NCBI GenBank assembly: GCA_038049695.1
Contig: CP142461.1
Coordinates: 38,675,501 to 38,739,500, forward strand
Length of the DNA stretch: 64,000 nt
Direction: 5' to 3'
Source of the DNA: Cinnamomum chago
Lineage: Eukaryota > Streptophyta > Magnoliopsida > Laurales > Lauraceae
Each line of letters begins with the position of its first letter. Position 1 is the stretch's first letter. This document shows positions 1-64,000 of the stretch, in pieces. Made by a program: the position numbers and the translations under genes. The notes beneath the pieces are model-generated. The model searched no databases and was not told the DNA's origin. It saw nothing but the letters and a program-made list of their open reading frames with translations.

Positions 1-345
1 CAGAGAATCCATCCATCAACGTCATTCGCTCAAACCCACAGGTATTGCCAATCATCACCTCTAGCATGGGGAGTGGGAACTCATCTTTGGGACAAGCGCC
101 ATTTAGATCTCTATAATCAATACAGACCCTGATCTGCCCATTTTTCTTTGTCACGGGGACGATGTTGGCCAACCATTCAGGAAGCTGTTCTTCACGGATG
201 AAGCCGATGTTTTTGAGTTTTTGAACTTCTTGTTCAGTTTTGTCCATCACATCCGGACGGAATCTCCTTTGGCCTTGTTTAACAGGCTTGATATCTTTTT
301 GTAAATTGAGTTTGTGGACTGCTATCTTGGGGTCTAAGCCAGGCA
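1..345 (-). pseudogene. pol: Start of reverse transcriptase, copy A
   Basis: The minus strand encodes the N-terminal side of a Ty3/gypsy reverse transcriptase. The order is a conserved segment before the palm (EVQKL...IGFIREEQ), then WLANIVPVTKKNGQIR and a block resembling DYRDLN. The same blocks occur at 35604-36000 on the plus strand and at 50600-50300 and 59396-59100 on the minus strand. The window edge cuts it before the YVDD catalytic motif, which the other copies show. The enzyme would copy element RNA into DNA in cytoplasmic particles; here only a relic remains. Confidence 0.85.
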
Positions 346-577
346 TTTCAGCATAAGACCATGCAAAACAATCAACGAACTCACGAAGAAAAGAGATATA
401 CTCGGGTAACTCATCATCATTTATATTCTTGCTTATGCATACAGGACATGGGTCATCTGGTGTTCCCAAGTCAATCTTTTGAACATGATCTTCTATTGGA
501 AGGTTCGAGGGTGGTTCCTCCACAATATTTTCGGAGGCTTCCAACTCAACGAAACCTTCTGGAGTTTCAAGGGTATG

Positions 578-2040
578 TTAAGACCAAGGCTTTGTTTCTG
601 GCCATGAGTCTTCAGGATCGGTGATCTTCTCAAGGCTTGCTATGAGGTGATCCCAATCGTCTGTTGAAACCGGGTTGAAGTAGAGTACTTCTTTTGGAGA
701 CACTGGTTCTTTTGGGCCAGAACGCCACATGTCTGTATCGCCTGGTAATTCCTCTTCATCATCAGAGAAATCATACCGATTGGTAGAGCTTCCTGGATCC
801 TTGACAGGCGACTCTTCAAAGAGATATCCAGGGAGATCGATGTCTTCAAGGACATGAGATGTTGAGGCTTGGTCGACAAATCGACTGCTCAGCATTTGTG
901 TCAACTGTCTCATGGGAGTGTCAAGATCGAACCCCAACCCGTTTGAAGATCTTTCTACATGACCGTAGAGTCTCCAATCTTTCAGTTGACTTTTGGTCAA
1001 GGCGGGCTCCAATGGTGTGAGAATACCGCGACCTTGTCCCAGACCGACTGGGTTATGAGTGTCATAACCCATTTTCTTCATAACAACTTGTGCCATAGGA
1101 CTATATAGAAATAGTTGAGGCATACCTTCGTTTTGGAAAGGTTCAAGCATGGAATTTGATGAGGAAGCTTCTGATCTATGGAAGAAGAATGGTTTCTCTC
1201 CTGCTGAAGTTGCCGGAACAATAAAGGAAGCAGAAGTAGGATCTTCTACGTCGGCAGGTGTCTCTATTGCAGGTAGAGCATGCTGAACTTGTTGAGTGTC
1301 AGCTTGGCATGACGGTGTGTCGTCTTCTAGCTCTGACTCTGAATCCATGTCTTGCATGATTGACACGAAAGAGACAACAAACTTGCCCCCAGACTTTTGC
1401 TTTGTTTTCTTTGCTTTGATTGTAATGACCAAAGGCTTGGAAGATTTGAGAGAGACAACGAAGGGAGATGAATTGTTCTCTTCGGATTTACCGGAAGGTT
1501 TGTTCTCTTCCGACGATTCCCGAGGAGCCTTGCCTTTATCTTTCTGAAGATTTTCAGCAAGGGGTGTTATTTCTTCCTCATTTTCTTCTTTTTCATCTTT
1601 GTACATCTGAGCATCTGCAAAGTGGACTTCTTTGCCTTTGAAGGGCTTTTTGTCTGCAAACACTAGATGTATCGAGCCGTCATTGCCGACGAACTTGATA
1701 CATTGATGTAGAGTTGAAGGGACGACACCATTCTTGTGTATCCAGGCGCGTCCGAGGAGGATGTTGTGGCATGAGGGGGTTCTTATTGCAAACACAGTGA
1801 CTTCAGAGATAAGATCACCGATTTGCAACTTGAACTTGATTTTGCCGATAGGCCTTTGAGCTCTCCCATCGTACCCAAAAATGGATACAGATGTGTGACT
1901 CAGCTTGCTAGGTGGGATGCCCAGTTCTTCAAGCGCCAAAGTAGAGATGAGGTTGAGTGTAGACCCTGGGTTTATCTGGACTCTGTATATCGGCATTTCT
2001 TTGATGTACCCTGTGAAGTACAGGGGGCAGTTGTGCTTTG
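578..2040 (-). pseudogene. Protease region plus G-patch-like linker, copy A
   Basis: A long minus-strand frame of about 470 codons joins two regions. Residues 1-110 look like a retropepsin-type aspartic protease fold: a Gly-Ser-Thr-Leu-Asn loop near the start and a second motif ending in NILLGRAWIH. Residues 300-345 hold a glycine-rich block (MKKMGYDTHNPVGLGQGRG) that resembles a G-patch. Between and after them are acidic, Ser/Pro/Glu-rich linkers. The same order recurs at 33900-35400 (+) and 60260-59470 (-). The protease would process the gag-pol polyprotein; G-patch modules are glycine-rich nucleic-acid-binding segments. The G-patch assignment is by eye and is the less certain part. Confidence 0.75.
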
Positions 2041-4462
2041 TCTAGCCTGGCAGGAGGTCATCCTTACCGAAGGCGATGGTTGCACTTGCTGCTTTTTGGA
2101 CTAAGAGGCATTCAATGCTTGATCCCTCGGTTTTCTTCTTTTCTCCCTTTGAGGAAGTATTTGATTTTTTGACCCTGTAGTCCATTTCAATTTGTAGGAC
2201 TTGTGGGGCATGTTTTTCAACATCCGCATTCAACATTTGTAGTTCTGAATTGAGACTATCACGAGTTTGTGGAGACATTCGTAATAAGTCAAGGTTGTGC
2301 AGTCGTGCAGGTATGTGTTTGAAGTGCTCGATCAAGTCGTACTTGAAAGCCTCCTTCGGGCCTGCATGTTCATTAGTGTTGCCACTAGAGGCGTTTACAT
2401 TTTGTGTTCCCGAAGGATTTACATAAGAAGAAGAAGAGGATTGGTTGTAGTTTTTGTGGTAATCCCGGCCAGAGCGGGTGCCTCTACCAACTTCGAGAGC
2501 TTCTTGAGAAGGGTCTTCTTTTGGAAGATCATCCTTGAGATCCAAGGGCTGATCCTTCTTATTTGCTAAAGATGTGTCTGCAGCAGAGTCACCATCCTCA
2601 GTGATTGCGTTACATGGAGCATTTTCCGGGAACAAGTCCTGAACAACATCCCGCAACTTTTCTCCTTCATTGAGCAGTTTGTCGGTCCAGACATCTCCTA
2701 TGAGGTCAGGTATCTGGGACCAATTGACCAAGTCTTAATCCGCTGAAGTCTTTTCAAGATGATCGGTCAGAAGAGCTATGAGTTGTGACGTCACGGTTTC
2801 AGGGGATGAAGGCTGAGAAGATGTTTTCTCAGTGGAAGTCACCTGAGAAAATGTAGCTCCGGAAGATATACTATCAGGTGTAGCCGAAGAGTACGTGTCT
2901 TCAGTAGATGATGCTTCAGAGGCACTATCATCCTTTGCTATCGCATGGCAAGTTACCGTGATGGGAGATTCCCCCAATGTGGACTGTTGGGAGTCAGACT
3001 CATCATCGGATGAGAGAGGATCATCTATCCAGCAGTTTTCTCCATTTTCAGGAGTTGAAGGAGGAGGTACTTGTTGATTTCCAGGGACTTCCGGTTCCGG
3101 ATTTTGATCGTGAAGATGCTGCTCTTGTTCTATGGCAAAGCATTGAAAGATCCTCACATACTCTTCAGGATCAGGCATGGGAGCCAAATCTTCTTCTTCA
3201 TTTGCCCCTTGTGGTTCGACATAACCGGGTTCCACTGGAGGGTCAAAGGGTGCTAAGTCAACAACATTTTCTTGAAGAGGCTCTTGGTCTCCTTCATCAT
3301 CGGACCATGATCCCTATTGCCCATATGGGTTATACCAGATTACCGCCATAAGGTGAGTTTCGGGAACCCATTATTCGTCGGAGAGATATTCTCCTATTTC
3401 AAGGGATTCCTCCCACTCGTCGGTGTCACTGGCGGTGTCACTAGATTTGTATCTATCCATGGAGAATCCAATTACCAAATTGCAAGAGTATGATGCCCCT
3501 TGCGTAGTTTCATTTCTGAATTGAGGTGGCATAAAATCACCAAGGGTGAATTTTCTTTCCACCTTTGAAGCCTTGGATTCTTCCGTTGCCCCCAGCGAAG
3601 CAGTGGAAGAGGTCTCTGCCTTTTCAAGGACTTCTTGCTTTGATCGAGCTTTCTCCTACTGTTTGAGCTTACGGAGTTATCTCTTGGCTTGCCTTTGCTG
3701 TCGAGCGGTAGGCTTTGTTTTGACGATCTCCCAATTTTCATCTTCTAGGAGATCGGGATGTACCCATATAGGTTGTCCGTCTGGTGTTGGATAAGGAACC
3801 AACTCTTGGGACTTCTGGGTCATTTTTATCACCTTAAAGGAAGTAGTGGTCTTCTCCTTTGGTGACTTCGAAGTTTGTCCTTACGACACCATGTTGACGG
3901 AGGCAGACCCATAGTTTTTGTCAAAGGTGATGACTCCATTTTTCCACATCTCGTTGATCTTCTCTCTCACAACGAAGCATTGATTGAGAGGATGCGAGAT
4001 CATTTGGTGGTAGGGACAATACCAAGGATCATTGGTTTTGCCAACATCTCCCGGTCTTTTGGGCTCAGGTAAGGTGAGTTTACCATTTGCTACGAGAGCC
4101 TTGAAGATTTCTTGGACATCTTAATCGAACGGGTATTTTTTCTCTACTCATTCTCTGAAGCATCAAAGAGTTCAGGTTTCTTACTTGAAGCTTTATTTCC
4201 AGCTTTCTTTGGCTGCTGAGGAGCTGACTTGGTTTGCACATTAAGAACCTCATTTTTCTTTGGCTTTGAGGTCGTAATGATAGCCGGCTCTTTCTTTGAT
4301 GATTGCTAACTATTGAGGTCTTTGAACACCGTTTCAGCCTCCATGGAAGCTTCTAGGAGTTCTCCCAGGTTTTTTGATTTATTACCGACAATCATGGAGT
4401 GGATCCTTGCTCTCATGTTGTTACGGCATATGTCGACGAGCGACGCTTGTGGCAGCACATTT
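2041..4462 (-). pseudogene. gag: gag region, copy A (N-terminal part missing)
   Basis: Minus-strand frames at 2042-2731, 2735-3235 and 3371-3741 match, segment by segment, the gag of copy C at 53166-50722. They show a charged Lys/Arg-Gln-rich stretch, a FTLGDFMPPQF block, and long acidic Ser/Glu-rich tracts (DEWEESLE...GEYLSDE). The region 3830-4460 matches the retrotransposon gag core of copy C around 51680-52060. Gag would form the particle that packages element RNA. The N-terminal third is absent because similarity stops at about 4462. The frames are interrupted several times. Confidence 0.8.
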
Positions 4463-6435
4463 GATAGAGGGATGTCATTTCTAGGCTCATTTTTTCACTT
4501 AGATGCATGTATTATAATGTATAAGATGTGTACAAGTGCATGTAGCATTTATAATGTGAGTGCATGCTTTGTAGTTTGACTTAGAAGTACCTTGGTTGTG
4601 TGTATGATGATGGAATGGACTCCCTGAGGAGCACTAAGGGATCATGTGAAGTGTGTTTTTTTTTCCTTAAAGGCGACAGGTTTTATACCAGATGATTTTT
4701 CAGGGTCTAAAAAAAAATAAGGGAGACTTTGGCGAAATCTCTTCATAGTTCCTCGAAATTCGTGCCTAGGCATGGAGTCTCACAGAGGGAGCATTAGTAG
4801 TTTAGAGTTAATAAAGCAAGATTTCATACAATAAAAGGAGAATAAGCACAATCTCTCATAAATCTAAACTTAGTAAGTAACATAGAATTAGGTTCTCAAA
4901 CAACGGGGTGTGCCTGAGTGTGTGACATTTGTGACCTATGCAAGTCTATGTTTCGAGGCATTCACAACATCAGCTATAGATATGAAGGCGTATGCTAACG
5001 ATCATCATATTTTATCATGAAATCCCATGGCAGACATCGTCCATGGTATATAATAGTAGTCAAATTCAATATACGCATCAAATAGACATGATCCATAATT
5101 TCTATCAATCATTATCTTATTTCAAGTCACAGGGAGTTGTGCACAAAATAACACCCGTGATGTGACCCTAAAGAGAATAAAAAAATGCCCCAGCTTGAGG
5201 GGTGTTTTGATTATGACCGGGGTTGGTTTTCCTGCAAAGGTCTCAAGGAAAGTTTGTTAGTTTAGTATTTTTAGGCTCCCTACATAGTCTGGCTAAGGTA
5301 GCATTTTTCTTTCTTGGTACAAATGTTAGGGGGTGTTTTGGGACTCAAGCTTTGAGAAAAATAAGATCGGGAATGGGACCTTTGGGATACGTGTTATTTT
5401 TTTCTGCATTCAACTGAAGGTCATTAGTAATGAAAGCGTGCATGGGGTGAGTGTGTGTAGGCTATTGAGTGCTTGTGGCAACCGTGTGTATATGAGATGA
5501 GGACCCAGATTGGGAAGCCATGCAAGATAAAAATATATTCATATGTATATATATAAAAATGCCCCAGCATAAGACTAATGTTCATTTTGGCCGTGGGTGA
5601 GAATGTGAAGGTGGATTAGCCTCTCAATCCATGATTGTCACCTTGGTGGCAACGTAATCTTCCCTAACCATCCTTTGGAAGTCGAGCCCTCACGGGCCCC
5701 CTTTTGTAGCTGCTTAGTCTTTTCGATTGACCTTTGGAGCGCACCTGACTGCCTCCGGGGCTCATTTGTGAGTAATGTTTGTGTGTGGGTTTGGTGAGTC
5801 ACCGTGCTACCTTAGTGTTGTGGTTTTCGACCACCTTCTGCTTAGTTCGCCTGATGAGTACCCATGTCACTCCAGCGAGCCTAATTCTAATAGAATTTTT
5901 TCTTCTCTTTGTTCTTTGTTTTTTCGTTTTGTTTTGTTTTGTTTTTGTTTTTTTTTTTTTTTTGACATGTGACTGTGCAATGCCTAGGTCCCTTAAGCTT
6001 TCTAATCAACCCATGTAACGAGCATTCGGTCAATGACTCCCAAACTAGGTGGCTTTAGGGCACTAGGCATTTAAATACCCCTACGGGCTTACTGACTTGA
6101 GTTAAAAAGGCTACGAACCCAGACTAGTCAAAAAACTTTTATTCTTTTCAAGACTTCTAACTAAACATTTTTTCTTCTCTTTTTTTTTTCTTTTTTTATT
6201 CCTTTTTTTAGCAGACGGTCAAGAAGCTTTCATGACATGGGCGAACTCACCTACAAACCTTCACATTGGATGGCTTTAACCGTGCGGAATTTGTGTGGGG
6301 CAGACTCACCATTTTGTGTATTTTTAAGTGTCGGTGTGTGTTTGAGTTTCAAGTTTGATCAGAGTGCATCTCTTTGGTCCTCCTACGAGATTTCTACAAC
6401 TACGCTAAGGAGCAAGGGGGGTCATACATCGTAAG
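4463..6435 (-). other. Noncoding 3' tail of the Ogre-like element
   Basis: No convincing gene here. The stretch is T-rich on the plus strand, with a pure T run near 5947-5963. It carries the phrase AAAAATGCCCCAGC twice (5181-5194 and 5555-5568), which could be a small repeat or a relic of purine-tract sequence on the other strand. It lies downstream of the integrase end on the minus strand, where Tat elements keep a long untranslated region. The left edge abuts copy A directly, with no LTR visible. Short plus-strand ORFs near 5775-6018 are products of the T tract. Confidence 0.5.
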
Positions 6436-7180
6436 AAGTAGGGGAGGGTCATACTGTGTACGATCCATGGACCGAGGAGCTCTTCCCCTTCTGCATTTAC
6501 TAGTCTATATGCATTACCAGAATATGCTTCTTTAATTACATAAGGGCCTTTCCAATTGGGTCGCAATTTACCTTTAGGATGCGGAAGCTAGGATGGAGTG
6601 ATGCGCTTTAGCACGAAATCACCAACTTTGAACTTTCTTTCTCTGACATGTTTGCTATAGGCTGTGGTGATTCGCTTCCGGTATACTTGTGTATGCTCTG
6701 CTGCTTTCATTCTTTTCTCGTCAAGTTGGTTTAGCTGAAGTAGCAATGCTTCTCTCCTCGGGTCTTCTGTCATATCTTCATTTAGCTGGACGTGCAGTGA
6801 TGGATGAAGGACTTCAAGGGGAAGGATTGCTTCCATTCCGTAGGTCAAAGAGTATGGGGGTTTCTCCCGTAGGAGTTTTTATAGAAGTTTGGTACACCCA
6901 CAATGCTTTGACCAAATGGTCTGGCCAGTTACTATCTTTGGGGGTAATATGGGGTTGAACGATGCGGATCTATGTCATATTTTGTGCTCGACTCGTTTAT
7001 TTTCTGGGATATGAATTGTGGACCATTCTCTGTTATGAATACCTTGGGGATGCCAAGTCAAACTATTATGTTCTTTTTAATGAATTTGACTACGGAGGTA
7101 GCTTTATTGTTGACATATGCCTTAGTTGTTGTTGTTGATATGAATGCCTCGGGCAGTTCTTAAATCTCTTGATGTGGTCA
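6436..7180 (-). pseudogene. Integrase core end and C-terminal domain, Ogre-like element
   Basis: The minus strand shows the second half of a gypsy integrase. Around 7180-6960 it has a core segment ending in GIPKVFITENGPQF, with the Asp-Asn-Gly of the second catalytic block, then the PYYPQ-type segment and the GMEAILPLEV motif at about 6850. Next comes the C-terminal domain with KFKVGDFVLKR near 6610, and a GPYVIKEAYSGNAYRL-like block ending around 6440. Integrase joins element DNA to the chromosome. The zinc-binding N-terminus and first catalytic block are not seen. Sequence differs clearly from copies A-D, so this is a distinct family. Confidence 0.8.
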
Positions 7181-7486
7181 ACCAAGCAACCCTCTTTAGT
7201 ACCCACTAATTTAGAAACATCCAATCATCATTAATAATCGTGGTTCATAGGGCAGTCCCGGTTTTGAAGCAATAGGTAAAATCTGCAGCCGATCTCACTA
7301 ATTCTACTCATGACCTCCTAGAGGGATGTTCCACCGCTTTGGCTCACCTATGCCTTTTATGTTGATCAGACAATTGTGTTTTTATATTGTTTATACTTCT
7401 TTTTTTGGGTTTGTGAATTTTTTTTGGGTTTTTAGGGGTTTGTTTATTTTTTATGGTTTTTTTTTTTGCATAATCCTACGTAGTAA
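7181..7486. other. Gene-free spacer
   Basis: I see nothing coding here. It is a low-complexity, T-rich stretch between the integrase relic and the ORF1-like region. The gag-protease-RT part of a normal element would be expected in this interval, so the spacer may mark where the internal part has been lost. Confidence 0.5.
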
Positions 7487-9605
7487 CTAATTCATTCGGG
7501 CTTGCTTGAATTTGTAACCCTTCATTGGCATGAAGCCTAGGGTCGGCCTAGCATGATTGTGATTTTCCATTGTGTGTGCTAGTGATGTGTTGCGCATTAT
7601 GAATATTTTGACTATTCGAAAACGCTTGCGTTTAAGACCTCTTGACCTACGTGTTTTTATTAGTGGATATTTGGTCTGGGTCTTATGATTTTGCTCTCTT
7701 CGAAAACTAGAGCGTTGAAACATTTTCGACCTCCGCCATTTGGGCTTTGGTCTGATGACAACATATCTCACTTGTATTTTATTATGGTGTCTTCTTTGAA
7801 ACCTGTGATTTGTTATTTGTAGTTCAGGTCCTAAAATGATGCATTTAGTCCATAAGTTTTTATTTTGGTTCATCCAGAACCGAGACCGTTGAAATATTTT
7901 AAACCCCCGCCATTTGGGCCTTGGTCTCATATTAAAGAGTTTCATGTGTCTCATTATGTTGATTTCTTTGAGGACGTGGATATGACTTCGCTCATTGATG
8001 CATTAAGATAAGGCTCTTATATTTGGGACCTTTAGTTTGCTCTTGCCGAAAATGAGAGCGTTGAAATGTTTTGGACCTCTGCCAATTGGCCCTTGGCCTT
8101 AAAGAGTTTGACCAATTAAAAGATTTGTGATCTTTGAATGATGATTCCCTGTTTTTACTTGATGATCTCCGGTCTTTTGTTTTCCTAATTGTTCGACCCT
8201 CATCTTTTGTGTGAACCGTATGATTTTTCCTTTTTCTTTGGGCTCTAGGTTTTGTTGTAGTGCATCTAGCTTCCTTAAATGTAGTTCATCCATGTTTTGG
8301 AAGGTGTGCTCTAAATTTTCTCTGTAACCTAGCAGACTTACATCATGAAAGTCTTTGAGCAAGGGTGTAATCTTAAAGTTTTGGTTGTGTCACTACTAGA
8401 TGGTCATGTGGGATAAGAATTTCTTTAGTCGTGTGGATTTTTACATTGTTCTCTGGGACTATCGGAATCTTAGGTGGCACGTTTGGGTTAACACCTGAAA
8501 GTTCTTCTATATTCAAATCTCCGAAAGTCTTTCCTAGAGCTTTGGGAGTGGTCTCAATTCTTTCATGGAAACTAATTGGACCAAACTCTATTTGGCTTTC
8601 TAGTTCGGGAACAATCTCTACTGCTGCGTTTGGATTTTTCTCTTTATGGGCAGGGTACCATTCTAGGTGAAGGATCGGAGTTGGATCAACTCTTGGTAGT
8701 TGTCTCTTCTCAAAGTATTCTACGTAATCTTGGGTCATGATTATTGGATTGGTCAAGGGCAGGCATGGCAAACCTTTTAGAATACTCTGAAGTCTTAGTC
8801 TCGGATTTAGATGGGCCTTAATCAGGGCTAGAACAGAGTTAGGCTCTATCTCATTGTGGAAGTTATGTTTGTCCTCTAAGATCGGTTTAATTATATCGGT
8901 ATCATTTGATCTTCTAAGAGGGGTTAACCTACAAGGCTCACTAGTCAAGACATCATTTGATTGTGGTTCCTCCTCTAGGGTCTTTTCTACTGAGTGGTTA
9001 GGGTCTAGTTGAGGGCTTCCATGTTGGATTTCAATGGTAGGCCTAACAGTCTCTTGGTGTTGAGTCTTAGGTGTTGCTTTGGTTTCTATGATAGATTCGG
9101 ATGGCTTTATTCGTTCAGGTGGCGTGCTCGACAAGATCGACTTCTTTCTAATCTCAGATTTGTGTTTCTCTATTTCTATTTGCAATTCACTAAACATACT
9201 GGGACAGAGAAATTCAACCCCAAATTCTTTTTCATTCTTTCTTGTCTCAACTGTTGTTGGGATGGGTTCAAGATGCGTCGGTCTAGGTTTAGGGTGGTCT
9301 TGTTTATTGTTTGGTTGCGTGTTTGTTCTAGATGTTTGGATCACGATTTGGGTTTTGCATGATGGTGTGGGATCCAAGTTCTTTTGTTTGTGACGTGGTC
9401 TATGTCTTTTAGTGGTATTCGTCTTAGATTGAGATTTTGGATCTTGTATGATTTTGTTCGTATGGGTTTGGTATTTTATTTCAAATGAAGATGGTTTAAC
9501 CAGTCTATAAGTTTCCACACTTGATTCTAAGTCATTCAATTCAAACCTGACTAGTTCTTGTGTTTCAGATCTTATGACATCAAAATCTTTAATTAATTCA
9601 TCCAC
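7487..9605 (-). CDS. ORF1-like region, C-terminal part (unknown protein)
   Basis: Two minus-strand frames are open here: 8373-9605 (about 410 codons) and 7487-8362. I do not recognise the protein. The upstream half begins with MDELIKDFDVIRSETQELV and is hydrophilic and rich in Lys, Thr, Pro, Glu and Asn. It has no zinc knuckle, no aspartic protease motif and no YVDD. A more ordered-looking segment with aromatic residues (LHLEWYPAHKEKNPNAAVEI) follows near 8640. It lies between the element leader and the integrase on the same strand, so it probably belongs to the extra ORF that Ogre-like elements carry upstream of gag. That is an inference from position only. The coding region appears broken in a few places. 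Confidence 0.5.
7680..8100 (-). repeat. Three tandem repeats of about 173 bp
   Basis: A block readable on the minus strand as GCCCAAATGGCGGAGGTC, followed by a TTTCAACGCTCT-like segment, occurs three times. The plus-strand anchor GCCATT/GCCAATT lies at 7735, 7909 and 8081, giving spacings of 174 and 172 bp. The units are diverged by eye. They lie at the downstream end of the ORF1-like region and are translated into similar but not identical peptides in different frames, which suggests a DNA-level repeat. Confidence 0.7.
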
Positions 9606-9782
9606 TCAATCCATTTGATGGTCAAGTATCTTCATTGTCGTCGTGAATTCAGATTCTTCGTGTGGGTCATTAGGTTGTGCTGTCTTGTCTATCTTCGAAT
9701 GAATCGTTATGTCTTTTATTTGTTGTGTTGAATGATCTTCATTGGGTTGTGTTTGGGGTAGCATTTGTGGTGTTGGTATTTT

Positions 9783-10364
9783 TTATTGGATGATTGTTTG
9801 TGATTGATCTAGTTCGTTCATTTGATGCGTAGTGATCTTGGTTTTACTACCCCAAGGTGTTTCATGTTGTTCGTAATCTTCATTAAGCATATCATAAAAG
9901 TCCTTAGGAGGCTTGTCTTTAAAGATGGGGTCGTAAATCTCATCGGAAGATTTAGAAGTTTGGTCATTTGGTGGATCAAAGGTTACTTTAGGGGCTAAAG
10001 TTGTCAAATATGGAGGATCATAGGTCCAATTCTTGAGAACTTGATCTATTGGGGAATTAATTATGGTATATAGCGTGTCTATGGTTTCTTCGTTTTCGAG
10101 TTGATGGAAGGGAGCAAAATATGTTCTAAGAATTCGTATCCCCTCTTCTACCTCGTAGCCTTTCCATAATGTTGGGATATTGATCTCTTCAGTCATAAGT
10201 CTTCTTAGAGTTTCTGAGATTAATCCAAGTTCCCATTCTAGATATTCACCACCTATAAATTGTTCTCCTAGGGGCTTCCTTGTGTTTGCATATGGATCAT
10301 TCTTTGGAGTGATACTCTTAAACCAGTCTAGGTTGGGCAACTCTAGCTCACTTATGTCCACCAT
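9783..10364 (-). CDS. ORF1-like region, middle part (unknown protein)
   Basis: A minus-strand frame of about 193 codons starts MVDISELELPNLDWFKSI. It is the best-ordered part of the ORF1 region, with a balanced composition and blocks such as GEYLEWELGLISETLRRLM and LWKGYEVEEGIRILRTYFAP, plausibly alpha-helical. No family is recognised. An acidic tail (KDFYDMLNEDYEQHETPWG) follows. The strand and order match the flanking ORF1 segments at 10416-11459 and 7487-9605. This segment is the best query for a search for homologous ORF1 proteins in Ogre-like elements. Confidence 0.5.
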   Translation of the reverse strand: MVDISELELPNLDWFKSITPKNDPYANTRKPLGEQFIGGEYLEWELGLISETLRRLMTEEINIPTLWKGYEVEEGIRILRTYFAPFHQLENEETIDTLYTIINSPIDQVLKNWTYDPPYLTTLAPKVTFDPPNDQTSKSSDEIYDPIFKDKPPKDFYDMLNEDYEQHETPWGSKTKITTHQMNELDQSQTIIQ

Positions 10365-10415
10365 CCTAGCAAACTCTTCCTGGATCTGTTTTCGAGATAC
10401 TTTGGTTTTGCGTGG

Positions 10416-11459
10416 TTAAAATGGATTTGGGGTTTTAACGTTTGTGGGTGAGTTTCTATCTTGGTTTTGACTAGATGTTTGACTAAGCCGGTCGGTCGGA
10501 GCGTGAGTGGATTGTTGATATATGATCGTTGGAGATTGGGTTGGTGGATGGATTGAGTTGGATGGCATGGTTGGGTGTGGCTGGAATGGATCAACGATCA
10601 TGGTAGGTGATGTTGTTTGGTTGAATGGTGAGGGTTGGGTGGGATGATGGCTTTCATTGGATGGCGTGGATTGGAATGGTTGATAGGTCGGATAAGGATG
10701 CATGGTTATGGAAGGTTGGATGGGTTGGTTGAATTGATGAGGTTGGATGGTTTCGATTGGTGAAGGGATTTGATTGAATGGGATGGTTGGAATGGATTGG
10801 TAGGTTTGATTGGATCGGATGGTTTGGATTGGTGAGTGAGTTTGATTGGGTGAGATGGTTGGGATGGATTTGTTGGTTTGATTAGATGAAGGAGTTTGAT
10901 TGGATGGGATGGTTTGAAAGGATTGGTAGTCTTGATCAGGATGGATTAGGATTTGGTTCGTCGTTATATACTGTGTATTTTGGATGTAGATTCGTTGATT
11001 ACTAAGGTTTAAATTTTGATTTATGTCATGATTAATGTTTTGATTGTTTAAATTTGTGTGCATTGTGTTTTGATTCGATTGAGTGTAATATTCTCGAGTT
11101 GGTTGGGACGTGGTTTGATATGATTGGGGATGAGGGATTGTGCCATGGTTTGGCCTCGTGTGTTCGTAAGAGGTGTGGTGATTGTTTGAATTTCCGTTTG
11201 CATAAAAGTGTTGTGTAGATCTAAGGGAAGAAGTTTGAGTTGTTAAAGTTTGGTTGGAAAGGTATCGATAATTTTGTGTTTCATTGTGGTAGTGTTGGTT
11301 TATATTCATGTATGAGTTATTTAAGTTCTGAAAATCTTGAGTTTTGTGGTTTGTGTAAGATTGGTAATTTGAGTCGAGCATGAATGATGTTTGGGATGCA
11401 ATTGCTCGATGTGGATTTTGATAGGCCATCTTATATTTGTTTTCCAAAGCAATTATCAA
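10416..11459 (-). CDS. ORF1-like region, N-terminal Asn/Gln/Thr/Pro-rich part
   Basis: A minus-strand frame of about 347 codons begins MIIALENKYKMAYQNPHRA, with a second Met at residue 11 that is the more likely start. It is strikingly low in complexity: Asn, Gln, Ser, Thr, Pro, His and Tyr dominate, with almost no acidic residues. Residues 170-290 are built of short repeats such as SIPTI and QTPS. This composition resembles prion-like or disordered domains that can drive condensation, but that is only compositional inference. It follows the element leader directly, so it would be the first translated product of the genomic RNA. Confidence 0.5.
   Translation of the reverse strand: MIIALENKYKMAYQNPHRAIASQTSFMLDSNYQSYTNHKTQDFQNLNNSYMNINQHYHNETQNYRYLSNQTLTTQTSSLRSTQHFYANGNSNNHHTSYEHTRPNHGTIPHPQSYQTTSQPTREYYTQSNQNTMHTNLNNQNINHDINQNLNLSNQRIYIQNTQYITTNQILIHPDQDYQSFQTIPSNQTPSSNQTNKSIPTISPNQTHSPIQTIRSNQTYQSIPTIPFNQIPSPIETIQPHQFNQPIQPSITMHPYPTYQPFQSTPSNESHHPTQPSPFNQTTSPTMIVDPFQPHPTMPSNSIHPPTQSPTIIYQQSTHAPTDRLSQTSSQNQDRNSPTNVKTPNPF
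10540..10930 (-). repeat. Coding minisatellite in ORF1
   Basis: The plus strand is dominated by variants of TTGGATGG, TTGGATTGG and GAATGGTTG. On the minus strand they encode repeated peptide phrases (QTIPSNQT, KSIPTISPNQT, QSIPTIPFNQI). Spacing is irregular, in multiples of three to judge by the open frame. The unit is degenerate and the array spans roughly 390 bp. Confidence 0.65.
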
Positions 11460-11810
11460 ACAATGTCATGTAACACCAAGAGAACTTTTTGGTTCAAAAT
11501 AGAAGGGAGGGAAGAGGAGAGAAAGTTTTTTTTTTTGTTTTGTTTTGTTTTTTTTTTTTTGAGGTTTTTTTTAATTAATTTTTATTTTAGTGGTGAAAGA
11601 GGAGATTTTGATCATGTTTATTTATTATGTTATAATTAAGGGAGGTTTCAGTAGGCGGTATATTCAGACCTTAGGTTTAATTTGATTTTCGGACTATACT
11701 CATAATGACCCTAAACTAAATGGGACACGGGCATCTGATCATTGACTGGATGTTCGTATCCTAGAATAAAACTCTAGAAAGACCCAAATAAGTGACAAGA
11801 CAACACAAGA
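11460..11810 (-). other. Untranslated leader of the Ogre-like element
   Basis: This noncoding stretch lies between the putative primer binding site and the first ORF1 start on the minus strand. It contains two T-rich runs on the plus strand (11527-11541 and 11550-11572) and no ORF worth calling. Confidence 0.5.
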
Positions 11811-11830
11811 TGTCCCATCACGATCGCCAA
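11811..11830 (-). promoter_or_regulatory. Putative primer binding site
   Basis: Two bases inside the LTR end (minus strand ...CATCCGACA, at 11833), the minus strand reads TTGGCGATCGTGATGGGAC. A TGG start just after a CA-ending LTR is the normal primer binding site layout. The tRNA is uncertain; it only partly resembles the arginine-tRNA sites used by Ogre-like elements. A near-copy of the first 13 bases lies inside the LTR at about 11946-11957. Confidence 0.5.
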
Positions 11831-11832
11831 GC

Positions 11833-14366
11833 TGTCGGATGTGAATTTTGATCCCCCCGGGGAGGGAAATCATCATTCATCTATATGTGCTATTTAAATT
11901 TTACATCGAAAATGAGGATTCCGACTACCCTCAAAATCGACAGATCACGATCGCCAGCTACGGTAACGGCCGTAACATCGTTCTTCGACGAAAGCCGAAG
12001 AAAAATGGGAGAAAATAAATGGGTGGGTTCTTCCTCTCGTCTAATGTACTGCCGGTAACACTAGACGGTTTTCTTGTAACATTAATTTGGGTCTCTTTAA
12101 TATAGGGTCAATTCAGGGTTATGAGTAAAAGTCCAAATAAGGGTTAATCCTCACATAGCAAAATCACAGTGCATCCAAGTAAAACAAAATAATTAAAATA
12201 ATAAAAATAAAAGGGGGGAGGTGCCAAATATTTAAGAAGAGGATCGGCCCCGTTCCCTGGTACCCCTTTCTAATCTCTTGGCAAAATAGGGTTTAAAGGC
12301 TGACTTTTCAAACCAAAATGATGATGCAAATGAGACATTGACTTGTGATTTCTGTGTTTTTTGTGTGCGATACATGAGTGATAAAAGTGAGAGGCCGATG
12401 GGCCGTAATTGATTGAAGGTGGCTGATGGGCCGGTGTTTGTTTTAAAGGGGGGCCGATGGGCCGTGATTGATTTAGGGTTGCCGATGGGCCGAAATAAAA
12501 ATATGCAAAGTGTGTGAAATCACTCATCTCATCTTATTATTCTCATTTATTCAATTCTAGAAATTAGTTCTTTGTTCCCTTTTATCATTAAGTTCGATTA
12601 AATATCTGGCACATGAGGTGGAGGAAGAAATAAAAGGAAAATGGTTTTGGGTTTATGTTGTTGGTTTTATAGATTTTAAGGATTTTTTATATTGGGGCTA
12701 GAAGGGCCTAACTAGGGAATTTTTACTTGGACTTACGTGATTAGTGCTTTATTACTGATCATCGGATTGACCCTAACCTAAGGTTCTAAACCGCCCACAT
12801 CAGCTCTCCCGGTCCCCTAACGGAACAAGTAAAGTGATGGGACGAAGCCTAACGCTCTTATCTTTCTAATGTGGGAAGTTCAATTTATTCCTAAGATGCA
12901 AATAGCCTAAGCTTGATAATAGTTGTGCCTAAGGAATTTGGTTATGATCTTAATTGGTTTGGTTTGTTTTAAATTGAAGATTGATTAAGAGTGATTTAGG
13001 GATGTTTTAAGGTTCTAATTAAGTTGTTTTTGAATATATTAAGGTTTTGTTTAGGTTGTTTAAGTTTCTATAGTTTCAGGTTTTATATTTCAAGAGGAGA
13101 AAAGATGTCGAAATCAGCGAAACGGGGTGACAAAGGACTTAGGCGCACTTGTGGTTGCGCCTAGGTCACTCTGGTGACTTGGGCACACAGATAGTGGTGC
13201 CCAAGTGTCAGGTCTCGTGTGGCTTGGCTGGTGGTGATGAATTGACTTGATCTTCGGAGTTCGTAGGGTTTCTATTTGATGCAATTCTCTGTTTTGATGT
13301 TGTTTTAGGTTTTGGGTTGTTTTATTTCAATGATCTTAAGTATGGAACTTGAAATGTAATTGGAGTTCACAATTTAAATTTGACAGAGGACTTGGGCGCA
13401 TTTATATGTGCGCCTAAGTGGTTCTGTGCACTTGGGCGCACCAGTTGTGGCGCCCAAGTGGTGGCTTGATATTCTTTGGTCGTCCAACTTTGGTTCGAAG
13501 TTCCGGATGGGTTTAAGTTGACTAAATCTTTAGTTTCCGGGCTATTGTTGGTTCGGTAAGGATTCTGAGACGTTGATTGAGGTCAAGGTTGGAAGTGAAT
13601 AGGGATTCGGTGGTCTCAGGGAATGGAGATGGTGTGCCCAAGTGTTTGGTGCTTGGGTTTTAGTGCTTTCCTGGATTCGTTCACTTAAACTTGGATTTTC
13701 AGATGTTCTATGTTAATAAATCTATATTTCGGGTTGGTCTTCGGTCTATAAACCTTAAATGTGGCAGTGGTTGGTTTTCGGGAGTTGAAACGTAACCGAA
13801 ACGCGTTTCGGGATTGGAACAGGGAGTTGGGCGCACTTGTATGTGCGCCCAAGTGTCTGTTTGTTGGGTGAGTTCGAGTTCGCCCAATTCTAGAGTGTTT
13901 CTAAGTCGGATTCGTATCTCGGTTGGGGAATGTCTTTATTCTCTTGATGTGATTTGGTCCTATTGTTTTAATTAGGTTTTGACTATGGCCTTAAAGTTTG
14001 AATTTAGGTAGGGTTATCGATTAGAATTGTGTTGGTTATGGTTTGGTTTAAGTTTGAGGTTCAAGTTATGGTTTTGTTAATTTGACTTTGTCAATTTAGG
14101 CTTGAATTAAAGGTTCGTTGTTTTGAACTTATTAATTGAGATTTTAATTGGATCTTTGAGTGATTAAGGTTTATTAATTAGGATTTCAATTATAGTTTTG
14201 TTGATTAGGGATTGCTTAAAGTTTTTAATTAGGGGTTTTAGTTAAAGTATTTTATTAGGATTATTAATTAGGGTTTGGAAATTAGGATTCAGGTCGATGG
14301 TTTTAATTAAGATTGATTTAGGTGTTTTAATTAAATGTTTTTAATCAAGGTTAAATTAGGTGTCTT
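11833..14366 (-). repeat. Ogre-like 5' LTR, U5 side
   Basis: This is the inner part of a very long LTR in minus orientation, ending at TG (plus strand) next to the primer binding site. The sequence is noncoding and AT-rich, with TAATTAGG-type monotony from 13960 to 14366. It holds at least five hairpin units of the type ACTTGGGCGCA...TGCGCCCAAGT. The LTR is interrupted at 14366/14367 by a Sirevirus and resumes at 29808. The hairpin units present on both sides support reading the two parts as one LTR. Confidence 0.6.
13136..13855. repeat. Hairpin-unit cluster (ACTTGGGCGCA family), left block
   Basis: Five inverted-repeat units lie at about 13136-13166, 13177-13206, 13390-13419, 13430-13459 and 13826-13854. 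Each has an arm close to CTTGGGCGCA, a loop of about 6-10 bases and the complementary arm TGCGCCCAAG. Two pairs are separated by only about 10 bases. A partial unit lies near 13630. The arms vary slightly (CTTAGGCGCA with GCGCCTAGG), and at least one variant is compensated in the opposite arm. Confidence 0.8.
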
Positions 14367-15542
14367 TGAAAGTCCTGGATCTGAACCCGAGAAGAGGGGG
14401 GGGGGGGGTGAATAGGGTGAGCTACAAATTAGACCAATTTTAACTTCTTTAAATTAAACTAGTCACAAGTGGTGATTAAGTAAATAAATGCGGAAGCTTA
14501 CAAAAACATTCACCACAAAGCATGCACCATCACACAAGGATTTATAGTGGTTCGGCCTCAATGCCTACATCCACTACCGGCTTGTGATCCAACACTCCAC
14601 CGGATTTCCACTATTTATGCTTTTCAATAGGCTAAGCAATAACCTTTACAATGTTGTTTTTCTAGGCTAAACAACATCCTTTCAATGTGCTTTTCTAGGC
14701 TAAGCAATAACCTTTACAAGATGCTTTTCCAAGGCTAAGCAATAACCTCTACACTAATGCTTTTATTAGGCTAAGCAATAGCCTTTACAATAAAAATATT
14801 TCTCTTAAAGAAGTATCTACAAAAACACTCAAAGAGATACAAATTAAGCTTAATATAATTGCCTCTAAAATAGGCGGATATGAAAGTGCAAAACTAACTC
14901 ACACAAACACTAAATGAATGCAAAGATGTATGCTCATGATGTGTGTGTGTGTGATAACTTCAATCAAGTTTAAAAAGTAAGCTCAATCAATATATGCTCA
15001 AAGCATTTAAAAGTTTAAGGCACATAAAAGATTTTGATTGAAGTGAAATGCAAATCACATGTATGGATACAAACTTGTTAATGATATGAAAATCAAAGGC
15101 TCACAAGTTGTATGAAATTAATTAGCTCTAAACATGTGATGCATGTGCAATGTTGTTTTCAAAACCAAATTAATTTAACTAAAGTTTAAATTAATGAAAA
15201 CAATAAATAAATATTCAACCAAGTAAATGAATCATGCTATAAAAGAAAACAAAGATTTTGGCTAAGCATGGTTAAGGAAGATTTTAAAACAACTTGGATT
15301 GAAATCAAAGTGAAGAATCCAATCTAACTTAGATCAAAGATTAAAAGAAGAATGGATTCAACACATCACAATTATTATGCTAAAAATCATTTACCAATAA
15401 TTTAAACAAAGCATATAACATATGATTAATAAAAGTAAAACTTACTTAGAGATTTAATTTCATTGATCCAAGCTTTAGCTTCACTAATGACCCTTGGTCT
15501 CTCTTAGTTCATCCCCTTTTCTTTGTCTTAAAACACATCAAG

Positions 15543-15547
15543 AGTGG
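15543..15547. repeat. Target site duplication AGTGG (left copy; right copy 19529-19533)
   Basis: AGTGG directly precedes the TG of the solo LTR and directly follows its terminal CA at 19529-19533. The other Sirevirus LTR (near 29215) reads straight through CAAGAGTGGCTCTT with a single AGTGG, confirming the insertion point to the base. Confidence 0.95.
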
Positions 15548-16189
15548 TGTCACGCCCCCGAACCGAAACCTCGGGGGCGGGAGATGGGATTAAGCATAAA
15601 ATTATATTTTACTTCTCCCAAGATCCGCGTGTGTGAAGACAACACATTCTGAATATTTTGCGGAAGCATTTGTGGCGTTGCGACCCGAAGTCCGTGGCCA
15701 TCGGATTCCGCGTCGCACTCAACCTTTAGCCCATAGCTATTATATCAAGAATCATATCAGACTGGAGTAACCATCACAATAAATTACAGAGCTGACAGTA
15801 ACTGGATATTACATTCCCAAATATATTCAAGTTACAATTATCAATGTACATTAATTAAGAATCCCAAGAAAAAGGCTAGTAAAAGCCATACAACAATAAG
15901 CTATAAACTACTACCCAAATGTGACGTAGCTTCGATGTCAGACTCAATGTCTACATGACATAGCCGACAAGACAACCTGCAAGGCATGGCTCCAAAGCCA
16001 ACAAAACACTCAACTCGGGGCGAATAAATCTGAACCTGAGTACCAAAAGTAGTGGGTCAGACACGACGGTCTGGCAGGTGGATGAAAAGATCACAAATAT
16101 ACTAAAGAATAAAACGTATAATAAATCATGCTAATCGATCAAGTACTGCATATAATTAAACGGGTGCAAAGTCGGGAATCTCGGGGAAA

Positions 16190-16830
16190 ACTTGTATTCA
16201 TTTCAAGCACGGGTAAAACATGAACATCTAATAAAACATGTATTCATTTACATCATCTAAAATCATAGATATTTGACAATCGGGTATTCGTCTAAAACAT
16301 GTATAAATATAGTGGTTTGACAAAACAAACGTTCATTTGAAACTTCAGTAAAACACAAGTATACAACAAATCAGGTATCCATAACAGTCTAGCAAAACCA
16401 ATGTCCATTTGAAACCTATGTAGAAATACGGATATTTAATAAATCGGTTATCATGTAAAATAGGTATAAACATAGGAATCTGGCAAAACAAGTGTCATTT
16501 GAAACCTATTTCAAAGCATGGGTATTTAACAATTTGGGTATTCATTTAAAAACAGGTATAAACGTATGGATCTTGCAAACAAATGTCATCTGAAACATAT
16601 TTCAAAGCATGGATATTTAGAAATCGGGTAATCATTTAAAGCATGTATAAACATGGGAATCTCACAAGTCAAATGTCATTTAAAACAAAGCACGGATATT
16701 TAACAATTCGGGTATTCCTTTAAAACATGTGAAATCATATAAATCTAGCAAAATCATTTATCGTTTGAAACATATGTAAAAGCACGGGTATTCGCCCAAC
16801 CGGCATTCCTGTAAAACATGTACGTGTGCA
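16190..16830. repeat. Tandem array, period about 90 bp, in the solo LTR
   Basis: A phrase of the form GTCATTTGAAAC...GGTATTTAACAATTCGGGTATTC recurs six to seven times with diverged units. Anchors GT(C/T)CATTT, GTCATTT and GTCATCT lie at 16331, 16403, 16494, 16585 and 16675, mostly 90-91 bp apart. The related LTR starting at 60958 lacks an array of this length at the equivalent place. Confidence 0.75.
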
Positions 16831-17315
16831 AAGGACATAAAACAATATAATAGTGACTGGATTTACAATAGAGAGCATTAACACTTATCTAAATAACAAC
16901 TTTCATAAAAGCAATGAATCATTTAACTGAAACAAGTAAGCAATATAAACCATGTCGGGTGTCCAAGGAATCGGGAACTGGCAAGATGGCAATCACAAGA
17001 AGCTAAGTCCTCTATCACCGAAGTGACAAGAGCGGGACGTTGGTCTCAGTCACACAAGGTGAGGAGGCTCAACGTATATCATATATACAATAATAAATAT
17101 ACGGGAATCGGGAATCGGGAATCGGGACCACGGTAGCGAACCGGGTATCGGGAATCGGGACCACGGTAATGACCGGGTATCGGGATCCAAACTGCAGCTG
17201 GCGGGACGGGAGAGGGATTTCCAAGTCAGTGGATCAGACTGACAAGGTATCCAAGCTTAGTGATGCCGACTCATAGGTTAAAACCAATCGAGACATATGC
17301 AAGTAATCAAGTACA

Positions 17316-17387
17316 GTAAATAAACGGGTAAACGGGGGTGCTCAAGGGCACGTAAATAAACGGGTAAACGGGGGTGCTCAAGGGCAC
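17316..17387. repeat. Perfect 36-bp tandem duplication
   Basis: The 36-bp unit beginning GTAAATAAACGGGTAAACGG occurs at 17316-17351 and again at 17352-17387 without differences. The related LTR near 61985-62020 has only one copy, so this is a recent local duplication. Confidence 0.9.
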
Positions 17388-18011
17388 ACTGTCATATCAT
17401 ATCGGGCAATACATTTCGGGACAAGTAACTGTTACTAATGTAACTTCAATGCTTTCGGGAAAACAAGTCATGTAATGCAAATCTCGGGACAAGAGGTGAA
17501 ACAACGAACTATGACAATTTCGGGAAAAGTATTAATTTCAAGATCTATTTAAGTGAATAGGGGTCCCGTATGTCGATTATAACAATTACTTGGTACTCCT
17601 TGAGTTTGAAGACATTCCGGGCTCCTTATGCACTTTTACTACTTTAAAATCTTAACATGAGCTTATGGGTAGTACTAGATGTTACAATAGCAAGAATCAA
17701 GATTATAAACGGTCCATCCTAGGCATGACATTAATCCGGAAACATCGAGCAACCTACTCAGTCCTCGAAAGGAATAGAATTAGCGATAACCAAGGAAATA
17801 GACTTGTGTTTAGATATAAAGAAGATATCACGTCGTTCCATCCCGTTCCAGATTGAAATGGATTAACCTCGATGTCACCGAACCCACCGTGAGGAGTGTC
17901 GGCTCAAGACATCCTCACTCATAGGCCAAACAGTCCAAAAAGGGTAAGGGTCCCACCTAAAACCAAGGAAAATTAAAAATCTCAAAATTCACCGGACTCA
18001 AACTGAGTCCT

Positions 18012-18150
18012 CCGATCGATCGGACCGAAGGTCCGATCGATCGGCCAAAATTTCTGCACAGGGTCCGATCGATCGGTCGATCGATCGGCTGAAAAATGCT
18101 TACTGTTAAAAGTCAGTCCGATCGATCGGCCAGAACGTCCGATCGATCGG
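18012..18150. repeat. Palindrome cluster CCGATCGATCGG
   Basis: Five perfect 12-bp palindromes CCGATCGATCGG lie at 18012, 18033, 18065, 18118 and 18139, with a sixth variant at 18077. Neighbouring copies form larger hairpins: the first two are the arms of an inverted repeat of about 15 bp with a GAA loop. In the same LTR family at 62434-62682 the same slot is filled by a different palindrome, CGCTCGAGCG. Confidence 0.95.
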
Positions 18151-19010
18151 ACCTGGGTGCAGTGCAGGTCCGGGAACTCTGATTTTTCTCTTTTTCTTTC
18201 CTTTCCTCCCAACATATAACCAATCACATAAAACTATAAACAAGGGGGCTTAAACACATGTTTCCAAGACATTAAAATGAGCTAAAGAGCTCCTCATTTC
18301 AAGTTCCTCCATTTCCATCCTATCCATCTATTCCATCCACAATAAAACTCAAGGTGGAGAAAACTCATTCATGTGAAACCATTTGAAATTCTTGACAATA
18401 GGATGCATGCACTTTCAAGAGCTTAACAAGAAAGAATAACTCATCAATAGCACATCTCATAATCAATATTTATCATATCAAAAACAACTATTAAAATTAC
18501 CAAAACCATCAATGAAATCAAGATTTTCACCAAAACATGTTAATAATCAAAACGATCCAATCAACCACTTGCCTTTGACTCTAATCAAGAAAATCAAGCT
18601 CCTAATCACCTCTCAAGCTCAAGATCCACAATCTCTACAAAAACCCCCAAAACAACCCAAAAATGGGTTAAACAATGAAGAAGAAGAAAGAACTCCCAAT
18701 AATGAAAATGGAGCTTCTCAAGGGCAAGAAGAACACATATCTAGAAGATTTGAGGAGGGAACTTACTTGTGGAGTCTTCAAAAACACAAAGTTAGCTCAA
18801 GGAGGGTTTCAATGTTGGTGGATTTCTCTTCTAATGGCATCCATGAAAAGCTTGCAAGGTGGAGAAGAGAATGGTGGTCTCCATTTTGATGTTGGTGCAA
18901 GATTGGTGTAGCTTGGAGATGGAGAAGCAAGAAGAAGAAGAAGAACACAAGGGAAAACCCTAGGTTCAGCTGGAACAATGGTGAATGGGGTGAATGAAGG
19001 AGAAGGGTCT

Positions 19011-19021
19011 CCTTTTATAAA
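19011..19021 (-). promoter_or_regulatory. TATA box of the solo LTR
   Basis: The minus strand reads TTTATAAAAGG about 510 bp inside the U3 end, followed by a CT-rich leader that includes CTAGGGTTTTCCC. The layout is that of a plant polymerase II promoter inside an LTR. The related LTR has a weaker match at 63508-63514. Confidence 0.65.
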
Positions 19022-19580
19022 CAAGTGAGAATGGGTCCCACAACTTAAAGAACTTGGGTGGCTGAAATCATCTAATTCGGGACCTCGGATGGATTCGACG
19101 AAGAAGGAAGAAATGATCGTCGAAATATCTAGTTTCCAAAAAGTATATGTTTCACGGATTTCGAGAATATTGAGTTTTGGGTACAGATTTGGTGAGAAAA
19201 GACTGTTTTGCCCTCAAGGCCAAGAAATCGGTTTTTGGGTTCTCAAATGGATACGAGATCAACATGAAAGTTGTAGGATTCCTCAAGATGAATGCAATGG
19301 GCTAAAAACACGATACGAAACAAATCGGGAAAATCTCACAAGAAAAGCAAAGCCGAAAAGGGAACCCCCAAAGGGCCCCACAAGCTACCAAAGCACTCAA
19401 AAGCCCAAAACTAGAAGAAAAATCATTCTAGCTCACAAACTCAACCCAACAAATACTAATCCCACTAAAAGAACTAATCCACAAATAAGACAACACTAAT
19501 CCAAGAGATTAGGGGTCGGGTTCTCACAAGTGGCTCTTGGTTCCTCTCTTTTTCAACCTTTTTTTCAAAGGAATGAACTT

Positions 19581-19750
19581 GTATTTATACTAAAAAATTG
19601 AGTTCCTGCGTCTCCCCGGTCGAGTTGCCCTATCCTCGGTCGACCTGGCCTTCAACGGTCATAAAATTGACCATTTGAAAGAAGCCCAACGGCTCTTTAC
19701 CTGGTCGACTCGCAGTGGACTCGGTCGACCGAGCACACTGCAGGTCGACC
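19581..19750 (-). promoter_or_regulatory. Sirevirus LTR promoter: TATA box with upstream GGTCGACC palindromes
   Basis: The TATA-like GTATAAATAC is at 19581-19590 (minus). Just upstream on that strand lie perfect GGTCGACC palindromes at 19638, 19723 and 19743, and one-base variants at 19618 and 19703. Conserved palindromes of this kind in the LTR regulatory region are a known Sirevirus feature. Confidence 0.8.
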
Positions 19751-20116
19751 CCGGCCCAGGGACCAAATTCCCTTAAAATTCATATTTCAAAGTATTTTTT
19801 GAAGGGAACTTTTGGGCCACTAAATCATGATTTAAATCAAACTAAGAGGGTTAAAATCATGAAACAAAAAAAGCCTAAAGTGGTTTGAAAGATATAAAAC
19901 ATAGGCTAACTTGATTTGATAAAACTCCTTTTCAAAATAAATTGCATCCAAGTTTAAAATCAAAACATGCATAGATAAATATTTCTACAAGTCTAAAAAC
20001 CAATGCATGTGTAAATCAAGATTTCAAGATTTTCTAAATCAATGCATGTGTAAAAATTGAAATGATGCTAAAATGATAATGCATCCATCAAATTGCAATA
20101 CACAAAATCCCTAACA

Positions 20117-20500
20117 ATCTCCCCCTTTGCAATTTGATGGCAACTTACTCAACATTGAATTAACACACTAAGTCTTCAGCTCCCCCTAAGCTGGACAAGT
20201 CTTGAAATCTCTTGGATGCTTCTTCTCTTAGCTTGGGCTCTTGGACTTTTTCTCCAATCTTCTTGATGCTTGGAGCTTGATCATTCTTCAATCTTTCTTT
20301 CTTTAGCCAAGCATCTTCTTTAGCTCCCAAGCTTTCTTTCTTCTTTCAGCTCTCCCCCTTTGACCATGCACTCTCTCCCTTTGGCAAGATATGCATTCTC
20401 TCCCACTGTAGAAGATCATACAATATCTCCCCTTAGGAAGCTTGGACATTCTCTTCCCCTTTAGACAACTTGAATGTTCTCTCCCCCTTTGACATTAAAT
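20117..20500 (-). promoter_or_regulatory. Polypurine tract and multiple purine-tract array of the Sirevirus
   Basis: The tract next to the 3' LTR (minus AAAGGGGGAGAT, 20117-20128) is followed by at least seven similar tracts. They lie at about 20179, 20350, 20372, 20400, 20428, 20453 and 20480, visible on the plus strand as CTCCCCCTTT-like runs. Multiple polypurine tracts upstream of the 3' LTR are known for Sireviruses. They would supply start points for plus-strand DNA synthesis. Confidence 0.8.
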
Positions 20501-21522
20501 TGCAAAGGTACCTATATACACACATGAAATAAGGAAAATACCTTTTAGTAGCACCTGTTAACAAAAGAAATCGAAAATGGAATACATAACAGGTTATCAT
20601 GTATGGAAGTAATCGCTAAGGGTTCAAAGCCAATCCAAGGGTCAATTTGATCAAAAACTAATACTTCCTATGAAGGTTTACACTTCCCCTCAATCCATTC
20701 TCTCCTTTTGTCAAACTTTTGACAAAAATATAACTATTTGGTTCAAGAAGAAGATGGTTTAACCAATTGAGGGTCAACTTCAAGGAAAGGATTAGACACG
20801 TTTAACTATAGAGCACAATATGATCAAATTACCAAAAGAGAGCAAGGTCAAGGCGATCATGGATACCAATTGGAAAAACAAAGAATACCAATTGAGATTC
20901 AATGATAAGACTGTAAAATCAATCACTCTAAAATGGAGTTATAAAGAATATAACTATTAAGATAAATCCAAATTAGAGCTATCCATGATGAAATGGGGTT
21001 TACTAAACATAGCATTAATCGATTTAACTATGAAAATCATATGCTATGTAAGTTTTGAAATCATTTCATTCAACAAAAAAATATGACTATCATGTGCAAG
21101 ATGAGTGAAATGAAATTCAAACATGAAGTCAACCTCAACTAATAACCAACCAAGATTATGAATACATAAACATGGTGGTCATGAGATTTACCTATATGAG
21201 AAAGAGAGGTGCCAAACATGAAAATTATGATGCTAATGGAATGTGACATGGAATGAAAACATATAACTATCAAGTTCAATCCAATGTACACAAGGTCTAT
21301 CACATACACGAGATAAGACATCAATTGGATATGAAATCAATGGAAAATTATACCAAATGAAAGAAATTAAATATGACAACATGATTGATAGCAAGGATGT
21401 GACAAACACAAAATTCCATCAAGCATCATAAAAGGATATTCATCACTTTTAAAGATATAATTATTGAGCATAGTGATGAACAAGATAAATTGCAATGCAA
21501 AAGAATATAACTTGGTAATACT
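20501..21522 (-). other. Noncoding remnant of the Sirevirus body
   Basis: This AT-rich stretch lies between the purine tracts and the nested copia element. The phrase ATATAACTATTAAG/ATATAACTATCAAG and similar ones recur loosely. I see no ORF of interest; it is the long 3' untranslated region expected for this lineage. Confidence 0.55.
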
Positions 21523-23267
21523 GTTGGAAAATAGGTGGGCCATTCAGATAGGTTTCAAAAACTTTTGGTCCACTTAATGCAGGGATCAACTATCTAGAAG
21601 GCAATAAACCCAATCCAGGATGCAATCCCTCAAACTCATAAATCATGTTCAGCAATATATACTATCTAGAAGATAGAAAACAACACATATACATGCAACC
21701 ACGAAATCTACAACATACAAAGGATGTAGATTATACCTTTGGAGCTTAGTAGTGTTCTAATGGAGAAGTTGATTTCTTTCTTTGATGATGAACGCTTTCA
21801 CTTAATCAAATCAGAATCTCCAACACCCTTTGATCTTCCACGCTATGACCCGTATTAGATCTCTTTTCTCAAGAAGATTGGTGGAAACTTCAAGAGAAAA
21901 CCCAACTAGTAACTCCAAGGAACTAGAGGAGAAAGAGAAGAGAATTAGAAGAGGAAGAGAATTTGTGCAACACGTGCACAAAGGGGCTGGAATTGCTCTC
22001 TTTGTTATGGACGTCCAAGAGGGGTGTATTCCCCTTTTATAGCCCTCAATTCCACATCTTTTCTTATATGAAATAGAAGTTCAACTCCCATTACAAAATA
22101 GTAACCTTCTCCCTTGCTAGTTGCCATAGAAGTCTCACTTCCACAACAATTAGTAGCTTTCTCCTTTCTAATTCAAATAGAAGTCCTACTTCCATTAATA
22201 ATTAGTAACTTACTATTACCACTATTAGAAGTCTAACCTTCCTATTAGAGTTCAACTAGAATTAGTATCTTTCTAATAACTTGGGCTAGCGTGGGGACCA
22301 CTAGGGATTTCTTAGAAAGATGGCTCCAACTGGGACACGCGACCCCACATCTCATGTGCAATCCGGGCCCACAGTTAATTTGCAAATAACTCCGCTAAAT
22401 AAATGCAATTGCACTCCAATCTTAGGAAAATATTACAATGAAGACCCTAAACTTCCCAATAACCACAAATAGGCCCCTACATCTATATCCATGGATCAAT
22501 TGCACCTGTCCACCAAAATAGATCCATATCTTATTATCCTTGAGCGCCAATTAATTATAATGATCATTTGGTACCGATCCAATTAACTCTTAATTAGAAT
22601 GGGTGCACACTTACCAATGATAAATCCATTAATTGGCACAAGGGGTTATTAAAGATAGATTCCATCTTGACTATTGAATGTTCCCACAACTCTACTACCA
22701 CGTACCCAAATCACTAAGGTGTTGACCTACAATTGGCCTCACTCATTGGTGACTCAAAGCAAATGTATAGATATAAACTTGAGTTCATTAATGTCTCAGG
22801 ATTATGAGCCTATTGCTAGGGAATTATGAGAGCAGACCTTAAAGTTAAGACAGTGTATATAAGGTGCTTCTCATGGTCGTTCAATACATCCAATGTACCG
22901 GCACCATGATCCAAAATCTTACATTCCGATGATCGAGACAAATCACACTAACTCATAGTGATCAAAGTGCTGCAACCTTGTCAGATAAGATGCCCAATCT
23001 CATCACTGGTTGTGAAGATATTTAAGTATAAGATTTGCAATACATGTCTCCTATATGTGGATCTCATCCATACACATGTATTACATCTAGTATACTTGTG
23101 GACTCTGGTTCATCTCATGAACCATTATGTCATTCGTATTGGTTATGTGCAAGTATATAATTAAACACCATTTATCTCATGAAAGGAAAACATGATTGTA
23201 TTGATAAATAAAGAAATGAATCAATTTATTACATCATATACTTGGTATTGAGACCATCAAACTAACA
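21523..23267 (-). repeat. Copia 3' LTR
   Basis: The plus strand starts TGTTGGAAAATAGG and ends AAACTAACA at 23267, next to the purine tract; TG and CA ends are both intact. A strong minus-strand TATA box, CTATAAAAGGGG, lies at 22031-22042, so U3 is about 1.2 kb long. The segment 22225-23267 is repeated in inverse orientation at 27047-28084. The first 150 bp or so also resemble 37134 onward. Confidence 0.9.
22031..22042 (-). promoter_or_regulatory. TATA box of the copia LTR
   Basis: The minus strand reads CTATAAAAGGGG, followed by leader-like sequence. The inverted LTR fragment on the other side of the element stops before this point and therefore lacks the promoter. Confidence 0.7.
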
Positions 23268-23281
23268 ATCTCCCACTTGGG
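23268..23281 (-). promoter_or_regulatory. Polypurine tract of the copia element
   Basis: The minus strand reads CCCAAGTGGGAGAT immediately before the LTR start TGTTAGTTTGATGG. This is the usual plus-strand primer of copia elements. Confidence 0.85.
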
Positions 23282-25195
23282 CTCAATGCCAATCAGGATT
23301 GCATCTCATGCCCATCCCGTCTACATGCTGCTCAAAAACTTTAGTAGCCAAAGGCTTAGTAAAGGGATCTGCCAGATTGTCTGTAGAAGCTATCTTGGTG
23401 ATTGCAATATCTCCTCTCTACACAATCTCTCTGACCAAGTGATACTTCCTCTGTACGTGCTTTTGGCTTTTATAGCTCCTGGGTTCCTTGGACTAAGCGA
23501 CTGCCCTGCTGCTGTCACAGTAAACTGTGAGCGACTCTCGTGCCAAAGGTACCACTCCAAGTTCCAAAAGGAATCTTTTGAGCCATACTGCTTCACAAGC
23601 CACTGTATATTCAGCCTCAGAAGTGGAATCAGCGGTACATTCCTGTTTAATACTCCTCTAGCTGATGGCTCCTCCGCCAAGCATAAACACGTAACCAGAG
23701 GTGGATTTCTTGGAATCCTTGTCTGACATAAAGTCAGAATCTGTGTATCCGATTGGAATCAACATGTAATCTCTAGTTCTTCTCAAGTACTTGAGGATAC
23801 ATTTTACAGTAGTCCAATGGTCAGGACCTGGGTTAGACTGATATCTGTTGACTAAGCCCACTGCATGACAGATATCCGGTCTAGTACATAGCATAGTATA
23901 CATGAGGCTACCAACAGCCGAAGCGTATGGAATTGCTCTCATTTGCTCCTTTTCCTCCGGGGTCTTGGGACCCTGATCCTTGCAAAGGTGCACTCCATGC
24001 CTGAAAGGTGTGATACCCTTCTTGGAGTCCTGCATAGCAAACCGTACCAGTACCTTATCTATGTTAGCAACTTGAGATAAGCCAATCATCCTATTTTTCC
24101 TGTTTCGATAGAGTTTGATCCCTAGGAAGTAACTAGCTTCTCCCAAGTCCTTCATATCAAGTCTTTGCTAACCAAAACTTTTACTGTTGACAACATTCAT
24201 ATATCTTTCCCAAGTAGAAGGATGTCGTCGACATATAAAACCAGAAAAACTACCCTGTCACCTTCATTTTTCATGTACACACATGACTCATCCGGATTTT
24301 GACTAAAACCAAATGATTTGATTGCACGGTCAAAACGGATGTTCTAGCTTCGGGATGCTTGCTTTAGTCCATAAATAGACTTCTGCAGCTTGCAAACTCT
24401 TTGCTTTTGGTTACTTGCTATAAAATCGTCTGGCTGCATCATATAGATGTCTTCCTCAAGATGACCGTTGAGAAACGCCGTCTTGACATCCATTTGCTAA
24501 ATCTCGTAACCGAGATGAGCTGCTATGGATAAGAGTATCCGGATGGACTTAAGCATCGCTACCGGCGAGAAGGTTTCCTCATAATTGATACCCTCTTTCT
24601 GAGTATACCCTTTCGCAACAAGCCTGGCCCTAAAGGTCTCAACTCTTCCATCTGGTCCTATTTTTCTCTTTTAGACCCACTTGCACCCAATAGGTTTGAT
24701 ATTGGCAGGCAATTCCACAAGTGTCTAGACCTGATTAGAGTACATAGACTCCATCTCAGCTTTCATAGCATCTTGCCAATGTCCCGAATCTATGTCATCA
24801 ATTGCTTCATCATAGTTATAGGGATCATGTTCCAGTTCTTTTGGGATTGCCTCGTAAGACTCTCCCAAGAATAGAGAACCTATCAGGGGGCCTGATTATT
24901 CTCCCACTACGACGAGGCACTGGTGTAACTACTGGGTTTGGTAGGGGTGGTTCTTCCTCAAGTTCGGTCATATTGGGTTTGGAATTGATTGTTCTTGAAT
25001 CTCTTCCAAGATCACCTTTTCTAAAGATTTCCAGTCCATCATATAATCTTCATCCAGAAAAACCGCATTGGTGTTTACTATCACTTTCTGCTCTCTGGGA
25101 TTATAGAATAACCAACCTTTAGTTCCTTTAGGATATCCTACAAACGTGCATTCTTCCGACTTTGTTTCCAACTTATCCGTCTTTAGCTTTAGCAC
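23282..25195 (-). pseudogene. pol: Copia reverse transcriptase and RNase H
   Basis: Minus-strand frames encode the classic copia RT. Around 25195-24970 is the KSEECTFVGYPKGTKGWLFY block that links integrase to [13 protein letters not shown]-like block lies near 24490, and YVDDILLLG near 24240-24200. The MKDLGEASYFLGIKLYR block starts at 24155, then CTRPDICHAVGLVNRYQ and a YTDSDF RNase H motif near 23740. RNase H continues to about 23290. RT and RNase H would make element cDNA in the particle. The region is interrupted in several places. Confidence 0.88.
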
Positions 25196-25240
25196 GTGTG
25201 CCGGAAAACCCCAAATGTGTAAATGTTGTAGACTAGGCTT

Positions 25241-26146
25241 TCACCCAGACCATAACTCCCGGGGAGTCTTAGGTACAGACTTAGATAGTACGAGGTTTAG
25301 TATGTACATCGCAGTATCCAAGGCATATCCCCAAAAGGATATAGGTAATCCTGAGAAACTCAACATAGACCTAATCATATAAAAAAGAGTCCGGTTCTTT
25401 CTTTCCGCTACGCCATTCTGTTGAGGCATACCAGGAGCAGACAACTAGAATAGAATCCCATTTTCTGATAAGTGAGCCATAAAATCACCAGAGAGATATT
25501 CCCCTCCTCGATCTGATCGAAGAGTCTTGATACTTTTACCTAATTGCTTTTCCGCTTCCGCTCGAAACTCTTTGAACTTTTCAAAAGCCTCGGACTTAAG
25601 GTGCTTAAGGTATATGTATCCATATCTTGAATAATTATCTATGAAAGTGATGAAGTGTTCATATCTTCCTCTGGCCCTAACATTAATGGGTCCACACACA
25701 TCAGTATGCACTAATTCCAACAAATCTTTGGCCCTATTGCCCTTGGATGAAAATGGTTTTTTGGTCATTTTGCCTTCCAGACAGGACTCACAGACAGGCA
25801 TTGGTTCTACAACCAATGAAGGCAAGATACCATCTTTCACTAGCCTGTCAATCCTATTTAGGTTTATATGACCTAGCCTCAAGTGCCAAAGTTTTGTTCG
25901 ATTAGATGAAGGTGACCTTCTCTTTAATGATGGCCTATTAATTATTTTTGTATCATGTATCTTATACATTGTGGGAGTTAACAGATAAAGCCCATTGGTT
26001 ACCTTGCTAGAACATATAAAAGTACCGTTTCTCTTTATGACAACTTCAGTACCAAAAGTAATAGAATAACTTTTATTCACCAAATTAGAAACTGAAATTA
26101 AATTCCGTCTTAAAGACGGTACATATAGAGTATCTGACAAAACCAA
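25241..26146 (-). pseudogene. Copia integrase
   Basis: The minus strand carries the GAG-pre-integrase block with zinc ligands (LWHLRLGHINLNRI...CESCLEGKMTKKPF). The integrase core follows, with HTDVCGPI, FITFIDNYSRYGYIY and LRSDRGGEY, then [14 protein letters not shown] near 25420 with the third catalytic residue. Order and spacing are those of Ty1/copia integrases. This enzyme inserts cDNA into the chromosome. It sits between the protease and RT, as copia requires. Confidence 0.9.
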
Positions 26147-26263
26147 CTTATTATCTTGAAAACATAAAGTAACAACTCCTACTGAGACCGCATCCGCCTT
26201 AGCATCAGATCCTAGGTTGACAATGATTTTTCCGTCACTGACTTTCCTGGTTTCCCTGAACCC

Positions 26264-27046
26264 CTACAACGAATTACAAATGTGATTAGTTGCCCCGGAA
26301 TCCAAACACCAAGATTCTGATGTACCAGTCACAAAACTAACTTCAGAAACAAGTGACTCAATCATACCTGAGGTCTTCTTCTTAGACAGATAATCTGGAC
26401 AATTCCTTTTCCAATGTCCTATCATACCACAATGGAAACACTTTCCTTTTGTCCCCGACCTCTTAGCTTTCCCAACACCACCATTAGGACCATTCTCCAC
26501 CTTAGGACCCTTCAGAACTGATTTCTTCTTGCCTTTCCGCCCTTTGCCTTTCGATTTGGACTTGGCAAATGACTTTTCTGTCATCAGGGCAGTTGACTTC
26601 TTCTTCATAATCCCTTCAGTCACCACCAGCTGGCTAGAAAGCTCAGCTAGAGTCAAATTCATCTCATTCATATTATAATTGACCTTAAAATTGTTGAATG
26701 ACTATGGTAGTGACTCAAGGATTATGTCAATCTGCGATTCTGCATCAATCGCAGCCCCCAATACATCTAACTCATTCAATGAGTCCATCATTTTCAACAT
26801 GTGGTCCTATACTGGTGTGCCTTCAGCCATCTTGGTGCTTATAAGCACCCTCATAGCAGCCTGTCTAGTAGGCCTGCCCTGTTCCGCAAACATCTCCTTT
26901 AAGTTTGATATAATATCATATGCAATCTTATAGGATTGATGTTGGTGTTGTAAAACACTAGACATGGATGCCTGTATGTAACATCTGGCCATCTCATTGT
27001 CTTTGGCCAACTTGGTGTACCGTTCTTTTTCTTCCTGTGATGCTTC
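26264..27046 (-). pseudogene. gag: Copia gag C-terminal half, zinc knuckle and protease
   Basis: The minus strand starts inside gag (EEKERYTKLAKDNEMARCYI). A lysine-rich stretch follows, then a CCHC knuckle CFHCGMIGHWKRNC near 26440-26400, and the protease active-site region WCLDSGATNHICN near 26300. Gag binds element RNA through the knuckle and the protease cuts the polyprotein. The gag N-terminus is absent: the sequence meets the end of an inverted LTR at 27047. Confidence 0.88.
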
Positions 27047-28084
27047 TGTTAGTTTTATGGTCTCAATACCAAGGGTATATGATGTAATAAATTGATTAAT
27101 TTCTTTATTTATCAATACAATTCATGCTTTTCCTTTCATGAGATGAATGGTGTTTTATATACTTGCACATAACCAATACAAAAGACATAATGGCTCATGA
27201 GATGAACCGGAGTCCATGAGTATACTAGATGTAATACATGTGTATGGATGAGATCCACATACAGGAGACATGTATTGCAAATCTTATACTCAAATATCTT
27301 CACAACTAGTGATGAGATTGGACATCTCATCTGACAAGGTTGCAGCGCCTTGATCACTATGAGATAGTGTGATTTGTCTCGATCATCGGAATGTAAGATT
27401 CCGGATCATGGTGCTGGTACATTAGATGTATTGAAGGACCATGAGAAGCACCTTATATACACTGTTTTTATTTTAAGGTCTGCTCTCATAATTCCCTAGC
27501 AATAGGCTCATAATCCTGAGACATTAATGAACTCAAGTTTCTATCTATTCATTTGCTTTGAGTCACCAATGAGTGAGGCCAATTCTAGGTCAACACCTCG
27601 GTGATTTGGGTATGTGGTAGTAGAGCTGTGGGAACATTCAATGGTCAAGATGAAATCTATCTTTAATATCCCCTTGTGCCAATTAATGGATTTATCATTG
27701 GTAAGTGCGCACCCATTCCAATTAAGAGTTAATTGGATCGGTACCAAATGATCATTATAATTAATTGGGGCTCAAGGATAATAAGATATGGATCTAATTT
27801 GGTGGACAGGTCCATTTGATCCATGGATATAGATGGAGGGGCCTACTTGTGGTATTGAGGAAGTTTAGGGTCTTCATTGTAATTTATTCCTAAGACTGGA
27901 GTGCAATTGCATTTATATAGTGGAGTTATTTGCAATTAACTGTGGGCCCGGATTGCACATGAGATGTGGGGTCGCGTGTCCCAGTTGGAGCCAACTTTCT
28001 AAGGAATCTTTAGTAGTCCCCATGCTAGCTCAAATTATTAGAAAGATACTAATTCTACTTGAACTCTAAAAGAAAGGTTACTAT
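27047..28084 (+). repeat. Inverted copia LTR fragment (U3 part)
   Basis: The sequence begins TGTTAGTTTTATGGTCTC on the plus strand, the exact LTR start. It is the reverse complement of 23267 down to about 22225, at roughly 92-94% identity by eye. It is cut off at 28084 by the Sirevirus LTR, so it contains no TATA box. It lies in opposite orientation to the other LTR of the element. Confidence 0.9.
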
Positions 28085-29807
28085 TTAGACCAATTTTAAC
28101 TTCTTTAAATTAAACTAGTCACAAGTGGTGATTAAGTAAATAAATGCGGAAGCTTACAAAAACAATCACCACAAAAGCATGCACCATCACACAAGGATTT
28201 ACAGTGGTTCGGCCTCAATGCCTACATCCACTACCGGCTTGTGATCCAACACCCCACCGAATTTTCAGTATTTATGCTTTTCAATAGGCTAAGCAATAAC
28301 CTTTACAATGTTGTTTTTCTAGGCTAAACAACAACCTTTCAATGTTCTTTTCTAGGCTAAGCAATAACCTTTACAAGATGCTTTTCCAAGGGTAAGCAAT
28401 AACCTCTACACTAATGCTTTTCTTAGGCTAAACAATAACCTTTACAATAAAAAGATTTATCTTAAAGAAATGTCTACAAAAACACTCAAAGAGATACAAT
28501 TTAAGCTCAATATCATTGCCTCTAAAATAGGCGGATATGAAAGTGAAAAACTAACTCACACAAACACTAAATGAATGCTCATGATGTGTGTGTGTGTGTG
28601 TATGCTCATGATGTGTGTGTGTGATAACTTCAATCAAGTTTAAAAAGTAAGCTCAATCAATATATGCTCAAAGCATTTAAAAGTTTAAGGTACATAAAAG
28701 ATTTTGATTGAAGTGAAATGCAAATCACATGTATGGATACAAACTTGTTAATGATATGAAAATCAAAGGCTCACAAGTTGTATGAAATTAATTAGCTCTA
28801 AACATGTGATGCATGTGCAATGTTGTTTTCAAAACCAAATTAATTTAACTAAAGTTTAAATGAACGAAAACAACAAATAAATATTCAACCAACTAAAAGA
28901 ATCATGCTATAAAAGAAAACAAAGATTTTGGCTAAGCATGATTAAGGAACATTTTAAAACAACTTAGATTGAAATCAAAGTGAAGAGTCCAATCTAACTT
29001 AGATCAAAGATTAAAAGAAGAATGGATTCAACACATCATAGTTATCAAGCTAAAAATCATTTACCAATAATTTAAACAAAGCATTTAACATATGATTAAT
29101 AAAAGTAAAGCTTACTTATAGATTTAACTTCATTGATCCAAGCTTTAGCTTCACTAATGACCCCTTGGTCTCTCTTAGTTCATCCCCTTTTCTTTGTCTC
29201 AAAACACCTCAAGAGTGGCTCTTAGTTTTTCTCTTTTTCAACCTTTTTTTCAAAGGAATGAACTTGTATTTATACTAAAAAATTGAGTTCCTGCGTCTCC
29301 CCGGTCGAGCTGCCCTATCCTCGGTCGACCTGGCCTTCAACGGTCATAAAATTGACCGTTTGAAAAGAAGCCCAACGGTCCGGTCGACCCGCAGTGGGCT
29401 CGGTCGACCGAGCACACTGCAGGTCGACCCGAGCCCAGGGACCAAATTTCCTTAAAATTCATATTTCAAAGTATTTCTTGAAGGGAACTTTTGGGCCACT
29501 AAATCAAGCTTGGCATCATGATTTAAATCAAAGTAAGAGGGTTAAAATCATGAAACATAAAAAGCCTAAAGTGGTTTGAAAGATATAAAGCATAGGCTAG
29601 CTTGATTTGATAAAACTCCTTTTCAAAATAAATTGCATCCAAGTTTAAAATCAAAACATGCATAGATCAATATTTCTACAAGTCTAAAAACCAATGCATG
29701 TGTAAATCAAGATTTCAGGATTTTCTAAATCAATGCATGTGTGAAAATTCAAATGATGCTAAAATGATAATGCATCCATCAAATTGCAATACACAAAATC
29801 CCTAACA
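28085..29807 (-). repeat. Sirevirus 5' LTR (inner end missing)
   Basis: It matches 14430-15547 and 19534-20116 without the solo-LTR insertion and ends CCCTAACA at 29807. About the first 60-70 bp of the LTR, the end that faced the primer binding site, are absent at the junction with the copia fragment. A TATA-like GTATAAATAC is at 29266-29275 (minus), with GGTCGACC palindromes upstream of it, at about 29300-29430. A short TG-repeat duplication lies near 28577-28625. Confidence 0.88.
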
Positions 29808-30343
29808 ATTTTGACTAGATATTTTTTTTAGGTGTACTAATTCGCTTAGGTGCAAATTCAATAACCTTGGTTTATCTACTTACTATCTACTCTTTTTTGG
29901 ATGTTTCTATTTCGTTTACTCTTTTTTTTTTGTTCTCTCCTCTAATTACGAAAGAGTAAGATGAGAAGGGAAGAGTTTTATGGTTTTATGATTTTTTTTG
30001 GTGTTTTTATGCAATAAGAATGCAACCTAATCTAAAGAGCAAATTATGATCATCTACTTAATGTCTATCGTTCTAATTCTAATACTTTTTTTAATTACTT
30101 ATCTTTTTTGTGTTCTCTTCTCTAATTACTGGAGAGCAAGATGAGAGGAGAAGTGTTTTATGATTTCGTGATTTTTTTTGGTTTTTTATGCAATATTAAT
30201 GTAACCTAACTTAAAGTGTGATGATTCAATAATTCTAAGTCTAGAAATTCAATAATCAGTTATAATCATCACAGAGGTTCAACAACGATTTAAATGAAAT
30301 GCACGATGTGGAAAATGCGGGCCGGAAAACGAATTAATTGGGG

Positions 30344-30819
30344 ACTTGGGCGCACACAGAGGGGCGCCCAAGTGCCTCTGCACTACTTGGGCGCACACAT
30401 AGTGGCGCCCAAGTATCTCTTTTGCGGGTTGCGATGCACTTGCAATTTTCAGTGATATTCCAATTCGACTTTCGACACTTCGTGACTAAATATAAGGTCT
30501 TAATATGAATTATTGATATAACAACCTTCGGATTTGATAGTAATGACATGAGCACCAAAGTCCAAGAGGCGGATCTCTTTGGCAGGGACTTGGGCGCACC
30601 CACAGTGGCACCCAAGTACAATGTCTTTTTTTCTTTACCTCTTAGTAATATATTTGGGTATTCCTTCGATTCTTTCAATGCCTTTATTGGATCCAAAGGT
30701 TTCGATATCAATGTATATGAAGATAGACTCAGATCTAAGAACCAGAATGCGCACGAAATGGGAAATCGGGGCCAAAGCCCTATCCAGAGACTTGGGCGCA
30801 CACACAGTTGCGCCCAAGT
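30344..30819. repeat. Hairpin-unit cluster (ACTTGGGCGCA family), middle block
   Basis: Four units lie at about 30344-30372, 30384-30413, 30589-30617 and 30789-30819, with a half unit near 30992. Arms are CTTGGGCGCA and TGCGCCCAAG with short loops of the ACACAG type. On the minus strand they fall downstream of the TATA box, so they would be transcribed. Confidence 0.85.
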
Positions 30820-31516
30820 GTTTTCCTGCACCTTTCTTCCTCTTTTGTTTCTTTTCTCAATACTTTTCGCACAATTTGGAATGCGAAATTACAGATCCGA
30901 AGGTCCCGACATCAATATGTATGAAAACAAGTTTGGATCTAAGAAATAAACTATGCTTAATATGAAAATCGGGGTTGGAACCCAATGCAGACACTTGGGC
31001 GCAACTGTGTGTTCTGTTGCACTTTTTTTTATTTTTCGGATTTTCCTTAATGAAGAGAGATGGATGGAAAGTGTACCCTAATCACGAGTTCAGAATGCTA
31101 AAAATAATGCAGATCTACAGAGTATGAATGATCCTAAGCATGTTACTAATGATAGATGACTACTAAGTATTAGATCTACTGAAAAGCACTACTATTAATG
31201 CAGATCTACAATGCATGCATGATCCTAAGCATGTTTCTACCCATTAATGATGCTGAATATCAATTGAAGAAAACCTAATCTAGAAATATCGGTTTGAGTT
31301 GTATCCTTCAAGTCCTAGATCGAAGCTCTCGCGTAGATCCATGGCTTTTGGAAGCTTTCTCCATTGCTTATCTTGGAAACAAGAAAGCTCATCTTCTTCT
31401 TCTTCCTTCTAGATCTAAAGCTCCCTCTTTGGTTATGGTGGCTACTCTCTTTTCTCTCTTTTCTTCTAGTTTTTCTATTCTTTTTGGTAGCCTCCTTTGT
31501 GAATGGTATAAGAGGT

Positions 31517-31530
31517 CTTTTTATAGAGGT
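31517..31530 (-). promoter_or_regulatory. TATA box of the Ogre-like LTR
   Basis: The minus strand reads ACCTCTATAAAAAG. It lies about 1 kb from the U3 end and is followed by a CT-rich leader on the minus strand. One hairpin block (31618-32040) lies upstream and the others downstream. Confidence 0.6.
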
Positions 31531-31617
31531 TTTGGCGTGGAGGAGGGGTTTAGGGTTTCTTTGTGCACAAGTTTCTAGAGGCTTCACGCAAACCAAGGTA
31601 GATTTAGCGTTTCGGGG

Positions 31618-32040
31618 ACTTGGGCGCGCACACTGGTGCGCCCATGTCTTGTTTTGGGGCTAAGTGGGCTTAGGGTTCTGTTCGGATTGTTTTCGGATCA
31701 AATTCAGACCGAAACAGAGGAAACTGGACTTAGGCGCACTTGTGGGGGCGCCCAAGTGGATTTTAGGACTTGGGCGCACACACAGGTGCGCCCATGTCAT
31801 CCTCTAGGTCAAATGGGCTTGGGCTTTGGTTTTGGTCTGTTATTTAGGCTGAGATTGGGTCGGAATTATGAAGAGTAGAGCGGGACACACCCAAATACGC
31901 ACCCAAGTGTGTTTTTAGGGCAACTAGGGACTTGGGCGCACCTGTGTGTGCGCCCAAGTGTGACCTTGGGACCTGGGAGTGCTTGTGTGTGCGCCCAAGT
32001 GCAGTTTGGGACTTGGGCGAACCTATATTGGTGCCCAAGT
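31618..32040. repeat. Hairpin-unit cluster (ACTTGGGCGCA family), right block
   Basis: Six units lie at about 31618-31646, 31729-31757, 31768-31796, 31928-31957, 31981-32003 (one arm degenerate) and 32011-32040. They are 40-130 bp apart and lie 90-520 bp upstream of the TATA box on the minus strand, as expected for regulatory elements. This is the densest block. Confidence 0.88.
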
Positions 32041-32640
32041 GTTTCCCTGGTGCGGGACCACTTGTGTAGTCTTCCGAGGGCCATATCTTTTGATCTGGTT
32101 GTCGGAACTGGACGTTCCACATATTGTCGGGAAGTTCTCAAAATTTAGAATCTGTTGGTTCATACACCCTAACAGTCATAGGTCAGGAAAAGTAAGGGAT
32201 ACTTGGATCAATGATTCTAACCTTCTGATTCGTGCTAATCGTATCGTACTTAGGCAAACTATGTGTAATCTCTTTAGGATCAACCTGAGTGTGTTCTATG
32301 TAGTCTGGAAGGGGTTTGGATAGCATTGTAGTCCATTCCTTGTTTGAATAGTGGGTTGAACTCGAGATCTCAACGTGATTCGGCCTTTTCTCTCATAATT
32401 TCTATGAATCGTCTAACTAAGTCTAAAATCATCAACGGGCATCTTCATCGTCATTAATTAATCTGAATTATGCCATTAACCATTCAATTATGGGTGAAAT
32501 GGGGGCATCGTTATATATGATAAGCGTTTAAGGCTATCATAGGGGGCCAAAATGAGGTGTCTACAGCTGTTCAAGAAAATGTTGTCGATCCAGCACTTGC
32601 CAATGCTCCTGTAGAACCCAACATTGATGAACTACAATGA

Positions 32641-35425
32641 GCAGATGATGAAGAAGATTTGGCTCCCATGCCTGATCTTGAGGAATATGAGGGGATCTTA
32701 CAGCGTCTTACCATAAAGCAAGAGCAGGATCATATCAGTCACCTTCGTCACAATCAAAATGCAGTGCCAGAAGTCCTTGAAGATTTACAAGAACATCCTT
32801 CGGTCACCCTGGAAAATGAAGAGAGCTGCTGGATTGATGATCCTCTTACATCCTAGGATGAGTCTGATTTCCAATGGTCTATTCCATGGGCATCTCCTAT
32901 CGGGGCAACCTGCAATACGATAATTCAGGATGATAATGCCTCTGAAGCTTCATCTGCCGAAGACACATACTCTCAGACTACATCTGGTAGATCTTCCAGA
33001 GCTATATCTTCTCAGGTGACTTCCACTGAGATAACACCTTCTCAGCCTTCGTCCCCTTAAACTGTGACATCACAACTCATAACTTTTCCGACCGATCATC
33101 CTGAAGAAACTCCAACCGATGAAGTCCTCTTCAATGAAAACCCGGTCAACTGGTCCCAGATACCTGACCTTATAGGAGATGTCTGGACCGATAAATTACT
33201 CAACAAGGAAGAAAAGTTGCTGGATGTTGTTCAGGACTTGTTCCCGGAAAATGCTCCGTTCAAGGCAATCACTGAGGACGGCAATGCTACTACGAAAATA
33301 TCTTCAGCAAATGAGAAGGATCAACCCCCTGATTCCGATGGGGATTTTCCAAAAGAAGAACCTTCTCCAGACGCTCTTGAAGTTGGTAGAGGTACCCGTT
33401 CTGGCCGGGATTACCATAAAAATTATAGTTAACCTTCTTCTTCTTATGTAAATCCTTCGGAAAAGCAAGTTGTAAACGTCCCAAGTGGCAGTGATAATGA
33501 AAATGCAGGCCCCAAGGAGGCTTTCAAGTACAACTTGATTGAGCACTTCAAACACATACATGCACGACTGCACATCCTTGACTTATTACGAATGTCTTCG
33601 CACACTCATGATAATCTTATTTCAGAACTGCAAAGGTTGAATGTGGATATCAAGAAACATGCCCCACAAGTCCTACAAATTGAAATGGACTATAGGGTCA
33701 AAAAAATCAAATACTTCCTCAAAGGGAGAAAATAAGAAAATCGTGGGATCAGACATTGAATGCCTCTCGATTTAGAAAGCAGCAAGTGCAACCATCGCCT
33801 TCGATAAGGATGACCTCCTGCTAGGCGAGACAAAGCACAACCGACCCTTGTACTTCACAGGGTACATTAAAGAAATGCCAATACACAGAGTCCGGATCTA
33901 CACTCAACCTTATCTCTACTTCGACACTTAAAGAGCTGAGTATTCCACCTAGCAAGCTGAGTCACACATCTGTATCCATCTTTGGATATGAAGGGAGTGC
34001 TTAAAGGCCTATCGACAAAATTAGGTTCATGTTGCAAATCGGTGATCTTATCTCTGAAGTCACTGTGTACGCCATCAGAACCCCTTCATGCCACAACATC
34101 CTTCTTGGACGCCCCTGGATACACGAGAATGGTGTCATCCCTTCAACTTTACATCAATGCATTGAGTTCGTTGGCAACAACGGCTTCATACATCGAGTGT
34201 TTACAGACAAAAAGCCATTCAAAGGCAAAGATATTCATTTTGCAGATGCTCAGATGTACAAGGATGAAAAAGAAGAATAGGAGGAAGAAACAACACCCTT
34301 TGTCGAGAATCTCCAGAAAGAGAAGGCCAAGGTTCCTCAGCAATCATCGGAAGAAAACAAACCTTCTAGCAAATCAAAAGAGAGCAATCCGTCTCCCTTC
34401 GTTGTCTCCTTCAAATCCTCCAAGTCTTTGGTAATCACCACCAAAACAAAGAAGATAAAACAAAAGACTGGAGGCAAGTTTGTTGTTTCCTTCGTGTCTA
34501 TCATGCAAGACACAGATTCAGATTCAGAGCTAGAAGACGATACACCGTCAACCCAAGTCGATACTCAGCAAGTTCAGCCTGCTCTCACTCCATTGGAGAC
34601 ACTTGGCTGCGTAGAAGACCCTGCGTCTGCTTTCTTCATCGTTCCGACGACTACGGCAGAAGAAAGCCAATCTTCTTCCACATATCGGAAGCTTCTTTAT
34701 CAAATTCTTCGCTTAGACCTTTCCAAAACAAAGATATGCCTCAGCTATCACTGTATAGTCCAATGGCACAAGCTATCATGAAGAAAATGGGCTATGATGC
34801 TCAGAATCCAATCAGTTTGGGAGGAGGCCGTGGTATTCTCACGCCATTGGAACCCACCCTGATCAAAAGTCAACTGGAGGATTGGAAACTCCACCGTCAT
34901 ATAGACAAGTCTTCATACGGGTTGGGGTATGATCTTGACACTCCGATGGGATAGTTGACACAAAGGCTGCAGAGTCGTTTTGCTGACCAGGCCTCAACAT
35001 CTCGTGCTCATGAACACATTGATCTCCCTAGATATCTCTTTGAAGAGACACCTATCAGGAATCCAGGAAGCTCATCCAATTTGTATGATTTCTCTGATAA
35101 TGAAGAGGAATTGTCTGACGATACAGAAACACGGTTTTCTGATCCAGAAGAACCATCGTCTCCAAAAGAGGTACCCTACTTCGACCTAGTTTCAACAAAT
35201 GATTGGGACTATCTCATAACAAGTCTTGAGAAGAGTACCGATCCAGAAGACCCATGGTCAGAAACAAAGCCTTGGTCTAAAAATGCCCTTGGTACTCAAG
35301 AAGGTTTCGTTGGGTTGGAAGCCTCCGAAAATATTTTGGAAGAACCACCTTTAAACCTTCAAACAGAAGATCCTGTTCAGAAGATAGATTTGGGACACCT
35401 GATAACCCACGTCTTGTATTCATAA
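32641..35425 (+). pseudogene. gag end, protease region and G-patch-like linker, copy B
   Basis: The plus strand is collinear with copy A 578-3250 read backward. It shows acidic gag segments (APMPDLEEYEGILQRL), VNWSQIPDLIGDVWTDKLLN at 33146-33206, a protease-like region with NILLGRPWIHENGV near 34095, and the G-patch-like block MKKMGYDAQNPISLGGGRG near 34780. Acidic linker sequence follows to 35425. The region has several breaks. Confidence 0.8.
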
Positions 35426-35539
35426 GAATATAAAGGATGATGAGTTACTCGAGTATATCTCTTTTTTTCGTGAGTTCGTTGATTGTTTTGCATGGTCTTA
35501 TGCTGAAATACCTGGCTTAGACCCTAAAATAGCAGTCCA

Positions 35540-37133
35540 CAAACTCAATTTGTAAAAAGTTATCAAGCCTGTCAAACAAGGTCAAAGAAGATTCCGTCCT
35601 GATGTGATGGACAAAATTGAACAAGAAGTTCAAAAACTCAAAAGCGTTGGCTTCATCTGTGGGGAACAACATCCTAAATGGTTAGCCAACATCGTCCCCG
35701 TGACAAAGAAAAATGGGCAGATCAGGGTCCGTATTGACTATAGAGACCTAAATAATGCAAGCTCTAAAGATGAATTCCCTCTCCCCATACTAGAGGTGAT
35801 GATTGACAACACCTGTGGGTTTGAGCGAATGACATTCATGGATGGCTTCTCTGGCTACAATCAGATAAAAATGCATCCTGAAGATGAAAAGCATACATCA
35901 TTTCGGACCCCGTTTGGTGTGTATTGCTACACTGTCATGCCATTTGGTCTGACAAATGATGGTGCAACATATGAGGGGGCTCTGATGAAGATATTCCAAG
36001 ATATGCAGCACAAGATGGTTGAATGTTACGTTGATGACCTTGCCGTCAAAAGCCAAAGAAAAGAAAACCATCTCAAAGATCTTCGAGAAGTTTTCCTCCG
36101 ACTTCGCAAACACAAACTACGAATAAATTCACTAAAAGGCTTCTTCAGTGTCTCATCGGGTAAGTTTCTTGGGTTCATAGTTCGTAAAGCCCGAATAGAA
36201 CTCGACCCCACCAAGGTCAAGGCTATCCTAGAGATGCCATCTCCAAGGACTCTAAGAGAACTGAAAGGGCTTCAAAGAAGATTGACATACATCTGACGGT
36301 TCATCTCCAATCTGTCAGGGAATTACTGTCCATTCTCTCGCTTGATAAAGAAAGATGTGGACTTTGTTTGGGATGCTAAATGTAAAGCAGCATTTCAAGA
36401 CATCAAAACATACCTGACCAAACCTCCAATGTTGGCTGCCCCCACAACTGGAAAATCATTCATCTTGTACACAAGAGCTCTCGATTATTCTTTAGGTGCT
36501 CTACTCGCACAAGAAAACAATGAAGGAAATGAAGTTACTCTATATTACCTCAGTTGCATGTTAGTCAGTGCAGAGCATCGCTACTCCCAAGTCGAAAAAG
36601 AATGCCTTGCAGTGATATTCGCCGTACAAAAGCTACGTCACTACCTGCTGTCCTACACAATCTACCCGATTTCGAGGATCAATCTCTTAAAGCTCCTTGT
36701 CACAAAAGCAGGTCCTCTCAATGCTCGATTGGCAAAATTGTCTACCATTCTATCGCAATTTGATATTAGGTATGTACCATAAAATGCAATCAAAGGTCAA
36801 GCTCTAGTAAACTTTCTCGCAGAGCATCCATTACCAAAAGATTCTCCACTTAGAGATGATCTCCCAGACAAACTTGTCTACAACGTGGAGACTTCCTCAC
36901 CAAATGCCTACCGGGACATGTATTTTGATAGTGCAACTAGGACAAATGAAAAAAGAAAGCTGATCTCGGGAGTTGGCATCCTCTTCGTTAGCCTCCACAA
37001 ATACATGATTCCATACGCTTTCTCGCTACTGGAACCATATTCAAACAATGCAGCAGAATACCAAGCACTGATTGTACGATAGGAACTCGCCCTCGAATCC
37101 GGTATCACCGTGGTAAAAGCTTTTGGGAGTCTC
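35540..37133 (+). pseudogene. pol: Reverse transcriptase, RNase H and start of second RNase H, copy B
   Basis: RT is clear: IVPVTKKNGQIRVRIDYRDL at 35690, the FMDGFSGYNQIKMHPED block at 35835, FRTPFGVYCYTVMPFGLTN at 35900 and the catalytic YVDD at about 36029. The gypsy RNase H follows (FILYTRALDYSLGALLAQEN near 36460; VEKECLAVIFAVQKLRHYL near 36590). After a spacer comes the start of the archaeal-type RNase H (MYFDSATRTNEKRKLISGVG near 36920; NNAAEYQALIV near 37045), a hallmark of the Tat lineage. A copia-type LTR interrupts it. Confidence 0.9.
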
Positions 37134-37480
37134 TGTTGGAAGTAGGTGGGCCTCATGGACAGATTTTTAAAACTTTTGGCCCACTTGACTCAGGGATCAG
37201 GATCAAGTACCCATAAGGCCATAAACCATATTCAGGATGCAATCCCGGATGGACCCAGTTTTTTCTCTCCTCTCCTCTCCCATCCGTCCCCGGGGTCACC
37301 GAGAGGATCCGAAATGGAGGGAGGAAAAGGGGAGAAAAAAGGGCATCTATATTTGTACGGGTATGCCAGATTTTATATTCTACTTGGAATTTAGAAGTGG
37401 TGATCCAGAGATCCACCTTCGCAAGCAGAAAGGAAATCAACCTTTTTTCTAACTTTCCATTACACATATATTTAAGAAAG
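37134..37480 (-). repeat. Fragment of a copia-type LTR (U5 end)
   Basis: It begins TGTTGGAAGTAGGTGGGCC and resembles the first 150 bp or so of the copia LTR at 21523 (shared phrases GGTGGGCC, AAACTTTTGG, CAGGGATCA, AGGATGCAATCCC), then diverges. The terminal TG is intact and interrupts Tat copy B precisely, so it entered as an insertion. The other end was not found. It is probably a relative rather than the same family. Confidence 0.65.
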
Positions 37481-37671
37481 GAGACAGTTTTTGAATGCCA
37501 TGAGAGGCGATTGTGTTTGCCGTAAAAAGCGATTTTGTTTGCCATGAAAGGCGAGTTTGTTTGTCGTGAAAGGGGATTTACAAATCTCATCGAAATGAAA
37601 GATAGTAATTGTGAGTTTTTTTGTCTCTTAAAGAAAATACAAAGTACAACAAAAAAGTAAGAAAGGGAATC
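37481..37671. repeat. Short minisatellite and spacer
   Basis: Four units of about 22-23 bp (GCCATGAAAGGCGAGTTTGTTT and variants) occupy about 37497-37577. The rest is featureless. The units resemble, but do not clearly match, the ggcatgaaagcc repeats at 45960-46560. Confidence 0.55.
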
Positions 37672-39710
37672 TGACTTCTCAGGAGATCGTGGGTACCAGT
37701 TCAGATCGACGGCTGCAAGTCATGTATGGACTTCGCCATTGTCCTTCAGATGAGAACGCTTGATGCTTTGATTCTTCGGCTTGGCTTGGACTTCAGTTTT
37801 TTAGAGGATAAGGACCAAGAGAAGGTCCTATACCCAATGAAAAACGAAGAGACGGGCTGAAGAGTCGCGTCTTGGCCATGTTGAGTAGGAGAAGAGAAGG
37901 CTTTTTGTTGCACACCCCCCTAAGGGACTTTGATCACCTTTGGGTGTTTGTTGCAGTAGAGTTTCTTCAGGCATTTGGTAGCTTTTAGGTGACTTTATGG
38001 GCTTTAATGCATTAAAACCACATAATGGGAGGAGTTATAAGTTTGAAATCCTTTGTTTTGTAACCCGTTTTTCTTGGCTTCTGATTGGCCGGTGGAGATA
38101 ATGGGCATTTAATCGCCTTTAATCTCCATGATGAGAGGAGTTTCATAACTTTAATGTCATGATGACTTGGACTTGTAACTCCCATTTCCTTGCTTCTGAT
38201 TGGGCCGTCCAAAATAATGAGTTAATGACCACATTTAGTTGGGTCAATTAACATCATTAAGTGGTCACCGAGGAGTTGAAGAGTCGCGGGCCGTGCCGCG
38301 TCTTTTGGAATTCTTCTTACGATGATAGACGATGGATCTTCATGTTGATCGATGTCGGATGATCACGCAAATTCAGATATTGGTTGATATCAACGGGCCG
38401 ATGACATCTGTCTTGTTGATTTCTTGATCGATCGGACAGAAAGTGCACTTTCTTGGTCAGCCATTGGCGATCTTGGAGCGATCGGTGATGATTTCATGCT
38501 CTTGACGGCAGATCCGTGATGTTGACCAAGATCAGTCGTTTCCGAGCATCAAAAATCAGATTTTTAGGAAATCATAGGGGCTGGAACTCCCAGAATGCGA
38601 AAAGAATCGGAAAAGGGCGCCCTACGGCGGAAATCAGGCGACCCGGATTTCCAGGGTTGCCGGCGACCATGGGCCATGGTTGCCGGCGACCATGGGGGGA
38701 TTTTCCCCTTTGGTCGTCGTTTTGTCGGCCGTTTTTCGAGCTTTTTTGCTTCTTTTTTTCTCCTGTATTTTTCTTGACATTTTCCCTCATTTTTTGACTT
38801 GGTTCTCCTAGAGAAAACCCAATGAGAAGTTGTGCAAAACCGGGCACAAAGTTTCCTATTCTTTGGAAAAGCCGAAGACTTTGCCGCGTAGAGTTGCTGA
38901 TTTTTGTCAAGAGTTGAAACTAAGTCAAACGATGTCAGAATGACCTAAAATTTGACACGGAGCTTCATGAATAGTAGATAGGACCAACCATGGGCTTTTA
39001 TTTGAGTTTTGAAGTCGTTTGGGGTCCCATCGCTGCTAGGCATGATTTCGCCGCGAGGGAGATGTCGCGCTTTGATGTCCAGTCAACCGATGTTTGATTG
39101 ACCTGAAATTTGACAGGGAGCCTATTGGAGTCATTTTGAGATGTTCCATTGGCTCTGATTTGGATGTCATGGTCCAGGGGTGCTTCGCCGCCGATAGCCT
39201 TGATTTTCTTTCGGAGCGTCGAAGTCGGGTCAAACGTTGTCGGAATGACCTGAAATTTGACGTACAACCCTTTTGAAGCATGTTGAAGCCGCCTATGTGC
39301 TCCGTTTGATGATTAATGGTCCCGGTGGTTCTCGCCGCCGAGAGGCTTGGTTTTCTTTCAGAGCGTCGAAGTCGGATCAAACGTTGTCAGAATGACCTGA
39401 AATTTGACGTGGAGCCTTTTGGGGGTATTTTGAGACCATCCATAGGCTTAGATTGGAGTTTTGATGTCTTCGACGTCGTCGCCACCAGGAGCGCTGTTTG
39501 GTTACCGGAGGAGTGAAGTTACGCCAAATGATGTCAGAATGGAAAGAAACTTCATGTGAACTCCTTTTGGCTGTCTTGAATGATCTATCAGTTTTCAAGT
39601 AATTTTGATAAGATCTTATGCTTGAAGCGGCATTGCCTGTTTGTAGTAGGATGCGGCTTCATGTGGCTTCTGGATGTTGAAGAGGCAAAGTGACATTTTT
39701 GGTGTCAACA
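37672..39710 (-). repeat. 3' LTR of Tat copy C (left edge approximate)
   Basis: The inner end is clear: TGTTGACACCAAAAATGTC on the minus strand from 39710, directly after the purine tract. The outer end is a guess at TGACTTCTCAGG (37672), which would give an LTR of about 2.04 kb. The LTR is noncoding and contains a tandem array of about 147-bp units. No matching second LTR occurs in the window, so its age cannot be judged. Confidence 0.6.
38930..39560. repeat. Tandem array of about 147-bp units inside the LTR
   Basis: The anchor TGACCT(G/A)AAATTTGAC lies at 38941, 39099, 39246 and 39393, and a degenerate fifth unit starts near 39538. Spacings are 158, 147 and 147 bp. Each unit also contains a GCCGCCGAGAGGCTT-like segment and GAGCGTCGAAGTCGG. 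The minus-strand ORFs here repeat the same peptide and are by-products of the array. Confidence 0.85.
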
Positions 39711-39725
39711 AATGCCCCCTCGAGG
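39711..39725 (-). promoter_or_regulatory. Polypurine tract, copy C
   Basis: The minus strand reads CCTCGAGGGGGCATT just before the LTR start. It is the plus-strand primer of the element and fixes the LTR inner boundary. Confidence 0.85.
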
Positions 39726-39929
39726 TACAGCGACCAGTAGCTTTTGGAGTCGGTGTGCCTCGAAGAGAAAACTTGAAGGATGGCCTTTTAATTTGACCAA
39801 GAGTCTTTCAGCATTTATTTTTTGAATAGCCTTTTGAGTTTCCAGGGGGATTTTATGGTAGTGAGAGGGATCACGTACCATTTCAAGGCAAAGTTTTGAA
39901 AAAGACATGAGGGAGTTGGATTTGGGTTT

Positions 39930-40225
39930 TCCTTTTGACCTTGTGAACTTAAGGGCTTTATGTGGCGCATCAGGCGGTCTAGAAGGATTTTTGGTTTTTG
40001 ACCTTGTGACCTAACAAGTTGTATGTGGCAGGTTAGGGGGTTGAGGTTTGATTTTTGGATTTTGACCTTGTGATCCAACAAGCTGTATGTGGAAAATTGG
40101 GGGGTAAGATTTGATTTTGACCTTGTGACCTAATAAGTTGTATGTGGCGACCTAGGGGGTTAGGATTTTTTTGTTTTGGCCTTGTGACCTAACAAGCTTT
40201 ATGTGGCAAGTTAGGGGACCAGGGT
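39930..40225. repeat. Tandem repeats of about 60 bp near the 3' end
   Basis: The phrase GACCTTGTGACCTAACAAG...GTATGTGGC recurs five times, with anchors at 39937, 40000, 40064, 40119 and 40178 (55-64 bp apart). It lies between the purine tract and the antisense gene, a place where plant gypsy elements often carry variable repeats. Between 40225 and 40815 I see only simple repeats: TTTC runs near 40320, and TCTCAAAG...GGGAGAGAA units of about 35 bp at 40530-40750. Confidence 0.75.
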
Positions 40226-40814
40226 GTGGGTTTTGTGGGTTGTCAATTTCAAGATTTTGACTTAATTTGGTTCATGAGGTTGGATGGTTTGGTTTTTTGG
40301 GAGCTCATGAGCCTTTCTTTTCTTTCTTTCTTTCTTTTTTTTTTTTTTTTGAATGGTTCAATCGACTCAAAAGAGGCATGGAACCATTTTGTATGCTCTT
40401 GGTAAGAGGAAATTTTTTTTTTTGAAAGGAAGCCCCTTTTAGTGCCCTAGGTGGTCAAACCTGACTCATGTGGGCTAGCGCATGGAACCTTAAGCTTTTG
40501 AAGATGGCTTAGATCTCACATGGTGTCATTTTGTAAAGAATATCTAAAAATATCTCTTTTGGATAGAGAACATCTAAAAATATTTTTACTTGGAGAGAAT
40601 TTCTCAAGTTTCCTTTCTTTTGGGAGAGATTTTCTCAAAGTATCTCTCTTTGGGAGAGAATATTTCTCATTCCCTTTCTTTTTGGAGAAAATTTCTCAAA
40701 GAATCTTCTCTTTGGAAAAGAATATCTCAAATCTCCTTTCTTTTGGGAAGGTTGCTAATGTTTAGCACTTACCTCCTTTCTTTTCTCCTTGTTTCCTCTT
40801 TTGGTTTGCTCTTT

Positions 40815-40824
40815 TCTATAAAAG
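40815..40824 (+). promoter_or_regulatory. TATA box upstream of the antisense PMD gene
   Basis: The plus strand reads TCTATAAAAG, preceded by CT-rich sequence and followed by a CT/CTT-rich leader. The first ATG lies 126 bp downstream at 40950. It is well placed to start transcription antisense to the element's own RNA. Confidence 0.65.
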
Positions 40825-40959
40825 CAAGGGTTGATTGGATCTTTGCTCCTTTGCTTTCTTTCTTTGCAAGAGTCTTCAAGAGTGCTCCAAGATCAAGAGT
40901 TCTTCTTCTTCTTCAAGGATCTTCAAGCTTTTCCTCTTCTTCTCCATCAATGGCTTCAA

Positions 40960-41878
40960 GTAAGTTTTCTTTCTCCACAAGAAATTTCCATTGTAGAAGT
41001 AGAATTCTTTTCTTTTCTTTTCTCCTCTTTGTTTTTTTTTCCTTCTCCCTTTTTTTTTCTCCATGTGTTTTTTTTTTTCACGTGCTGTTTTTTTTTCTTT
41101 CTTTTACACCTTTTCCCCCCCTTTTTTTAATTGGCTATACAGACCTGGCCGTACTGCCACGTGGCAGTGAGCCACGGCCTGCTGCTCAATTTTTATTTTT
41201 TTTGCTTTTCTCCTTTTTTTTTGCTCACCAAGATAATGAAGTTTATGCACCATGGTAATGAGGTTTATGCATTCCAAGATGTTCATGCATATTTCTTTCT
41301 TTCTCTCTTTTTTTTTTATGCATCAAGATAAAAGGCTAGAATCTCTAGGTCAAGTCAACATGAATTTTGACTTTGACAAAGTTTGATTGGTTTTGACCAA
41401 GTTGGGCTGGAATTGATCAAACTTTGGTTAAAGTTTTCCTAGCTTCTAATGCATGATGATTTTTTATGTATGCTTTTTAGTAAATTGATTGGGCGAATGA
41501 TGATGCATACCTGGAAATCTTTTGCAAGCTTCAGGATTTGGAGCTCGCAGCAATGTTGAGCCCTTTCCTGATCTTGCTGGATTTTGAGGAGCTTTGCAAG
41601 TTTCGGAGTTTGGAGCTCGCAGCAATGTTGAGCCCTTCTTCAAGCTTGCGGAGATTTGATGAGATTGGTTTGATCTCGCAACAATGTTTGAGTTCAAAAC
41701 CTTCTTTGAGGATGCTTCGTTGAGCTCATCTTCAAGCTTCCTGTCTTTGTCGGGATGTTTTCCTCTTCTTCGGAATTGTCCCGGAATCATGCCAAGATTT
41801 CGCTAGAATTTTCTTCTTTTTTTTTTAGCAAAATTCAGTCACTTTGATGATTGATTTTTCCTTTTCCATTCTTTGCAG
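40960..41878 (+). other. Predicted intron 1 of the PMD gene
   Basis: The donor GTAAGT follows the ten-base first exon, and the acceptor is TTTGCAG at 41878 after a pyrimidine-rich tract. Donor and acceptor are in compatible phase with the open frame that starts at 41879. The intron contains several T-rich runs and two copies of GGAGCTCGCAGCAATGTTGAGCCC (41540 and 41611), the second part of a local tandem duplication. Confidence 0.7.
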
Positions 41879-44374
41879 GTAGTTCTTCCAGAATGAATAA
41901 GGGCAAAGAGCCTGCTACTTATGCACCTTGTCAGTCTATTAGGTTTCCTAATGTGGCCGTACAGCAGGCCTGGGAGAAGGTTCAGTTTGTGGAGAGAAAC
42001 TTGGAAGAGTGTGACTTCCTCAACCGTGATGAGATGAGACAGCGATTGATCACTCTCAAGGATGAGGAGTTCTATAGGATTATGGTAAGCAACCATCTTT
42101 AGGTCATGGACGATCAGAACGTTGTGCCCAGGCCTACCTTCTTCTTTGGCGATGCAGTCCCTGGCGACTTGACGTACCAAAGAAGATGTTTTCAGTTCTC
42201 TTACACAGCTGATGGTGAGGAGAGAACTATTTCTACCCAGTCGACTTTTGATTGGACTGTGTCGTTCATGAGTCTTTCTCCCACGTGTCCCAAGAGGGAG
42301 GATCCTCCAAGCTGGGTGAAGAGGACCAATGTGATAAAGACCGGGGTTTTTGTTAGCGAGTCTTCCGGATATGCGGAGAAGTCGTCTGTCCGTATGGACA
42401 TGTTGATGCCCTCCAGTGGCTACCAAGGTTCCGACCATCCGTCGGTCAATTTGAAACTGGCTGGCCTTGGCATTTTTCGGGGTGACAGCAGCAGTTGGGT
42501 GAAGCGTTTTCGACTTCGTGGCCGTTTCAATGCTGATTCGAGCTGGGAATCATGGACTAATCACACCCTGCCGGTTGGTGGAAAATTTTAAGGGAGGCCG
42601 GGATCTTCGACGCGGTTCGCGCTTTTTGAAATACCGTGGTTTTCTTCGATGAGGCCTTCATGGCCATGCTAGAGTCATTCCTTCCACAAACCAACACCTT
42701 CATTGTAACGAATGGTGAGATTGGTTTTATGTTGAAGGAACTAAACTTCATCACCGAGCTGCCTATCCTTGGCAAACTCTATGAGGAGTTTATGCCTACC
42801 GACAGCGTTCTTGAGGAGCAGTCAGAGGAATTCAGGCTCCTGTACTTTCAGCTCGTCGCCTTCTATGATATTTTGAAGAAGAAGGAGGGCTTGAAAGTCC
42901 GGGCAGCAGTTGGAAGACTTGCAGCTCCAACTTCTTTGACGGCGGAGAGTCTTCTAAAAGTATGGCCCAAGATTCTAGGGCCAAGAACCCAGGTTCGAAC
43001 AAGATCACCGTTATGCGAGATGACTTGAAGAAGTTCTTCGAGAGTACAGACGCCATTTGTTCTGACATCGCACTGCGAAGAGATCTCGCTGTTTACCTCA
43101 CTTATTGGTTGGGTGAGGCTGTTTTCGCTGGAGGAGATGGAACGCACATCAGGCCGCATTGTATCTTTCCAGCTTGTCAGATGGCGTTCGGAGAGCGGTT
43201 AGCTCTGGTGCCAGCTCTTTACTCCTACTTGTGCACCAAATTACAGGCTACTGCTTTCTTGGTTCGGTAAGGGCTCTCTATGAACAGGGTATTTTTAGCC
43301 CATATTTTTTATTCGTGGTATGTGTACCACTGTCCCAGCTTCCATCGCTTAGGAGTTGCGCAGGATGATGACCCTTTCATGATTCGGTTGGCTAGAGGGG
43401 CAGCCGTTAACGAATCTCTTTTGTCTGCCCGTTTGAGGATCCGACAGTTGAGGGACGTCGAGATCGGGCAATCTTTAATGAATCTTTCTCCAGGTTTGCG
43501 GAAGAAGGCTTTTGATTTTGGAGCCTCCCGCGATTCCACCAGGACGGGGTTGGGAAGACATTACTCCTTGACCAATGCAGAAAAGGGATGGCTTTTTAAC
43601 ATACATGTTGGTACGATGCTATACCGGGGCATCTTTTTGTTGATATCCAGCCGTATGTTCCATCGCGTTTAGCGTTGCAGTTGGGCTTCTCTCGAGGCGT
43701 TGTTGGAGTGCCTTCGAGCATGGTGAAGCGTTTTGGAGGTTTGCAAGACGGGAGGAATAAAAGGGCCTTTTATAGTGCGGAGGACACTACCGCCATGATT
43801 TCCTATCCTGAGTTGCCCACTTTCCAGACTGCTGGCTTCACGAAATGGTTTGTGGAAAGCTTTTCAGTGTACTGGGGGCTTTCCAAGAAGGAGCTCGATG
43901 TCAAGCAATCTCCTGGGAAGGGTCTTGGCAGATCGGATGGAGTCCGTCGAGAGGAAGTCTTGTCTTTCCTTTCCGGAGAGAAGCACGAGATCGGCTTTCT
44001 CAATGAGCAGGACATCATCAAACCAGGAGTTGTACAAGAGATACCAAGTGAGGTCTTGGATCAGCTCGAAGAGGAGGAAGTCGAGATCGACGCTTGGATG
44101 CAAGCAGAATTGACGAAGGATTCCATGGAGTCCACCGGGAAGAGCAGACTATCGGGTGAGGAATCAAGCGAAGCTCTTGACTTTGACAGTGGGGCGGGTG
44201 CTTCAAGTAAACCATCCCATAGAAGCAAGAGGAAGAGAGGACGGCGCCGCATTAAGAGACAACACGATGACTCTCCTGATTTGGAAGTCCCTCTTGCCAC
44301 CGCTGAAGAGATGTCAGGGGATGTTGATGAGCTTCCAGAAAAGAGGAGCCGAGAGAATGAAACCGTTGATGAAG

Positions 44375-44453
44375 GTATGATTCCTCTTTCTTTCCTTTTT
44401 GTTTCTTTCTTTGAGATTTTCTTGTTTTGATCTGCCTTTTCTCCCTTTTTCAG
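44375..44453 (+). other. Predicted intron of the PMD gene (79 bp)
   Basis: GTATGA donor, T-rich body and TTTTTCAG acceptor, between acidic coding segments (ending near VDEG and resuming near EDEDLM). Size and signals are typical of short plant introns. Confidence 0.75.
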
Positions 44454-44570
44454 TGGAGGATGAGGACTTGATGATGCCTGAGGTTCCAGCCGATGAGGCA
44501 GTGACGGATCTGGTTGCAGCATCTAAAGAAGAACCGAGGGACTGTGGAGTGATTCTAGAGTCTTCACCTG

Positions 44571-44646
44571 GTATGACTTCTTTGTATTTTCTTTCTTTTT
44601 GTGTCTATGCTGTCATCTACTAACATGTTGCTTGTTTTCTTGTCAG
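44571..44646 (+). other. Predicted intron of the PMD gene (76 bp)
   Basis: GTATGA donor, a CTAAC branch-like sequence near 44621 and a CTTGTCAG acceptor. It lies between short acidic exons. Confidence 0.75.
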
Positions 44647-44731
44647 CTGACTTGCCACAGGATTCCGACGATTTCGAGCCATCCATGGATGCGGCCTTTG
44701 ACGACGCTTCTTCTGTCGATCGTTGAAGAAG

Positions 44732-44808
44732 GTATTCGTAGCAATAACCCTGATGATAATGATTTTTTTTCAACAGGATCATATTCATACCTCTTTTTTT
44801 TCTAGCAG
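44732..44808 (+). other. Predicted intron of the PMD gene (77 bp)
   Basis: GTATTC donor, T-rich 3' part and TCTAGCAG acceptor. Its size nearly equals that of the two preceding introns. The downstream exon continues with an acidic segment (EVTEEVPPSFSVPEQG). Confidence 0.65.
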
Positions 44809-45735
44809 ATTGTGAGGTGACAGAAGAAGTTCCTCCGTCTTTCTCAGTGCCAGAGCAGGGGATGCCTACAGTTGAACCAGAAGCAGGGACTTCTTATTCC
44901 AGTTTTAATGCAACAGAGATGAAATCTTCTGAGCAGATTCCTTCGCCAGTGTCTTTGGTTAGAAAGAGCTTAATGATCACTCCTCCAGCAAGACATGACA
45001 CGGGCAATCGACCAATGGAGAGGGGTGAGCCTTCGTCCAGGCCATCTCTTGATTATGCGAAAAAAGTGTTGAAGAGCGTTTTGAGCTCATGGATCGAAAC
45101 TCTTTCTTCTGGCCATTTAGAAGCTGACTTTGGTATGATTAAGCATGTACAGGACATCCTTGCTGATAGCGAAGAGGTCGGCCTGGACAGTGCAGATGCG
45201 AAGGCTTTCGTTGATGAAGTCATAGCTCTAGGGAGCAAGTCGAATGAAACCAAGAGCAAGTAGTGACTTCTTCAATGAGATGTTTTTGAAGCCTTATGGT
45301 GAGGTCAAGTCAGAGCTGGACGAAATCTCGTAGACTCTGAAGCAATTCGTTCGGGAGAGGAACGTTTACCGAGTTGGCTATCATCGGGCTGACAGAGGAT
45401 CCGCGCAGTATTGATAGGGAGGTCGTTGAGACCAGGCAGCGTCTTGAGCTATTGGAGGAACAACCTGTCGCGAAATGGGCTGCCATTGTGGAAGCTCGTG
45501 CCAGAGAAGGGACTCTGATTCGCCAAGTCAAAGAGACTGAAAGCAATCTCCGGAGGAAGACTCAAGAGTACGAGCAATGGTAGATTCTTTGGGAAGAGCT
45601 TCCCCGTGCTGCAGACGGATCGTGCCGTTTTGCCGCATTCTATGGGAAGATCTTGAAGAAGCGTGGCCTGGAAGCTTTAGAGGCTAAAGCCAAGGGTTTG
45701 CTTGAGGAGTAGAGTCATTGGTTGAAGACCATGTG

Positions 45736-47507
45736 AGACTGAGCTCCTGATTCTTGTAACAAACTTTTTCTTCTTCTTTTTTCGGTACCCGTGCATACAC
45801 ACATATATTTTTGGTACTCTTTCTTCTATAGTGCTTATGGACATTTTTTTAGCTCTTCTCTTTTTGTATTCCCTCTTTTCACTCAAATTCTTTTGTGATA
45901 AATTCAAGCAATGGGAATGTTTGTTTGGAAATTTGATCAAAAGTTTGTCATTTTCTGAAAAACCTTTTTGTCAAATGGTTGTTTTGGCGTGAAAGACAAT
46001 TTTTGAGATGGCATAGAAGCCAAAATTTGGGTCGGCATGGAAACCGGAATTTTAAGGCCAAAATTTGGGATGGCATAAAAGTCGGTTTTGTTTGTGGTGT
46101 GGGAGCCAAATTTTGAAATGGCATGAAAGCCGATTTTTGAAATGGCATAAGAACCAGGTTTTGTGGCGTAGGAGCCGAAGTTTTTTTTTTTTTTTGAAAT
46201 GGCATGAAAGCCAAAATTTGGGATGACATGAAAGCCGGTTTTGTTTGTGGCATGGGAGCCAAAATTTTGTTTGTGGCATTGATAGTCAGGATTTTTTTTT
46301 GTTAGCATAGAAGCCAAAATTTGTTTTTGGCGTGGAAGCCGAAATTTTGTGGCGTTTATAGCCGAGTTTGTGGCGTTTATAGCCGATTTTTTTGTGGCAT
46401 TTATAGTCGATTTTTGGCATGAGAGCTGGGTTTTTGACATTTATAGCCGATTTTTTTTTTTGAAAACCAAGTTTTGTTTTGTCGGCGTGAAAGCCAGGTT
46501 TTGTGGCATTTATAGCCGATTTTGTGGCGTTGATAGCCGATTTTTGGCGTGAGAGCTGGGTTTTTGGCATTTATAGTCGATTTTTGGTTTTCAAAAATGC
46601 AAGTATCGACTAAAAGTCGCCTCCCTGCTGAATGGTCTTGCAAGTATCGATGGAAGGTCGCCTCCTTGCTCATTCGATTGCGAGTATCGATGGAATGTCG
46701 CCTCCTCAAAGATTTGGGCGCAAGTATCGACTAAGCGTCGCTTCCTTGCTTTTTCAAAATTTTGGTTTTGTGGGTATCAATGGAATGTCGCTTCCCCACG
46801 GATTTGGGCGCAAGTATCGGCAAAGCATCGCTTCCTTACTTTGTCAAAATTTTGGTTTTGTGGGTATCAATAGAATGTCGCTTCCCCACGGATTTGAAAT
46901 TTTGAGGTCTTTTTTTTTTACATTGGTTTTTTGTTTGAATTTTGGGTTTGTGGATATTAACTGGAATGTTGCGTCTCCACGATTTTTGAAAATTTGCAAG
47001 TATCGACAAAGTGTCGCTTCATTGCGATTTAAAAATTTTTGAAAGTATCGAATGGGGTTCGCATCCTTCCGATATTTGGGTTTTGCGAGTATCGACTGAG
47101 CGTCGCTTCCCCGCGGTTTCTAAAAAACCCCTTTTTTTTGTTTAAAGACATGAGGGATGTAAATTTTGGTCTAAAACCATTTTGGTGGTAAAAGACAGGG
47201 TCGATTAGGGTGAAATCCTGATTTTGTTGGTAAATCCTGATTTTGGTGGTAAATCCTGATTTTGTTTCAAACCATGAATTTTGTGTTCAAAGGTTGAAAA
47301 TTTGGTCAAGTCCGAGAAGAGGCTCCTAAACTTAGATTTTTGAATTTTCTTTTTTTTGAACAATGAAACTATGAAAGTAAGCATTGTTTTGAATTTTTAG
47401 AAATCTCAACATAAGGATGAAAAATCTAAAAGAGGCAGGTTTGATGAGCGAGTACCTGAGGATAGGCTTTGGCCGTGCAGGCACTGCTCTGACCCAATGG
47501 TGTAAGT
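45736..47507 (-). repeat. Repeat-rich spacer between pol and the antisense gene, copy C
   Basis: There are two repeat families. From about 45960 to 46560 the plus strand repeats GGCATGAAAGCC...TTTTG phrases every 20-45 bp. From about 46590 to 47120 it repeats AAGTATCGA(C/T)...GTCGC(T/C)TCC phrases about 50-75 bp apart. The remaining 47130-47500 is plain noncoding sequence just downstream of the pol stop. ORFs of about 100-170 codons on the minus strand are translations of the repeats. The same two families occur in the same order at 55070-56020 in copy D. Confidence 0.8.
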
Positions 47508-48610
47508 CTTCAAGGGTAGTACCGCTTCAAGAACTTGTCGTTGATGGGCAGCATACATCTGTCGCCCTCCATGTTTAGAAGTGCGTATGCGCCGTTGGAG
47601 AAGAATATGTCAATGACAAAGGGTCCCTCCCATTTTGGTTCGAGTTTGCCTTTGGATTTGTGGGCGAAAACCATTGGCCTTCTTACCGTAAGAACCAAGT
47701 CACCCTTTTTGTAGGTGCATTGCCGGGCCCTTTTGTCGAAAGATCTTGGCATACATGCTTGGTACAGCTCAATGCTTTGTAAGGCTTCGAGCCGTCTTTC
47801 GTCGAGATTTCCAGTACTTGGAGTCTCAATTTGACATTGCTTTCTTACGTCATATCATTTTGCAAAGATACCCTTAAGGAAGGAATTTGTACTTCCAAAG
47901 GGACAACAGCTTCGCTTCCATAAACCAAATAGAATGGTGTGCTATGGGTTGGTCCTCGAACGGTGATTCGATAAACCCACAAAGCTTTACGTAGTTTGTC
48001 GCCCCAGTCTCTTTTGTGGCTAGAGACCATCTTCTTGAGGATTTTGCAAAGTGTCTTGTTGAAGGCTTCTGCTAGTCCGTTTGCTACCGGATTATACGAA
48101 GTCGAAGGACAACTTTGGATTTTGTACTTCTCGCAAACTTGTAGAATCGGTGATCCCGGAATTGTGGTCCGTTATCATGAACGAACCTTTTAGGTATACC
48201 GAAGCGACAAATAATGTTGATGCGCAAGAATTGAAGGACTGATGAGGTCTTCATTTCCCTGAGCGTAAACGCTTCTGACCACTTGGAGAAATAATCCCTA
48301 ACGGCGAAGATGAAGCGATGACCTTTGCTTGATGGGGGAGAGATAGGACCTATGATGTCCATACCCCAAGCTTCGAACGGCCACGAGATTGCTGTGGGAT
48401 GTAGCCATTCTGGAGGCATATGAACATAGTCTCCATGAACTTGGCATTGGCGGCAGCGTTTAGCAAATTGCATGGCGTCAGCTACCATGGTAGGCCAATA
48501 ATATCCTAGCCTTTTTATCTGATCGTAGAGCTTAGGACCGGCCTGATGGGCTCCACAAAGACTAGCATGAACTTCTTTGAGGGTTTCCTCAGCCTCTTGT
48601 TGTGACAAGC
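47508..48610 (-). pseudogene. Integrase, copy C
   Basis: The minus strand carries the integrase N-terminal zinc-binding region (HASLCGAHQAGPKLYDQI, then AKRCRQCQVHGD). The core follows, with WGMDIIGPISPPSSKGHRF and VHDNGPQF. The C-terminal part has YKKGDLVLTVRRPM and EPKWEGPFVI, ending LPINDKFLKRYYP at about 47510. Length and order match Tat integrases. It inserts element cDNA. The region has a few breaks, but domain order is intact. Confidence 0.9.
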
Positions 48611-48623
48611 AGCGTAGAAGTAC

Positions 48624-49400
48624 TCAATCGAAGGATTTTCTGTAAAGCATTTTTGAAGGTATATTCAAATGAAAGTTTGGGGGTTGTCTTTGGATGCTTA
48701 CCAGTTCTTTTGGATCTTCAAGGAGGATTCCGAACATGGTGTAATCAATGAACGGATCTCTCCAGTAGCCGATTGGAGGTGTAAGGATGGAAATCCGACT
48801 TCTGGCCAATTGGTGGCATTCAACAACTGCTTGGTGTGTGTTAAGAGGAGGGAGAATCCTTCTTTGACACACTGTAATTTGCAAGTTCTCCCCTTTCTGG
48901 ATCGCCATGGATGCGGCAAGCCCGGCTAGGGCATCTGCATGAATGTTCTCACCTCTGAGGATATGGGTGATGCGACAGATGTCGAACCTTTGGCGAAGTG
49001 AATGTGCCTTGTTGTAGTGAGGCAGCAGATCAGGCATCTTGACTTCAAATCCCTGATTCATATGGTTGACAAACAATTGAGAGTCTCCAAAGACTTCCAG
49101 CATGGTGATGCCGGATTCGAGGGCTAGTTCCAATCCTACAATCAGGGCTTGGTACTCAGCTGCATTGTTTGAGCATGGTTCCAGTAGCGAGAAAGCATGT
49201 GGAATCATGTGCTTGTCGGGCCTAACAAAGAGGATGCCAACTCCCGAGATTAGGTTTCTTTTTTCATTTGTCCTGGTTGCACCATCAAAGTACATGTCCC
49301 AGGAGGCATTTGGTGAGAAAGTCTCCACGTTGTAGACAAGTTCGTTTGGGAGATCATCTCTGAGTGGGGAATCTTTAGGCAACGGATGCTCTGCGAGGAA
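48624..49400 (-). pseudogene. Second, archaeal-type RNase H (Tat hallmark), copy C
   Basis: The minus strand shows WDMYFDGATRTNEKRNLISG with the first catalytic Asp, NNAAEYQALIVGLELALESG with the Glu, an FGDSQL block with the second Asp, and IHADALAGLA with the last Asp. This second RNase H, between the normal RNase H and integrase, is an accepted marker of Tat-lineage gypsy elements. It probably shares RNA removal and primer processing with the first RNase H. Confidence 0.9.
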
Positions 49401-50620
49401 ATCCGTTAGGGCTTGACCTTTGATTGCCTTTTTGTGGCACATACCTGATATCAAATTGTGATTGGAGGATGGACCATTTTGCCAGTCGGGCATTGAGAGA
49501 ACTTGCTTTTGTGACAAGGACCTTTAAGATGTTGATCCTCGAAATCAGGTAGACTGTGTTAGACAACAGATAGTGACACAACTTTTGTTCGGCAAACACC
49601 ACTGCAAGGCATTCTTTCTCGACTGGAGAGTAGCGATGCTCCGCACCTACCAGCATACGGCTGAGGTAGTATAGCGCAGCTTTTTTTCCTTCGTTATTCT
49701 CTTGTGCGAGCAGAGCGCCCAGAGAGTGGTCGAGAGCTCTTGTGTACAGGATGAATGGTTTTCCAGTGGTAGGGGCAGCCATCACTGGAGCTTTAGTTAG
49801 GTATGTCTTGTTGTCTAGAAATGTTGCTTGACATTCAGCATCCCAAACAAAGTTCACACCTTTCTTCATTAGGCGAGAGAAGGGACGACATTTTCCTGAC
49901 AGGTTGGAGATGAACCGTCTGATGTATGCCAATCTTCCTTGAAGTCCTTTCAGTTCTCTTAAGGTTCTTGGAGAAGGCATTTCTAGAATAGCTTTGACTT
50001 TGATGGGGTCAAGTTCTATTCCAGCTTTCCGGACTATGAATCCAAGAAACTTACCCGATGAGACGCCGAAGAAGCATTTCAGGGGATTCATTCGTAGTTT
50101 GTGTTTGCGAAGTCGGAGGAAGACTTCCCGAAGGTCTTTCAGATGGTCTTCTTTACTTCTGCTTTTGACGGCGAGGTCATCAACGTAACATTCAACCATC
50201 TTGTGCTGCATATCTTGGAATATCTTCATCATAGCCCTCTGATATGTGGCACCAACATTTTTCAGACCAAATGGCATGACAATGTAGCAATACACGCCAA
50301 ATGGGGTCCAAAATGATGTGTGTTTTTCATCTTCAGGATGCATCTTTATCTGATTGTAGCCAGAGAATCCATCCATGAATGTCATTCGCTCTAACCCACA
50401 GGTATTGTCAATCATCACCTCTGGTATGGGGAATGGGAACTCATCTTTGGGGCAAGCGCCATTTAGATCTCTATAATCAAACAAACCCTGATCTGCCCAT
50501 TTTTCTTTGTCACAGGGACGATGTTAGCCAACCATTCAAGATGTTGTTCTTCACGGATGAAGCCGAACTTTTTGAGTTTTTAAACTTCTTGTTCAATTTT
50601 GTCCATCACGTCTGGACGGA
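49401..50620 (-). pseudogene. pol: Reverse transcriptase and first RNase H, copy C
   Basis: A frame of about 370 codons (50484-49375) covers FDYRDLNGACPKDEFPFPIP, FMDGFSGYNQIKMHPED, FGVYCYIVMPFGLKNVGATY, the catalytic YVDDLAVKS and the thumb. The connection and gypsy RNase H follow (FILYTRALDHSLGALLAQEN; VEKECLAVVFAEQKLCHYL). The first block of RT continues to about 50620. This is one of the better-preserved pol segments in the window. Confidence 0.92.
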
Positions 50621-50721
50621 ATCTCCCTGATGGGAGATTCCCCCAGAGTGGACTGTTAGGAGTTGGACTCATTATCTATCCCGCAGTTTTCTCCATTTTG
50701 AGGAGTTTAAGGAGGAGGTAC

Positions 50722-53700
50722 TTATTGATTTTCAGGGACTTCCGGTTCCGGATTTTGATCGCGAAGATCTTGCTCTTGTTCTAAGGCAAGGCGCTGCAAG
50801 ATCCTCGCATACTCTTCAAGATCAGGCATGGGAGCCAAATCTTCTTCTTCATTTGTCCCTTGTGGTTCGACATAACCGGGTTCCAATGGAGGGTCAAAGG
50901 GTGCTGAGTCAATAGTATTTTCTTGAACAGGCTCTTGGTCCCCTTCATCATCGGACCAGGATCCCTGTTGTCTATATGGGTTATACCAGATTACCGGCAT
51001 AAGGTGAGTTTTGGGAACCCATTCTTCGTCGGAGAGATATTCTCCTGTTTCAAGGGATTCCTCCCACTCGTCGGTGTCACTGGACTCGTATCCATCTATG
51101 GAGAATCCAATTACCGAATTGCAAGAGTATGATGCCCCTTGCGTAGTTTCATTTTTGAATTGAGGTGGCATGAAATCACCAAGGGTGAATTTTCTTTCCA
51201 CCTTTGAAGCCTTAGATACTTCCGTTGCCTTTTCAAGGACTTCTTGCTTTGATTGAGCTTTCTCCTGCTGTTTGAGCCTGCGGAGTTGTCTCTTGGCTTG
51301 CCTTCGCTGTCGAGCGGTAGGCTTTGTTTTGACGATCTCCCAGTTTTCATCTTCTAGGAGATCGGGATGTACCCATATAGGTTGTCTGTCTGGTGTTGGA
51401 TAAGGAACCAACTCTTGGGACATCTGGGTCATTTCTATCACCGTAAAGGAAGTAGTGGTCTTCTCCTTTAGTGACTTCGAAGTTTGTCCATACGACACCA
51501 TGTTGACGGAGGCAGACCCATAGTTTTTGTCAAAGGTGATGACTGCGTTTTTCCACATCTCGTTGATCTTCTCTTTCACAACGAAGCATTGATTAAGAGG
51601 ATGCGAGATCATTTGGTGGTAGGGACAATACCGAGGATCATGGGTTGTGCCAACATCTCCCAGTCTTTTGGGCTCAAGTTAGGTAAGTTTACCATTTAAT
51701 ATGAGAGCCTCGAAGATTTCTTCGACATCTTCATCAAACAGATACTTTTTCTCTACTCGTTCCCTGAAGGCATCAGAGAGTTCAGGTTTCTTACCTGCAG
51801 CTTTGTTTTTAGCTTTCTTTGGCTGCTGAGGAGCTGGCTTGGTTTGTACATTAAGAACCTCCTTTTTCTTTGGCTTTGAGGTCGTAATGGTAGCCGGCTC
51901 TTTCTTTGATGACTGCTGACTGTTGAGGTCTTTGATCACCATTTCAGTCTCCATGGAAGCTTCTAGGAGTTCTCCCAGGTTCTTTGATTTATTGTCAATA
52001 ATCATGGAGCGGATCCTTACTCTCATGTTGTTGCGGCAGATGTCGACGAGCGATGCTTGTGGCAGCACATCTGAGCACTTGTATATCATCGCCTTCCACT
52101 TATGAATGAAGTCGTAAGTTAACTCATTCTCTCCCTGTTTTAGGCTGCAAAGTTGTGCCATAGTAACATGATGATCCTCACCTTTGAAGTGAATCAGGAA
52201 GCGTGTCTCTAGCATGGCCCAATTTTGGATGGAGTCCTCTGGTATAGTGGAGTACCAATCGAAGGTTGTACCTTTTAAGGTATTTGCAAAGAGATGGATC
52301 TTGAGGGCATCTTGAACTGCGATAGCTCCCGTCAGTATCTTGAAATGAATGACGTGTTGTCTGGCTGAGCCTTTCCCCGTATATGTTTGGAGAGTAGGTT
52401 GCTTGAATTTTGCAGGGAACGGGACCGGGTCCATCCATAAGGGATATGGTGGCTTGATCCCATGCTCCTTCAGTGTATCCTCTTCTCTTACTTTGGAGAG
52501 GATATCGTCAACGTCCGTTTTGGTAAGGGCACGTGACTCACTGTTTTCTGCATTTTCTTCGTTATCTGGAGGAGATTGGTTGTTTTCTTGACACTGAAAA
52601 GCGAGATGAAGATTTTCCATCAGAGCCTCAATCCTCTGTTGACCCTTCTCCAATTGCTGGATACGTACTGTCTTTTCATTCGGAGGTGGATTGCGAGGTT
52701 GCTCAGAGTTTGTAACCAAGACGTTCATCCTCCGTGATTCTAACGAAGAGATCGTCTTAGTGACTGAGCTGGGGCTCATTCTTAAAGAACTTGAGGAAGG
52801 ATTACTCCTTGGTCCTTGGCTTGAAGGAGTAGAAGATTCTTCAGGGCGTCTTCGTGTCCGGGAGACATTATGAGTCACCGGTTGTCGAATGTGAAGTTTA
52901 GTTGCTGACTTTTGGCGTCTTCTGATTTTACCAACTATATGGACAGCAGCAACTTGATCGGGTCTTTCTTTTTCGACCCATTTTTGGGAGACTTGGAGAA
53001 TAGGATGCTGGGTCCTTTGCTTCTCTAGTCTCGTTTGTCTATACGACATGCGACGACGTATGCGACGGGCAATTTGAGCTTCTGTCAACTCTGGCTGGGC
53101 TTTAGCAATGAAGGATGTACTCTCTCGAGCGCAACAGCCGAGCTTGTCTTCTTTGAAGCTAGGCATAGACAGGATTTGGACCCGGTCCTTAGACTATTGC
53201 AGCGAAGCTTTGAATTTTGCGAGTTCGGCCCCCGTTGAGATAAAGGGTCGAACTGCAGGAGTGCAGGCCTTGGCAGTTTCTTGCAGAGGCTTCGGGATGT
53301 ATGATTTGATTTTTGGCTTGTAGGAGCAAGCCAACTCGGGATGGGTTGCCTTCTTTGTCAGGCAAGAGCCTGGTTTCTCCTCCTTCATGTATGCAAGAGG
53401 ATAGAATCGGTTTTCTTTGAGAGGGGCCAGGTATGCTGGCCTTCCAGATGTTCAGGACCTCCTTTGTTTTGGCGAAGGTTTTGGGGACCAAGTCTTAGGG
53501 TAGACCTGGTTCTCTGCAGGTTGAGGCTTCATGGGGTTGCCACGGGCTTCAGGTTTCTTTGCGTTCGCCCTTGGTGTCATGGCAGTGACATGTTGCGGAG
53601 TGATCTTCTGCTTCTTGGCGGGTGCGATTTCCTCTGCGGGAAGTGGGAACGGTCCCAACGACCCGAAGATGATAGTCCGGGGAGTAGAGGTCGACCCGGT

Positions 53701-53834
53701 GTTCTGAGATTTGTCAAGGGAGACGACACTTCGGCAGCTGGCAGGGCGCTTATGAATGCGCTTGTTCTGCTTCTCCTGGAGCATGAGTTGGTACTTGTTC
53801 TAATCGAAAGTGATGGTTAATGAAGCTGCCATTG
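50722..53834 (-). pseudogene. gag: gag, copy C
   Basis: The start is best placed at the minus-strand ATG at 53834 (MAASLTITF). A basic, Pro-rich N-terminal region follows. The frame 53166-51679 (495 codons) contains the retrotransposon gag core: MDPVPFPAKFKQPTLQTYTG, HFKILTGAIAVQDALKIHLF, TFDWYSTIPEDSIQNWAMLE and ELTYDFIHKWKAM. The frame 51612-50722 carries the acidic C-terminal part with FTLGDFMPPQF. Gag would assemble the particle. Breaks are few. Confidence 0.88.
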
Positions 53835-54716
53835 TTAGTTTTTGAAAAACTTCTGAAACAAGACCACGTCCATTAGTAATCACAAGAATATAGTGATCAT
53901 AAAGGGGAAAGAACTATGGTTTTGTCTTTTCAAATCGCTCAAGGGAACATGGCCCAGTCCAAGCGAGACGAAAGAAGGCAAAAAGCCATAGAGGATACAA
54001 TTGTTCTGAACGCAAGTACGGGAGGCTCAGAACGAGCATTCCAATGACTGCTACAAGCAATTGTAGACCTTAATTCAAATTACCGAGAAGCGAGGCTCAC
54101 TCGAGGTAAGATGATTAAGGTTGGAGATACAAATGTGTCGGTTGCGAATACAGTAGATCCGGAAGGGCGTACTAGCACCGCTAGGCACAAATGTTGCAAA
54201 TCACATCCTTGGAATAGACATGAGATGGGATTTTTGAAGGTCAAAATCGGGTTCATAAAAGAGAGCAAATGGTGTTCCAATCCGAATAAGGGCTCAAACA
54301 TTTCTGCGAGCACCAAATCCGAAAGGGAATGAACCAAGAATTCTCAAATGTAAACCCAAAGATGACGATTTTTTTTTGAAAGTTTTTTTTAATTTTTGTT
54401 TTTCTTTTTAAAGGAACACAAAGGTTTTCAATTCGGTCTTATGAAACCTTAGTAGATAGATTAGCCCCCAGGTAAGGGTAGGATTACTTAACGAACCCGT
54501 TTGGAGGACCCTTGCCTCGAACAATCTAGCTGTCTCCACACTCTGGACAAGGCTTTTATTAGATCCACTTTTGTCAAAGAACGCAATTGGTGCAACCTCA
54601 GTGGGTTTTGCAAAAAAATTTATTTGATTTTTTTTAACAAAGAGAACAAAAGGTGTTCCAATCCGAATAAGGGCTCAAACATTTCTGCAAGCGCTAAATC
54701 CGAAATGGAGGGGACC
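53835..54716 (-). other. Leader region of copy C and junction with copy D
   Basis: No gene is called. On the minus strand this lies upstream of gag and should hold leader, primer site and 5' LTR, but I could not identify a TG...CA end or a convincing primer site. It contains a direct repeat of about 75 bp at 54261-54335 and 54641-54716, separated by about 305 bp. The second copy stops just before the tail of the PMD gene of copy D, so the two elements are joined without LTRs between them. Confidence 0.5.
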
Positions 54717-54859
54717 AAACGTGGGTTGCGGCATTCTGTCGCATTTTATGGAAAGATTTTGAAGAAGCATGGCCTGGAAGCTTTGGAGGCTAAGGCCAAA
54801 AGTCTGCTTGAGGAGTTGAATCTTTGCTTGAAGACCATGTTAGACTGAGCTCCTGAGTT

Positions 54860-56385
54860 GTAACAAACTCCCTTTCTTCTCTGTTTTTTTTTGTACCTCC
54901 ATGTATAAATATTTTTGGTACTATATATTTTTTGTATTCCCTCCTTCCATTTAAATTATTTTTTGATGAAACCAAATTTAAGCAAGACCTGAATGGGAAT
55001 GTTTTTTTTGAGAATTTGATCAAAAGGTTGTCATTTTGTGAAAATCTTTTGTCAAAGGGTTGTTTTGGGTATGAAAGCCAGATTTTGTGGCAAAGCCTGG
55101 TTTTTTTTTTAATGGCTTGAAAGCTGGATTTTGAGATGTCATGGGAGGTGAATTTTGTGGCGTAAGAGCCAAAATTTGTTTGTGGCATGGAAACCGAAGT
55201 TTTTGAGATGGTATGAAAGTCGAATTTTTGGAGATGGCATGAAAGCCGAATTTTTGGAGATGGCATGAAAATCGAATTTTAAGATGGCCTGAAAGCCGAA
55301 TTTTGAATTTGCATGAGAGCCAAGTTTTGTGGCATACGAGCCGATTTTGTTTGTTGCGTGAAAGCCGAAATTTTGGGATGGCATGAGAGCCAGGTTTTGT
55401 GGCATGAAAGCCAAAATTTTGTTTCTTGTCGTGGAAGCCGAACTTTTGAAAACCAAGTTTTGTTTTGTTGGCATGGAAGATAGATTTTGATTTTTGGAAT
55501 AAAAGCCATTTTTTTGGCATAAAAACTAGGTTTTTTTGGCATAAAAACACGGTTTTTGGTTTTCAAAGATGCAGGTATCGACTAAGGGTCGCCTCTCTGC
55601 TGAATGGTATTGCAAGTATCGATGGAATGTCGCCTCCTTGCTCATTCGGTTGCGAGTATCAATGGAATGTCGCCTCCTCGCGGATTGGGGTGCAAGTATC
55701 GATAAAACGTCGCTTCCTTGCTTTTTCAAAAATTTTGGTTTTGTGGGTATTGACTAAATGTTGCTTCCCCACGATTTTTTTGAAATTTGAGGTTTTTTTG
55801 AAAATTTGGGTTGTGGATATCAACTAGAATGTTGCGTCTCCATGATTTTTTGAAATTTATGGTTTTTTTTTTAAATTTGGGTTTTTGAAATTTTACAAGT
55901 ATCGACAAGGTGTTGCTTCTTTGCGATTTTCAAATTTTGGAAGTATTGAATGTGGTTCGTATCCTTCCGATTTTTGGGTTTTGCGAGTATCGACTGAGCG
56001 TTGTTTCCCCACGGGTTCTAAGAAACCATTTTTGTTTAAAGACATGAGGGTCGTAAATTTTGACTCAAAACCATTTTTGGTTGTAAAAGTTGGGGCGGAC
56101 TAGGGTGGAAATTCTTGAGTCCTGATTTTTGTTTCAAACCATGAATTTTGGGCTCAATGATTGAAAATTTTGGCCAAGTCCGAGAAGAGGCTCCTAAACT
56201 TGGATTTTTGGATTTAATTTTTTTTTTTAACAATGAAATGATGAAAGAAAGCATTGTTTTGAAACTTTTTTTGTTTAGAAATTTTAACATAAGGATGAAA
56301 ATTCCAAAATGGATTGGTTTGGTGAGCAAGAACCTAGGAATAGGCTTTGGCCATATAGACATCACTCTGACCCACTGGAGGAAGT
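54860..56385 (-). repeat. Repeat-rich spacer, copy D
   Basis: It has the same two repeat families as copy C: GGCATGAAAGCC...TTTTG units at about 55070-55560 and AAGTATCGA...GTCGCCTCC units at about 55570-56020. Unit order and number differ between copies by eye. Plain noncoding sequence follows to the pol end. No protein is called here. Confidence 0.8.
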
Positions 56386-56389
56386 CTTC

Positions 56390-57460
56390 AAGGGTAGTAC
56401 TTGTCGTTGATGGGCAACATACATCTGTCATCTTCCATGTTTAGAAGAGCGTATGCGCCGTTGGAGAAGACTTTGTCGATGACGAAGGGTCCCTCCCATT
56501 TTGGTTCGAATTTTCCTTTGAAATTGTTAGCAAAAACCATTAGCCTTTTTACTGCAAGAACTAAGTCACCCTTTTTATAGGCGTGTTGCCTGACCTTCTC
56601 GTCAAAAGATCCTGCCATTAGTGCTTGGTACAACTTAATGCTTTATAAAGCTTCAAGCCGTCTCTCATCGAGATTATCCAGCTCTTGGAGTCTCAATTTG
56701 ATATTGCTTTCTTGTGTCATGTCATTTTGCAAAGATACCCTTAAGAAAGGAATTTGTACTTCCAAAGGGATAACAGCTTCGCATTCATAGACCAAAGAGA
56801 ATGGTGTGCTATGGGTCGGTCCTCGAACGGTGGTTCGATAAGCCCACAAAGCTTCAGGTAGTTTGTCGCCCTAGTCTCTTTTGTGACTAGAGACCATTTT
56901 CTTAAGAATTTTGCAGTGTCTTGTTGAAGGCTTCTGCTAGTCCGTTCGTTGCCAGAGTATATGGAGTCGAATGATAACTTTGGATTTTGTACTTGTTGCA
57001 GAACCTGTAGAATCTGTGATCCTGGAATTGTGGTTGTTATCATGGATGAATCTTTTAGGTATGCCAAAGTGACAGATAATGTTGGTACGCATGAACTGAA
57101 GTACTGATGAGGTATTCATTTCGCTGAGCGCAAATGCTTCTCACCACTTGGAGAAATAATCCGTAGCGGCGAAGATGAAGCGATGACCTTTGCTTGATGG
57201 GGGAGAGATAGGACCTATGATGTTCATACCCCGGGCTTCGAAAGGCCATGAGATCAATGTAGGATGTTACCATTCTGGAGGCATGTGGACATAATCTCCA
57301 TGAATCTGGCATTGTTGGCAGCATTAAGCAAATTGCATTGCGTCAGCTACCATGGTAGGACAATAATAACCTAACCTTTTTATCTGATCAGCCTGATGAG
57401 CTCCACAAAAACCAGCATTTGCTTCTTTGAGAGTTTCATCGGCCTTTTGTTTTGACAAGC
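56390..57460 (-). pseudogene. Integrase, copy D
   Basis: The minus strand is collinear with 47508-48610. It keeps zinc-finger remnants near 57330-57310, a core with a GIPKRFIHD block near 57050, GPTHSTPFSLVYECEAVIPLEVQ near 56780, and a C-terminal part (YKKGDLVLAVKRLMVFANNF; EPKWEGPFVIDKVFSNGAYA). It is more eroded than in copy C. Confidence 0.85.
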
Positions 57461-57610
57461 AGCTAAAAGTACTCCGTTGAAGGATTTTTTGTAAAGCATT
57501 TTTGAAGTAATGTCCAAATGAAAGTTTGGGGTTCGTCTTTGAATGCTTACCTGCTCTTTTGGATCTTCAGGTTGGATTTCGAACATAATGTAATCAATAA
57601 ACGGATCCCT

Positions 57611-59500
57611 CTACTCGCCGATCAGAGGTTTGAGGATGGACATCCGACTTCTAACCACTTGGTGGCATTCAACAACTGCTTGGTGTGTGTTAAGAGGAGG
57701 GAGAATCCTTCTTTGACACACTGTGATTTGCAAGTTTTCCCTTTCTTGGATTACCATAGAAGCAGCAAGTCCAGTTAGGGCATCTGCATGGATGTTTTCA
57801 CCTCTGAGGATGTGGGTGATGTGACAGATGTCAAACTTTTGCCGAACTGATTGTGCCTTGTTGTAGTAAGGCAACATATCAGGCTTCCTGACTTCAAATT
57901 TCTGATTCATCTGGTTGACGATCAGTTGAGAGTCCCCAAAGGCTTCCAGCACGGTGATGTCAGATTCGAGGGCGAGTTCCAATCCCACAATCAGGGCTTG
58001 GTACTCAGCTGCATTGTTTGAACATGGTTCCAGTAGCGAGAAAGCGTGTGGAATCATGTATTTTTCGATACTAACAAAGAGAATGCCAATTCCCGATATT
58101 TGCTTTCCTTTTCTCATTTGTCCTGGTTTTGCCGTCAAAGTACATGTCCCATGAAGCATTAGATGGGGAAATCTCCACAGTGTAGACAGGTTCGTCTGGG
58201 ATATCATCCCTAAGTGGAGAATTTTTATGCAATGGGTGCTCTGCAAGAAAGTCTGCTAGAGCTTGGCCTTTGATTGCTTTTTATTGTAATACCTAATATC
58301 GAATTGCGACTGAAGGATGACCCATTTTGCCAATCGGGCATTGAGAGAACTTGCTTTTTGTGATAAGGACCTTTAAGAGACTGGCCCTCAAAATCAAGTA
58401 TACTATGTTGGACGGAAGATAGTGACGCAACTTTTGTACGGCGAACATCACTGCAAGGCATTCTTTTTCGACTGGAGAGTAGCAATGCTCTACACCTACC
58501 AACATGCGGCTGAGGTAATAAAGAGCAACTTCTTTTCCCTCGTCGTTTTCTTGTGCCAGTAGAGCGCCCAAAGAGTAATCGAGAGCTCTTGTGTACAAGA
58601 TGAATGGTTTTCCAGTTGTGGGGGGAGCCAACATTGGAGGTTTGGTCAGGTATGTCTTGATGTCTTGAAATGTGGCTTCACATTCAGCATCCTAAACAAA
58701 GTCCACACCTTTCTTCATTAACGAGAGAATGGACAACACTTCCCTGACAGATTGGAGATGTATCGTCGAATGTATGCCAACCTTCCTTGAAGCCCTTTTA
58801 GCTATTCCGGTTTTCCGAACAATGAATCCGAGGAACTTTCCCGATGATATACCGAAGAAGCATTTTAGTGGATTCATTCATAGTTTGTGTTTGCAAAGTC
58901 GGAGGAAGGCTTCTCGAAGATCTTTGAGATGGTCTTATTTTCTTCAGCTTTTGACGACAAGGTCATTAACGTAACATTCGACCGTCTTGTGCTGCATGTC
59001 TTGGAATATCTTCATCATAGCCCTCTGATATGTTGCACCCGCATTTTTCAGACCAAATGGCATGACTGTGTAGCAATTCATGCCAAATGGAGTCCGAAAT
59101 TATGTATGTCTTTCAACTTCAGGATGCTTCTTTATCTGATTGTAGCCAGAAAAGCCATCCATGAATGTCATTCGCTCGAATCTGCAGTTGTTGTCGATCA
59201 TCACCTCCGGTATGGGGAGCGAAAATTCATCTTTAGGGCATGCACTATTCAGGTCCCTACAGTCAATAAAAACCCTGATTTGCCCATTTTTCTTTGTCAC
59301 GGGGACGATGTTGGCCAACCATTCAGGATGTTGTTCCTCACGGATGAAACCAACACTTTTGAGTTTCTGAACTTCTTGTTCAATTTTGTCCATCACATCA
59401 GGACAGAATCTTCTTTGGCCTTGTTTGACAGGTTTGATATCTTTTTGCAGATTGAGTTTATGGACTACTATTTTGGGGGGTCTAAGCTAGGCATTTCAGC
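57611..59500 (-). pseudogene. pol: Reverse transcriptase and both RNases H, copy D
   Basis: RT blocks on the minus strand are NIVPVTKKNGQIRVFIDCRD near 59320 and FMDGFSGYNQIKKHPEVE near 59130, with the palm and YVDD region near 58960. The gypsy RNase H follows (FILYTRALDYSLGALLAQEN near 58560; VEKECLAVMFAVQKLRHYLP near 58450). The archaeal-type RNase H has NNAAEYQALIVGLELALESD near 58000 and IHADALTGLAAS near 57780. Collinear with copies B and C; several breaks. Confidence 0.88.
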
Positions 59501-60260
59501 GTAAGACCATGCAAAACAATCAACGAACGCACGAAGAAAAACGATATACTTGGGTAACTCATCATCCTTTATATTCTTGCTTACGAATACAGGACATGGG
59601 TTATCAGGTATCTCCAAGTCTATCTTTTGAACATGATCTTCTATTGGAAGGTTTGAAAGTGGTTCCTCCACAATGTTTTCAGAGGCTTCCAACTCAACAA
59701 GACCTTCTGGAGTTCCAAAGGCATTTACAGACCAAGGCTTTGCTTTTGTCCATAGGTCTTCTTGATCAGTACTCTTCTCAAGACTTGCAATGAGATGATC
59801 CCAATCACCTGTTGAAACTGGGTCGAAGTAGGGTACTTCTTTTGGAGACGATGGTTTTTCTGGGTCAGAAAGCCGCGCGTCTGTGTCATCGGACAATTCT
59901 TCTTCATCGTCAGAGAAATCATACCAATTGGAGAAGCTTCCTGGATCCTTGATGGGTGACTCCTCAAAGAGATATCTAGGGAGATCAATGTCTTCATGGA
60001 CACGAGATGTTGAGGCTTGGTCGGCAAAACAACTTTGCAGCCTTCGTGTCAACTGTCTCATGGGAGTGTCAAGATCATACCCCAACCAGTATGAGGACTT
60101 GTCTATATGATGATAGAGTCTCCAATCCTCCAGTTGACTTTTGGTCAGGGTGGGTTCCAATGGTGTGAGAATACCACGACCACCTCCTAAACCGATTGGA
60201 TTCTGAGCATCATAACCCATTTTCTTCATGATAGCTTGTGTCATTGGGCTATATAGGAAT
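59468..60260 (-). pseudogene. G-patch-like linker between protease and RT, copy D
   Basis: The minus strand encodes MKKMGYDAQNPIGLGGGRG, then LTPLEPTLTKSQLEDWRLYH and acidic Ser/Glu/Asp-rich sequence leading to RT. It matches 34740-35420 (+) and 600-1150 (-). The protease half is cut off by the LTR inserted at 60261, so the reading frame shown in that LTR to the right is not part of it. Confidence 0.8.
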
Positions 60261-60957
60261 TGTCGCGACCCCGGAACGGATCCCCGGGCCCGCGATGAGT
60301 TGTTGATGTGTGTTACGTTTTCCCACAGGTTCCCGCGGTGAGGATTCCCAAAGACACGCGGAATCTGACTCACATGATCAAGTATACGGAAGCGTGTAGC
60401 AAATCACATCAAGATAAGCACCAATAAATCCTTAAGTGATATGATAAAATAATAACAAGACATAGTATCCAAAGAAAGGAGTTAACATGGCATTCCCATT
60501 TTAATTCAAGTTACGAGACTACACAAAGTAAGTTAAGTTTTTGTTACATCCCATGAGTGGCCAACACAGGCCAATACAATTTTCAAAATAATAAAAGAAC
60601 CCCAAGACAAAAATGGAGAAACATAAGAACCCGCCGGACGTCTAGTTGACATCGTCGGGCTGCCACTCTCTAACTGGGTTGGCTCAAAAGCCTCCTCCGG
60701 ACACTCCTCCTCAAAGGCAACGTCTCCTGCACCTGGGCACCAACAACAAGAGTCAAACACAACGGTTTGGCAGGTAATCAATTTAGGTATGAACATAAAT
60801 TAGTAAACCTTTAAAGAACATATAAAGACATTTTGCTGGATTGTAAACAGTTACAAGACTAAGATACATTTCAAAATACGAGTAAAGCTAACATGCATAC
60901 TTATAATATCATGAATAGTTACATTCCACAAAGAGCCCATCCTTTCTCTATCATATA
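60261..60957 (-). mobile_element. Chromovirus-like LTR, first copy (interrupted)
   Basis: It starts TGTCGCGACCCC directly after GGCTATATAGGAAT of copy D; GGAAT is the likely left target duplication. It resembles the copy starting at 60958 throughout and the solo LTR at 15548 more distantly (shared phrases AAACACAACGGTTTGGCAGG and GCGGAAGC-type). It is interrupted after 697 bp by the next LTR of the same family. The rest must lie beyond the window. Confidence 0.75.
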
Positions 60958-62433
60958 TGTCGCGACCCCGGACCGGGAATCCGGGATCGGGACCGCATCT
61001 GTTTAATATTGCCATATGTTTATTTAATTTCCCACAGGTGTCCGCGGTGAGGATATCACAACCATAAATGAATATTTCTATTAAGTGCGGAAGCTTGTAG
61101 CAAATCAAATAGTCAAGCCATCCTTGGTCATCAAGACAATAACACAAGTCTAAAATACTGTATCAGAATGAGCAATGAACAATAGCTTGTTACCCAAAGT
61201 AAGTTAAAGTTTATACAAACATCATTTGATTACATTTCCCCAAAAATAGAGGCCAACCAGGCCAATATAACAAAATACCAATCCAAAGAATGGTTAAAAG
61301 TTTCCCAAAATGTAAAGTCTCTCATAGCAACCGAACGTCTACATGACGTCATCGGCACGCCACTCAACCAACTGCTGCGGTTCTACGACCACCTCCTCAA
61401 GCTCCTCCTCGGGATAACCAACAACGGGACCGGAGCACCAAAGAGTAGGTCAAACATGACGGTTTGGAAAATGGATAAAACACAATAACAATACGAAAAT
61501 AAATGAATTTACCTTCAAAACATGTAAACCTGTTTAAATAATAATTTCTCTAAACAAGATAAAAACATTTATTCAATTTCAAGGATGCAATGTAAAACAT
61601 GAAAGGTGACCAAGGAAACGGGAAACAAGCAAGATGGCAACCACACGAAGCTAAGTCCTCTATCACTAAGGTGATAGAGCAATAACTAGGCACTGATCTC
61701 AGTCACTCGAGGTGAGGAGAAATAGTGTATCTCATATAAATACATATACATATACATATACTATACATAACCACGGTAGCGAGCCGGGCATTGGGGACCA
61801 CAGTAGCAATCTGCGGCATCGGGACAAGACCACGGTAATGACCGGGTAGCGGGATCCAAACTGCAGCTGGCGGGACAAGAGGAGGATCTCCAAGTCGGTG
61901 GATCAGACCAACAGGGTTATCCAAGCTTAGTGGTGCCGACTCATAGGTCAAATACAATCGAGACATGCAATCAAATTCAGTACGATAAATAGACGGGCAA
62001 GACGGGGTGCTCAAGGGCACATTATCATATCATGTGGTGCAATGCACTTCGGGTCAAGTAACCATTTCAAGTGTACATCAATGCTTTCGGGAAAACAAGA
62101 CCTGTAATATAAATCTCAGGATCGATAAGGTACAATAAACAATTGGAATTTCGGTAAAGTATTGGGTTCAAAATTCGTTTAAAGTGGATAGGGACCCCGT
62201 ATGTCAATCTAATAACCATTTGGTACTCTTTGAGTTTGGGGACATTACGGACTCCTTATACACTTTGAATTTTCAAAACTTCAATTGAAATCTTTGTGAT
62301 ATGGTTTCTTCCTCAAATGGCCTCATACAATGCTTAACAATCCTCTAGACGTAGAGAGGTTCCCAAAGAATAGTCCCAAACCATTAAAATAGTTCATCAT
62401 TGTCCCAACATAGCCCTGCCCAACGGGGCCCAT

Positions 62434-62682
62434 CGCTCGAGCGGACTGGAGGGTTCGCTCGAGCGAGTCGCTCTCTGGAATGGTTGTCTGGGTGGGTTCG
62501 CTCGAGCGAAGTTGAGGTCGCTTGAGCGAACTCATTGGGTCGAGCGAATATTTAAATGCGTTCGAATGAACAACTCTCTGGAACAAGTTCTAGGATGACC
62601 GCTCGAGCGACCAAGCTACTGGAATGCTCCGAACCCTTTCCTGGATAGGTCGCTCGAGCGAAGTGTCATGGTCGCTCGAGCG
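62434..62682. repeat. Palindrome cluster CGCTCGAGCG
   Basis: Six perfect copies of CGCTCGAGCG lie at 62434, 62456, 62499, 62600, 62651 and 62673, with a variant CGCTTGAGCG at 62519. Several are extended, for example TTCGCTCGAGCGAA. They fill the slot occupied by CCGATCGATCGG in the related LTR at 18012-18150. A minus-strand TATAAAAAGGGG lies about 75 bp upstream, near 62757-62768. Confidence 0.95.
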
Positions 62683-63507
62683 AACTGTCCAGAAACTGAA
62701 TCCGGACCAGTTCAGCTCCACTCTATCTCTTCCTCCTACAACTTCCTTTTAGCCCCTTTTTATACATCAAATGAGGAGTCTAATACTTCATTCAAACTAC
62801 ATCAAATCCTTCACCACATCCATCCCATTCTCCTCCATCCATATCACATTCAATACAAGGAAATAAAGAAGGAAACCATTTCACATAAGAGTACATTTGT
62901 GACAAAATAAGAAGAGATTAAATGCTATGAACTAACACATCTCTATGACCATAAATGCACCATTAATACTCTATCATGAACATTTACTTCGAAACAAGCA
63001 ATAAATAGGCATAAATGAAAATCATCCAAAATCAATGAAAGCTTATGAAACATCAATCATCCACTTGCCTTGGGTCTTCTAGTCAAGTAGATCAAGCTCT
63101 AACAAGCCTTTCAACTCAAAGGTCCAAGCTACAAGGAAAATCCCAAAATAAAACCCTAAAGAGTCAAAACATAGAATAGGAAGAGAGAAGCTTCAATAAC
63201 AAGGATGGAGATTCCCTTAAGCTAGGAGAACACAAATCTAGAAGAAGAGAAGGGTCACTTACTTGCAAGGTTCTCTAATGGCAATGGTGAGCTCAAAGAG
63301 AGTCTTGTGATGAATGATTTTCTCTAGCAATGGTGTCAATGGAGAGCTAGGGTGATGAGGAAGAAGGTGATGATCTCCACTACTCAAGTTGTGCAAGATT
63401 GGTGGTGCGTTTGGTGATTGCAAGCAAGAGCAAGAAGAAGAAGGCAATGAAACCCTAGGTTCTCACTCTCTTGTGCTGGAAAAAGGAAATGGAAGGGAAA
63501 GGGCTTC

Positions 63508-63514
63508 CTTATAA
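63508..63514 (-). promoter_or_regulatory. TATA-like box of the second chromovirus-like LTR
   Basis: The minus strand reads TTTATAAGG at the position matching TTTATAAAAGG of the solo LTR at 19011. It is weaker, and the alternative TATAAAAAGGGG near 62760 is a stronger match. Confidence 0.4.
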
Positions 63515-64000
63515 ACAAGTGGGGAGTGGGCTCCACCACTAACAAATCTAATTGGGCTGAAATCATGGCTTTCGGGGCTTCTAATGAATTCGATGAACAA
63601 GAGAAAAGTGATCGTCGAAATATCTAGTTTCCAAAAAGTATATGTTTCGCGGGTTTCGGGAATATCAAGTTTTGGGTACATATTTTGTGTGCAATGACTG
63701 TTTTGCCCTCAAGGCTATGAAATCGGGTTTCGGGACGGGGACAGGATCAACATGAAAGTTGAAGGGGTTAACAATACCAACAAAACATGATTAAAATCAT
63801 GAATGCAAAAATCTCCGATAAATCCTCAAACATATGCAATGTCATGAAAAGGAACCCCCAAAGGGCCCTACTAACACAAAGCAATCAAAATTCCCCAAAC
63901 TAATTCAAAACCTATTCCAAACCCAACTTAGTCAAAATCACTAATCAAGCTTAGAACTAACACGCAACTTAATTAGCACTAAACGGGTTCACTCAGGTCG

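Follow-up and report, generated by a model that had tools for sequence, protein, structure and literature searches.

Probable remains of a multi-intron, PMD-like accessory gene antisense to gag-pol in a Tat-type Ty3/gypsy element of Cinnamomum chago

The analysed window, a stretch of 64,000 nucleotides from Cinnamomum chago, contains four copies (A to D) of a retrotransposon. Copies B and D reach the place of the gene described here, whereas the window edge truncates copy A and copy C stops short. Element B carries a gag-pol on the minus strand (47513..53835), the frame of which is broken by at least 12 interruptions over 6323 nt. Six pieces were searched against Pfam and four of them yielded matches, i.e., Retrotrans_gag (E 6e-9), RVT_1 (2.2e-25), RT_RNaseH_2 (3.2e-25), RVT_3 (1.7e-17), rve (3.3e-11) and H2C2 (2.7e-10), corresponding to gag, reverse transcriptase, RNase H, a second RNase H-like domain and integrase. 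The domains follow each other on the minus strand in the order RT_RNaseH, RVT_3 and H2C2/rve. We read RVT_3 as the additional RNase H that lies between RNase H and integrase in the Tat clade (Ogre/Retand type), and the same order is given for Ogre and Retand (PMC6317226). By-eye reading placed a putative 3' LTR with approximate ends on the minus strand (37250..39705), marked by a purine run and then TGTTGACACC, and the polypurine tract probably at ~39710-39720. This LTR is without a partner: self-comparison within the window revealed no LTR pair for element B, so that the element borders are unproven, and no sure PBS was recognised by eye. The 5' leader of element B adjoins the gene tail of copy D at ~54734, and the 5' LTR of B has thus probably been lost.

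Opposite to gag-pol, on the plus strand between pol and the putative 3' LTR, resides a gene of six exons separated by five GT-AG introns, confirming the antisense, intron-bearing gene that a first-pass annotation of the same DNA had described. It starts with a TATA box (40817..40822), the single TATAAA on the plus strand of 40800-46000 and a consensus match only, followed by the ATG at 40950, and ends with a stop at 45740. With the polypurine tract at the position given above, its promoter end is separated from the putative LTR by ~1.1 kb. The introns were placed by hand from listed splice sites, and open frames were joined in phase. Exon 1 (40950..40959) consists of the start codon region up to a GTAAGT donor and is in phase with exon 2. 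Intron 1 (40960..41878, 919 nt, GTAAGT...TTTGCAG; T 0.43 for 40962-41883) harbours two hairpins. Exon 2 (41879..43266) contains stops and frame changes along with two PMD-like blocks (42654-42776 and 43007-43243). It is followed by intron 2 (43267..43338, 72 nt, GTAAGG...CCCAG), which contains the frame's stop, and by exon 3 (43339..44374), defined by open frames and translation, with a basic cluster at 44221-44262. Intron 3 (44375..44453; T 0.59 versus 0.19 in the flanks), exon 4 (44454..44570), across which phase is maintained, and intron 4 (44571..44646; T 0.54 versus 0.24) precede exon 5 (44647..44731), delimited by its splice sites. Since exon 5 contains a break, the phase of intron 5 (44732..44808; T 0.43 versus 0.27) was judged from the frame at the exon's end, and it is maintained by the acceptor at 44808. 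Exon 6 (44809..45742) encodes a coiled-coil-like tail. The heptad pattern in the tail piece 45350-45577 was equalled by only 4 of 300 shuffles and is absent from three other pieces, for which 109, 182 and 187 of 300 shuffles did equally well. The basic nuclear signal and coiled-coil-like tail named in the first-pass annotation are thus present as a basic cluster and a heptad pattern.

The introns were assessed with a strict rule demanding a donor, an acceptor, a length of 65-100 and T-richness relative to the flanks. On the plus strand of 43200-44900, this rule returned three candidates, which are introns 3, 4 and 5, the last one ending at 44805, 3 nt before the hand-placed acceptor. None was returned for the other strand of this region, nor for the two strands of gag-pol (6323 nt per strand), so that 14.3 kb of control sequence yielded no candidate, and 300 Markov controls gave at most one each (mean 0.10). 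Note that intron 1 falls outside the length range of the rule and that intron 2 was missed by it. A codon-usage score trained on gag-pol preferred the minus strand at most steps; it tracks the A-richness of the sense strand, is thus confounded by strand composition and was dropped.

Pfam searches with translated pieces of the gene gave two collinear plus-strand matches to the PMD profile (PF10536), one in piece 42630-42953 (E 0.0017, 18.1 bits, profile positions 19-59) and one in piece 42950-43264 (E 4.3e-6, 26.6 bits, positions 93-161). The clear PMD block seen in the first-pass annotation thus corresponds to a pair of collinear matches, each of which, searched apart, lies below the curated cut-off of 34.9 bits. 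On the minus strand, the single piece tested did not match PMD. Transposase_28 (PF04195) was matched neither by six plus-strand pieces up to E 1 nor by nine up to E 10; as these are pieces of a broken gene, a split domain could escape such a search. Pfam matches of gene pieces to PRORP (0.07) and DUF6027 (0.22) were taken as chance, as were two matches at E ~0.6 in a PDB search with one piece. The two PMD-like pieces and a reverse transcriptase piece had no relatives in viral_contigs, and one PMD-like piece had none in genome_contigs; neither is a plant collection and these results carry little weight.

Over 3567 nt, the exons contain at least 11 interruptions, counted as stops or changes of frame, compared with 28.5 on average, and never fewer than 21, in 100 Markov controls. 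The other strand of the same exons has 19, which is within the range of its own controls (mean 22.1, minimum 14). We therefore conclude that the gene is real but dead in element B. In view of these interruptions, the suggestion of the first-pass annotation that its product could act on silencing is not supported for a product acting at present. Interruptions number 3.1 per kb in the exons and 1.9 per kb in gag-pol; the higher density in the exons could reflect weaker constraint on the antisense gene.

Self-comparison and alignment to element B identified a tail remnant of the same gene in copy D (54734..54848, plus strand), comprising approximately the last 105 coding bases (~35 codons) down to the same stop. 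The two copies are ~80% and 87% identical over two long aligned stretches. This supports the view that the gene predates the split of B and D. The earlier claim of a family trait is based on the one other copy that reaches the place, which shares tail and stop over these ~35 codons. Among the 35 tail codons compared, 14 are changed and half of these changes are synonymous (P ~0.06). Six junction-side codons were omitted from this count; all are changed, five of them non-synonymously, and including them brings the synonymous total to 8 of 20. In the first 25 codons, seven of nine changes are synonymous (P ~0.004), with a cut chosen after the data had been seen. The comparison of synonymous and non-synonymous change, called for in the first-pass annotation, is thus no more than suggestive of purifying constraint on the tail.

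A hairpin with a GNRA-type loop and the core GCUC-GCA-GNRA-UGU-GAGC within a longer stem occurs twice in intron 1 (41521..41580 and 41593..41652, plus strand) and twice in the gag-pol leader (54275..54330 and 54656..54709, minus strand). It sits in the 5' part of each unit, oriented alike with respect to the two transcripts. The arms differ in sequence between leader and intron 1, while pairing is intact inside each copy. A third, weak hairpin-like copy (41655-41712, E 0.6) was excluded from the count. A comparison of 40500-55000 with Rfam gave seven matches up to E 5, none of which reaches its gathering score or covers a hairpin, and the exact core was without a match in viral_contigs, which, not being a plant collection, counts for little. 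The 5' region of the antisense unit was also considered as a copy of the whole gag-pol leader. This was rejected, because the likeness is limited to the hairpin: similarity to the leader scores 24 in 40800-41500 (shuffle maximum 36) and 28 in 41645-42000 (maximum 32).

Plant Gypsy elements with PMD genes have already been published, and so have accessory genes lying antisense behind pol. The PMD-A1/A2 clades are encoded solely by Gypsy elements (PMC5418596), and PMD is present in 57% of Ogre elements (PMC6317226). Element B likewise carries a PMD-like gene in a Tat-type Gypsy element, but antisense behind pol and with five introns. The Ogre survey uses a minimum ORF length of 250 codons, below which a split gene like this one could fall. 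In place and strand the gene agrees with aORF-3R genes, i.e., those antisense between pol and the 3' LTR (here putative), known from maize Grande (gene23), rice RIRE2 and Silene Retand (PMC7264820). For Grande, a nuclear product and an own promoter are reported, whereas element B has a TATA consensus match only, and introns are not described for aORF-3R genes in the excerpts of that review, the authors of which recommend searching for antisense and spliced transcripts. The TRP28 antisense genes of Retand (PMC11963269) share place, strand and tandem repeats between pol and LTR, but none of the searched pieces of the element B gene matched PF04195; that paper makes no use of the word 'intron'. 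The silencing proteins MAIN/MAIL1 (PMC5418596; PMC7156037) share the Pfam domain family but are host genes. The multi-intron structure and a hairpin common to two opposed genes may be new.

From what is directly visible, namely strand, exon-intron anatomy, PMD-like match, decay and the tail in one other copy, we consider it likely that the locus is what is left of an accessory gene that a Tat-type Ty3/gypsy element carried in antisense orientation between pol and 3' LTR, with five introns and a promoter of its own. The introns would persist because the gene is antisense: genomic RNA has only their complements, which would stay unspliced, so that each new copy would inherit the introns, and only the transcript of the gene itself could lose them by splicing. 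Intact relatives would be expected to encode a PMD-like protein that bears a basic cluster and a coiled-coil-like tail; it would most likely be nuclear and act on the element's transcription or silencing. We infer expression, splicing in the plant and nuclear location; as to the direction of the effect, it is a guess whether the protein would aid the element against silencing or limit it.

Rather unlikely in our judgement is a main role at the RNA level, in which the antisense transcript, by pairing with genomic RNA, would supply small-RNA silencing or keep the copy number down, the protein being minor. Such a role is named as an option in PMC7264820, PMD genes of tea reportedly give rise to phased small RNAs (175 PHAS loci, PMC10673657) and the copy in element B encodes no whole protein, yet protein coding is indicated by the exon-intron anatomy, by the match to PMD and by the weak surplus of synonymous changes in the tail of copy D. 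Insertion of a separate transposon, or of the 5' piece of a related PMD-bearing element, backwards and together with its leader hairpins would explain why each of the two units has the same hairpins, in the same sense, in its 5' part. We regard it as unlikely, as the likeness to the leader stops at the hairpin and a general self-comparison showed no repeats bracketing the gene. Five introns resemble a nuclear gene acquired as DNA, as would result from a one-off capture of a host PMD gene by the lineage of element B. This origin appears quite improbable given the tail in copy D, although a capture could still be old, and given that published Gypsy PMDs group in clades of their own (PMC5418596). 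Finally, chance open frames and splice motifs on a locally T-rich strand are hardly credible: the PMD pieces fall under the cut-off, but the interruption and strict intron-rule controls speak against this reading.

Along with the accessory gene reading, there is a modest chance that the element is double-headed, with the shared hairpin as a cis-acting signal coupling the fate of genomic RNA to that of unspliced accessory RNA. The hairpin could then be bound by a single factor of element or host, be it Gag, the PMD-like protein or an export or splicing factor, and could serve packaging, export or autoregulation. Antisense placement offers an explanation for how an intron-bearing gene survives the RNA cycle of a retrotransposon, and it implies that accessory genes can be undercounted in surveys based on ORF length. 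If the shared hairpin holds in relatives, it would provide a concrete handle on the regulation of two opposed units, and the old question of the role of accessory genes would become testable.

Comparison of the window with itself revealed one Ty3/gypsy retrotransposon family in four pieces, namely copies A (1-4464, minus strand), C (32567-37133, plus strand) and D (54734-60263, minus strand) and element B, which extends on the minus strand from the start of a putative 3' LTR at about 39.7 kb to about 54.7 kb, its ends having been placed by reading. Pfam matches in the pol region of B follow the order RT, RNase H, second RNase H-like domain (RVT_3) and integrase. The accessible text of PMC6317226 gives the same order for Ogre and Retand elements, and B appears to be a Tat-type element. 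At 54734, its 5' leader abuts a gene tail in copy D, and no 5' LTR belonging to B was detected at this junction, which probably arose by deletion or illegitimate recombination. Further direct and inverted repeats of about 93-94% identity (14423-15547, 19523-20118, 22234-23267 and 27047-29809 in the self-comparison) perhaps represent a second, younger element family.

Element B carries a gene of six exons on the plus strand, opposite gag-pol. On either side of it, the stretch from pol to the putative 3' LTR contains tandem repeats (39910-40217 and 46100-46900); arrays of this type have been described in Retand elements (PMC11963269). In agreement with the first-pass annotation, which had listed a TATA box, an ATG and several GT-AG introns, TATAAA is present at 40817, the ATG at 40950 leads directly into a GTAAGT donor, and the open frames stay in phase across five GT-AG introns (919, 72, 79, 76 and 77 nt), as worked out by hand; exon 5 contains a break. 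Introns 3, 4 and 5 were recovered on the plus strand of 43200-44900 by a rule selecting short T-rich introns, which missed intron 2 and has a length range exceeded by intron 1. Since neither intron 1 nor intron 2 was recovered, these two are supported by phase and sites alone. No intron passed the rule on the opposite strand of 43200-44900 or on either strand of gag-pol (6323 nt), and Markov controls (n = 300) yielded at most one apiece.

Ten separate pieces, nine from the plus and one from the minus strand, were scanned against Pfam. Two matched the plant mobile domain (PMD), one over profile positions 19-59 (E 0.0017) and the other over 93-161 (E 4.3e-6), and a separate scan of six plus-strand pieces returned the identical two blocks. 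The clear PMD block claimed earlier is represented by these two profile matches, both of which lie below the curated cut-off. Transposase_28 was not matched by any of the scanned pieces of the gene. The basic signal and coiled-coil-like tail also proposed were recovered: a basic cluster lies downstream of the PMD-like blocks (44221-44262, plus strand), and of four pieces tested for a heptad pattern the tail piece 45350-45577 has one, equalled in 4 of 300 shuffles, and the other three have none.

No fewer than 11 interruptions, either stops or frame changes, must be bypassed to read through the joined exons (3567 nt), compared with a mean of 28.5 and a minimum of 21 in 100 Markov controls. With introns retained the count is 14 over 3861 nt; on the opposite strand of the same exons it is 19, inside the range of that strand's own controls. 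Read by hand, the breaks fall in exons 2, 3, 5 and 6. Plus-strand stops occur at 42100 and 42627, with several others in exon 6, and the reading frame changes near 42.55, 42.95, 43.6, 44.7 and 45.25-45.4 kb. Gag-pol contains at least 12 interruptions over 6323 nt (1.9 per kb versus 3.1 per kb in the antisense gene). We are therefore dealing with a dead gene inside a dead element.

Copy D is the only other copy reaching this gene, over about 35 codons followed by a stop common to B, so the gene is older than the B-D split. The view that it was a family trait is based on this one copy and its retained tail. Of 14 changed codons, seven are synonymous (expected share 0.28, P ~0.06), and two of the seven non-synonymous changes are stops in B that D lacks. 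In the first 25 codons, a cut picked after the data had been seen, 7 of 9 changes are synonymous (P ~0.004). Six junction codons (45617-45634) were excluded because homology may end there; all six are changed, five non-synonymously, and their inclusion gives 8 of 20. Constraint on the tail is suggested by this comparison, not shown.

A motif of about 42 nt is common to the two opposed units: it occurs in the gag-pol leader and in antisense intron 1, with the same orientation in both transcripts (local score 55; maximum of 200 shuffles, 32). Each place holds two hairpin copies (41521-41652, plus strand; 54275-54330 and 54656-54709, minus strand). One core fold occurs in all four; its loop is of the GNRA type, GAAA in the leader copies and GCAA in the intron copies, and the z-scores are -3.9, -1.85, -2.6 and -2.3, equalled by 0, 13, 5 and 5 of 200 shuffles. 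The outer arms pair within their own copy at -13.7 to -18.9 kcal/mol, matched by none of 1000 shuffled arms in each of the four cases, and retain pairing when swapped within one place (-11.3 to -18.6 kcal/mol), whereas swaps between leader and intron give -3.0 to -7.3 kcal/mol, about the shuffled-arm level. The arms have thus diverged with pairing preserved, evidence for a functional structure rather than a simple repeat, though same-place copies are so closely related that they in effect amount to a single comparison between two groups. A covariance model built from these four copies found them at E 2.1e-10 or better, and its next match in the window only at E 0.6; Rfam gave no match up to E 5 over the hairpins. 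Any role in packaging, export or splicing control is conjecture.

Genes of this kind are already known. According to the accessible parts of the respective papers, one screen found PMD to be the commonest atypical domain in Gypsy elements of plants (PMC9289625), and PMD occurs in 57% of Ogre elements (PMC6317226) and forms clades limited to Gypsy (PMC5418596, where an anti-silencing role is raised as a possibility for MULE-borne PMD). A review of antisense accessory genes located behind pol (PMC7264820) recommends a search for antisense and spliced transcripts, and such genes in Retand are surveyed in PMC11963269. Neither a multi-intron antisense accessory gene nor a hairpin common to both opposed units was described among the open-licence literature matches listed. 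We conclude that the antisense accessory gene of this Tat-type element, with its introns and PMD-like sequence, is real but now broken. The counter-defence role proposed for it is a guess; what merits following up is the gene's intron anatomy, together with the hairpin that the two units share.
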